A stretch of 64,000 nt of DNA, taken from contig NC_092576.1 of assembly GCF_037975245.1 (NCBI RefSeq), positions 42,909,611-42,973,610 on the forward strand, read 5' to 3'. Numbering within the stretch: the stretch's first letter is position 1; each line of letters starts with the position of its first letter. The position numbers and the translations under genes are program-made. A model generated the notes under the pieces. That model saw only the letters and a program-made list of their open reading frames with translations. It made no database searches and was not told where the DNA came from. Of this stretch, positions 1-64,000 are shown piece after piece. The DNA is from Apostichopus japonicus (lineage: Eukaryota > Echinodermata > Holothuroidea > Aspidochirotida > Stichopodidae).

Positions 1-182
1 TCGCCCTCATAGCGGGAGCTGACTGTACCTTTGACCTCGATAAACAACCATGGAAAAATACGTTGTGTTTCCAAGAAGTCTGGAGTCAATTGAAGTGTAA
101 TGTTGCCTCAAAACTGTGGGGAAATTATGAAGTGCCGTTATTTTAAAAATTTACTGACTTCGAAGCAGCTGTAGTCTCCAAG

Positions 183-3100
183 ATGAAGTTACACGGTCTC
201 TTAATCACCGTTTGTATTTTGGTTTGTGTGTCTCCGACTGGTAAGTGACATAATGTTTTGTTTTACTCTTTCGAAAGTTTAATCTGAATGTCATTTTATT
301 AAAGAAAGGTTCATGTATACAATTTTCTTTCCATGTCGTTTTATGCCAAACTAGCAATTTTACGAGACATTTTAGTTCAGTTCAATGAATTTACCCATTG
401 TCGTTATCGCTATTGCAGTACATCTATTTTGTATTAACTTTGAATTTAACACCTTAAATAACTGCACACACATAATACACAACAGCTGCACACACATAAT
501 AACGTAGGTTCTTATCAGTTTGATTTAACATAATCATGAATGATAATTCTTCTTGAAGGTACCATGTGAGTACTCCTGTGTACTTCTATAGATAGTGGCT
601 GTTTCAATGTAGCTTGTTCTTCTCTGCCTAATACTTCACCCTGCCATAAGTGGCTGGAACAGTTTTTGTGAGTCTTGCACAGTTAAGTCTTTACAATACC
701 AAGTATAGTCTTTTACTAGGCTTGTTTTATTTGTTTTTTGTTTTTTTTCAGATGGTTGGCGTAGACGAAGAAGACGCAGATCTCCTGCGCCGGCACCACC
801 GGCAGGTGAGTGAAACTTAACTGCTTGGATCGAAATTATCGTCACCATATTGACGATATGAGAATAAACTCAGGCCTGTAAGCAGAACTGAGTTGTGACT
901 TGAATTACTAAGAATTTAAAAAGGGGCACAATATGCATGTCCTCTGACCTGCAAAGTAAAGCACCATGTTGCATCTATACTAGCACCCAATGATTTACCA
1001 AGCCTTTTCAGACGGGAATGGGGGTTTTCCATCCACCTTTACTCCTCCTCTGGTCTGCATGACGTCTTAGACAACTTCCGTTCCTCCATCAGTGCATGGT
1101 TGATAACCCCCCACCCCCCCCCCCCGTCGCAAGGAAATAGAAAAAAGTATCTGTTTTGGTCTAACTCCTGTCAATTTAATGTCGAACTTTATTTCCTATT
1201 GGCTATATCCACCTGCACCCAGTTCACGTGTTAAATTTACATTTAGTCACATGTGCTGGTAATTACGCGCGGCTGTCATAACGAAGTATAACCTCTCCAC
1301 CTTCCAGTTCATTTCTGGTCTAGTGCGACCTAACTCATTTAATTCAATTTCATTGAATCATCGCAGGATTAACGCAACCGTCTTATATTAACTTTAACTA
1401 TGTTAAGGTGCTTAAAAACAACATTTATTTCTGTACAGATACCACACCCCCTACATTTACTAACTGTCGATCACACTGGACTGTTCCCATAACAACCACA
1501 TCAACAGTGGTCACTTGGACTGAGCCAACCGCCACGGATGATCGTCCAATAAGAATGCAGTGAGTGAAGAAAACACTTTTATACCTGTATATTTATTTCT
1601 TTAATACTAAATATCCACAATGAAAGTGTATATCATACAGTCTGGCATTTTCTTAATTCTCTGTATTTTGTCCATCGCAAGTTGCCCTGAATTCAAGGAT
1701 TTGCTTGTGGCACATCTAACTGGCGAACTACTGTAACTTGATCGATGGCACATGTAAAATGCGATAAGTGATGCAATCAAATCAACTTGCTGACATATGT
1801 TAAGTGAGTAAGTGAGTCATATTGTTTGTTATGTCTCAAACAGGAAATTGCAAAATTGCCATAAAAGATACAAATTAAAATATAAACAGACGGAAAGACC
1901 AGAAACAAATAACTATTATCAAATTAAAAACGATAATATCAAACAACTAAAATCATTAATTAGAAATAGGCCAAACTAGAATTAAATATGGTAAAATACT
2001 AATTATGAAAACTAAAAGCGGCACCCAACGTTTAACGTGAAATATCCATTTGTTTACTTCATCAATTCATTGATAATTTGGTTTGAGTATGCTAATTTCA
2101 TCAATTCAATGAAACCATGGTTTGAGTCTGTTTACTTCAACAATTCAATTAAACCATGGTTTGAGTCTGTTACTTCATCAATTCAATGAAACCATGGTTT
2201 GAGTCTGTTTACTTCAACAATTCAATTAAACCATGGCTTGAGTCTGTTTACTTCAAAAATTAAAAAACAATGGTTTGAGTCTGTTTACTTCATCAATTCA
2301 ATGAAACCATGGTTTGAGTCTGTTTATTTCATCAATTCAATGAAACAATGGTTTGAGACTGTTTACTTCATCAATTCAATGAAACCATGGTTTGAGTCCG
2401 TTTACGTCAACAATTAAATGAAACCATGGTTTGGAAAGTCTAGCCATGTCTATCGTTGCGCCCTTTTTGTTAGACGTTATACGTTGCCATATATCTTAGC
2501 TCAAACTTGCTCATTTATATCTAACTAGACACAGGACTTTTTAAATCGTTATGCATAATTAAACTCTTTAAACATGTCATGTCATCTATCTGTTTATAAC
2601 ATACTATAAAGTGAACACATAGTTTCAGAACTTCCTTTTTTCTAGAAAATCTTGTCGCCTTCCCCTAGAGGCATTGCATCAACCCCCCCCCCATTTTCCC
2701 TATAATAGTAAAGTTCTAAATAGGCCCCAGGGAGGAGAAGTGAGATGATCAGGGTGGATGGTAGCTAGGATTTCCACTTTCATCTTTGTGTTGTGTCACT
2801 GAGGAAAATTGTGTATGTTCTGTTTTAGAGGCGGAAGCGGTTATTGCCACGGTCCACCTCCAGTCTGCATGATGCCAATCTTTGATATTTCACCAACGTA
2901 AGTAAACATTCACGATGCATACAAAGGAGTCTATGAAGTGTTGTGGAGAGGTAGGAGATAGACAGTTGAGGCACACTGTTTATATCCTACCTATCCTCTT
3001 CCCATATTGGTTTCTTTCTTTCTTCTCTCCATCTCTTGTCTAATAATCCCCACACATCAATCTCTTTGTGTTCACCATGCTCATTAACCTTTCTGTATTA

Positions 3101-5923
3101 TGTGCGTGTTTTTGTCCCTTCTGTAATTCTTACTTGTCATTTAGCCTTTGAAGAAGCTCCTGCTAGGGTCGAAACGTCAGGCCAACTTACTTTTACGCAT
3201 AAAAAAGAGATAATGATAACATTGGATCTGTGTGATATTAACCTAATAGTCTACAAACATATAACATGAACATTAAGAACATCCGAATCTATATGTTCTA
3301 CTTGATTATTTAAAATGCATCTTTTTTTTCGTTCCGACACTCTACAGCCGGTCCGGACCGGCTCCTGGTTCAACTTTTACCGAAGGTCACCATGCAGTTA
3401 CATACACAGCTCAAGATCTCGCCGGGAATATAGCAACATGCAGAATTGAATTCACTGTTGAAAGTAAGCTTGATAGCCAGAGTATATGCATTTCCTTATT
3501 ATTTTAAATGTAGGTATATAGGGGTTTGAAATCACCAATATCAACCAACCCCAAACACGTGTGCAACGTACATGAGAGGACATACAGGGACTTGTACAGA
3601 GTATAGAGTTTACAGTGTCACAAATCACTGCATGATTGTGTTTCCAGCAAACTCTGTATATCCTACGTTACATAATTTTTGATATGTGTAGAAAATATCA
3701 CAAAGGCTTCCGCCGATAAATACAGCACGTAATCTGTATATGTTTCTAACCACTGAGGCGTACGTGTTTATTCCTCGCAGTGAATCAGGAATTATATTAC
3801 TTAACTGAGTAAATCCCACCATTTTTCTTTCAACAGTTATCCGGTGTCCACCGATACCACCGGTGAGTAATGGAGTACATGTATGTACATACGGTGTCAT
3901 TGGTGGGTCACAATGTGTCTTCTCCTGTCACCATGGATACACATTATCAGGGAGCGCAACGACTCATTGTAACGCAGACACGAGACGATGGTCCTCTCCA
4001 ATACCTACATGTCAAGGTAATTATCAGAAAGCATTACTACACCATAACTATATAGTGCTGTTTATTGTATTATCACTAACGCAATATACATAAAGTAAAC
4101 TGTGTGCTATCATTTTCAAAGATAAGTATTTCACACTGGTTACTTTTTCATCCTGAAATAATAAATATAATAAAAATATTTGGTAATCCTCTCAATTTAT
4201 TGTGTTGTTTTAGCTCGTCATTTTACTTATTTGATTTTTCGACCTTGATTTCCTTACAATCGTTTTATGATATTTATTCATTACTCACTTGAATAAACAT
4301 ATTTAAATTAAATGCTAGCCAATGAACGTTCAGAAGTCTGTCGTGCCTTATTTTACTCAAACTATTTACAAGTGACGGAATAACCTCAGACGTCCTTCTA
4401 TGCAAAACGTTTTAAAAAGGTTTATCAGAAAGTGATCGGACAGTGCCGGGCTAGCAGAGGAAGGGTTAGGATTAGGGTTAGGGGTACAGTAGAGGATGTG
4501 CTACCAGAGAGGGAAGTACAGGCAGAGGAGAAGGGGTGGCGTAACAACAGGGGGCGAGGTGGGGTGATTGATAGCGAATGATGGAGGGGACACGTAGCCG
4601 AGAAAGAATGGGAACGGGAAATAATTACTTGATATTTCGTTTCAATGTACAGCTTTAAGATGTCGATCGAGATCCTTGGTTTAAAAAACAAAACAAGAGT
4701 TGGAGAATTGGGAGAGATTAATTTTGTTCATGTGGTGATAATCCTGTAACCTACACTACACTGATAGCGTTATAATGTTTTAAACTAATGAAGGTATTAC
4801 CGTTTTTCCTTTGTCTGATGACATCATTAGTTAAGACATGCAGTCCTCCACTAGTGGCTCCATCACACGGTTCTGTGTCCTGTTCTGACAGTAACCGGTT
4901 TATGAGTCTGTGTACTTTCTACTGTGACGAAGGATTTGAGATTCCTAGCGGACAATCGTCAGCGTTATTCTGTAACGGTCATGTCTGGAGTGCCAATCCT
5001 CCAATTTGTCAAGGTCAGTTACATCGTTCTGTATAAAGAGCATGTGAAATAATTTCGCCAGGGAATGAGCACTCTGAAGTTGATTTAAACAGTCAATAAT
5101 AGAGTATAGATTTTACCGCACAGATTGAAACATTGTGTCGAATGAATCGATTCAGAGTTAAATCAATTCTTACTTGGCTTAATATCGAATGGATCTTTAT
5201 GCCGGAAGCCAAACGAATAATGCATGTTACACAAAATGATTTTCTACAACCAGTCATATTATGAATATAGACATGTATACACATACAATGTAGTACCTGC
5301 TTTGAATTATAGCAGCACGAATTCACGACCGTTGTTATTTTGTTCACCGTAAAACCTGTCATCTTTATTTAATTCTACAGGTTATCCTATATTATATATT
5401 CCAAAATTTGGTAAAGAGCTAATATTTGTGTAGGCTGTAAGTAATTATCATATGCTAATGTGGTACTGCTGTATATAGTCTATAAAACAATCATTTATGT
5501 ACTGAGAGAACTGTAAAGATATAGTATTATGTTTCAAAATGAAACACGTTAACTGATTATTAAACGCAGACGGTTTGCATGAATAAAGTCGTGGACACGG
5601 ATGTACAATAAACTCCTGTTCTTCCCATTCTGTTTCTCCATTCGCATACAGACGTGAAGCCACCAGAGTTCACAGCTTGTCCAACATCATTTGATGTCAA
5701 CATCCAATCTGCCACATCAGATAGCGCTCTCGTCTCTTACAACTCGCCTCGGGCGGTTGACAACAGTGGTCACGTGACAATACGACTCGTCGAAGGTAAA
5801 GCATCCGGCAGTCGATTTGATTCTGGTGCGAACACAGTCAAATACCGAGCAGAAGATGGCGCTGGAAATATAATCGAATGTAATTTTACAATCAACGTGA
5901 TAATCATCATTGTGACCGGATGA
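183..5923 (+). CDS. Secreted HYR-CCP-CCP-HYR domain protein, 350 aa, 8 exons
   Basis: Exons read by eye, all with GT-AG borders and matching phases: 183-240, 752-805, 1439-1559, 2829-2897, 3348-3463, 3837-4016, 4831-5013, 5652-5923. They join into one open frame of 350 codons plus stop. Residues 1-20 are a hydrophobic signal peptide starting MKLHGLLITVCIL. Exon 2 gives a run of seven arginines and a Pro/Ala stretch. Exons 3-5 form one HYR domain (PPTFTNC at the start, QDLAGN and CRIEF near the end). Exons 6 and 7 are each one Sushi/CCP module with conserved Cys and Trp. Exon 8 is a second HYR domain (CPTSFDVN, EDGAGN) and ends in a short hydrophobic tail before TGA. HYR and CCP modules occur in adhesion, matrix and complement-type proteins, so an extracellular binding role is likely. 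The exact function is unknown. The last exon might instead be spliced onward. Confidence 0.82.
2047..2430. repeat. Minisatellite, unit about 39 bp, about 10 copies
   Basis: Intron 3 of the first gene copy contains a head-to-tail repeat of about 39 bp with the core ACCATGGTTTGAGTCTGTTT and a linker TTCATCAATTCAATGAA. The matching intron of the paralogue (13400-13560) has only about four units, so the array has expanded or contracted since the duplication. The open frame seen across it is a by-product of the repeat. Confidence 0.85.
3036..3240 (+). repeat. Intronic dispersed-repeat fragment with a hammerhead-like core (copy 1)
   Basis: This stretch lies in the intron between exons 4 and 5. It contains a TTGAAGA box, a short GC stem-loop, and then GAAACGTC (3147-3178). 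The spacing resembles the CUGANGA / stem II / GAAA core of the hammerhead ribozymes known from Penelope-like retroelements. The first C of the core is a T here and stem II has a mismatch, so activity is doubtful. The block is duplicated at 14150-14340. Confidence 0.35.
4017..4830. other. Long intron between the two CCP exons, no further gene seen
   Basis: AT-rich intron. It holds a short interstitial run of telomere-like TTAGGG (about 4464-4480) and a purine-rich stretch. No exon with splice signals was recognised. The corresponding segment is deleted from the second gene copy. Confidence 0.5.
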
Positions 5924-7470
5924 CATATATATTTGTTTTCGTATAATAATCGTTATTTTTGTTTCCTTAGTTGTTAAATACATTACGCAACTTCAAGGTA
6001 AAGTTACACAACTCAGTATCATGTTACTTAACTCACAATAAAATTCAAATGCCGTGTTGCATTACTGTATAAGAGTAAAATGTTTTCATTATTTAATTGC
6101 AATTAGTATGAAACAATTTCGATTCAAACCAGAATAACTTGCAAAAAGTATAAAGGGGGTACTTAACTGGTTCATGAATATTCACTGCGTATACAGCCCA
6201 ATTGTTTAAGTGAACGTCGCTTGCATTCGACTTTGTAAAGCTAAAGCAAATGAGGAAATTACACCAACTTAAACGAAATGTCGAGTTACTGCGTTGTACA
6301 ACACTTGGTAACACGACGAAGTATTGTTCATGTGTTTTCAAGATACGTGTGACACACAACTCGATAATTTGAGACGTTTCCTTTGTACTGTTAGGTAAAC
6401 TCGGTAAAAATAGAAACATTGTAACATGGTATTTATACAACTCGCATGTCCCCTGAGTAGCATCGTAGCAACCTGTTTTTGTCTTGACGGAAATTCCTTC
6501 TCGCAGCTGTCCCAGCATGAATCAAGAAAACAACGGGAGGGAGGGCATGGGGTGACGTTAAACTCATTTTGACAGCTGTTTTTAACCTTGTACAGAACAT
6601 TGCAGGTCTACACTTTTGCGATTGACAACTTTCTCACCGATCGAAGAAACAGGGGTCATCCTTGGTATGTAACCTCTCTCGAGTTTCTTTGCCAGACGTT
6701 TTATTTTTCCTAGAATGCATCTCAGCCGGCTACTACAGGGGATATCCCTTGTCACATCTGCCTTGGGAAATAATTGCCAAGGAGCAGTTCGCCAAACTGA
6801 AAAAAAAAGTTTACCTAATAAGAAAGGTCATGTCATATGTCAGTATGCATATAAGTGTGCAATAAATTTCGTTCACACTGCACAGCACGCGTCTAACGTG
6901 ATCTGTGTGTCGTCACCCAGCTAAAATAAATTTCGTAGCGGTAAAGTGACAGGAATGGTGTTGATTAGTCAGCTTTCAAGCTGTACCGAATTGAACTTAT
7001 GTATCGTCATTTTGACAATATTATGTGTAATCGCGTGTAGCGACTCAATGAGTTCAACAGTTCCTCGGCGAAATTAAATATGACAGAAATTACTACATAA
7101 GAGAGGCTGCACCCTATACTCATAGCTGGTACAGACTACAGTAACTATTGTTCGTGTCCTGTGAAACACGTTACAGTGTTAAGAACACAAAGTAGTGATT
7201 ACTGATGCACGGTCGATGGACATGAACAACAGTTGCTGTACTAAACATTTAGAGCGAGTTCATTCATACGCAAATCTAATATTAGGTCGTATCAAGTCGT
7301 TGTATGTAATGCAGGTCTATCGATATACCTGTATATGACCTTTCTTTGCTCTCGGCATAACTAACTGGCGTAATTGAAAGGAAGATGTGAACTGGAATCA
7401 AGCGGTACCGTAACTCATTTACTTCATCTCGTAGACAGTCTTATCTTCATAGACTCATTGTCCAGTCGTA
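5924..7470. other. 3' flank of the HYR/CCP gene, duplicated, noncoding
   Basis: No convincing coding exon. Most of 5924-6720 is repeated at 20160-20910, and 6710-7300 is repeated at 28790-29372, which shows it is part of the segmental duplication. The 141-codon frame on the minus strand near 6093-6518 is not kept as an open frame in the copy, so it is treated as noncoding. Confidence 0.6.
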
Positions 7471-7870
7471 TATGGCGGGCCATCAGTCTCAAATCGTGGG
7501 GAACTGACACATACCGATTTAAATCGACATTTACCAATTTCATTTGACTTATACCAGTTTCCAGCAGCTTAAATTGACTTCTACCGATTTAAATCGACAT
7601 ATACCAGTTTAATTCGACATATCATGGATTTAAATCGACATATACCAATTTGAGTTGACATATACCAGCTTAAATCGATGATATGTAAAGTATATCGGTA
7701 TATGTCAATTTAAATCGACATCTACCAGTTTAAATCTATGATATGTCGAATTAAATCCGTAGAAGTCAACTTCCTTGGAATTATACCAGTTTCTAGCAAC
7801 TCAAATTGGCATATACCTATTTAAATCGACATAGTCATCGATTTAGCTCATTAACATATTCAAAATCCCG
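7471..7870. mobile_element. Truncated TATGG-type DNA transposon end with subterminal repeats (copy 1)
   Basis: Begins TATGGCGGGCCATCAG, close to the ends of the 21.9-kb transposon and its short relatives further right. About 400 bp of short interspersed repeats follow, built on GACATATACC and ATTTAAATCGA in both orientations. No matching opposite terminus was found, so only one end seems to remain. The duplicate lies at 31336-31815. Confidence 0.5.
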
Positions 7871-10603
7871 ATTTGGTGAGTTTGGTAAGTTTGTGTTGTA
7901 CTATATTGTTTTAAGTTGCAACCTCTAAAAGCGTAGCCTACACGACTGACACAATGCATGGTGCAATTACTGCAGATAATCGAAGTTGGTGAAAGAAAAG
8001 GTAAATATTTTCAATTATAGACAAATTATCCATTAAAGACTGAATCAGCAATCATAAAGCCAGTGTGTCTATTAACAGCACATGAAACAAGACTGCCGGT
8101 AAAAAAAGAGATCATTTTGAGAAGCAATAGAATATTAACTCAGAATAGACAGCGTTTGACTTCTTAATAAGGGCGAAACTTCAATTATAAGAATAGTCCA
8201 CAGTCTACTACTAATATAATCCCTCGATATATACACTGGAATGAGTCTCACTAACATTACATGGAAGCCGTAAATCCGTAAAATTGAACTAAAAAGATGG
8301 CGCTCTCCGAGAATGTTAGTTCACTCACGTTGATAAACGTTACAAGTTTAACTACAAAGTTATCTGTAAACCATTAAACCGCCGTAAGTCACGGTATTCA
8401 TCCAAACTTAAGGAAACCCCATCAATTATTATGAATATCAATTAGCAACATATAGCATATAATTATATATGATTAAACTATAATTCGAGGTTCCAGCTTA
8501 TAGCTTGCAGCAATTTAAAGACATAAAGCTTACCTCGAAGCATCAACCTACACATATCTTGGCATTATGCATTTAATTTCAAGACATTCTGTAAAAGTTA
8601 AATATAGTAAGTTATATTCAGTGTCGGCCGTCTCTAATAATGAGTATGATAATTGATGCATACAGAAATAATATGTGTAATAAACAAATTTTTAACAAGA
8701 CAAACATTATTACTATTAAAATTGTTCCTGCTTGAGTTTCACTGCTCCAGGGACGAGATAACGGTATCTACACCGTATTGTATTGTTTTTCGAAAGGTCA
8801 AGAATTGTCGCATTAATGAGGTCCCTATAAACACCTCTCTTGACCTGTAACTGACATTTATTCCTTGACACTGAAGCTCCAAAGGATATCTATTAAAATT
8901 GGCTTATTACATAATAGTTTCAAGTTTGCGACTTTAGTGTTGAGGCAAATTTTGTATAATGGTTGGAGATTATTCTATTAAAGTAGCATATAACTAAAAG
9001 AACCGTGACAACAAATTTGATAAGTGTCACTAGTTCAAGAGTTTAACATGGGCGGGCGCCATTTTGTACACTTAAACATTCTACGGCATTAAGAACTACA
9101 CCAAGATACAAGACATTTGGATTTGTGCATTGACTTGTAGATTAAATGGACCAAATCAGGAAGAGAGTGACAAGATCTGCTCTGATCAAAATTGTAAGAT
9201 ATGAGGGATTTTGGTGGGAAAATGTGCATTTTTTTTAGGTCACGAAGTGATAATTTATATACATGACAACTTGGAGTATGCACATATCTGCGTCACCATG
9301 TAGTAATGATGAAGACATCTGGAAATGACAAAAATGAAGTTCATTTACAAATGTTATAAAGAAGTATGAAGGACCTATAACTGGACAAGACCATGATATA
9401 AACGAAATGTACATTGTACAATCTGTTATTGCCAGTGATGTAATAACTGATGGATGCCTATATGATATGCACATTAATATGTGGAGCGCGCGAAAAAAAA
9501 TTGGTTATGTTTTCGGGCGAGTCGTTACAGCCCCCTCCCCCCCCCCCCCAAATCAAATGAGGCTCCTACGCCTATGAATGAAAATGTTGCTGAATTGGAA
9601 ACAGATAAATCTAAGTTAACCGTAGTTTATTATTTTGTGTTGATTAACTCTGTATAAATGTTAACCTAATTTGATTCTAGACCTATCCAGATACACAATA
9701 TGTAACGTTTTGAATAAACATATAAATGTCTCCATGGTTTGGTTAAAAGTTAACTCAACACATGCACTGATCAGTGCGTGGTTTAGCAGTTTACGTCGCT
9801 TAAGAGCACAAGTGCATTGCGACCCGTGGGTATATTATCTGCCGTCCGGGAGGTTTTTTAATAAGCGGCCAGTGGAACCACTGAACAATATCGCAGCTTT
9901 TCGTATCCAACTTTAACAATTACCAATGAATTTACTAAAAGGCCTAACGCAGAAACATAAACAATTCATATCCCACATTGGAGGATTATATTGACTGTAG
10001 ATGCCTTGACACAGGTAAGAAATTGGGGATAGGAAAGGGGTAGAGGTGAGAAAGGGGCTGAATTAGAATATAATACTGTAGAAAGTGCTCCCAATGGCGG
10101 ATCTTCTCCAAATGATTGAAGCTTACTCCCCCAACTTCACACGGTTAATCCATACTGCACACCCCTCCATCCCCTCCCCCCCCCCTTCTCCGCTTGTTGG
10201 GACAATCTGCTGTAATTTCATTATGAATACTCAAACAAAATAATATAATATTCGTAACTATCATTACCTGATGTCAGCTTCCATAGTTTGATCGAACTTT
10301 ATATAACATAAGTGATGCAGTTTCAATTAAATTGATTTTTAGGCAACAAGACGTTCTGACGTTTGAATGGGGTCAGCTCAAGGTGCCTCTGTACAGTAGC
10401 TGTGTGGGTCAAAAGTCCAATTACCACCAATCACGAACTAGTACTGTTTACAGTGAGACAAATACTCAAACAGTGAATATTTTAGTGTGACCGTGACCGT
10501 ATTTTGGTGACCGTGGTGTTTGCGTGTATGATCAGCCTCCTGACCACAGGTATGTGCGAATATTCCCTTGATGGACGTTTTGCTATATTATCTTTGTATC
10601 TCC
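7871..10603. other. Intergenic DNA between duplicated gene copies
   Basis: AT-rich sequence with no supported gene. Up to about 9450 it is repeated at 31850-33390 with point changes and small indels. The rest (9480-10603) leads into the 5' flank of the second gene copy. It contains a C-rich tract near 9530. A short ATG at about 10530 is followed after 22 bases by a GTATGT donor-like site and could be an upstream exon of the second copy, but nothing confirms this. Confidence 0.45.
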
Positions 10604-11806
10604 GCTCGCCCTTACAGCGGGAGTTGACTGTACCTTTGACCTCGAGAATCAACCATTCAAAAAATTCGTTGTGTTGACAAGAAGTCTGGAGTCAATTAAA
10701 GTGTAATGCTGCCTCAAAACTGTTAGGAAATTATGAAGTGCTGTTATTTTATAAATTTACTGACTTCGAAGCAGCCGCAGTCTCCAAGATGAAGTTTCAC
10801 GGTCTCTTAATCACCGTTTGTATTTTGCTTTGTTTGTGTCCGACTGGTAAGTTACAAAATATTTTGTTTAATTTGAAGATCATTTAATTAACAAAAGGTT
10901 CATGTATTTAATTTTCTTTCCACGTCGTTCTTTTTATACCAAACTAGCAATTTTACGAAACATTTTAGTTTAGTTCAATGAATGAAAGTATGCATTGTCG
11001 TTATCGCTATTGCAGTATAGCTATTGCTATTAATTTTGAATTTAAAACCTAAAAAACTCTACTGCACACACAGAAGAACGTCGTTCCTTATCAGTTTGAT
11101 TTAATGTAATCATGAATGATAATTCTACCTGAAAGTGCCATGTGAGTACTCCTAATAGGATATTATATACAGGCTATAGTTAAAATTGAATAATACGTAT
11201 AATGTACTTCTATAGATGGTGGCTGTTTCAGTATATCTTTGTTCTTCTGGGCCTGATACTACACCCTCCCATAAGTGGCTGGAACAGTGTTTGTGAGACT
11301 TGCATAGTTAAGTCATGATATTACCAAGTATAGTCTTTTACTATGCTTGTTGTATCCTGTGTGCCTTTTTTTTCTTTTAGATGGTTGGCTTTGGGGTACT
11401 CGACGTCGTAGATCTTCTGCGCAGGCACCACCGGCAGGTGAGTTAAACTTAACTGCTCGGATTAAGAGTATCGTCGCCATATTAACGATATGGGAAAAAT
11501 TCAGGCCTGTAGCCAGGATTGCGTTGTGAATTGAACTACTAAGAATTTAAAAAGGGGCACAATATGCATGTCCCGTGACCTGTGAAGTTTGCAAAATAGT
11601 GATGGCACAAATTTGTCCCCACTATCATTCCCTGTGCCTCACGTACCCTGACCGCGATACTGGATAATTATAAAAGGTTGCTAATTGTCACATATAATAA
11701 ACATTTATAACCACTGACAAGCATTTGTAATTAATTTTGTTTCAATGTTTGATACTTAACTTTTAATTAAAGGCTTACATTCCTAAGAACAGAACGGTAC
11801 CTAGCA

Positions 11807-12510
11807 GTGGTGCGGTACGTAAACATCTGGGAGCTCTAACCCCCACCCCCATTCCTCTATCTCTATGTTCCTAAGAAAAACAGAATATTATAAGAACATT
11901 CGCATTGTACACAAATAAACGTAAGTGCGACACCAACTAAACAGTCAAATATCCTCCTTAAGTGTGGCAAAGTAAAGCACCATAATGCATCTCTATAGGC
12001 ATTTTGCCAAACCTTGTCAGACGGGAATGGGGTATTCCCTATCAATAGAACCTACATTTGTTGAATTAATGTGTGCATAACCCCGACTCCTTTCTTGTCC
12101 TTCTCGTGGTCTCCCATTATCTATTAAGATGTAACAGGTTCCAGCATCGTTATTGGCTCCTATGAGGGATCTCACCATGCAATCCAAAGTTTGATCACAC
12201 ATCGAGTATGGCTGAGTATGCAGGTGTGAACATTCGTCATTTGTTCCTACAAGCATCTAACCTCAAATGACCTCTGCACCACCACACAAAAGGGTTAATA
12301 TATGGGTCCACAAATTTTGAATTATTGTGCTTCTTTGTCCTTATGAAAAACCAACACAGATGATGGGAGTTGAATATAACAAAATATATATATATATTTT
12401 TTACCAACCCAAATCTCAGATGGGGGAGCACTCGGGGGGGGGGGGGCACTAGGTTTTCCAGGGGGCATGTGCCCCCTGCCCCCCCCCCCCCCCTTGGCGA
12501 CGCCACTGAA
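11807..12510. mobile_element. hAT-like terminal fragments in an intron of the paralogue
   Basis: The intron between exons 2 and 3 is about twice as long as in copy 1. It contains CAGTGGTGCGGTAC near 11807 and a G/C-tract-rich end GGCGACGCCACTG near 12510, both typical of hAT termini. Sequence shared with unit 1 lies between them, so they are probably ends of two separate small insertions. Confidence 0.4.
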
Positions 12511-13399
12511 TTCATGTCAAGCGAATTTTGAGCATATATTCCATTGGCTGCGCCTAGTTCACCCTGCACGTGTTAAATTACTTACTACATTCAGTCACTT
12601 GTGTTTGTAACGCGCGGCTGTCACAACGAAGAATGGCCTCTCCTTCTTCCAGCTTATTTCTGGTTTATTACGACCTAAGCCATTTCATTAACATTGAGTG
12701 AATTATCGCAGGGTTAACACAATCGGCTCATTTTAACTTTTAATATATTAAGGTGCTTAAATACAACATTAATTTCTGTTCAGATACCACACCTCCGACA
12801 TTTACTAACTGTCGATCACACTGGACTGTTCCCATAACAACCATATCAACAGTGGTCACTTGGACTGAGCCAACCGCCACGGATGATCGTCCAATAAGAA
12901 TGCAGTAAGTGAAGAAAAAACATTTTTACCTGTGTATTTATTTATTTCATATTAAATATCCACAATGAAAGTGTATATCATACAGTCTGGCATTTTCTTA
13001 ATACTCTTTTTTTTGTCCATCGCAAGTTGCCCTGAATTCAAGGATTTGTTTGTGTATACATCTAACTGGCGAACTAACTTGATCGGTGGCACATGTAAAA
13101 TGCGATAAGTGATGCAATCAAATCAACTTGCTGACGTATGTTAAGTGAGTGAGTGAGTCGTACGTTTTGTTATGTCTCAAACAGGAAATTGCACAATTGC
13201 CATAAAAGATACAAATTAAAATAAAAAAAGATGGAAAGACCAGAAACAAATAACTATTATCAAATTAAAAACGATAATATCAAACAACTAAAAACATCAA
13301 TTAGAAATAGGCCAAACTAGAATTAAATAACTAGAATTAAATATAGTAAAATACTAATTATGAAAACTAAAAGCGGCACCCAACGTGTAACGAGGGATA

Positions 13400-13560
13400 T
13401 CCATTTGTTTACCCATCAATTCATCGATAATTTGGTTTGAGTGTACTCATTTCATCACTTCAAGGAAACTATGGTTTTAGTCTGTTCACTTCATTAATTC
13501 AAGGAAACCATGGTTTGAGTCTGTTACTTCATCAACTTAATGAAACCATGGTTACACGTT
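13400..13560. repeat. Minisatellite, about 39 bp unit, about 4 copies (short allele of the paralogue)
   Basis: Counterpart of the array at 2047-2430, with fewer and more divergent units. Same core, CCATGGTTTGAGTCTG. Confidence 0.75.
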
Positions 13561-14149
13561 ATACGTTGCCATATCTTATCTCAAACTTCCTATTTTATAT
13601 CTAACTAGACACAGGCCGGCCTTAAATCGTTAATCATAATTACTATTCTTTAAACATGCCATGTCATCTATCTGTTTATAATATACTATAAAGTGAACAC
13701 ATAGTTTCAGAACTTCCCATTTTTTTAGAAAATCATGTCTGCCTTCCCCTAGAGGCATTGCACCACCCCCTCCCCCCTCCCCATCCACACACTCCCATAG
13801 TAGTAAAGTTCTAAATACGCCCCAAGGAGAAGTGAGATGGTTGGGATGGATGGTAGCGAGGATTTTCACTTCCATATCTGTGTTGCGTCACTGCAGTGTA
13901 TTACCAACGAGGAAAATTATGTATGTTCTGTTTTAGAGGCGGAAGCGGTTATTGCCACGGTCCACCTCCAGTCTGTATGACGCCAATCTTTGATATTTCA
14001 CCAACGTATAAGTAAACATTCACGATGCATACAAATGAGTCTATGAAGTGTTGCGGAGAGGTAGGAGATAAACAGTTGAGGCACACTGTTTATCTCCTAC
14101 CTATCCTCTTCCCCTGGTTGATGGTTTCTTTCTTTCTTCTCTCCATCCC

Positions 14150-14345
14150 TTGTTTACTAATCTCCACACATCAATGATTTTGTGTTCACCATGCTCATTA
14201 ACCGTTCTGTATTATGTGCGTGTTTTTGTCCCTTCTGTAATTCTTACTTGTCATTTAGCCTTTGAAGAAGCTCCTGCTAGGATCGAAACGTCAGGCCAAC
14301 TTACTTTTACGAATAAAAAAGAAGATAATAATAAAATTGGATCTG
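14150..14345 (+). repeat. Intronic repeat with hammerhead-like core (copy 2)
   Basis: Duplicate of 3036-3240, including the TTGAAGA and GAAACGTC boxes separated by an imperfect stem-loop. It came with the segmental duplication, so it is not independent evidence of mobility. Confidence 0.35.
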
Positions 14346-16629
14346 TGTGATATAAACCTAATAATCTACAAGATGTTCTGTTGTCATATCGTGAGAAACA
14401 TATAGCGCATCCGAATCTATATGTTCTACTTGTTTATTTAAAATGCATCTTTTTTTCGGTCCGACACTCTACAGCCGTTCCGGACCAGCTCCTGGCTCAA
14501 CTTTTACCGAAGGTCACCATGCCGTTATTTACACAGCTCAAGATCTCTCCGGGAATAAAGCAACATGCAGAATCGAATTCACTGTTAAAAGTAAGCTTGA
14601 TAGCATGGATATATGCATTTCCTCACTATTTAAAATATAGGTATATACAGTTGGAAGTCTGACCCCGTGACCTCGAAGAATGATCAACGATCACGCATAT
14701 CATTAAATTTGAATTTGCCCGCATTTAACGTAAAGTCGGTCCTACGTTTCACTCACAGAATTTACAGACATTGATAGTTTACAACTTACCGGAACCTCAC
14801 AGAATGGATTAAAAGTAATTCCAATGTATGGTAGGGCAAAGATACCCGAGAAAAAAATCAACGAAAACCTATGAAACAACGATTGCAATCCAACTTCGTC
14901 CTCACACATGTATTCCTAACTGACACAAAATAGGTCAAAACGAACCAACGAAAGAGAGTTACAGCAAAAAAGTTCTCCCATTTGTGGATCTTGTACTCTC
15001 CTACATGATGCTGTAAAGTTTCGGTGAAATGGTTGTCTAAGACGGCCAGTCACAAAACGATTACCTCGACTCGGCGATTTTGTTGCTGTCGCCGCCATTT
15101 TGAAATTAGGTAGACTTTCGCCAAGCCGTTTTCATGCTATGGGCTACTACCGACAAGACTTCATTCAAATCGTTTTCAATGTAGTGGAACCCATTCCTTT
15201 AGTGTACGGTCTATTAGGAATGTTAGGTTTTGTGGCGTGAAATTAAGTAATATAAGTTGTGCTAAGGTTTGGAAGAAATTTTGTCCCAAATTCTAATATA
15301 TGATTAGGTAAAATGTGAAATTACTGAGAGCTGCGTATGGGAGGGGTAAGAGAGACAAAATGGGGGAGGGGGCAAGGGAGATGGTGTTTCCTTTCTAGCT
15401 AAATTAATGGTGGTAACTATTAAGGTAACACAAATTTTCCTGAGTCCGTTGTCAAAACTGAAGGGGTCATACCATATGTCGAATATACAAAGGTAACATG
15501 GCCTAGGCCAAACCTTATTTCTAGTTGCTTTCTAAGGAACTTCCAACAATTCCGAATGATTTATACCTACAATACCAAATGATTTATACTTACCCACTTA
15601 CCATAATTCCACAGTAGCCCTTACTCAGTGAGATTCTGCAAAGCTGGGTACTCATCTGTTGCTTATATTCATCAATAAATATCAGTTAAGTTTTCCAGTC
15701 AATACCAATCCTTGTTTGGTTCATGTATCACACTACATAACCGCTTGCCAATATTGAAGTTAAGTACTGTGGCTTGGGTAGGGGTGTGTTGTTTAGGGGA
15801 GGGGTGTGGTGTTTTTAGGGGTTTTGGGGAGGGAATGTGGTGCTTAGCGGATTTGGGGAAGGTTTGGAGTTTCCCAGCTTTGGGATGGGTGTGGTGTTCA
15901 CCAGCTTTGGGAAGAGTTAGGGTATTTTGGAGGGATGAGGTGGTTTTGCCACATATGGGGACTTTAATTAAAAGCGGACTTTCAGTACACAGGACGCGTT
16001 TGGATACATTACGTTCTATTGATACTTTGACCAAATATTTTGAGTAGGGCTGTTTTCTTTTTCTTTTGCACATGCATAGTAGAACATAAGTCAACAGTGG
16101 AAATAGAGTTGCCTGGTCTTTTATTGATTTTATAACTGTAACAATAAGGCACTTTAAGCAACAGAAAAAAGAAAACAAAAAACATTTGTGTGACACTCTC
16201 CATGAAAGAACATGTTTTAATGTCCTGTGAAAATATGGGCATGAAATATAAATTACTTCGATCACTTCAAAGTGAAATACTTTGTTCAAATGGAAGGAAT
16301 AGCTTAACAAAATTTGAATACTTCTTGAAATGAAACACACTTCATACTGTGAAGACTTCATACAATAATATTGTCTGAAAAAAAAATCACACACAATGTC
16401 AAGTGCATTATGACTGGAAGGGGTATTTCAAGGTGGCATAGTGAAGGCATGACATAGCAAAAACAGTTCAGGTGGCAGGATGGATAGTTTTGTAACTTTG
16501 AAATGGCGAGATATACCTGTGACATATAGCATAAGATTAAAATTAAAAGACAAATATATAAAAGTAAAAGGTAAGAGTAGAAAGTAAATAAATAAGTCCA
16601 AACTTAACATACAGCATAACTTTAACAAC

Positions 16630-17078
16630 CTGGTCTTCTTCAGAAATAGGAGCACCAATAGCAGCCCAACGATCCATACTTCCTTTCATATAATTCAAAT
16701 TATTTCCAACTGACTTGCCCTCTGCCATTTCAGTTCTGAGGTACTTTTTCTTGAGCTGAATTTTGTTGGTTAGAGAATCCTTTTCGAACAGAGTACGCAA
16801 GGCATCCTAAGCATCACTAGGTTTCTCACTTGTTGTAATTAATTCCAGCTGACTAGATGCTATTGCAAGCACAATGGTGAAAAATGCCAGTTGTGTCTTT
16901 TTCAAGTTTGCACTCTTCTACTTCTCACATACAGTAACCCCCAACTTTCCTGAGCCATCCTCATAGCCCACAGGCCTTTTACAAGCAACAAATGTCTCAT
17001 CTGGAAATTCCATGTCAGCCAGTTCGAGCCATCCATTTTGTTAATTTTCCACGTCATATCTTCTGTTGTTCCAGCCAT
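16630..17078 (-). mobile_element. Ty1/copia gag fossil
   Basis: Broken remnant of a copia-type LTR retrotransposon inside the 4.7-kb DNA element. The minus strand shows the typical copia gag opening (a KMDGSNWLTW block) and further on a block like the UBN2 gag domain (NKIQLKKKYL, GAPISEEDQVV). No protease, integrase or reverse transcriptase was recognised nearby. Only part of gag is recognisable and it looks old and non-functional. Confidence 0.6.
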
Positions 17079-19054
17079 ATTGGTCAGTTGTCACGACTAA
17101 ATTAACCAATTTAAGTACCGACAATTCCCAAGAAATGGTTCCAAAATCAGCACATAAATTCCAAACAACAATCTATTCTACACAGTTAACTTCCAGTGTA
17201 TGTGTCTGGGCCAATAACTTGTTCGAGTTAGCTAGAGAATAGGCATGAGACTGCTGAGTATATTACAGCCTGTTGCTGCACATAACTTGTTCTTTCTATA
17301 AGAGTATAACAGAAACTGAGGAAAAATGTAAATTACACATATATAGAAAACAAAATTGCTTAAAGGTAGCACACTAATAATACAACCTGATTAAACAAAC
17401 AATAGTTTGGAGCAGAGTTATAACAACAGGCACTTAACTGATCCACAGGCTGCATTCCTTCTTACTACGGGTACATATAAGAGAGCTAGGAACTTAAAGA
17501 TATATAGTATTAAATAGAATGTGAGACTACATTTATTAACAGATTTCTATAAATAAACTCTTATATGAAGACTTCAGATATGAGGATAATAAACATGAGG
17601 ATGTAATAAACTCTGGAAGCTCTCTGGGCTAATACTTAATACCAGTGGAACTGCATTTTGCAATGTTAGTCATTATACATAACAAAACAAATCTAATAGT
17701 GAATGAAACTTTTCTTCTTTTTGGGAATAACTTTTTTTTGGTCATATATACATGGGAAAGCACCTTAGAGAAATCTGTGTGTGACACACACACACATAGG
17801 GAAGACTGTACGTGAATGACTAAGTACTTCTACTACTGTACCTATCATAGAAAACAACATAACAATAAAAAGATCGTAAACTCTCTTTAACAGATAAACA
17901 TGTTGTCACAAAATGATCCCTGATATTGTTTTAAGTCACCTGGAATTATAAGTAGCTATGTACAACTACATGGCTCTATGAGGTGCAATTGTTCTCAAGT
18001 ACCAGCAGTAGGTCTAACTGTAATAGCAATAAGTATAAAGTGTAAGCAGTATAAAGCAAGCTAGTTTTATTTCTGTGTTACGTATCTTGCTCTACATATT
18101 AAGCATAGGGAATTGGGCCTAGACTTAAGTCATGGATCTAATACCTGTCTTGAACACTTGTAACAAAGTGACATTGAAATGGATCCCGATCCCAGGATGG
18201 AGGAAATTTTCACCCAGTCCAGCTTTAATAAAACTCATAATAAGCCATGATCTTAACTTATACATAGTACAAAGGCAGTCTACTAGTACTACTAATAATT
18301 TTTGTAAAATAATAATAATACTAAATTGTATCTTAATGCAGTCCAAATCTTTTCAAGAACAGGCCCCTTAGAATTATTACACAAGGACAAGAAGGCGTAG
18401 GCTAAGAACTAAAGGTTATATGCCTTAGTCCATTATTAAAATTGGACTAAACTATGCAGGTATTCTAGTATTACTAAAACTAGGCTAGGGCCTACCTGTA
18501 GTAAAAACTTGTCGTAGTATATTACTTTAGTAAATACAAAAGTACTAGGCCTATAGGCTAGCCTAGGCTTGTACTAGGGGCCTAGTACAGTAATATTACT
18601 GTCCGCTATGCCCTCGAATTTTTAAATTTTAACTATTTAGTAGCCATAAGTAGTACCGTGACTTATCAACTCCCTGATTTTTCCATATTAACGCAAAAAA
18701 ATGAAGGGAATCTATGCCGAATAGAAAGATTACGAAAAATACGAGACGTTGCAAATCTAGCACTAGCTACTTCATAGTCGACATATAGCGCTAGGCTGCA
18801 GGTTATAGGATACGGTGCTATCGTGTATATGTGTATTATGTACGTTAGGATACATGTTTTAGGGGCAACCAAAACCACATAGGAGCACCATTTTCGTTGA
18901 CCAAAATATCACACTTTTCGGGGGAGTTACAACTTTTTTGAAAAATATGAGTAAGATTCAAGCTTATATATTACAAAAATGTTATTTTTACGGTAAAAAG
19001 TTGTCTAAGACGCGAAAGTCACATAACGATAGACGTCGACTCGATTTGACTTAC

Positions 19055-19228
19055 CTTTATGTTTTTGCGTTGGTCGTCGATAAGAAAATGCACTGTTCTA
19101 TTGGTAAAATCTTCGTTTCTTTCCGGAAATGATCGTATTTGAGTCTCTAAAGTATCCTTTATCGAGCTACGATACTCGTAAACCCGAATGACATTGGGAT
19201 GTTTGCGAATTTTACCGATTACATCCAT
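19055..19228 (-). CDS. Possible first exon of an unknown gene inside the 4.7-kb element
   Basis: A 58-codon open stretch starts with ATG 124 bp inside the right terminus and ends at a good donor (AAG/GTAAGT). It encodes MDVIGKIRKHPNVIRVYEY followed by a charged region. It looks like a real coding exon (continuous frame ending exactly at the donor), but no downstream exon was found and the family was not recognised. It may be a remnant of the element's own gene or a captured host exon. Confidence 0.3.
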
Positions 19229-19356
19229 ACATGGAAGTAGCGAACCGAAGTCCGTAGAACCGGATTTGCGCGAAACAATTACTTCCGGGTCAAGTAGCTG
19301 TGCTCGAAAATTTGCTAGTAACGGTCATATATTGAGGTCAGACTTCCAACTGTATA

Positions 19357-19951
19357 GGGTTTGAAATCATCAATATTAACCATCCCGAACACGTGTGAGA
19401 GGTACATGAATGGACATACTGGGACTTTTACAGAGTATAGAGTTTACTTTGTCACAAATCATTGTATGATTGTGTATTCAGCAAACGTCTTTACATCCGA
19501 AGTTACATAATCCTTAATATGTGTACAAAATATCAAAAAGGTTTCCGGCGATAAATATAGCTCTTAATCTGTATATGATTCTAACCACTAAGGTGTACGT
19601 GTTTATTCCTCGCAGTGAACCAGGAATTATAATTCTTAACTGAGTAAATCCCACCATTAAGGGAATGTGAAATACTTCTGCCTGGGAATGAACAATCCTA
19701 ATAATGTCGTCAAGAGCTAATATTGTTGTGGGCTGTAAGTAATTATAATATGTTAATGTGGTACTGCTGGAAGAGTCTAACAAAACAGTTATGATTTTTT
19801 ACCGAGTGGATGATAAAGATATGGTCTTGTGTTTCAAAATAAACCACGTTTACTGATCTTTAATCGCAGACTGTTTGCATGAATAAAGTCGTGGACACGG
19901 ATGTACAATATACTCAAGTTATCCATATTATGTTTCTCCCTTCACATACAG
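19357..19951. other. Intron of the paralogue with CCP exons deleted
   Basis: Aligns to 3520-3825 of copy 1, then switches at about 19655 to the equivalent of 5037 onward. No CCP coding sequence remains. Confidence 0.7.
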
Positions 19952-21099
19952 ACGTGCAGCCATCAGATAGCGCTCTCGTCTCTTACAACTAGCCTCGGGT
20001 GATTGACACGTGACAATACGACTCGTCGAGGGTAAAGCATCCGGCAGTCGATTTGATTCTGGTGCGAACACAGTCAAATACCGAGCAGAAGATGTCGCTG
20101 GAAGTATAATCGAATGTAATTTTACAATCAACGTGATCATCATCATTGTGACCGGATGACATTGATATTTGTTTTCATATAATCGTTATTTTTGTTTCCT
20201 TAGTTAGTTACACAACTCAGTATCATGTTACTTTACTCACAATAAAACTCAAATGCCATGAAGCATTACCGTATATTATAGTCAAATGTTTTCATTATTT
20301 AATTCCAGTTATCATAAACCATTCGATTCAAACCAGAATAACTTGCAAAAGTATAAGGTGGGTAATTAACTGGTTAATATTCACTGCGTATACAGCCCAA
20401 TTGTTTAAGTGAACGTCGCTTGCATTCGACTTTGTAAAGCTAAAGCAAATGAGGAAATGACACCAACTTTAACGAAATGTCGAGTAACTGCGTTGTACAA
20501 CACTTGGTAACACGGCGAAGTATTGTTCTTGTGTTTTCAAGACACGTGTGACGCACAACTCGATAATTTGAGACGTTTCCCTTGTACTGTTAGGTTAACT
20601 CTGTAAATATAGAAACATTGTAACATGGTATTTATACAACTCGCATACCTCCTGAGAAGCACCGTAGCAACCTGTTTCTGTGTTGACGGAAATTCCTTCT
20701 CGCAGCTGTCCCAGCATGAATCAAGAAAACAGCGGGAAGGAGGGCATGGGGTAACTTTAACCTCATTTTGGCAGCTGTTTATTACCTTGTACAGAACATT
20801 ATAGGTCAACGCTTTTGCGGTTGACAATTTTCTGACCGATCGAAGAAACAGGGGTCATCCCTTGGTATGTAAACTCTCTTGAGTGTCTTTGTCAGACGTA
20901 TTATTTTTCTTAGAAAAAATCTCAAGGGCATTAATCTTTCAAAAGAATATTGCAGGTCTACACGTTTACGACTGAAAACTTTCTCACCGATCGAAGAAAC
21001 AGGGGTCATCCCTTGGTATGTGAACTCTCTTGGGTGTCTTTGTCAGACCGTGGAGTTATAAACAGACTGTTTATAGCTCCATGGTCAGATGTATTATTT

Positions 21100-23756
21100 T
21101 TGGTTCCTTGCTTTTTGCAAAGCAAGGAACCTATGCATTCAACTTGGCGTGTGTGTGTGCGTGTGTGTATGTGACGCTTGGCTTGTGTACACGATATCTC
21201 AATAAGGAAATGATGTATCATGTTCAAACTTGTTGGGTGGATAGCCCATAGTGAGAGGAAGATCCCTATTGTTTTTGGTGCCCGCAAAGGTCACCAAAGG
21301 TCAGTAAGATGCCAAAAACCAATATATTAAAAACAGCAATAACTCCCATTGACAGGGTCCGACATGGTTGATATTTTGGGAGTAGTTGTGAATGGGGTAA
21401 GGGATCGTTTCCAAACATAACGGTAATGTGATCGAAGGTCAACAAAGGTCAATTAATGATAAGAAACTAGTATATTTGCGATAACTTGAGAACGAAATGT
21501 CCGTTAGGGTTGGGAGTTGCTTTAATTTTATCCAATTGTCGACCCGCATCTGTGTGACCCTTGACCTCAACTTGACCTCTGTGACCTCTACGTGTTTTGG
21601 GGGATTTTTACAGTTTTGATGCTATTTTCAGATGTCAAAGGTACCTTCTGATCATGAATGTCAATAGGTTGACCCCGTGTGACCTTTATGTGCGAAGTTA
21701 TATGGGGTCAAAGTTTTTCGGTCGGTGTGCTGTCCTCGCGCTAATAAACTGAGGGCGCTATACAGCCAGACAACCATTTCCCCTCAAGCCCCAAAATAAA
21801 GAAACCGTGACAAGATCATGGACGTTTGACAACAGTTTAATACGTTGATGAATGAGTGAGAACACGGTAAAACTGAAAGAAACAAAGGAAAAAACTATGT
21901 CTAAATAACAAGGTGAGAATAATGAACATGTTATAAAAACCAGGCTAGATAACATATGCCAAAAGCAGGTGACATTCCTGACGAAAGATAAAGTGAAATT
22001 AACATAGGCAAGGTGAACAAATACTGTATGTCTGACTTGTGGTTATCCGAAAACTGTACACTATATATACTACAATGACAACGTAGGGAACACATAATAC
22101 GTAACTGTAAACAATGAGTAAACAATGGTCTAACCGAAACTCCATACAACCAAAATCTTAGCTACACGTACCCTGTACGCACACCAAGCAAATAACAAAG
22201 ATAACATAACCCGTAAATAGAAGCCCAAGGGTAACGAAACATACTGAATGAGTTGTGAAGGAATAGAATACTCAAGAATAGATGTGAAGTACACGCAATA
22301 ATAAAATAGATACCAAAAATTACTACAATAAACAACCTAGTAAGACTGCTACAAAAAACCCTAACAACCAGGTAACGTGTGAGCCCAAGTACGCAAATCT
22401 CACGAACCGTAAGTAACAACGTAAAACAGGAACGTAGCGAAATTGGTCTACGGTAATACATAATGGAGAATAGAAAACATTAGGGCCGTACCTCACAAAA
22501 CACAGCAGAAACTGGCCAATAACAACTTAGATTTACAATTTTGTGATCCTAAATGGCAGTAAATAATACAACAAATACTTACAGACTATCACACTCCAAG
22601 GATAGAAACTATGAGTATAGATTAAGGTTATTATGATTGCATCTAAAACAAGCGATGCTTCTGAGATTAACGTGAGAATTGTAAACAAAACGATTTCTGA
22701 GCGTCCACAAGAAAAGGGTGGCGCTATACTAAAAAGAAAACATGAATAGGAATAAAATCAAAAACACAACAGTCGGAGTTAGGATGGTTGTACAGACTTG
22801 TCGTTTTGTTTTTTGGAATCAGGAGATTAAACTACATCTGAAACCAAGGTCAAAAGGTCAAAGGTCACATTAGAAAAAATGTGCTTATTTTGGGAGGAAA
22901 CGAGCAAAAAAGAAAATGTTTGGTTTTGATGCTAGATTTGGATATCAAAGGTACCTTCTGATCAAAAATGTCAATTGGTTGACACCCGTGTGACCTTCGT
23001 GTGCGAAGTTATGTGAGGTCAAAGTTAATTTTCAGACATTTAATGCAACAACTCCCAGTTCCAAGGTGTGACATGGTTGATATTTTTGGACAAGTTGCAA
23101 ATGGTATAGGGGAATATTTTCAAACTTAACGGTCATGTGATCAGAGGTCACCAAAGGTCAGCTAATGTTAAAAAACAAGTATTTTGGGGGTAGAAAATGG
23201 GCAAAGAAAAAAATGTTTGATTTGTATAGTTTGATGCTCTATTTAGGTCTCATCAATCAAAAATGTCAATAAGTTGACCCAAGGTGACCTTTGTATGTTA
23301 AGTTATATGAGGTCAAAGTTAATTTTCAGACATTTAGTGTAATAACTCCCAGTGCCAAGGTGTTACACAGTTGATATTTTGAGACAAGTTGCAAATGGTA
23401 TTGGTGAGTATTTTCAAACTTAACGGTCATGTGATACAAGGTCACCAAAGGTCAATTAATGATAAAAAAAACTAGTATTTTTGCGATAACTGGAGAACAA
23501 ATTGTCCGTTAGGGTTGGGAGTTGCTTCAATGCAATCCAATCGTCGACCCGCATCTGGGTGACCCTTGACCTCAATTTGACCTCTGTTGACCTTTTCATG
23601 TTTTGTGGATTTTTACAGTTTTGATGCTATTTTCAGATGTTAAAGGTACCTTCTGATCATAAATGTCAATGGGTTGACCCCCGTGTGACCTTCGTGTGCA
23701 AAGTTATATGAGGTCAAAGTTAATTTTCACACATTTAATGCAATAACTCCCACCCA
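21100..23756. repeat. AGGTCA-rich satellite, first block (interrupted by a solo LTR)
   Basis: Begins TTTTTGGTTCCTTGC followed by an inverted copy of the same word, at a point where unit 1 continues uninterrupted. It consists of variants of a monomer of about 290 bp (for example AACGGTCATGTGAT recurs at about 23128 and 23420), arranged in a higher-order period near 0.96-1.0 kb. The monomers carry direct repeats of AGGTCA, including DR4 spacing at 21288-21303, 23145-23160 and 23439-23454. The block resumes at 28090. Confidence 0.75.
21726..22771. mobile_element. Candidate solo LTR (1,046 bp), TSD GTCGG
   Basis: A 1,046-bp segment starting TGTGCTGTCC and ending CACAACA interrupts the satellite. 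Its flanks are a perfect 5-bp duplication GTCGG (21721-21725 and 22772-22776). The uninterrupted form of the same satellite is seen at about 29688-29705. TG..CA ends and a 5-bp duplication fit a solo LTR of an LTR retrotransposon. No internal coding part remains. Confidence 0.6.
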
Positions 23757-23763
23757 GATAACA

Positions 23764-24290
23764 TCATGCTAGCGGTCCACCGGCGGCCCGCCAGCTGCAC
23801 CACTGGCGGTCCACCGGCGGGGAAAGCCGGCGGAACGCCAGAGATTTGGCCGGCTTTAATCCGGCGGTCCGCCGGCGATTACGCCAGAAGACCGCCGGAG
23901 AAACGCCAACGTACCGCCGGTGTACCGCCAGTGTTCCACAAGCAGACCGCCGAAGAAACGCCAGCGTACCGCCGGTGTACCGCCAGTGTTCCACCAGTAA
24001 ACCGCCAAAGAAACGCCGGCGTTCCGCCGGTGTACAGCCAGTGTTCCACCGGCAGACCGCCGAAGAAACTCCAGCGTACCGCCGGTGTTCCACCAGTAGA
24101 CCACCAAAGAAACGCCAGCGTACCGCCGAATAAACGCCAGCGTACCGCTGGTGTACCGCCAGTGTTCCACCAGAAGACCGCCGAAGAAACGCCAGTGTAC
24201 CGTCGGTGTACTACCAGCAGACTGCCGGAGAAACGCAAGCTTACCACCGGAGTACCGCCAGTGTTCCGCTGAATTTCTGTCAGAGAGAGC
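23764..24290. repeat. GC-rich minisatellite, 55-bp unit
   Basis: Tandem copies with the core CGCCGGTGTACCGCCAGTG. The word GTGTTCCAC recurs at 23931, 23986 and 24041, giving a 55-bp period. Later copies contain small deletions. It is strongly GC-rich against an AT-rich background. Several frames on both strands are open across it because stop-free words repeat. This is not evidence of a gene. Confidence 0.9.
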
Positions 24291-25530
24291 CACTGGCTAT
24301 CCGCTAGCTAATATCCAGTGTTCTGGCGACCTGCTAGCCCAAATCTGGTATTCCGCCAGCAACCCACTAGGCAGAGATCTTCACATGAATTGCTAACCAA
24401 ATATCTGTGTTCCGGCAGGCAACTGTCCGTCAAATATCTGGTTTTGTCCCAGCACATTGTCAAGGGAAAGCCAGCAAGAGTGCCAGCTTGTTTGGGGTGT
24501 ACTACTAGAACAGAGCTATTGGTCTACCTGCAGATTTTACTGAATTACACATGCGGTTACATATGAAGAAATAATGACTAACACAGTGAAATTAGTTGCT
24601 ACCTTTTTTTATTACGCCTATAAATTACAAAGCGAGAAAATGAGTTCCAGCGTTAAATATTCCAACAGCACTAAAGAAATTCACTCGTCAACTGTTTGTG
24701 GTGTAGTCCGAGATATCGTGAGATTATCCCTCACGACCAGATGCACCCTTCAGAAATCTCACCACCGCCGCCTGAATATCAATGAAGTCGATTGTGCAGT
24801 TCCTCCGTACAGCTTCTGTTAATACGAAACACATTACACAAAACATTACATAAAAGATTGCATTCTACACAAGCAATAAAATGAAGCCAATAATTGGTTA
24901 CTCGATACTCATAGCTTGAACAGTTACTACTGTTCATGTTCCACAACCGTACATCAGTTACTACTGTACTGTGCTCGTAACACAGTAACATGTGTTACAG
25001 GTGGCACGTGGCAACTTTTTCTAATTGCAAATTTAAAAAAATAATAATAATTTAAAATTTTAAAATTTAAAACATTAAAAAGATTAAATTTAAAAAAATT
25101 TAAAATTACTGCAAATTTTCACCTGTCTGACTCTTAGTTCAACGTGTCACAGCTTTCTGATAATTACTGTGCCAACTGTAACACTAGCTATGAGTATCGG
25201 CTGGGGTCCCATATTATGATCACAATTGGTTAAACTACATTATTCACATTTTCACACATTTACCATTTTTGCCGTGATATACGAAATATTTCCTTTGCCT
25301 TTGACAGTCACCTTCTTTCATTTTATACTGAACACATGCATTACTGTTGCAAATCCAGGTCCCATCAATTGGGAAATTGGATGATAGAAAGTGACAATGA
25401 CCTGGTCAATAAAGTCATATGGTGAATAAACTTTAAAATCAATGCTGAATGCTGCTTTACAACTGCATCTGAAACAACACATCTTGCATCAACATATATT
25501 TGTAGTAAATTTTTTAAATGACCAGAATTC
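24291..25530. other. Non-genic DNA after the minisatellite
   Basis: It has minisatellite-derived debris to about 24450 and an A/T-only stretch near 25030-25100. At 24890-25000 and 25140-25200 two facing segments resemble each other as inverted repeats (TACTCATAGCT words). No coding exon was supported. Confidence 0.4.
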
Positions 25531-25677
25531 AATGTAAATTAAAGCAAGAATTCTCGTTGATGGGATGTTGGATTGAAAAGTTGGCCAATCCATGAGTCAA
25601 ATGCACAAGCCCCTCCCCACAACTCAAGATTCTCTTCACTGCTGCTGAAAACAAAAATGACACATATTAACTCACTT

Positions 25678-26419
25678 TCAATTATGTATTTCATACATGT
25701 AGCTTCGCAAAGGCTGTTTTCCCAGTGGTACATATGTCCAGTTCAGTGTGGTAGCAACTGCATTTGCCAATACATCACTCAGGATTCTTTTAACGCACTC
25801 CTTCAACGTGTTGCCACCAAGAATTGATAGTCTTTTCATCTTGAAACAACAAAAAGAAAGAAAAGTTAATCAGAAACCATTACAATAATTATTATACAAA
25901 CAGAAATATTCAAGTAATTCTATTTCATCCCACACTTTGGCATCTTTTGCTAATTTCTTATCAATATTTTAAGAGGAACTAGCAATGCAGTGCTGCAATA
26001 TGTTCCTTTCTGGGTCCAGTCAAAAACAAGATTGATTTAACAGCCCACTTTTGTAGAATGCACCGCAAGTTAAAATCATTTCTGGCCAAACTCTTGTTAC
26101 CTAAATGCTTTCATATCATTAGAGTTTTAATTGTCTCCCAGGAAAAGGAAATTAGCCCCTCAGGAAATATTTTTATTTTGTACAGACCACTGACACAATA
26201 AAACCTGACTTGGCTTCAAATTTATAATGATAAACTAACATTACACTCTGGAAAACTGTTTTCTGATTACTTTCCTTACACTTTTAAACTGACTCACCAA
26301 ATATCTTTCCAAAGCCTTGTTTGTTTCAATAGAGTCATCCAGGTTATTAAATTCCTCCAAAGATCCCACAGGAATAGTAATGCGCTGGCTTCTAACAATT
26401 AGTTCCTGAAAATCCTGAT
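25678..26419 (-). CDS. DUF4806-like gene fragment, two exons
   Basis: On the minus strand, exon 26419-26298 follows a TTTTTCCAG acceptor and ends at TTG/GTGAGT. It encodes a block containing ITIPVGSLEEFNNLDDSI and KALERYL. Exon 25839-25678 follows a TTTCAAG acceptor in the same phase and encodes ILGGNTLKECVKRILSD, then TTLNWTYVPLGKQPL and a stop. The order (P.gsLEEf, YL, GG, V.RIL, NW) is that of DUF4806, a small domain of unknown function found in many invertebrate proteins, often with BEN domains. Upstream exons and a start were not found, and a further 3' exon near 25541-25650 is possible. It lies inside the satellite insertion, so it is probably a passenger or a retained gene piece. Confidence 0.55.
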
Positions 26420-26499
26420 CTGGAAAAATTGAAAAATTGTGATTAAATCTGCTGACCCCATCTCCCTCAAAAAACAACAACAACAACAGCATACTTTGG

Positions 26500-28089
26500 T
26501 GTTTCCATACTGCAAATTAAAGTTAACAGTAAATAAGTTCACAACAACATATTGTGCAGGAGAGGAATGGCTATATGTCGCTCTTTTATATACTTAGAAT
26601 CTTTTCACTATTAACTTCAACTGTGTCATCATGCAGCTCAAAGTTGTTATCATTATTGCATGTTTCTTGTAAAATAGCGATTTTGTATTCACCTCATTTT
26701 GTATTTTCCTTGTTTAGTTCGCCCAGGGATTTCACATAAGTCTTTTTTTTTCTGTAAATCTACTGCAAAAAAAGAACCAAAAACAACAACCTAGAGCTCT
26801 TCATTCTGTATTCATTACTTACAATGGGCATCACCCCTTCAATTAAAATGTTTTTTTTTTGGAGAACTTCCTACGTTGTCCTTATATAAGGTCAAATTTA
26901 CATCATCAAATACAGACATATCATTTTATTTGTTACTTTGTCTGCAGAGATTTTTAAACATAATAGCGACTGGTAATTACCCTCCTGCTTGCCCAAAGTT
27001 GTATCTACTTTCATTGCCATTTAATTCACCTGGGAATACAATAGAGGGGCAAATTGAACCTAAGCTACCTTCACCAACTGTGCTTTCATGATTTATTGCC
27101 AAGGAATTTAAACAGTTCTCCCCGCAACACTGTAAATTGTTAACCCTTTAAAGTAACTTTCCATAGAGTTAAATAGTGGCATGCAGTACAGACATAGCAT
27201 AGAGGCAGTTCTGCTATTGGGCAACTAAACTTTACTTTAACTGAGGATCACTTCAATCTAGGCAGTTATTTTCTTGGAAATCATGCGCAGAATGATTCAC
27301 CAGAAACTGAGCACATGGAATAGACCCAATGCAAATATTTCAAATTGACAGTAGCCAAGACAAAAAGCAACAAAAAGAGATAAGGCAGCCACAATTTTTT
27401 TAGAAGCCTAGAGGCTATAGATATGAAATATTTTTCATTATCATGTTGGTTGGTACCATTATACTCCACAGGAGTACTCATAAACTATAATGACGATGAT
27501 CTATTGTTCTCCAAAATGCTTAATTTGTTACATAAACTTTGAAGCCTAAGCACTAAACATGAAATCCAAAAAGATTTAACCACCACCCCATTCCTGATAT
27601 TTGAAAACAACCATAGGTCTACTTATATTATTATTATTAATAAGGTTTTAACACTGAGTCTTTACCTTCTTAAGTAGGCCCAGGGGCCTAGCTATAAACA
27701 AATAAAACAGTACATTATTTCTTAAAAGTTATGGATGACCATGATTTTTCAATACTGTAACATACCAAATTATTCAAAACTAGGCCTAGCCTAGTAGTAC
27801 TAGTGTACTACTACTACTTAGTAACTAGTATTGTAATATATATTTCAGAATATGATATTTAAAATTAGGGGGAAGCCATCCATAGTCATCTAGTAATATT
27901 TACAGTGTTAACCTTCTGCAGATAACATTTTTCTTCTAATACAGTGAGCAAACAAATTTTCGGCATAACATTGCATAACCTAGCTATTATACAAACAACG
28001 GTCATTAGTTTACCTTTATGTGTGATCGTTATTGCTCAGCCTAACACAATTAACACCTACAAATGTAGGCTAGGTGTAAGTTATACACC
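26500..28089. other. AT-rich DNA upstream of the DUF4806-like exons
   Basis: This is where upstream exons of the minus-strand DUF4806-like gene would lie, but none could be supported. Short frames here have no recognisable domain. The segment ends where the satellite resumes (about 28090). Confidence 0.4.
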
Positions 28090-28785
28090 GCGAAGTTAAT
28101 TTTCATGCATTTAATGCAATAACTCCCAGTGCCAAGGTGTGACAAGGTTGATTTTTTTGGACAAGTTGCAAATGGTATAGGGGAATATTTTCAAACTTAA
28201 TGGTCACGTGATCCAATGTCACCAAAGGTCAGCTAATGTTAAAAAAGCAGTATTTTGGGGGGAGAAAATGGGCAAAGAAAAAATGTTTGAATTTTTACAG
28301 TCATGCTCTTTTTAGGTCTCACCGATCAAAAATGTCAATTGGTTGACCTCCGGGTGACCTTTGTGTGTGAAGTTATGTATACAAGTTCAAATTTTTAGAC
28401 ATTTAATGCAATTAAATCTCAATGCCAAGGTGTGACATGGGTGATATTTTGGGACAAGTTGTGAATGGGGTGGTGGAACATTTTGAAACTTAAAGGTCAT
28501 GTCATCTGAGGTCACCAATGTTATCATATCTGTTGACACGCTTGTAGGTCTCATATATTTCTTACATTTTCGATGCCATATTTAGATCTAAAAAGTGCCT
28601 TTTGATAAAAAATCCGATCACATTTTGTGATCACAAAAGTGTTGGCTATAGTCTTGGTTACTTTATGGGAACATGTAGGACCACAATTACTAGGACTATT
28701 TGAGCCCAATCTTGCTTGATAATATTATGTGTATTGTCATATACCCCAAGCAAGGAACCACAGTGCCCTTGGGCTCTTGTTCGTA
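28090..28785. repeat. AGGTCA-rich satellite, end of the first block
   Basis: Continues the monomer sequence left at 23756 (AATGCAATAACTCCCA is present on both sides). The block ends near AAGCAAGGAACCACAG, an inverted match to its opening word GGTTCCTTGCTT. Sequence homologous to unit 1 (from about 6710) restarts immediately after. Confidence 0.7.
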
Positions 28786-29386
28786 GAAAGAATCTCAGCC
28801 GGCTACTACAGGGGATATCCCTTGTCACATCTGCCTTGGGAAACAATTGCCAGGGAGCAGTTCGCCAAACTTAAAAAAAAGTTTATCTAATAACGGTAAT
28901 AAGAAAGGTCATGTCATATGTCAGTATGCATGTAAGTGTGCAATAAATTTCGTTCACACTGCACAGCAAGCGTCTAACGGGATCTGTGTGTCGTCACCCA
29001 GCTAAAAAAAAATCGTAGCGGTAACAGTGACAGGAATGGTGTAGACTAGTCAGCTTTCAAGCTGTGCCGAAGTGAACGTATATATCGTCATTTTGACAGA
29101 TTTTGTGTAATCGCGTGTAGCGACCCAACGAGTTCAACAGTTCCCTGACGAAATAAAATATCACAGAAATTACTACAAAGAAGAGGCTGCACTCGATACT
29201 CATAGCTGGTACAGACTACAGTAACTACTGTTCATGTCCTGTGAAACATGTTACAGTGTTAAGAACACAAAGTAGTGATTACTGATGCACGGTAGATGGA
29301 CAATGAACAACAGTTGCTGTACGAAACATTTAGAGCGAGTTCATTCATACGCGAATATAAAATTAGGTTGCACCAAGTCTTTTTGG
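28786..29386. repeat. Unit 2 flank homologous to 6710-7300
   Basis: Close copy of the noncoding 3' flank of unit 1, interrupted on both sides by satellite blocks. No gene. Confidence 0.7.
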
Positions 29387-31190
29387 TTCCTTGCTTTGTG
29401 ATCGAAGGTCAACAAAGGTCAATAAATGATAAAAAAAAAACTAGTATTTTTGCGATAACTTGAGAAGGAAATGTCCGTTAGGGTTGGGAGTTGCTTCAAT
29501 GTAATCCAATTGTCGACCCGCATCTGGTTGACCCTTGACCTCAATTTGACCTCTGGTGACCTTTACGTGTTTTGGGGGATTTTTACAGTTTTGATGCCTT
29601 TTTCAAATGTCAAAGGTACCTTCTGATCATAACTGTCAATAGGTTGACCCTGTGTGACCTTTTTGTGCAAAGTTATATGGGGTCAAAGTTTTTCGGTCGG
29701 AGTAAGGATGGCTGTACAGACTTGTCGTTTTGTTTTTTTGGAATCAGGAGATAAAACTACATCTGAAACCAAGGTCAAAGGGTCAAAGGTCACATTAGAA
29801 AAAATGTGCTTATTTTGGGAGGAAACGAGCAAAAAAGAAAATGTTTGGTTTTGATGCTAGATTTGGATATCAAAGGTACCTTCCGGTCGAAAATGTCAAT
29901 GGGTTGACACCCATGTGACCTTCGTGTGCGAAGTTATACGAGGTCAAAGTTAATTTTGAGACATTTAATGCAATAACTCTCAGTTCCAAGATGTGACACA
30001 AGTGATATTTTTGGATAAGTTGTAAATGATATAGGGGAATATTTTCAAACTTAACGGTCATGTGATCCAAGGTCACCAAAGGTCAATTAATGTTAAAAAA
30101 AACTAGTATTTTGGGGGGAGAAAATGGGAAAAGAAAAAATGTTTGAATTTGTATATGTTGATGCTATATCCACGTCTCATGAATCAAAAATGTCAATATG
30201 TTGACCCCAGGTGACCTTTGTGTGTTAATTTACATGAGGTCAAAGTTAATCTTCAGATATTTAGTACAATAACTCCCAGTTCCAAAGTGTGACAGGGTTG
30301 ATATTATTGGACAAGTTGCAAATGGTGTAGGAGAATATTTTCACACTTAACGGTCATGTGATCCAACGTCACCAAAGGTCAATTAATGATATAAAACAAG
30401 TATTTTTGCTATAACTGGAGAACGAATTGTCAGTTAGGGTTGGGAGTTGCTTCAATGTAATCCAATTGTCGACCTGCATCTGGGTGACCCTTGACCTCAA
30501 TTTGACCTCTGATGACCTTTACGTGTTTTGGTGATATTTACAGTTTCAATGATATTTTCAGATGTCAAAGGTACCTTCTGATCATAAATGTCAATAGGTT
30601 GACACCCATGTGACCTTCGTGTGCGAAGTTATACGAGGTCAAAGTTAATTTTCGGACATTTTAATGCAATAACTCCCAGTTCCAAGGTGTGACACGGTTG
30701 CAAATGGTATAGGGGAATATTTTCAAACTTAACGGTCATGTGATCCGAGGTCACCGAAGGTCAATTAATGTTAAAAAACTAGTATTTTGGGGGGAGAAAA
30801 TGGGCAGAGAAAAATGTTTGAATTTTTATAGTTTTTGATGCTATATTCACGTCCCACCGATCAAAAATATCAATTGGTTGACCTCCGGGTGACCTTTGTG
30901 TGTGAAGTTATGTATACAAGTTCAAAGTTAATTTTTAGACATTTGATGCAATTAAAACCCAATGCCAAGGTGTGACACGATTGATATTTTGGGACAAGTT
31001 GTGAATGGGGTGGTGGAACCGTTTCAAACTTAACAGTCATGTCATCTTAGGTCACCAATGTTATCATATCTGTTGACCCGCTTGTAGGTGATCTTATATT
31101 TCTTACATTTTCTACGCCATATTGAGATCTAAAAAGTGCCTTTTGATAAAAAATCTGATCACAATTTGTGATCACAAAAGTGTTGTCGAC
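29387..31190. repeat. AGGTCA-rich satellite, second block
   Basis: Begins GGTTCCTTGCTTTGTGATC and consists of the same monomers as the first block, with a higher-order spacing of about 958 bp (the word TTAGGGTTGGGAGTTGC recurs near 29477 and 30434). DR4-spaced AGGTCA pairs are at 29406-29421 and 30070-30085. It breaks the homology of unit 2 to unit 1 near 7310. Confidence 0.75.
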
Positions 31191-31335
31191 ATAACTGTAT
31201 ATGACCTTTCTTCGCTCTCGGCATGACTAACTGACGTAATTGAAGAGATGTGTGAACTGGAATCAATCGGTACCGTAACTCATTTACTTTAATTCTTAGA
31301 CATTCCCATCTTCATAGACTCATTGTCCAGTCGTA

Positions 31336-31815
31336 CATGGCGGGCCATCAGTCTCAAATCGTGGGGAATCGACATATACCGATTTAAATCGACATATACC
31401 AATTCCTTCGACTTATACCAGTTTGCAGCAGCTTTAATTGACTTCTACCGATTTAAATCGACATATACCAGTTTAAATCGACACATACCAATTTTAGTTG
31501 ATATATACCAGTTAAAATCGATGATATGTCAAATTAAATCGGTATATGTCATTTTACATCGACATATACCAATTTAATTCGACATACCAGTTTAAATCGA
31601 CATATACCGATTTAAATTCACATATACCAATTTATATTGATGATATGTAAAGTAAATCGGTATATGTCAATATAAATTGAAATCTACCAGTTTAAATCGA
31701 TGATATGTCGAATTAAATAGGTAGAAGTCAACTTCCTTGGACTTATACCAGTTTCTAGCAGCTTAAATTGACATATATCGGCATACCATCGATTTCGCTC
31801 ATCGACATATTCCAA
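31336..31815. mobile_element. Truncated TATGG-type DNA transposon end (copy 2)
   Basis: Duplicate of 7471-7870, with terminal CATGGCGGGCCATCAG and the same interspersed GACATATACC / TTTAAATCGA subterminal repeats. Present in both units, so the insertion is older than the segmental duplication. Confidence 0.5.
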
Positions 31816-34624
31816 ATCCCGATTTCGGTGAGTTTGGTAAGTTTGTATTGTACTATATCGTTTTAAGCTGCAACTTCTAAAACCGTAGTACACGACTGAC
31901 ACAATGCATGGTGCAATTACTGCAGATAATCGAAGTTGGTGAAAGAAAAGGTTAATATTTTTTTGCAATTATAAACACATTATCCATTAAAGACTAAATC
32001 AGCAATCATAAAGCCAGTGTGTCTCTGAACAGCACATGAAACAAGACTGCTGATAAAATAAAGATCATTTGAGAAGCAATAGAATATAAACTCAAAGTAA
32101 ACAGCATGTGACTTCTTTGAGCTACAATCCAATTATAAGAACAGTCCTCAGTCAACTAATTATACAATCCCTCGATACATACACTGGAATGAGTCTCACT
32201 AACGTTACACGGAAGCCGTAGTAAATCCGTAAAGTTGAACTAAAAAGATGGCGCTCTCCGAGAATGTTAGTTCACTCACGTTGATAAACGTTACAAGTTA
32301 AACTACCCTTCAAAGTTATCTGTAAACCATTAAACCGCCGTAAGTCACGGTATTCATCCAAAACTTAAGGAAACCCCATCAATTATTATGAAGATCAATT
32401 ACCAGCATATATGGTAAAACTATACTTCGAAGTTCCAGCTTGTAGATTGCAGCAATTTGAAGACATACAGCTTACCCATAAGCATCAACCTACACATATC
32501 TTGACATTAGGCATTTCGTTTCCAGACATTCTGAAAAAGTTAAATATAGTAAGTTATATATTTAGTATCGGCCGTCTTTAAACAATGTGTATAATAATGG
32601 ATACATACACAAAGAATATGTGTCTTAAACAAATTTTTAACAAGACAAACATTGTTTCCGAGAGACAGAATTGTGCCTGCTTGAGTTGCACTGCTCCAGG
32701 GACGTGATAACAGTATCTTCACAGTATTGTATTGTTTATCGAACGGTCAAGCATTGTCGCTATTAATGAAGTCCCCGTAAACACCTCTCTTGACCTGTAA
32801 CTGACTTGTATTAGTTGACACTGAAGCTCTAAAGGATACCTATTAAGACTATTAACACTTGTCTGGCTTATAACATAATAGTTTAAAGTTTGCGACATTA
32901 GTGTTTAGGTAAATTGTGTTTAATGGTTGGAGCTGGGGCTATTAAAGTAGGATATAACTAAAGCGATCGTGACAACAAATTTGATAAGTGTCACTAGTTC
33001 AAGAGTTTAATATCAGCGGACGCATTTTTGTACACTTTAACATCCCACTGACATTTGGAGCTACCCCATATTGCAAGACATTTGGATTTGTGTGTGGATT
33101 TCTAGATTAAATGGACTAAATCAGGAAGAGAGTGACAAGATCTGCTCTCAGACTGATGAAACTTGTAAGATTTGAATAATTTTGGGGGGAAATGCATCCT
33201 TTTTAAGGTTATGAAGTGATAATTTGTATTACATGAAACTTGGCGTATGCACATATCCGTGTCACCATGTTGCAATGAAGACATCTAAGAATGACAAAAT
33301 GGAGTTTATTTGAAGATGTTATAAAGAAGTATTGAGAACATATAACTGGACAGCACAATAATATAAACAAAATGTCTGCAATTGTATGAAATATACTATA
33401 AATCTACCCTAACATATCTTTAAAAAAAGTCACATTATAATTACCCGACACACATTTGTCAATATATGTATTCAAAGGAGAAGCTGGACTGGTGAATCCT
33501 AAGCCCTAATTTCTAACAGTGTTGTAGGTACAGCATAGGAAACAAAACAGTGTCGAACAACTTACAAAATGAGGAAGAGATAAACAAGATTATATGAGCT
33601 ATTTGCCAGTATCCTAAGCGAGGATCATGTACTTAATGTAGGTAATTAGAAAATTTGAATAATTGAGTATCTTCTCATGATTTGTTTTATTTTTTTTTAC
33701 CATTTGCAATAATGCAGTTTATTAAAACCTCCTGTATGTCGACTGATAATCTGTTGAAAGCGTTAATGTTAACGAGGCCAGTAAAGGTGAACCAAGAGAC
33801 ATACAAAGAAATATAGAGGGATATATCGGAAATTCCTCAGTCTGTAGTAATTCGGTATGATTGCTGTTTATTAGCGATGTTATAAAAAGGATATTTTAGA
33901 CACTGATTTACAATTGATATTGTTATTGTTATTTGACAGCTTGGAGAAAGGAGAAGGTAGGAGCCCCTTTAATAATTGGTCTTTGTTTTGTCCAATGGAA
34001 AACAATTAAGAGAAGCCATTGCGGAGAACTTAACCTTCAAATGCGAGTTGTTATAACATAACAATATTTCTATACTGGTTTCTATGCTAAGGCATTCTGA
34101 AATTCATGCTGAGTAAATGACGTATGTTGCAAATTCTTAATTTAAATTAAGGATCTGAAACTTTCGAGAGAGCTATATTTACTAGAATATGTGAATTTAA
34201 CTAAAGTTTGTGTCAGAAATATGTGAAATTGTTGAAATTATTAATTTCAGAAGTCCAACATATGAGCCTGTGATCTCTGTAACTGATGTAATTTGGCAGA
34301 TAAATGGTCCTTTCTGTAACATTCTGATGAAACTGAAATAAACATAGGTACATCAGTGTCAAGATTGGTGGATTTTGTGGATGGTGGATTGAAGAAATGT
34401 CAGATCAGGCTTAATTTCAATTTTGTAATTAAAATATGAAACCACACATGTCGATATGGGGCAATGCGTGAATTAAACATATTGATATACGGTATTGGTA
34501 TGTGAAGCATTCCGAATTAGAGCGACCAAACCCAAGATTTAACTTGGTACTCATATAGCCAACCCATCAAAACAAACAAAACACACACACCCACACCCAC
34601 ACACACATCAGCTCCTTCACTACC
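31816..34624. other. Intergenic DNA, no supported gene
   Basis: To about 33390 it matches 7870-9450 of unit 1. Beyond that it is unique AT-rich sequence in this window, with an ACAC/CCACAC simple repeat near 34580-34605. No coding exon, RNA gene or transposon end was recognised. Confidence 0.5.
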
Positions 34625-34630
34625 AACGTT

Positions 34631-35084
34631 TATGGCAAGCCATTTGGGACAAACACTGCATAATATATCAGCGTATTAATCGTTATTTATACGCGTATTT
34701 ATTGGAATATATACGCGTATATAGTATTAGCCAATCATATGGGCCAAATATATCCAATATATCCGCGTATTAATTCGAATATAATACACGTATTAATTCG
34801 AATATATACACGTATTAATTCGAATATATACACGTATTAAATAGAATACATATGGGGATTAAATCCAATATATGCACGGATTAATTAGAATATACACGAA
34901 AACACATTTTCGGTCTTGCTGAGTACATATACCAACGATAAATGTTTTGGCGGGCTCGCGAGATCGCTTCATAATGCGAAACTTTACACATGTACAACAC
35001 ATATATATTGGAATTAATACGCGTATATATTCGAATTAATACGCGGATATATTATGCGGTGTTTGTCCCACATGGCTTGCCATA
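34631..35084. mobile_element. 454-bp MITE, TATGGCAAGCCAT termini, TSD AACGTT
   Basis: Left end TATGGCAAGCCATTTGGGAC and right end (inverse complement) TATGGCAAGCCATGTGGGAC pair over about 55 bp. AACGTT flanks both sides exactly (34625-34630 and 35085-35090). The interior has short repeats of ATTAATTCGAATATATACACG and an AGCCAATCA word, and no coding capacity. The 6-bp TSD, TAT..ATA ends and the same subterminal layout tie it to the 21.9-kb element further right, so it is probably a non-autonomous IS3EU-like element. Confidence 0.85.
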
Positions 35085-35090
35085 AACGTT

Positions 35091-35914
35091 TAATCACTGC
35101 CCCTCTCAGCTGGCACAGCTGGTCCTCAATATTTGTATATGTCAAAGCAGGACCGTTCTGCACCCGATTGTTCCATAAATGTGTACTATCAATACATGCA
35201 TGCACCAATTGCAATGACAGTTCATCTCTACCAATACACATAGCTGTTTGTGTGACAAGCAGTACCAATTCGGTTTTAAGCTATGTTGGAATATTCCGAC
35301 TATAAAATACACCATTATCTATGGAACGCAAAAAGAGCAAAATCAAACAACATCAACGTTTATTACATTGATGACCTTATGAATTCATATGAGAACGACG
35401 TGATTTGATGTAATGGTGTTATACTTATATGCAATAACAACATGAATGTATACATCAGCTACGTAAAATAGTATAACAACGACGCAAAAATATACATTAA
35501 CATCATATTTCAGTATGAGAACGTCATTTTTGTCTGTAATGTCATCGTTATTTATTTATATTACTCATATAATAACAACATAAACACACGTGAAGCCTGC
35601 GTAAACTGCACTGATAACAAGCTGAGAACAGAAAATGAGGGCGCTATTTCACTTAACGTAATAAAGTTATATATACATAGGCGTAGTAGATCACTACGAT
35701 GACAGCTTTTCAAACAACAACTTTTAATACAACGGCATAAATTCATGTGACAACGTAATATCATGCAACAAAGTGATGGCGCGCTTCGGGGAAACTTCAC
35801 CCGAATCGAAACCATCCGAGCCACAAATACAATAATAACCCTGAGACGTCCATCTCTGAGTGGATGATCTCTGCAAGGACGATTTCTGAATCACGACGAT
35901 TTCTAAGTCGCGAC
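35091..35914. other. Spacer between two MITEs
   Basis: AT-rich, with loosely repeated words (ATAACAACATGAA and similar, about 35340-35580) and a GACGATTTCT-type repeat just before the second MITE. No gene supported. Confidence 0.45.
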
Positions 35915-36880
35915 TATGGCAAGCAATGTGGGACAAACACCGCATAATATATCCGCGTATTAATTTGGATATATACGCGTATTAATTCGATTATTCGATT
36001 AGCCAATCATAAGTGTAGTGCAATGTATTTTGTGAGTTTCCGTAGTGTTGTCTGTTACGTAATATTTGGTGTAACTTTGTTTGACCACACTTCAAAATGT
36101 TCAGATTCAGCCGCTTAATTATTTGTCAACGTTTGAACGAAGTCCTTGCGTGATTGGCTTGTTGAACCCCCGTGATTTTGTGATACGTAATTACTCCCTT
36201 TCAATGTCCATTTGGTATATATACATAAAAAAAAAGGACTACTGGCGTTGGTTGCGTCTACTACAGTCGTATACAGTATTTTACATGCCAGATATTCAGC
36301 CATCTGAAATTACATGCGAAATGGTTAGAAAGTAATGCTGTTCGTAAAATAATGCTGTTTGTAATAGGGACCAGTGGTTTTTTGATGTTCTCGGTGTTAA
36401 AGGGATAAACGAGTTTTACGTAGCCATGTGCGTCTGTGAGCAGAAAAAATTGCGGTGACTCCGACTTTTGTATACAAATCGTCCTTATTTTCGTCTTTTT
36501 TTTTCGTCTTATTTTCGTCCTTATTTACGACCGTTACAATGAGGCTTAAATATATACGTGTAGTAATTCGGATAGAAGCACGTATTAATTCTAATACATA
36601 TGAAGATTAATTCGAATATACGCACTTATTAATTCAAATATATAACACGTATTAAATCATGTTCTAGATCAAGTAAGTTTGGCCTAGGTGTACGCGTCAA
36701 TAGATATTAACGTTGTAATCTCTTTCTTTATTGCACTGGCGAGGCTACAATGTGATAACTCTCGAAACTCGTTTGTGAAAGCTATAAGACATGCCAATTA
36801 TTGTTGGATTTAATACGCCTATATATTCATATTAATACGATGATATATAATGTGCTGTTTGTCACATATGGCTTGCCATA
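35915..36880. mobile_element. 966-bp non-autonomous element, TATGGCAAGC termini, TSD CGCGAC
   Basis: Left end TATGGCAAGCAATGTGGGAC and right end (inverse complement) TATGGCAAGCCATATGTGAC. Both are flanked by CGCGAC (35909-35914 and 36881-36886), a perfect 6-bp duplication. Subterminal GTATTAATTCG / ATATATACGCG repeats and AGCCAATCA are shared with the 454-bp MITE. The central part is noncoding. Probably the same family with a different internal segment. Confidence 0.83.
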
Positions 36881-36968
36881 CGCGACGGTTTCTAAGTCAA
36901 GACCATTTCTGAATGGATAGTTCCCGAAAGGTTGGCTGTGTTTGCGCGGAGATCTCCGAGTAGACGGT

Positions 36969-37300
36969 TATGGTAGGCCATACGTGAAATAATTGCTGAT
37001 TTAATGTCCGTACGAATTAAAATTATGACCTGTATTAATTCTATTTAATACCGACATTAATTCTCAGCCAATCACCATGCAGCTTCATATGCCATTATTA
37101 GGCCTAAACAAATTAAAGAACGGTATTAATTCTAATATATATGCGGACATAAAACGAATTTATGTCCTTCATAAATACATTTCGTGCCCGCAATAAATAT
37201 ATTTTATGCCGGTATCAAAAACATAAAAATGAATTAACACGGGCATTAAATAGAATTAATACGGGCATTAAATAGAATTAATACGGGCAGTCGCGGCGGT
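36969..37300. mobile_element. One-ended TATGGTAGGCCA element remnant
   Basis: Starts TATGGTAGGCCATACGTG, followed by repeats alternating GGCATTAAATAGAATTAATACGG and ATTAATTCT words and a CAGCCAATCA word, the layout seen at the other TATGG elements. No opposite terminus or target duplication was found. Confidence 0.5.
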
Positions 37301-37856
37301 TAGCTTCCTTCGCCTATAATGTCCGGGACGTTTTGGGACATCGTTCCTATAGGCCTATATCTGAGGCCCTGGGGTCATTCCTTGACCGACTTGGTGCAAT
37401 TCAATGTGCCCATTGCGAAGTAAATTTATTCACATATTGTTAGTTGCCATGGGTTTGAACAAATGAGGGGTATTCTATCCTAAAACATAGGGCAAAATGG
37501 GGCTGAGGTTCCAGTTCTTTATTGCAGATTTCCTGAGTGACGAGTTTGTAATTTACTCTCGAAATCACGCAACTAGATGGCTGCTACCCAGCCTGGAAAG
37601 TGCCATCTCCAGCGATCCATCTCCAGGTATTGAAATCTGAAATTTTCTTGGTACGCTGCGCGCCAACTGATGGTGGCGCTCCGCTTACATAGTAATTAGT
37701 ACTTACGGCCGAAATACTTGAATCGATTACGTCCCCCCCCCCCCCCACACACATTTCAAATCGGATTGACCCCCTGCTTGAGTAGAAAACTTCTACAATT
37801 TCTTCAATTCTCTACGTTCGTTGGTTATTCTCTAATTGAACAAGACACGTAACATT
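37301..37856. other. Intergenic DNA with a hAT-family fragment
   Basis: Around 37640-37690 is a GC-rich segment (GCGCGCCAACTGATGGTGGCG) that recurs inverted at 37920-37970 and in the same orientation near 63475-63515. It belongs to a dispersed hAT-like repeat. Otherwise no feature seen. Confidence 0.45.
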
Positions 37857-38570
37857 TCAGGGGCGGATGCAGGATTTTTAACAGGGAGGTCTGACTGGTC
37901 CAGCCGCGCCTGATCGAAAGACTATCTAAGCGGAGCGCCACCATCGGTTGGCGCGGAGCGTACCAGAAAATTTTTGGCTTTACAAACCCCCCCAGATGGC
38001 CGGAAACGGCACTTCCCGAGTATTCTAAGCTGCATGTACCTAGCCTGAAAAAATGTATCTCATGTCTGCAATTTCTCAATTGATGAGAAAAAACAATCTA
38101 TGAAATATGGTAATACATATCAGATGAGTTGAGATGATACAAAAATCATAATGCCACCAATCCCCCTCCCGTTCCGTACCACTGTTTGATGCAGGGCCTC
38201 AGTGGCTTAGCTAGGGGTATTGGTCAGGAGGGGCCAGAATGGTCAGTGGGCGCTTTCGACACTATCTAAGCGGATAGCGTACAGACATTTTTTGAGTAAA
38301 GATACTCCCTAGATCGCCGGAAATGACCCTTTCCGGGCCTGGCTAATTTGCAGATAAACGAAGAATAAATAGGTGTCATCGCCAAATTACACCAACAAAA
38401 TGTGACAAATGTCAATAAGTAGATGAGAGCGCAATAAAAAAGTCAATAATCGCGAATAAGTAAAAAGTGGTAAAGAGCTGAAAAGGGCGCCAGCAGTCCA
38501 TTTGAGTCCATGAGGGGGGGGGGGGGCATCCGCCCCCCTGACTGTATGGACGCTCCGCCACTGCAAAAAC
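37857..38570. mobile_element. hAT-like repeat fragments
   Basis: CAGGGGCGGATGCAGGAT at 37859 and CTCCGCCACTG near 38566 look like hAT termini, and a second start CAGTGGCTTAGCTAGGGG lies near 38200. The flanks do not show a matching 8-bp target duplication, so this is read as nested or truncated copies. Confidence 0.5.
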
Positions 38571-38621
38571 TCACTCGAAATGTATCTGCATCAGTACGAG
38601 TTAGCTAGTTTTATTGATGAT

Positions 38622-38858
38622 CTATTCATGGTAGATTGGAGAGAACAAACGCCGTGGATGTTTCTCAATGAACTTTCGGACCACTTCGTCAGTGTCGATA
38701 GGAGTGTTATAATACGTGTTCATGAGAACAAGAGCTGTGAGACGTTCCTTGCCCATTGTTGATCGGAGAACAGTTTTATGCCTTCTCACCGCAGAAAACG
38801 ATCTCTCATGAAGAATTCTTCGGCGCATCCTATGCAGCCTACCGCTCTGCCACCTCAC
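38622..38858 (-). mobile_element. hAT transposase C-terminal fragment
   Basis: A 79-codon minus-strand frame contains ERSFSAVRRHKTVLRSTMG, then ERLTALVLMN and PIDTDEVVRKF. This is the hAT dimerisation region (SERxFSxLxRxKTxLRSxM, ERLxxLxLxxI). The remaining transposase is absent, so it is a dead fragment. A hAT-like end (GGATCCGCGCCTG) lies near 39170 and may belong to the same copy. Confidence 0.75.
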
Positions 38859-39343
38859 TGCCCAAACAATTCGAACACCACCTCAATTTTGAAACTTTTC
38901 GGTCTGAAAATTGAGATTTTTAGGCATTTTATGCACGTGTAGCACGCGTGCACACTATAGTTCATTTGACAGAAAAGACACACCTGGCTGACTTGTAAGG
39001 ATAACCGCCCTTCTGACGTCCTACATGTTTAAAATTGGTGTTTAATTTAATTATTTTTTCTCTCTCTCATTTTTTCTCTCTTCTTACTCCTTTTTTTTCT
39101 TTTTTTTTGGGCCGAGAGCAGGGGGGTCCGGACCCCCTGGACCCCCCCCCCCCCCCGGATCCGCGCCTGCATTTGAACGCATTTGAGTTAACAACATCCT
39201 TCCAAAAAGTTGAAAGCAACGAATGTTAACTGTATTCATCCGCAACGACTCGGCGTTATCTGTACTACTACAGCTCTTGCAACATAGACACTTGTAACGT
39301 TATTATTCATTGAAGCATGCATGCATTATATACTATGGCCGTA

Positions 39344-39779
39344 TATGGTTGGCCACAGTGGACAAAATTCGGGAATTTATGCCGACATATATTCGATTAA
39401 ATGCTGACATAAATTAGATTTTATGCAGACATTAATTCTGAGCCAATCAGGAGGCAGTTTTATATGTCTACATAAAATCGATTATATGCCCTCATAAAAT
39501 CGGTTTTATGATGGCATATATTCGATTTAATGCTGACATATATTCGATTTAATGCTGACATATATTCGATTTAATGCTGACATATATTAGATATAATGCG
39601 GACATATATTCGATTTAATGTCAGCATATATTCGATTTAATGCTGACATATATTTGACCAATGAGAGAGTAGGAATATATGTCTGCATATATTCACTTCC
39701 GACTACAATTCCGGCCACATCCGACAACAAATTACCCACATCCGACAACAATTCTTCAACAGCCAATCGCTGCGTTTGT
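39344..39779 (+). repeat. Left terminal inverted repeat of the 21.9-kb transposon
   Basis: About 436 bp. Outer part: unique terminal word, then CTGAGCCAATCAGGAGGCAG. Inner part: many copies of GACATATATTCGATTTAATG in direct and inverted orientation, which can fold into hairpins. The end next to the gene has CATCCGACAACAA words and AGCCAATCGCTGC. The ATG of the transposase lies about 170 bp further in, so promoter elements are probably in or just inside the TIR. Confidence 0.9.
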
Positions 39780-39946
39780 TAGAAATGAATCACGGCGCTG
39801 GTTTTTAAATACCAATCGTCACCAGTTACTCAGGGTCCATAGGATAGACTATAGTATAGGGTTAGCCCCGAGCATTGTTTGACTATATCCATGGCAAAGC
39901 GTGTAAGCCTGAGCCTGTTGTAAGCTTGTTTGCCTTTACCCTTATT

Positions 39947-42900
39947 ATGACCCGTTTGGACGACCGAGATCAATTCCTTCGGGATTTTCGAAGGGAGGTT
40001 AACGATTGTGTACGAGTAGTTACCACCCAACTCGACAATCAACAGGTTCTTGGTGATGTTTTGGAGAGACTTTCTGCCCTTAAACGAGATTTGCTCCACT
40101 CTCGGACAGGAGACATCGTTAGTGCGAGCGCATACGACTCCCTGCTGAGTTCACTAAACCGATTGGTTGAACTTGTGTCTCGACAAGCTGAAGTTGAAGA
40201 ATCAAACGCAGGTAGGCATTTTTCCCCCCAGAGTGACTTGAATGGAAGTATCAAAACACCTTTTGCAATATTGAATTCAATGAAGGTATTGGTTAGGCTC
40301 TAACCTAGTCAGTAGACCAAGCCTAGGCCTATAGCATACAGTGCATCATAGTCATGTAGCCAGAGGCATTTATTAGTTTTATTAACTACCGCCCTACCCT
40401 ATATTAGGATACCTTCCTGTAGTCGATCAGCGCATATCATTATATTAATTGCTGTAGGCCTAGTTGCATTCCCATATTTTCCTGCTTCCCCTATTTTCGT
40501 GCTTACGCGTCCCCTATTTCTGTGCAGTACGGACATACGGCATAAGGCTTAAAAAAATAACAATTTGTACAGTACAGAGTAAGAATACCACAAAGTGGAC
40601 ATTTTATATAAGTCACAGTATGCATGGGCCAGCCAACATGTATATCATGAGAAAGGGTCATATTTAGAAAACAGACCAATGCTGGAGAGGTAAAGATGCT
40701 GTACTGCAGTCTGTGCATATAATATGTTGTTTTATTACAAACAGGAGAAAATATAATTTCAGTTTTTTTCGAAGGGTACATGAAGTACCTTTCTATAATG
40801 AAACCTTTGAATTCTTCCTACAGTATGTCATCGCACCGTGAGGTGGTTGCAATGCTGTTTAACTAACTATATTCTGGTATCTTTTCTTTTGCATCTTCTG
40901 GCTGTCAACTACAGATGTAACCGAAAGTTTTGCCAGTACTCGTGTCTCCAGCAGGCAGAGAGGCTCTCCAAAGTTTAACATAACACGTGCTCAACTGGAG
41001 TTCTTAATAGCGTGCCGGTTTTCCAAAAAAAAAATTGCTGAAATACTACATGTTTCATCAAGAACAGTATCAAGGCGTTTCAAGTAAGTCTGTATTGTAC
41101 GTACTTCAGTTGGTTTTGTCGGATTTTGTCAGATCATGCTCTAACCAGTGATTGTCAACCGTGGCCCTCTCAGTGTGGCCCGGAACTGAATTTACATTTA
41201 AAGAAAACAAAAAAAAAGTAGGGAAAAATCATAACAGACTTGGGATAAACAACAAAAATCGTTGACTAGTATTTTAATTATATTTTTGAGAGCCACTGAT
41301 TCCTTCCCATCCACTTTACTCCCCTTAACTAGCTCGAAATTGATGTCTAGACTGCTTGGCATGTGACTCCTTTGATGGCCTTATGAATAGCCAGTGGCCT
41401 TTAACCTCAGCCCTACAGCTCTGTTTGGCCCTGGCTCTTACAAAGTTCAAGAATCACTGCTTTTAATTGTAAGGTTCCAGGGGTCAAATATTTTTTGACT
41501 TCACTTTTCATCATCAAGCTCATTGCATCATACTGTATACTGTAGGTATGCAGACTTGATTTTATACAGTAATGTGGCACTTGACAGACATTTATTTACA
41601 GCGGTGGAGTGGGTGGGGGCATAAAATGTGAGCGTACTATGTTATATGTGCATGATGGTTGACACTCCAGTGTTCATGTTTTACTAATGAGCCATTATTT
41701 GTTATGAATTTCAATGCCTCTCTAGACACTGAAGCAAAGATGACCTTCCAAGAATTATTGTGCATACAAGTGTGTTATGTTGATAGTATCCACAAAACCG
41801 TACATTACTTGCATGCATTTGTCGTTCACAGTGTACATGCGAGACACAGAAACAGGGAGTTGAGGTTATCCACTTTCCACACATTAAAATCCTGGAACAT
41901 TGGCATGGAAATTGGGAAAGAGTGTGGAAAGATCTTTCTGTATCGTAAATGAAAGTTCCTTACTACAATATTTGTGATCCTCCCTTTAGACTCTCAATAG
42001 TTTTGATCGGCAGCGTGCCAACAATTAGGGTAGGTATGCTGTGTTCAGATATATGCCTTAAATTGTCGTAAGGAAGAGTCTGGTAGACTTCTTAGTAGAA
42101 CCTTGAAAAGCCTGGACAAGGCAAGAAATTTACTCTGTTGTAAACTGCATGTCCAAATTGTGTTTGTCATGCATTACCATGCTACAAATAATTATAGAAT
42201 GCCATTACATGATGATAAGCAATCAAGATAGTAATGCATCATATTATCCTTTCAGAGAATTCAATCTTGACACAGAAGATTACAGTGACATGAGCACTGA
42301 AAGCTTGGATGAAACTGTGCAGAGACTCCTTGCTGGGAACCACAGAATTGGTGCCAATACTGTTGTCACTCTCCTCCACAATGAAGGAATTAAAGTACAA
42401 AGAGAAAGAGTGAGAGAGTCTGTCCGCAGAGTAGATCCTGCTGGCGTTGCATGCCGTTCTAGACGTGTGTTGAAACGAAGGGCTTACAAAGTTCATTGCC
42501 CAAACTCACTTTGGCATTTGGATGGCAACCATAAATTAATAAGGTTTGTACAGTAACCATTAAACATTTACTTTTAATAGTCACTTGAGGGAAGTGTACT
42601 GCACGTGCAGCACACGTTACTGAACATAACATTGACTTACACATTACATTTTTTTTGTGGTAACAGGTACAAGCTACCCCTCGTATTAAAACTCACATCT
42701 AGGCTTTTGCATGTGAAAGGTTATGTTGTTGTCAATAGAGGTCAAATAATGAAAACATAATTACTATGTATCGTCTTGATTAGTGTTAGCCGATATACAA
42801 AAAAATATGACAGAGTGAATGATGCAAGATGTTGCCATATTTTATTTGCAGATGGCGGATTGTTGTGCATGCTGGTGTTGATGGGTTCTCAAGACTAATA

Positions 42901-43611
42901 ACCTTCATGAAGGCAAGCACTGACAACAGAGCTTCAACTGTGTTTGAGCTGTTTAAAGAAGCCACAAAACAGTATGGGACACCATCACGTATAAGGTGTG
43001 ACAACGGAGGTGAAAATACAGCTGTTTGCCAATTTATGGAGGAATACCATGGTACAGGGCGTGGCAGTGCCATTAGAGGGAGGAGCGTGCACAATCAGCG
43101 TGTTGAAAGAAACTGGTTGGAAATGTGGAATGGTTGCATCAATGTATATTATGACCTTTTCACAAAGCTTGAAGAAGACAGACTCCTTAACCCTAACAGC
43201 GAAGAACAATTATTTGCCCTTCATTATGTTTATTTACCGTCTATTAATCATGCATTGAAAAAGTTTGTTCTTCAATGGAACCACCATAAAATGCGAACAG
43301 AGCACTCTTCATCACCTCTGCAAATGTTTGTTATGAGATCGCTAGAGGTTCAGGGTTCTTTATCAACAGCAGTTGTGGATATGTGGGAGAATGCAACCCA
43401 TCAAGACACATCCATAGATACAGCATCAAGGCATAGTGATGAAGAAGATGATGCATCGCTCACTTATGTGGATGTACCAACTACTGTAGCACCAATAACA
43501 GACACACAATTAGAACAACTCAGGCAACATGTCAACCCTATGGAAACGTCTGAGAATTTTGCTGTTGACATGTATCTGCAAGCTTTACATGTTATAAGTG
43601 AATTTCATTGA
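39947..43611 (+). CDS. IS3EU-like integrase-type DDE transposase, 493 aa, 4 exons
   Basis: Exons 39947-40211, 40915-41083, 42256-42543 and 42852-43611, all GT-AG with matching phases, join into 493 codons plus stop without interruption. Residues 1-88 are a charged N-terminal region (MTRLDDRDQFLRDFRRE). Residues 111-143 form a helix-turn-helix (ITRAQLEFLIACRFSKKKIA, SSRTVSRRF). Residues 146-230 are a linker with VQRERVRESVRRVDP. The catalytic core has D234 in LWHLDGNHK, D291 in RIRCDNGGEN and E326 in HNQRVERNW, with 34 residues between the second D and E as in IS3 and retroviral-type integrases. The family is the 'integrase core domain' group common in invertebrate and fish genomes. It should cut and join the element's ends in the nucleus. 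All key residues are present. The C-terminal 100 residues are acidic and less conserved. Confidence 0.9.
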
Positions 43612-46195
43612 CTGTTAGCTTAATAATGTACCTATAGTACAATATTGCAAGAATATATATTAAAAAGGTTAAAAAATGAAGCTCATTTGTCTATTTCCCA
43701 TCTTCATAGCTAATTCAGTTGCTTAATTTATTTATTCACTTTACATGAAATAGTGGATTGCTGATATTGTGTGATGTCCTTCTTGTACTACTATTACTAC
43801 TTTCTTGTACTACTATTGAAATGAATATGTTTACATTACCTTGCAAAATGACCCCTTTCTTGCATAGCATTTTGTGTGGATAGGGTCTGCAAAGTCAGGT
43901 CACTATAAATATTAGACAGTGATCACATTTTGGCAAAAGGTGTAGTGGCCTTTGTAAAAACAAAACCAGTAATCTGAGTAGTAGTAAAATAGTGATATTT
44001 CAAATTATTGTGCAATTTTCTATTGAGTGAATAAACTTCAATATTTCATACCTTAGCACAGGAATGTACGATAGCCTAGGTCAATGCAAACTCCAGTAAT
44101 TCTGAAAGCCCTACAGAAACAATAACCACTGTTTGAAAAGAAAGGTGCAATACTTTATTTTGTTGGTAAATACAAGATTTTGTCCCTTCAACAGAATTTG
44201 AAAAACCTTTTTTATGCTTTTGCACTAGATTGTCTTCCTGCTAACAAGTTTCATTGGGAGTATGCACATCCTAAAACACTTTGTTGGGCTTTGTAAATAA
44301 TTTTTAGTCTTATACACTCTTTTGTAGGAACAACTTAACTATTCCTAACTTCCCTTGTACCACTGGTGAAGCTTGCAAAGTGCCACATACAGTATTCAAC
44401 ACCAAAGCTCCTGGCAAATTTTGCTTTGTACATTATATCCAGCCATCTTTGTTAGTAGTGGTTTTGCTTCAAAACTCAAGTCATTATCATTGCTTTTAAC
44501 TCAGACACAAAGTTGCGGCAGAAAAGAGGTTTTCATAGCATAGAAAATACATTGTAGCATATGCATTCACCTATTGTGCCAGTTAATTTTAGCCACTCCT
44601 TTTTGAAAACTAGAAAGTTTAGTGATTCATAGCCTATAGGAAATATTCTTTAAGTTTATGGTGGTTTCAAATTGACATGACTTCATCATGAAGTTTCTTT
44701 GTTTACACTTACATACGGAATGCTAAGTAGGAGACCCTGCCATTCCAGAGATATTGTGTTCACATGCACATCACATAGATCCTTTTTGCCTTTGGCAAGG
44801 AATCAAAGTGTAATATTTTTAGAGTTTTGTAATATATACTGTAATATTCATTTCCAACATGCTTCCTGCACTTCCATTTATGTTCAGAAGATCATTGTTC
44901 TCCAGAACAGTTACTTTGGAACTTTGTTTCTACACTATAAACCTTGTGCTCTAGTACATTTTTCTGTTATCATACTGATGGCTTTGTACTTTTACTCTTA
45001 TGCAAGGCTTTGTACTGGTACTTTTGTGCATTTAATATGTCAGATTGATAGCAGTACAGGAGTCTAGAGAAACCTATGGATAGTTGGTACTGCTAGTTAG
45101 TAATTAGTATTCAGGTTCATTCATGAGACCACTGCAACAGTTACAATATGACTGGCCAAGGCTCAACCTCAACTTAATTAATCTGTATATAGCAGCATAT
45201 TCACAACTACATTCAGTGGCTGCTGCCAGTAATTTGAACCTTTCTGCATTGAGTAATAACGTTCATGTAAACCTGATGGCAATGTAGAAGCCCAGCAATG
45301 TAGAAATTCTTATTTTGACATTTCATCCTAGTCAGTGGATGGAACTGGTAGTGTCACAACTGAAACCCCTCTCAAAAAGTTGTAACAATGATATGAGACA
45401 GTGTAATCATATGCAAACTGTACACTTCACAAATTATGTATGTTTGCTCAGCTTTATGTTGAACAAAATCATTGTGTAATCTGAACAAAGAGGTATATTG
45501 ATGCTGCAGTAATATATTTGAAGAAATTGCATCAGCCAATCAGTAATGTGAAATGTCATTTTTCATTGGCTATGCACCCTCATTATCTGTGCATGTTTGA
45601 GGGGTTTTGTCAAATTTATGGTGTCAGAATGGGGGGGGGGGGGTTGTAAGGGAGACCTGTGACCCTAAAGGATAGAACAAGTGGGACCAGTTGGACAACT
45701 GTTTTTCTTAATTACTTAATTCAAATGTTAAGGGAGGCTCAGTGAAATATTTAAGCCATGTGACAAACATCAAATGATATTACGTATCCCTCAGAACAAA
45801 GAGTATAGACATTAGAGAGGTTTGGTCTCGATGAGAGTTAAACTAATATCAGACAAGTACTTTGAGCTGAACATGTGTTTATTTAATTTTATTAAGACAA
45901 ATGTCGTGTTTGAGTAGTTTTCAGTCTATCGAGTTGTCATTACATTTGGTTATTAAACATCAGCCCTTCAAAACTTACATCTGCTTATGTTTGAATAATT
46001 TATGTATCTTTAGTCTTATGATGTGTCACTGACAGTAATCTTTGGGAAAAACTGGTAGTACTGTGAGAGCCTTCAACTTGGTTCCCATGCAGTAGGGGAA
46101 AGTGTGGGAACCCTGCTTCAATATCATGTGACCTCTATTCCAGTTACAGTAAGGACATTAATATTGCAAACAAGCTCTGCCCATTTCTAATGAAT
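43612..46195. other. Transposon interior with no gene seen
   Basis: About 2.6 kb of AT-rich sequence after the transposase stop. A poly-G tract lies near 45630. Short frames (for example 44699-45067) have no recognisable domain or good splice borders. It may hold the transposase 3' UTR and spacer. Confidence 0.45.
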
Positions 46196-46199
46196 GATT

Positions 46200-48197
46200 A
46201 CTTGGTAGCAATGCTTAACAAATCTAGTACAATAGCTAATCCTCTTCCAAAAGGTAGCACACAATTAATACATTTAACCAAAAAAAAAATGAAATAATGA
46301 AGACAGCCTTGGCAGTATAAAGTTAGTTTAATGAAACATTTATAGTAACATAAGTAAATTTGAAAGCAGTCAAAAAGTTTGTAAAATGATATGTAGAAAT
46401 ATATAGGCAATGTACATTGCTTTATGCTGACAACTGAGGACGGCATGAAAGAGTTGGAGGGAATATCTATTACACCCATTGTGGCAAGAACTATCGTCCA
46501 ATAGGGCATGCTAACATTGCCATCAAGTGTACACTTATCTTAACAATGTTGTTATTCATTTATGTCTGTCTGATGAAGGGGTCTTACTCAGACAAGACCA
46601 TAGAAAAAAACACATTTATGATCTAGTTATATAGAGTAGCTAATCATCTTCCAATGTAGCAAAAAGTAGCACACAAGTAATACATTTAACAACAAAAAAA
46701 GAAGAAAAAATGAAGACAGCCTTGGCAGTGTGTAGTTAGTTAAAACATAAATACATTTGAAAGCAGTCAAAAAGTTTGTAAAATGATATGTAGAAATATA
46801 TAGGCAATTTACATTGCTTTATGCTGGCAACTGAGGACGGCATGAAAGAGTTGGAGGGAATATCTATTACACTCATTGTGGCAAGAACTATCGTTCAATA
46901 GGGCATGCTAACATTGCCATCAAGTGTACACTTATCTTAACAATGTTGTTATCCATTTATGTCTGTCTGATGAAGGGGTCTCACTCAGACAAGACCATAG
47001 AAAAAAAACACATTTATGATCTAGTTATATAGAGTAGCTAATCATCTTCCAATGTAGCAAAAAGTAGCAAACAAGTAATACATTTAACAACAAAAAAAGA
47101 AGAAAAAATGAAGACAGCCTTGGCAGTGTGTAGTTAGTTAAAACATAAATACATTTGAAAGCAGTCAAAAAGTTTTTAAAATGATATGAAGAAATATATA
47201 GGCAATTTACATTGCTTTATGCTGGCAACTGAGGACGGCATGAAAGAGTTGGAGGGAATATCTATTACACTCATTGTGGCAAGAACTATCGTTCAATAGG
47301 GCATGCTAACATTGCCATCAAGTGTACACTTATCTTAACAATGTTGTTATCCATTTATGTCTGTCTGATGAAGGGGTCTTACTCAGACAAGACCATAGAA
47401 AAAAACACATTTATGATCTAGTTATATAGAGTAGCTAATCATCTTCCAATGTAGCAAAAAGTAGCACACAAGTAATACATTTAACAACAAAAAAAGATGA
47501 AAAAATGAAGACAGCCTTGGCAGTGTAAAGTTAGTTAAAACATAAATACATTTGAAAGCAGTCAAAAAGTTTGTAAAATGATATGTAAAAATACGTAGGC
47601 AATTTACATTGCTTTATGCTTGCAACTAAGGACGGCATGAAAGAGTTGGAGGGAATATCTATTACACTCATTGTGGCAAGAACTATCGTCCAATAGGGCA
47701 TGCTAACATTGCCATCAAGTGTACACTTATCTTTATGTTGTTATCCATTTATGTCTGTCTGATGAAGGGGTCTCACTCAGACAAGACCATAGAAAAAAAC
47801 ACATTTATGATCTAGTTATATAGAGTAGCTAATCATCTTCCAATGTAGCAAAAAGTAGCACACAAGTAATACATTTAACAACAAAAAAAGAAGAAAAAAT
47901 GAAGACAGCCTTGGCAGTGTAAAGTTAGTTAAAACATAAATACATTTGAAAGCAGTCAAAAAGTTTGTAAAATGATATGTAAAAATATGTAGGCAATGAA
48001 CATTGCTTTATGCTTGCAACTAAGGATGACATGAAAGAGTTGGAGGGAATTTCTATTACACTCATTGTGGCAAGAACTATCGTTCAATAGGGCATGCTAA
48101 CATTGCCATCAAGTGTACACTTATCTTAACAATGTTGTTATCCATTTATGTCTGTCTGATGAAGGGGTCTTACTCAGACAAGACCATAGAAAAAAAC
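46200..48197. repeat. Tandem array of a 0.4-kb unit, about 5 copies, inside the transposon
   Basis: The junction word ATCTAGTTATATAGAGTAGC occurs at 46621, 47019, 47416 and 47810, giving periods of 398, 397 and 394 bp. A more diverged first unit precedes at about 46213. Each unit contains GAAGACAGCCTTGGCAGTG, GGCATGAAAGAGTTGGAGGG and TCTGATGAAGGGGTCT followed by a hairpin and AGAAAA. The last unit ends at about 48197, 140 bp past the stop of the HECT gene, so the array separates the 3' ends of the two converging genes. High similarity suggests recent expansion. Confidence 0.9.
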
Positions 48198-48338
48198 TGA
48201 AGTCTTGTTACTTGTTCCTTGAATAAGACTGACTACTAACACAAATCTGAAGTGAGTTTACACCCCCTACCCCTCCCCCTCCCCATAGGTGGTTAGTGTT
48301 AGTAGAGCTTGCTTAAAAACTTTTAAGTTCCATGGCAC

Positions 48339-51300
48339 TCATGAAATAGAAAACAAATAGCCCTCATGCCCTCCACTCAAAATAGAATTGAATTCATATC
48401 GCAGGTCTGTGATGTCTGCATACATGACTGACAATTCCAGGACAGGACCACATGTCCTGGCAACTGGCCTTCTTTGCAGTCCAGCAATACTATTGAACGT
48501 AACTTCTATTGAAGCTACGGACATGACAGAGGAGCCAGTGCAGAACTTAAGAAACCTTGAGAGCATGTCCCTTTCAAGACCTCGAACATACATTTTTAGA
48601 AGTTGAAATACTTTTTGCTCTCTTGCAGAATTTACATTTGCTTTGAGGAGTTTAATCACTTTTCTATTGGTAGGAGCTATTTCCTTTACCAGTGACTGGA
48701 TTGAACTCACATCGGTGAAGTCGGGTCGCAGGTACCTTCTAGTCACATCAGCCATGCACACAAGAGGATACTTCGAAGTTTGAATTAATATCTTGTGTGC
48801 TATTTGGAGCAAGCATTTATCAAAGTGAGCGTGGTTGCCACTGTTGGGAATGGCTGAATTCCACCCACTGTCTGCAAGAAATTCAATCAAGTCAGTTTGG
48901 TCATCATCATCGAGAGGATTATCTCTTGCCCTAACAAGCATATCCTTCACGTCTTCAGGCGAATAGCTATACAAACTTGAGAGTAGCATGTCGTCTGTAA
49001 CCATTTCTTCTCCAAGCAGCATTGCTGTTAAAAAAGTAATGTTAAGTCTTATTGGAAAGATCTTGTGGTCTTTATATCCTTTCACTAAAATGTGACCCAC
49101 TGCCAGCCATTCTTCCCTACAATACTGAACCGTGATACAAGGCACAACTGTGTTACTCCCAGAAGTACGCCTGTCATAAAAAGCATCCCAGAATGAGCTA
49201 TATGCATCCCGAGACACCCCTGACTGGTCAACAGCAGACTCGCCCACAAAGCTGAATGTCAGCTGTTGGTGAATTATTCCTTCAGACTGGAAGGCAACTA
49301 TCATATCCTCCAGTACTTGCAGTCGATGTATTTTTACTTCTCTCACATCATCCATGGGAGGTGGGGGTGATGGTGATCTTGGTGACTGTGGCGGTTGTGT
49401 CTGTAGGGTAGGTGGAGGATGTACTGACACTTGCAGAGGTGATGAAAGTGACCTTTGTGGCAATGTAAGATCTAACTGCGGTTGCCCTGAAGGCGGATGC
49501 AGTAACTCTCCCATCTGTGGCGACGGTGACCTTGAAAACGGCTGAGGTCGCATGGATGAAGAAAGTACTGACTGTGGCAGCACTGGTGGTAGTGAGTGTT
49601 GTGAAGAAGAAAAACTTGATCCTTGACCTTCAGTACTGCTACCATAAAGTGAATGTTCCTGTAAAAGACCAAAAAAGAAATATAAGCAATTATATTTCAA
49701 CTCACCATGAAGTAGGAACTTAAAATGTAAAACTGGACAACTTTTCACAATTTTTGCATGCCTGGCAACATTACATCTTGAAAAGCTTAAATTTATCAAT
49801 GTTCTTAAGATAAACTAAACCCCAGGTATGAATGAAATCCCAGGTAAGTTGACTAAGGCAGTTGGTTATATTGTAGCACCCTGAATAATATACAGATACT
49901 ACTCATGACCTCAGCAAAATATGCAGTGAAAGAATTCTTTTCAATTTTAATATACTTACAAAGAAAAAACAGAATGCAAAATATGCACTGAGGTCTTGAA
50001 GACTGCATAACACAAGACTTAGACTGTATTTTGATCAGAAATGGCTCTTATGAATGTCCAGAACCACTATTATGATGATCGATAACACAATGCAGGTCAT
50101 TTTACTGTAGCAGTACAGACCACCAACACAAAAGGGGTCTTGCATGTACTCAATATGATGTAGTATCCATTCTTCCTACCTGGAGATATGTTTAGTTTTC
50201 AGAGTTTGAACTCTGGTGACAACAGATGAGCTCTGACATCCATCAAAAAGAAGTGTTCTTGCACACAATAAATGACATTGACAAACAATCTAGGAGAGTT
50301 ATCCATGTTTCCTACCTTGGGATACCATTTTAATAGGTTTAGCATTTGCCCTATGGTAACTCTAGGTGAACTTTGATCTCAACCAAAGCAATAGGCTTCA
50401 GAGATTTGATTTAACACATCCACATACCATGCATGAGGAGATCTATATGCCTCTTATGTTGAGATAGCATGTTTACAAGATTTCCAGTTTGACCTCTGGT
50501 GACCCAAGATGACCTTTGACATATACCAAAACACAACAGCTAACATGTACTTAACAAGACACATCCACATACCAAGTTTAAAAAGCATCCATACATCCTT
50601 CTTAAAGATATTGTGGTTTCAATGTTTTCTGCACTTGACATCTGGTGACCCATATAACCTTTGACATCTACCAAAAACAACAGGATTATTCTACTCTTGT
50701 GAAACATCCACATACCAAGTATGAGAAGTATCCATGCTTCCTATCTGTCACCAGGACTGCATAGGTTCTGATATTCACAAAAAATGGAAAGGCCTCAGAC
50801 AGCAGCCAATGCTTTACTGTGCATAATCAAAACTAAATATGTCTGTGCAATAGCAGGAGGAATCTGACTACAACAATCACCTGTGCAAACTATCAATTCA
50901 AGTTCCAAACAAAAATGGTAACAAGAGGAACCAACCTGATTACTTGCTGTACTGCTCTTTGCAGGTGAAGTTTCACCAATGACAGCAATGTCAAAGTCAG
51001 ATAACTAAAAATGAGGAAAAATATTTATATATATATGAGAATATAAATATGTGGCATTATTGATACTCCCCTCGTTTTGCGAAGCAAGCATTGTTTACCA
51101 AGCATGAATATATGTAACACTGAGGTAGCAGGCAACAAATGTGACCTCATTACTACACTCATCACACGCATATCGAGATTGCTCTTTCCTCCTCCCAGGA
51201 TAATAATCCCTAACAAACTCACAGTAGGTAAGTGGTAACAACAAACATGCCAAGAAACAACTCCATTTAAAGCCAAAACCCTCAGAGCTGTTACTTGACT

Positions 51301-54300
51301 ACATGTTGCAATTGGCGAGTCCCCCAAGCCTAGTTCTTACACCGATATGTGTAAATGGCTAATGTCTATGAATCAACTGAAAATGCAGAAGGGAAGTGTG
51401 ATTATACTTATGATCCTGTTTATCAGGGAGCATGATAACAGCTAAGTTTTACTCGCAATGCTGGAATTACCATATATGAAACAATGAGCTAGGCATATAC
51501 ATAGCAAGAAAGGGCTTTTGAGGGCAACAGCAGCAAATATTGTTAAGTCAATAACTGAAAACAGTCACTAATTTGCTGCTACATTTACTCCCAGCTATCC
51601 AAGGAGACTGGAAAATCAATCCTTTGAGGAGTATTTTGAATATGTGAAACAAACTAACCTCTGGAATATCCTCACTACTACACTCATCCAAATATGGCAT
51701 AATATGCAGAGTATCTTCGAAGTCATCATCGTCGTCACTGTCATTGTTCTACATATAAAGAGAAAGCCACAAACAAATTTACACCTATGCCAACAGTACA
51801 AAGGCAGGGATCCATTAAAGCTGGTAATCAGTTAATTCCCCTCCCCCCCCCCCCCTATTGCATATTTGTTACCAGCTATGTGCATCAGGAAGGCACTCCA
51901 AATATCTCCAATTTCAAAAACAAAATGTCACCCATTTAAACCGCCCAATATGCAGGTGAGAAGTACCTAGCATTAAATGTTCTTGTTCAACATAGAACGA
52001 TCCATGCCAACATTCTATGATTGTCAAAGCAACTCAACTTAACCTTCAGCATCAATCTCTTGCATGTGTACTAGGATGCAGTGATCACTCAAACATGCAT
52101 AGGGCAGAATATATACAGCTCTATTTTATAAGCTTTCTAGCCCTCTGTTGACACCTTTGGTGCCAATGCTATTTCCACCTATCTAGCTTATTTTACCTGC
52201 TATACAAAAAAATGAAAAAGCAACCCCTGCTAAAGGATCAATTACCCTGTTTAAATTGAAGAGCACTGAAGGAGTACCAGATGCATTTCTTCTCTCTCTT
52301 TCACCATTGAATGAACCCGAAGAGCATGGTTCTTCTAGTGCTTGGTCTGGCTGTATCTAGAGGGCAGGAATACAAACATTGGATTATTAAAATGTGAAAG
52401 TAAAGACTACAAGTACCTTATGTCCATTATGAGCCGATTGATCAAAATTGATGTGGACTGAATGCTGCTTTCATTTGCAGCAAATAATCACTGATGGGTT
52501 AACTGCAAGATGGCCAGACTCCTTTAAATGTATCTCTGAATTTTGCAGTTCTATTGACTCTGAATACTTCAATGACTGAAATGGTTTCATCAGTGACTAC
52601 CACCACCTTTTATTATTTTAGTTAAAGACCTTGTGGCTATATGTAATCACTAAAAAGAAAGAATATTTGTCTGTTATTCTGGTCACAATGTAATAAATGA
52701 TAACTTTAAGAAAGATGATTAGGAAAAATCATAATAATATTAAGAAATGGAAAGTGCATCTCATCAAGTTACTGCAATTTTTACTTCCTAATATTGACAC
52801 CTGTTAACTTACCCATGCAACATTAACAACACATGCTGATGTAATTCATACATCCTGCAATGTTTTATAATGAGATTCAGTGGATGAAATTGACCTTTGC
52901 CCTACAGCATTGAACGTAAAATGCTCCGTTGCACCTTCAAGGGAACCAATCCAAGTCACCAAAACCTGAAATGATGAAGTAAAGTTTAAACTTCTTTAAT
53001 AAGGACTGTTATTAGTAGTACAGCACACCTCATTTAACCAGCATGTTATTAAATATCAAAACATACAACAGCCATTGTAAGTTTCATATTTATTGTGTAA
53101 AATGTAATTTAAGGCAATACCTTACCTCCTTATGTATAATGTATAGGGGGATGAGATATTGTAATTCACCAGACAACAAGGATGTGCATTCAAGATGTAT
53201 GTGAGTAAATATCTAAGTAAGTGAGTATGTGCATGTAAGCAAACATGTCTGTCGCGAACTCCTTCTCAACGATACATCCTTTCAAGTTCAAACTTGGTGG
53301 GTAGGTGCCTAACCATGACAACCTGTGTGGGCATAATTGATGTCATAGGTAAACAGTCACAGGTCAAATAACCTACAAAATTGGGTTTTTGCTATCTTTT
53401 TTTTTCTTGCTATTGCCTGTTTTCTGGTAAAATTACCTCATTGATTTTATGAATTTTCGTAAGCTTTTATCAAATGAGTCCATGAGAGTACTTGTTTGGG
53501 TCTTCAAACTCTGGAGAACTGCCTCATGTCATCATTACATTGAGAAAACCTCCAAGACAACAATACAGCATAATTATCTAAACTAATTCTCAAATGCCAC
53601 TCAAGTAACGAAAAGTAGGGATGCTGTTTCAGGGTATTTAGCTACACATTACACTAGTAACCCTGGTGGAAATTCCAGTTGAACTTTTGAACTCGGTTCA
53701 ACTGGAATTTTCTATATGAAAATTGGCCCAAATTTGAACTAGGTTGAAATGGGTGAACTGGGGTTCCCAACTGGTTCAACTATGTTTTACTGGGTCCAAC
53801 TATGTTTTACTGGGGTTCCCAACTGGTTCAACTATGTTTTACTGGGTCCAACTCAACTATGTTTTACTGCGTCCAACTGGTTCAACTATGTTTTACTGGG
53901 TCCAACTGGTTCAACTTTGTTTTACTGGGTCAACTATGTTTTACTGGGTTCAACTGGGTCAACTATGTTTTACTGGGTCCAACTGGTTCAACTTTGTTTT
54001 ACTGGGTCAACTATGTTTTACTGGGTTCAACTGGGTCAACTATGTTTTACTGGGTCAACTATGTTTTGCTGGGTTAAACTGGGTGAACTATGTTTTACTG
54101 CTAATATTTTTAAATAGTTTGAACTGGGATTCTCAACTGGTGTTATCTACACAATATAACACCACACTATAAAGTTTTCATTTTTTTACAGTAGATCTAT
54201 ACTGTATGTAAGGGTGTAAGTCACTGAAAATAGATGCAAACATACTAGACTGCTGGCATCTTAGCTGTATGCACCTTCAAGTTTAATCCTACATGTTAAG

Positions 54301-57300
54301 TTGTGTGCATGTCACGTATATCGTACTAATACAGTTATTTACAATCTTTCTGGTACATTATCAAATTTATTGGTGTCACACTTATGACAAATTTTTACAT
54401 GTTACTTGCTACTTCAAATTATATATTGTGTACACATTTCACAGCAGAATGTAAAAGTATGCTAGGCTGACATTTGTTTATGGAAGGGCCTAAATACACT
54501 GATCACAGTTCAGTTATGACACGACCAAGTATACTTACTGAAAGAGCATTATCACAAGAAAACTTTCGTTGAAAGCACCCACTTTGAGTTCTGCATTTCA
54601 CTTTAAATCCTTCCTCTGGCTCTGGCAAAGATTGAATTGCTTCAATCCGGTTATGTCTGATCTAATATATTTAAATAAATGAAAATGCAAGCAAACTAAC
54701 ATTTGTGTACATGTATACAATTTATGTCCAACTTCATTAGGCATGGAAACTATGTAAAATGTATCCTATATGATCTTCTATGGAATGGAAATGTAGTTAC
54801 AAGTGGGGAGATTGAGTTATATTTAATTTTTTTTAAAGTCGGACACCATTTAGTGTTCTGCAGTGTCTCTTTTACAAGGCCAGAAAGTTTGTACTGTATT
54901 TATATTTCAAGACCCACTTCCAGGGAGATTAAATATGATAAGCTGTTGCTGAGATTTACATGGGCTTCTTTCATTTATTCGGTAGTTTTAAATCCATTCC
55001 AATTGCCTAGATGTAATTCACTTCAACAAGTGGCTTACGTATCTAAACAATGCGTTCATGTGTATATTGGTGGCGCATACACTTTAATGACATGTTTCAT
55101 AACAATTGAAATAACTGCTCACTGAAATGAATCATACATATGAAGGTCCTCCGTTAACAAGGGACTGCTTACAAATGAGCTAAAGAGGAAGTAGTCTCAA
55201 TTTTGTTACATAATTAAGGGAAAGTTTGCATAAGTTTCCTGAAATTACCAGACATAAATTCATTCATATCTTGACATAAAACCCAACTACTTTAATACCT
55301 GTCACTAGATGTCTAAAGAAACTATGTATTCTTATTTCTCAATAGACTGGCAATGTCATGGCAGTTAATACATTCACCAGTGGTAGTCTACATATATAGA
55401 AGACGACAAACCCCATTTGTATTAACTTTCATATCCGTTGTAAAGTCTTATAGTTCTCAAGAACGAGACAAACAACAGGTTACTCCCTGACCTTTACAGT
55501 TCAAATTTAACTTCAAAGGAAGCGCTTGCATCTCCTTATAAATGTTTTAGCACTTCCCTAGTTAAACCATGCAATGTGATAGACTCCAATGAGAAAAATA
55601 CAATAATCAAGTAAAGGATCTTACCTCATCCAACTTGTGCTTTATGTTTTGCTGGAGTTGCACTGACGCGTCCTGCAAAAGACATGAATTTGAATTGATT
55701 CCATTAGTAAGTCCAGTATTCCATACATGGTATACCAGATTGTTTGAAAGTCAAGTTTCTCCGTGTAGCACACAGGAACAAGCACATATGAATAATCTCA
55801 AATGGAATGCTACATGTGAACACTTCAAAACTTAACACAAAGGTCTTACTTCTAAACAGGGCTGTCCTTTAAAACTTGCCAAGTCCCCTAGGACAAGTGA
55901 CCGTTCTGAAAGTTCTAATGAGAAAGCCAAAGGCTTAGTGATTCCTTGCAGATTGGACATATTTTCCAGGGCTCGATTTTAACAGTCGTCCAGTAGTCCG
56001 AGACAACCAAAATTATTGAAGGACAACTAGAAGTAATCAGGCTGGTCGTCCGTTGGATGACCAGCTTTGATGGAAAGAATTTTTCCACTTAGCTTGTTTT
56101 CTGTTTTCTAACCGAAACTTAATATGTAAAAAAGTTGTGAACATGGCCTATCTTTATTCATAAAGGTTTTCTGCCTTTGGCAGAGCAGTTTAAAAATTCT
56201 TCACTTTTAAATTTCTTGGAGAACTTAAATATCTTTTGGACAACCAAGAAAGACTGTCTGATGGACGGACAACCACCAGATTTTATTAAAATCGAGACCT
56301 GTCTTTTTTCAGTACCATACTGTAGTTTCAAATTGACAGTTTCATGGTAAAGCTACTGTCTTTATATTAAGGTGTATTGCAGAATGTTTAAGACCCATGG
56401 GCACTGACTAACATTGTTTTGAACCATGCCTCACAGTATGAATCATCAAAGTTTCCCTTATGAGATATCATGTTCACCAGGTTTTTACAATTTGAGATCT
56501 GGTGACATCTCAAATGACTTGTGGTTTCCATCAAAAACAAGTTTTTCCACTAAATTACTGAGCACCCACATGCCAAGTATCAGATTTTGTTCTTGAGATA
56601 ACCTGTTAACCAGGTTTCCACAATTTGATTTCAAACGACATTTGACCTCCTTCAAACACGAAAAGAATCTTTTATTCAAGTATAAAATCCATACCTATTT
56701 CCCTTCTTGGGATACCGTTTTACAAGTAAAAAGTAATATGGGAAAGTGAATTCTGGAAGATACTTGCCTGCCGACTAACATACAGCTCTGCAAAAGAGTT
56801 AAACATCGGTATATTTTGACAAAGATAAAAATGTTACCATTACAAAACTGTAACAGCCCTGGCTTGACATAATCAACACTCATTATGACTGCAAAATGGC
56901 AAAATGAGTGGGGAAACTGCTATCAAGCAATTGCTCCATGAGTATATACAACAGCAATCTCAACGGACATTCTTGCAGTAACCTTGCAGAGAGTAACATT
57001 TTATCAAGGCATACTGCAATAGGCTTAATTCACACAAAACAGATTGCAGATTTGTCTGGAGGTTTGAGAACTACTGTATGCTCTCATAGGGTTTTTGTCT
57101 TCTTATTTTTTACTCACAAGGCATTCTATTAATACCACAAACGAAAGCAGAAACAAAGTGATGCATAGTATCATTACGTAAAGACAATTGCACATACATT
57201 ACACTGTAAGCAAGCAATCTCAAGCAATGTTTTCTCCTTTAACTGCATACAAGATTGATTTCATTTGACTGTGTCCACTGACATATAGCTGTGCGTTTCT

Positions 57301-60300
57301 TTATTTCTTGATCAAAGCCATCAGAAATACATTACATTTACTACACTGTCATGTGCACCACAATAACCCACTTTTGCTATTTATTTAAGCTACACAGAAC
57401 ATACCTTTTGCTGGTCTTTGGCAGAAGTAGATGCAAATTCTCTGTCTTGTTGGCAGGGCAAGCAGTTGGGGCTGGATAAATCCAGTGTCCTGTGGCATGT
57501 GCTACAGACAGGCCTCTGCATTGAATAGAAAATTCAAAGACAACGATCTGAAGTTTCTGTGTGTTCTACAGTTTGACAGAACTTTGCAACTTTCAGGGTC
57601 ATTCTGGGTTCTTGAAAGGGGTAAACCATGACATTACCTGTAAATGCCCTTTGCAAAATGTGTTTTGCATACCTACTCTGTGATCTCATAGATGGGGAAA
57701 CTTTGAGAATTTGAATGCATAACTTTTTCAAGAGAAAAACAGCTGGTGTTGTACCGATATCACCAGGAACCGACGTTACCAATATCTGATGTTTCCGTTT
57801 TCAAAATTGGCCAAATAGCGATATTTTAGAAACAAGACATATGTGCACTGTACACAAAACCCTTGGCTATTGTGCACTATGTAAGAGATCAGTACAGTAA
57901 GTCATTTATTATACAGGTCAAGTATAAACAAACAGTAGTTGAGTGAAGGGCACACTCCCGACAGACAAGAAACATTGTGGTTATGATCTGGTATTAGCAT
58001 GAAGTGTCATTTCCAACGGTGAAATTTACAGGGCCGATTGGCGCCTATTACCTGCCAAACAGCACCTGTTAGACCCAAAAGAACACTACCAGGCACCACT
58101 TTTTTACCAAAGTAACACATGCCATTTACTGAAAGTAACACACGCCAATGGGTAGACTGAAGCTAAAACTTTGTTCATTGTGTTCATCTTTGTCCTGATT
58201 TCTGTCTCCTGGTAAACCTAAGGTGGCTCCTGGTTCCACCCAAAAACCAGGGAACCAGCAGACACTTTCGAACTGGAAGTGGCTCTTGGTTCAGCCGACC
58301 TAAGTTCACCCTTGGTCATTATATACATGAGGTAAAGTAATGGTACTTAAATGGTCAGACAAAATAAAATAACATATTCTTTGTATGAAATATAGGCCTA
58401 GTAATATTGGTTGGGGAGTATCGGCAGTTTAAAGGTAAATTTTACCGCTACTGATACCCTGTATAGGACGAATATGAGGAATATAGGCAGGTGCTGATAT
58501 GGAATACCGACAATTGTTTTTTTTCTTTCAAAAATAAAAAAGATTCATAATAATGTAATTCCATATCCATCTAATCTCATTGGACAACAGAATGCATGTT
58601 GGTGGTAGTAGGTTTATTATGTAATTCATTTTCAATGGTTCAGTGGGCAATATATTACAGTGATTTCACTGTGTGACTTACCAGACTGGCAGATGGTGGG
58701 ATTGGTTCACAAGGAACTATGTAAATACACCTTCGCGCCCTGTTGACTTTTAGGGAGGCTGGTGTAGTTTTCTCAGGCAAACCTAACAGCTTCCCATCAG
58801 CTCCGCTATGAGCAAGTCTGAATGGTGTTTCCTTTAAGGCTGGAAATTTTCCCCAAATAAAATTGGTAAACTGAGCTGCAGAAAGATCAGCTGGGACGAT
58901 GCAATCCTCTGTGAGATTTCCTGAATGAAAGAAGATGCAAAACCAGGATGCACTGTAAAACTAGGCAACAGGTTGCAAAATAACATTGAAGTTTGAGAAT
59001 TACCTCAACAGTATTTGTGAGGTCAATAAACAAACTCAATTTCGGTGTCAGATGTTATGTTTCGATAGGTTGAATTGGGGTTGGATATTATCCAATCAGA
59101 TGGCTTATAGGAAAATAAAAGTGACAATTTCGGCTACTTATTATTTTTTTGGGCTCCCCGTTTTCCACTTTGGCCCCTGGATCCCATGAGATAGGAGCTA
59201 GGTTGGCTAACGGCTAAGGAAAACTTAGTTTGACCCCTAGAATGCAGTTCTGTTAGTGTACTTCCATGAATTATATAACAGTATAAAAGCATCCACATGT
59301 CCTGATAACAGATCACATCATTTCCTCCAGATGTCATGTACACAACCTTTTTCATATTGCAACTTCTATTGACTTTGAATGAAACATTTGGTCTCCTTGC
59401 ATATTTCATATTATGGGTACATCCACATGTATACTAAGAATGACATCTTGCAATGTTAAGTTTCTTGCTGATATTGTATTACTAAGTTTTCACACATGAC
59501 CTACTAACATTATTTTGTACCTTTGACTCCTTGAAAACAACCAGAGCAGTTGTACACAATATGACTCATTCATTGCACTACCATCCATTAATGGATTATT
59601 GAATTCAATAAGCTTTGATGTTTAACTGGTATTTATACTGTACAGTATTAATATTACCATTCATGAGTTACCATACATGGTGGTGTTGCAAGAGTTTTAG
59701 ACCCTTGAAATTCAGATACTCACAGGCATGTTGTTAGTACTATTCATATACTGTATGACTGTAAATACTAGATCAACACTGAGATTCATTAACTGTGTTA
59801 GCAAAATACTTTTCAGTAACATAACACTTTGTACCTAGACCAATCCGCCTTAAAGCTTTCAAAGCTTTCCATGAGCCTGGCCTCTTCTGTTGATTTGGTT
59901 CTTTCAGAGCCACCAACTTCAAAACATATCCTTTTGTCGGCCTGCCTCTTGTGACCTTCTTCACCCTGTGCCGTTTCCCAGTTACTGGTGGTGACTGACT
60001 TGTTCGTCCTGATTTGAATCTGACCAATTGAAAGAGATAATTTCATATCGTACAACTCAAACATATGGAAGCATGGGGACATTAATATTACATACACATA
60101 TTTTCTTAAATTACTAATAAATTCATGTTTGCATTGAAAACCCTTTACAATTACTTACTATATAAAGGGATGCCCAACTCACAGCAACAATATTTTGGCA
60201 TAATGTGGTAGCCCATAAAAGACAGACACACATCTGGGTCTACTCTTTTCATTTACATTAATATTTACACAGATTGAAAGAGGAAGATTCACCACCTGTG

Positions 60301-60696
60301 TCATACCGAGTCATCATAGTAGAGAACTCCTGTTTTATGACTGTGCATCCTTAATAAATTAGCATAATTAATACATGGTCGAGTTCTTGTCTAGTACAAT
60401 AAAATTTAGAATCTTTAATCGGATAGCATAGAACAGGCTTTAAGTTAGGTCAAGGTTAGCCTATAATCCTGTTCTAGTACGACTATCTGGATAGGCCTGG
60501 ACTGGGCCATGTTAGGGCCTAACTTTTGGGTATAGCCTATCTCTTACGTTAGGCGGCGGCTAAGATGGACCTACCTCTGTACAAAACTTGACACGAAACG
60601 CGCTCTTGCTGGTCCTGTGCCACTGGAACTTGCTTCATCTAATGTTTGGTTAATCGAATTTTGCGTACGAAGAATCTCTGGTAGTAATTCTTCCAT
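48339..60696 (-). CDS. HECT-type E3 ubiquitin ligase-like protein, 843 aa, 11 exons
   Basis: Minus-strand exons: 60696-60575, 60019-59835, 58920-58682, 57515-57405, 55672-55625, 54661-54539, 52965-52852, 52356-52246, 51748-51659, 51004-50936 and 49658-48339. All have GT-AG borders and compatible phases and give 843 codons plus stop. The basic N-terminus (RHRVKKVTRGRPTKGY, 41-102) is followed by a FPALKETPFRL..G / IYIVPCEP region (103-182), a CxxC..CxxC zinc-ribbon-like motif (183-205), a UBX/ubiquitin-like segment with a CFQRKFS core (about 250-300), acidic and Ser/Pro-rich linkers to 505, and a HECT domain (506-843). The HECT domain shows FVGESAVDQSGVSRD, FLKFCTGS and TCGPVLEL; C807, 37 residues from the end, sits where the catalytic Cys belongs. 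Similar proteins are often annotated as G2E3-like. It probably conjugates ubiquitin. Whether it aids transposition or blocks host defence is unknown. Confidence 0.87.
53744..54110. repeat. Minisatellite in an intron of the HECT gene
   Basis: Short units built from CAACTATGTTTTACTGGGTC with variable CCAACTGGTT inserts, repeated about 15 times between exons 7 and 6. Three plus-strand frames stay open only because the unit lacks stops. They are not genes. Confidence 0.85.
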
Positions 60697-60849
60697 GATG
60701 ATTTTGAAACCACTCAACTTATCTTTGACGATACTACACTATTTACTGTATTATACACCCGCTGGCATGGTACGATACAGTACCTCAAACTATAGGAACC
60801 GTAGGCTATAGTAGTAGGATTATCCCACGTTTTAGTCAAGAGTATGTTA

Positions 60850-61262
60850 CAAGAGCAGCGATTGGCTATTGAAGAATTGTTGTCCGAATGAAGGTAAATT
60901 ATTGTCGGATGTGGGTAAATTGTTGTCGGAAGTGAATATATGCAGACATATATTCCTGCTCTCTCATTGGTCGAATATATGTCCGCATTATATCTAATAT
61001 ATGTCAGCATTAAATCGAATATATGCTGACATTAATCGAATATATGTCAGCATTAAATCGAATATATGCTGACATTAAATCGAATATAATGTTAGCATCA
61101 AACCGATTTTATGAGGGCATAAAATCGATTTTATGTAGACATATAAAACTGCCTCCTGATTGGCTCAGAATTAATGTCTGCATAAAATCTAATATATGTC
61201 AGCATTAATTCGAATATATGTCGGCATAAATTCCCGAATTTTGTCCACTGTGGCCAACCATA
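60850..61262 (-). repeat. Right terminal inverted repeat of the 21.9-kb transposon
   Basis: Inverse complement of 39344-39779 with point changes and small indels (about 413 bp). It carries the same CTGAGCCAATCAGGAGGCAG word, the GACATATATTCGATTTAATG repeats and the CGATTGGCT end. The HECT gene's ATG lies about 150 bp inside it, mirroring the transposase at the other end. Confidence 0.9.
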
Positions 61263-61268
61263 GCCGTA

Positions 61269-62045
61269 TATGGCATATATTAACTGTTTTGGGTGATGAT
61301 AAACCAAGGACAGGAAATCGATCAAGCAGTCTTTATTAGACCAGAGGGTGTTATGTTCTCAGTGATACACTATAGACCAACGTGTGTTTATTCGTTAGAT
61401 TAATCATCCATTAGGCCTTCTGTGCAAACCACCGTATGTTCGTAAAATTTCGCTAACTAGGCGAGAATCCAGTTAACGTTGTATGTATGTATGTATTTTA
61501 GATCCTCCTGCAAGCAAGAACTCGCTAAGAAACCATCATTGGCTTATCAAAACCGCAAGCTGACCGAAGTCAGTCTCTTAGATTCATTTTTAACGTCTAT
61601 GATTAAAAATTGTCAATTGTCAACAGCTCTGTAACTGCACGACGTACATTAATTAAAGGGTGTGAAGACTCGCGCAAAAAGAAACGTCTAATGCCGGTAA
61701 TTTGACATAGTTTCGAATTAGGTGTAACAGAAGTGTTATTAAACACCACCATCGATCCCAGAAAATACACACACAGCTTGCTACCGTCGGTAATGAGACA
61801 CTAGTGTACAGTCAGTACATACAGCTGCGGTCAATACCCACAGTACAGTATATACAAACGATACAGCGATGGACATCTCAGGTCCAGCTAAAGATAACAA
61901 TTAAGGTATCATGTTTCATTACTGTCTGCATTTTGTAGCGACGCGGACAAAACTTCACTTGCAACTTAAGCAACAGGAAGTTATATTTTTCAGATGGCCG
62001 CACGCGGTTTAGGGCGAGTCTTCAATGCCTTCAATCTTGGAAGTG
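61269..62045. other. Right flank of the transposon, no gene seen
   Basis: Continuation of the host site interrupted by the transposon (left flank ..ACTATG, right flank TATGGCATATATT..). It contains a short GTAT repeat near 61480. No exon or RNA gene was recognised. Confidence 0.5.
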
Positions 62046-62054
62046 ACACGGGAC

Positions 62055-62310
62055 GCGTAATTTTTTTTCCCAGGACGAACGTGGGTTTCAGGTTTTTCTG
62101 GAATTTACAAATTCGTTTGAAATCTGGGTTAGGGTTAAGAAAGTGGGTAAGGATCAAATTTTTATGAAAATGAAGGATTGTCGTTCATAATCTGGGGTCA
62201 AAACTAGGAAAAAAGATTCACAACATGTCTTTTGAAAAAGCGTCACATGTTTGGAATCCAGGGATTTGATTGACCGATGCCCACGTTCGTCCTGGGAAAA
62301 AAAAATACGC
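62055..62310. mobile_element. 256-bp Mutator-like MITE, TSD ACACGGGAC
   Basis: The left end GCGTAATTTTTTTTCCCAGG, continuing to GACGAACGTGGG, is matched by the inverse complement of the right end over about 31 bp. ACACGGGAC flanks it exactly (62046-62054 and 62311-62319). A perfect 9-bp duplication points to the Mutator (MULE) superfamily. The interior is noncoding. Confidence 0.75.
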
Positions 62311-62319
62311 ACACGGGAC

Positions 62320-62982
62320 ATTGTCGTTAACAACGTTTCCAACGTTTACCTGTTGTTCGATTTGACCAATCAGTGTCCAGGACTCTGTGTTTTCTCTGTC
62401 ACGTTCGAAACAGGCGTGATTCGTGATCGACAGTTTGGTTGTGATGATTTTAGTCATCATTTCTTCGTTTATATTGCAGGTACATGCTGCTAGCTAGAGT
62501 AACTGTTTATAAACATTACACAATAAATCCTAGCTTTCTTCTATACGTTAAAGGACCAAACGCCGAACTGGCTTCGAGTTCGTGACCGAAAAGAAAATTC
62601 AAGAGGGATGCAGTAACAAAAACCCTCTCCATTGAATATGAACAACTGACTAACTTGGCCCTTCATCACGCACTATACAATGGCAGGTGTTTGTATACCT
62701 ATTCAGTTGTAAACCAGTGTGGATATTATACACAAGTCCTTTGTTCAGCCTTGGATGAGTAAGCAATGTGTGGCCTAGATTCCTGTCAAGTATGTATGCT
62801 GTAGCCTACAGATCCAACCAGCACAGGGTTAATTACTTTCTTTCGAACTAAACGCTACTGTTTACTTCCAGTGGTGCCGTTGAGTTCAGCGTGGAACAAC
62901 TCACTGATGTAACAGCATGTACTGTATTTACATTGTTTACCCCTGGCCTTGCTGTACCAGGCTTGCCTCATCTCTGGCTGTA
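62320..62982. other. Intergenic DNA, no gene supported
   Basis: No domain-bearing frame, repeat array or RNA gene recognised. Confidence 0.4.
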
Positions 62983-63560
62983 CAGTGGCGGCGGAACCGG
63001 GGGGCTTGGGGAAGGGGAGGTTGGGGGGCTCAGCCCCCCAATGAAAAAGTTGAGGGGGCAAATGCATGATAAGCCCCCCCCCCCAATATTTACCAAGGCT
63101 CCGAAACGTGCATCTGCCCATGTTTCAATGCATACTTGTCGATCTGTCCGATGCACACGTATACTATATATATGTGTAATAATTTTAGTAAATGCTGGGG
63201 GGACCCTCGGCCCGTCCCCTGGCTATAGACCACATTGTCACCCCGACCGCGTCTTCACCCCCCCCCCCCCCCGTGAAATGTGGAAGCAGTAATAGCTACA
63301 CTCTTAAAACACCATTGAATAAACAAATTACAATGTTTTTACAGATTTTTACGTGCAATCTGAGAAATTGCAGGTTTGAGACCCATATTTTAGGGCTAGG
63401 TATTCGCAGCATTAAACATTCGGGAAGTGCCGTTTCCGGCCATCTGGGGGTTTGAAAAACCCAAAACTATATTGTACGCTCCGCGCCAACCGATGGTGGC
63501 GCTCCGCTTAGATAGTCTCCAGACATTAGCCCCCCTCCCCCAATAATTTTCCCGTTCCGC
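62983..63560. mobile_element. hAT-like repeat debris
   Basis: CAGTGGCGGCGGAACCGGGG at 62983 is a typical hAT-type end with poly-G. The segment 63400-63530 (GGGAAGTGCCGTTTCCGGCC, then GCGCCAACCGATGGTGGCGC) is an inverted copy of 37910-38020. No transposase or matching target duplication was seen. Confidence 0.5.
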
Positions 63561-64000
63561 CGCGCCTGGGCTGTAGTCAGGGTTACCTCCCATGGAGTGG
63601 TCAGCAATCTAGCAATTTTTTTCTAATGTTAGTATTATTTTCAGGAGTGTTTGAAAAGGGGACATAATCCGGGAGCTGAGAGTTCAGTTTACTACTCAGC
63701 CTTCAGAGTATATGAGTTTATTATTAATATTTTGCAGTATTTTGCTTCTCTTTACTGTTCATGTTCACTGTACATTTCTTTGCAGTGAATTATATTTTAT
63801 ACATTTTGTACTTCAGCATTTCTTTCTTATAAAAACAAAATCATTCATTCATAATCCAACAAAAATCGGAGAGGAACTTCTGAAATTAATAAAAACGGTC
63901 AACAACTATATATACCCTGTGTCATTGCGAATTATTAATTAGTAAATTTTCTTGTTATTAACTTTCCCCCTCTGTAATAATTTACCATTTTAAGCTGCAT
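63561..64000. other. AT-rich end of the window, nothing recognised
   Basis: Short hydrophobic frames only (for example 63712-63942), with no domain and no splice signals that would make a gene. Confidence 0.4.

Follow-up and report, generated by a model that had tools for sequence, protein, structure and literature searches.

The question raised by this locus of the sea cucumber Apostichopus japonicus is whether a segment of nearly 22 kb, found in a window of 64,000 nucleotides (the whole stretch of DNA that was analysed), is one DNA transposon, and whether the large enzyme gene that it holds belongs to it. The reading favoured here, with a probability of about 85%, is that of a complete and recently mobile IS3EU-type DNA transposon with a resident second gene for a HECT-type E3 ligase. 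Such an element, very young and with two open genes, would allow the cargo of large animal DNA transposons to be studied live.

The whole element spans positions 39344-61262 (21,919 bp) and is flanked by an exact target-site duplication (TSD), GCCGTA, at 39338-39343 and 61263-61268. Its terminal inverted repeats, about 0.42 kb long and ending in TATGG..CCATA, extend from 39344 to approximately 39780 on the plus strand (TATGGTTGGCCACAGTGG...), where they contain an array of units of about 22 bp, and from approximately 60850 to 61262 on the minus strand (...CCAACCATA). Complementarity amounts to 92% between the arms 39327-39517 and 61089-61279 (191 nt, extending a few bases past the tips) and to 88% over another 117 nt; the right repeat matches the left one at 86% by BLAST, and a gapped alignment was also made. 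The genome contains the terminal 18-mer of the repeat 59 times and its reversed control 0 times. An earlier note on this DNA had claimed a whole 21.9-kb transposon delimited by an exact 6-bp duplication and by inverted repeats of about 0.41-0.44 kb, holding two open multi-exon genes and recently inserted. All of this is borne out by the boundaries given above, by the two genes described below and by the existence of another copy.

This second complete copy (22,377 bp, C17:3915727-3938103 of the A. japonicus assembly) has its own exact 6-bp duplication, TGCGGG. The alignment of both copies begins at 39344 and stops at 61262, secondary alignments adding only a few flank bases that match by chance. 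Outside coding and repeated sequences, 110 of 14,396 sites differ (0.76%), and the C17 copy carries about one more unit of a 397-bp tandem repeat. The start, splice and stop signals of both genes are intact in the two copies. A second complete copy with its own duplication and such a low divergence indicates that the whole unit moved recently, as one piece: the element is real and recently mobile. The tandem repeat (46347-48197, 4.7 units in the window) lies between the two convergent genes, and a minisatellite (53789-54101) is found within the large intron of the second one. Among other candidates for giant elements in the window, the repeats at 7.5 and 31.4 kb proved to be for the most part copies of a single dispersed repeat in direct orientation rather than inverted termini.

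The first gene, on the plus strand, encodes the transposase in four exons separated by GT-AG introns: 39947-40211 (start codon), 40915-41083 (helix-turn-helix region), 42256-42543 (first catalytic Asp, located by domain match and alignment) and 42852-43611 (second Asp, Glu, C-terminus and stop, also supported by a domain match). It is open when spliced, and its product of 493 aa is identical over 493 residues to the A. japonicus database protein P0009. The transposase is of the IS3/IS481/retroviral-integrase DDE type, with D234, D291 and E326 invariant across 39 aligned proteins; its NCBIfam scores are below these families' own cut-offs, as expected for a eukaryotic relative. An HTH_23 match at residues 119-148 (E 2e-4) is under the curated cut-off, and no Pfam match to an HHCC zinc-binding domain was found upstream of the core at E up to 1. 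The two copies differ by one replacement and two silent changes in this gene, counts too few for a conclusion (p 0.13).

The second gene, on the minus strand and convergent to the transposase, encodes 674 aa and is also open when spliced, with GT-AG introns. Its first three exons (60575-60696, with the start codon, 59835-60019 and 58682-58920) are identical in the C17 copy and absent from the database model P0001 (BSL78_17181), in which the next two (51659-51748 and 50936-51004) are present. The last exon (48339-49658) carries a HECT domain, seen both as a Pfam match and as a predicted HECT fold, with the Cys motif RRPVARTCGP. In HECT ligases, the active-site Cys belongs to a TC motif close to the C-terminal end; here, T312 is invariant and C313 is found in 23 of the 24 sequences aligned, P0005 having Gly instead. 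By this predicted fold and this motif, the product is a HECT ubiquitin ligase. The large eukaryotic enzyme gene of the earlier note is thus present and open, but should be redefined as that of a HECT ligase, by fold, which recurs elsewhere and is not specific to this copy. Database searches for relatives yielded eight proteins at first and six with a profile, the latter scored among the 7993 candidates with the most words in common; in the PDB, the sequence of the HECT domain had a single match, weak and unrelated.

It should be added that P0001 has a later start and four further internal exons, also on the minus strand (55960-55850, 55672-55625, 52965-52813 and 52356-52246). In the window, the third is interrupted by a stop codon that the C17 copy lacks. 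Together, these exons show six replacement-type changes (the stop included) versus one silent change between copies, and their divergence (7 of 423 sites) exceeds the non-coding rate (p 0.05). The 674-aa model omits them and its frame stays intact; if they are used, the ligase of the window copy is truncated. Between the two copies of the ligase gene, replacement changes are depleted, but silent divergence (2.1%) is higher than non-coding divergence, so that the selection ratio is inflated; coding sites, taken together, show no significant slowing relative to non-coding sites (p 0.11).

Does the ligase gene belong to the transposon? In the A. japonicus genome, 20 of 30 HECT loci lie at most 25 kb from a transposase and point towards it, versus a mean of 0.13 and a maximum of 2 in shuffles, which makes the ligase a recurring second gene. 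This recurring pairing among relatives suggests that it is a standing part of this transposon branch. The pairs compared represent about eight diverged families, copies of one family not being independent. The best surviving alternative, which we consider improbable, regards the HECT gene as an inert passenger of host origin, caught by chance between inverted repeats and without any role in transposition. Its ligase function is indeed a predicted one, 47 of 67 transposase clusters (some of them fragments) have no HECT match inside 25 kb, and cargo genes of fungal transposons, IS3EU included, are described as passing between superfamilies (PMC12730594). However, chance capture accounts poorly for convergent partners in so many diverged families, for a catalytic motif kept in all aligned sequences but one and for the depletion of replacement changes. 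The remaining 10 HECT clusters have no convergent transposase inside 25 kb. Transposase and HECT distances agree only partly: across the eight families r is 0.43 (1278 of 40320 permutations), family F breaking the agreement (r 0.69 and 4 of 5040 permutations without it), and for six families alone r is 0.47 (65 of 720 permutations). No relative was found in the viral contigs scanned with the transposase and HECT alignments.

The IS3EU superfamily has been in Repbase since 2013. With GingerRoot, it is described as having TA..TA termini, usually a 6-bp TSD and an IS3/IS481-related DDE transposase devoid of HHCC motif (PMC10045372), and fungal IS3EU end in TAYGG..CCRTA with a 6-bp TSD (PMC12730594). 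The sea cucumber element begins with TATGG at 39344, ends with CCATA at 61262, has exact 6-bp TSDs in two full copies, and encodes an integrase-type transposase with a weak helix-turn-helix instead of HHCC. By termini, TSD length and transposase class, it thus appears to fit IS3EU, as the earlier note had proposed, the comparison being made with published descriptions rather than by a tree. Membership of another superfamily of the integrase type (Ginger1, Ginger2, Polinton or a new one) is very unlikely. In its favour, the placement in IS3EU is one by hallmarks (none of the 120 listed transposase matches is labelled IS3EU), and a published tree does not separate IS3EU/GingerRoot from IS481EU (PMC10045372). 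Polintons also generate 6-bp TSDs, whereas those of Ginger1 have 4 bp and those of Ginger2 4-5 bp (PMC10045372). The duplications of the element thus differ in length from those of both Gingers and agree with those of Polintons. Polintons, or Mavericks, have virus-like genes, among them one for a protein-primed DNA polymerase B. When 19 ORF pieces and the two spliced products were scanned, no domain of a polymerase, of a capsid or of a zinc-binding integrase exceeded its cut-off, and the few virus-named matches were weak (E 0.05-0.1) and far under this level. Together with the termini, this argues for IS3EU.

A composite or segmental duplication as the origin of the 22-kb unit, with the ends of a small element flanking a duplicated host gene region, has next to no credibility and is refuted for the window and C17 copies, whose similarity stops at the inverted-repeat tips, whose TSDs differ and which hold an open transposase. 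For the family C pair (C17:6.33 Mb and C16:29.80 Mb), by contrast, identity stays at 99.6-99.8% across the whole of the flanking sequence retrieved. The ends of family C elements, or of a larger duplicated segment, must lie farther out; duplicated segments, or larger elements, thus exist in this genome.

Compared with the IS3EU/GingerRoot features that it shares, the sea cucumber transposon differs by its HECT second gene, its 21.9 kb and its CpG-centred insertion, absent from the available IS3EU descriptions of PMC10045372. The TET+ IS3EU of rust fungi have the same types of ends and TSD and, in the same way, a transposase gene and an accessory enzyme gene in opposite orientations, the enzyme being an alpha-kinase; their accessory genes are this kinase and a TET/JBP dioxygenase, not a HECT ligase, and "ubiquitin" does not occur in the main text available for this paper (PMC12730594). 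Styx of Zymoseptoria also combines an IS3EU-related transposase, a 6-bp TSD, extra co-opted genes and recent activity, but has about 7.9 kb and a 36-bp TIR (PMC10853768). Kolobok lineages are likewise DDE transposons marked by resident accessory proteins; however, their transposase belongs to another superfamily and the accessory proteins described comprise nucleases, a helicase and KolX but no ubiquitin ligase (PMC9587614). Searches of the literature outside subscription papers and Repbase Reports, judged in part by title, yielded no paper on HECT-bearing DNA transposons: none pairs IS3EU with HECT or, by title, with ubiquitin, no transposon-borne HECT gene appears by title among the matches listed for HECT domain and transposase, and the phrase G2/M E3 with transposon gave no match.

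If the IS3EU-type reading holds, the transposase would perform the transposition reaction: it would bind the long inverted repeats, excise the 22-kb unit (or have it copied by repair after cutting) and insert it at CpG-centred sites through staggered cuts separated by 6 bp, hence the 6-bp duplications. The ligase, probably catalytically active, would benefit the element. The likeliest ways are that it tags a host protein involved in silencing or DNA repair, or that it regulates how much transposase is present. More tentatively, and with somewhat less than even odds, a deep animal branch of IS3EU could possess its own HECT ligase as a standing second gene that destroys or modifies such a host protein (or the transposase), a counterpart of the fungal alpha-kinase/TET genes and, in the literature searched, the first case of a ubiquitin ligase among the core genes of a cut-and-paste transposon lineage. 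If the ligase is carried by a transposon lineage, the use of protein degradation by mobile elements against host defence becomes testable, and some annotated animal HECT-domain genes would be transposon rather than host genes.

Concerning insertion sites, TSDs were sought at four further end-bearing loci: one is exact (TTCGTG), two match at 5 of 6 positions and that of L005 is unreadable. None of the TSDs read comes from families B to H. CpG-centred sites flank 36 of the 40 element ends read; many of these have tatcacAACGTG as a common flank and do not count as separate insertions, the proportion being 21 of 25 among distinct flanks. One of the four TSDs quoted for Styx (ATCGAG, CGTGAT, TGTGAT and CATAAG) is CpG-centred (PMC10853768). 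A CpG-centred target would constitute a simple insertion rule for the sea cucumber element.

The element proposed in the earlier note, a whole 21.9-kb unit flanked by target site duplications (TSDs), is borne out. In the window (C16:42909611-42973610 of the 671.6-Mb host assembly), it occupies 39344-61262 (21,919 bp) between exact 6-bp GCCGTA repeats, and its ends are inverted repeats (TIRs) of roughly 0.42 kb that start TATGGTTGGCCACAGTGG. The outer TIR arms show 92% complementarity across 191 nt, and arrayed units of ~22 bp form a large share of the inverted repeat. The transposase is identical across 493 residues to an Apostichopus japonicus database protein, which suggests this sea cucumber or an extremely close relative as the source. 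The ends, the TSD length and the transposase class support assignment to IS3EU, an established superfamily that is described as present in Repbase since 2013, with 45 families in 2022 (PMC10045372). Outside the element, at distances of 1.3 and 2.1 kb, lies an inverted pair of one repeat (37919-38082 and 63356-63518, 85% identity over 166 columns). Arrays of an AT-rich 22-bp unit in both orientations (AATATATACGCGTATTAAT...) are also found at 34622-37289; they resemble the TIRs of the element in architecture but not in sequence and are perhaps the ends of another IS3EU-like family.

A check for further copies in the source genome found a second full-length one, at C17:3915727-3938103 (22,377 bp), with its own exact duplication, TGCGGG. 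Because the alignment of the two copies stops at the element tips (39344 and 61262) and the C17 copy has a TSD of its own, the 22-kb unit moved as one piece. Excluding tandem and inverted repeats, the copies differ at 110 of 14,396 non-coding sites (0.76%); their length gap is partly due to about one extra unit of a 397-bp array in the C17 copy. A third copy, near C16:29.53-29.554 Mb, is broken: it has one matching end and several pieces with stops (89% and 73% identity for transposase pieces; 90%, 75% and 54% for HECT pieces). Furthermore, the outer 18-mer of the TIR occurs 59 times genome-wide versus 0 for the reversed control, and three small relatives (0.35-0.53 kb) have both ends, with 6/6, 5/6 and 5/6 matching TSD bases. 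On C23, the exact 18-mer recurs four times in one orientation (1687792, 1710303, 1732011 and 1754228; spacing 21.7-22.5 kb), a tandem array whose unit is about element-sized and in which the genome search with the fourth transposase exon gave no transposase match. On C13, 18-mers spaced by 40,026-40,027 bp (9220459, 9260485 and 9300512) belong to a tandem segmental duplication bearing an inverted-repeat end.

Of the 59 ends, 40 were read, and in 36 of these the third and fourth of the six adjoining bases are CG; a single flank is common to many ends, which do not count as independent insertions. Counted over distinct 12-base flanks, CG is found there in 21 of 25, versus 2 of 125 dinucleotides farther out; the CpG frequency of the window is 0.023. 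The TSDs of the two full copies and of the three small relatives match NNCGNN as well, and a CpG-centred target is likely. Of four target sites quoted for Styx, an IS3EU-related transposon of Zymoseptoria (PMC10853768), one fits this pattern. Among the end-bearing loci L082-L119, a subset with the flank tatcacAACGTG shares tatcac plus AACGTG at many ends; either these relatives multiplied inside another repeat or the flank belongs to some larger non-autonomous element. As the transposase is of the retroviral-integrase type, it would pair the element ends and then release them; the freed ends would be joined to cuts 6 bp apart in the CpG-centred site, whose repair would leave the 6-bp duplications.

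The association of transposase and HECT ligase extends across the host genome. Queries with the fourth transposase exon and with the HECT domain gave 92 matches in 67 clusters and 37 matches in 30 clusters, respectively. For 20 of the 30 HECT clusters, a transposase is found no more than 25 kb away and the HECT match is oriented towards it; one further cluster has a transposase in this range but in a different arrangement, and nine have none. When HECT loci were placed at random on their own chromosomes (2000 trials), the mean was 0.13 pairs and the maximum 2; for the 9 loci in the densely populated stretch of C17 (15-26 Mb), 4 were observed, versus 0.12 on average and at most 3 after randomisation. 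Conversely, 47 of the 67 transposase clusters have no HECT match within 25 kb; some are fragments, and in others the HECT gene is perhaps absent or too diverged. The compared pairs form about eight families, several with near-identical copies. Transposase and HECT distances correlate across the eight (r 0.43, p 0.032) and more strongly without family F (r 0.69, p 0.0008), which disturbs the correlation and whose HECT piece is short and apparently nearer to the window's family; with six families alone, the correlation is not significant (r 0.47, 65/720 permutations). Together, pairing counts and distances suggest that, in this genome, the ligase is a long-standing partner of the transposase; an exchange may have happened at least once.

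The same stretch of C17 (~15-26 Mb) holds 25 of the 67 transposase clusters within 11 Mb, many of them partial matches; it accumulates such elements and, as a guess, could be heterochromatic or sex-linked. Another transposase-HECT pair, at C17:6.326-6.341 Mb and C16:29.794-29.809 Mb, is 99.6-99.8% alike across the whole fetched span and represents a young element of very large size or else a recent segmental duplication.

Among the papers listed outside subscription journals and Repbase, and judged by title, none links IS3EU, or any DNA transposon, to a HECT ligase; Repbase may hold this family without remark on its second gene. The ligase probably acts on proteins to the benefit of the element. 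A role against host silencing is the leading guess because fungal IS3EU elements are described as carrying an alpha-kinase gene in opposite orientation to the transposase and a TET dioxygenase with a presumed role against methylation (PMC12730594). Alternatively, the ligase may regulate the transposase or help to repair the 22-kb excision site.

Between the window and C17 copies, the ligase shows 4 replacement changes in 1556 sites and 10 silent changes in 469 (Fisher p 1.6e-4). This signal of selection calls for cautious reading, since the silent rate exceeds the non-coding rate and coding sites taken together show no significant difference from non-coding sites (p 0.11). The transposase has one replacement and two silent changes, counts too small to test. 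In the window copy, a stop codon interrupts an exon used by the database ligase model BSL78_17181 (52965-52813); the C17 copy lacks this stop.
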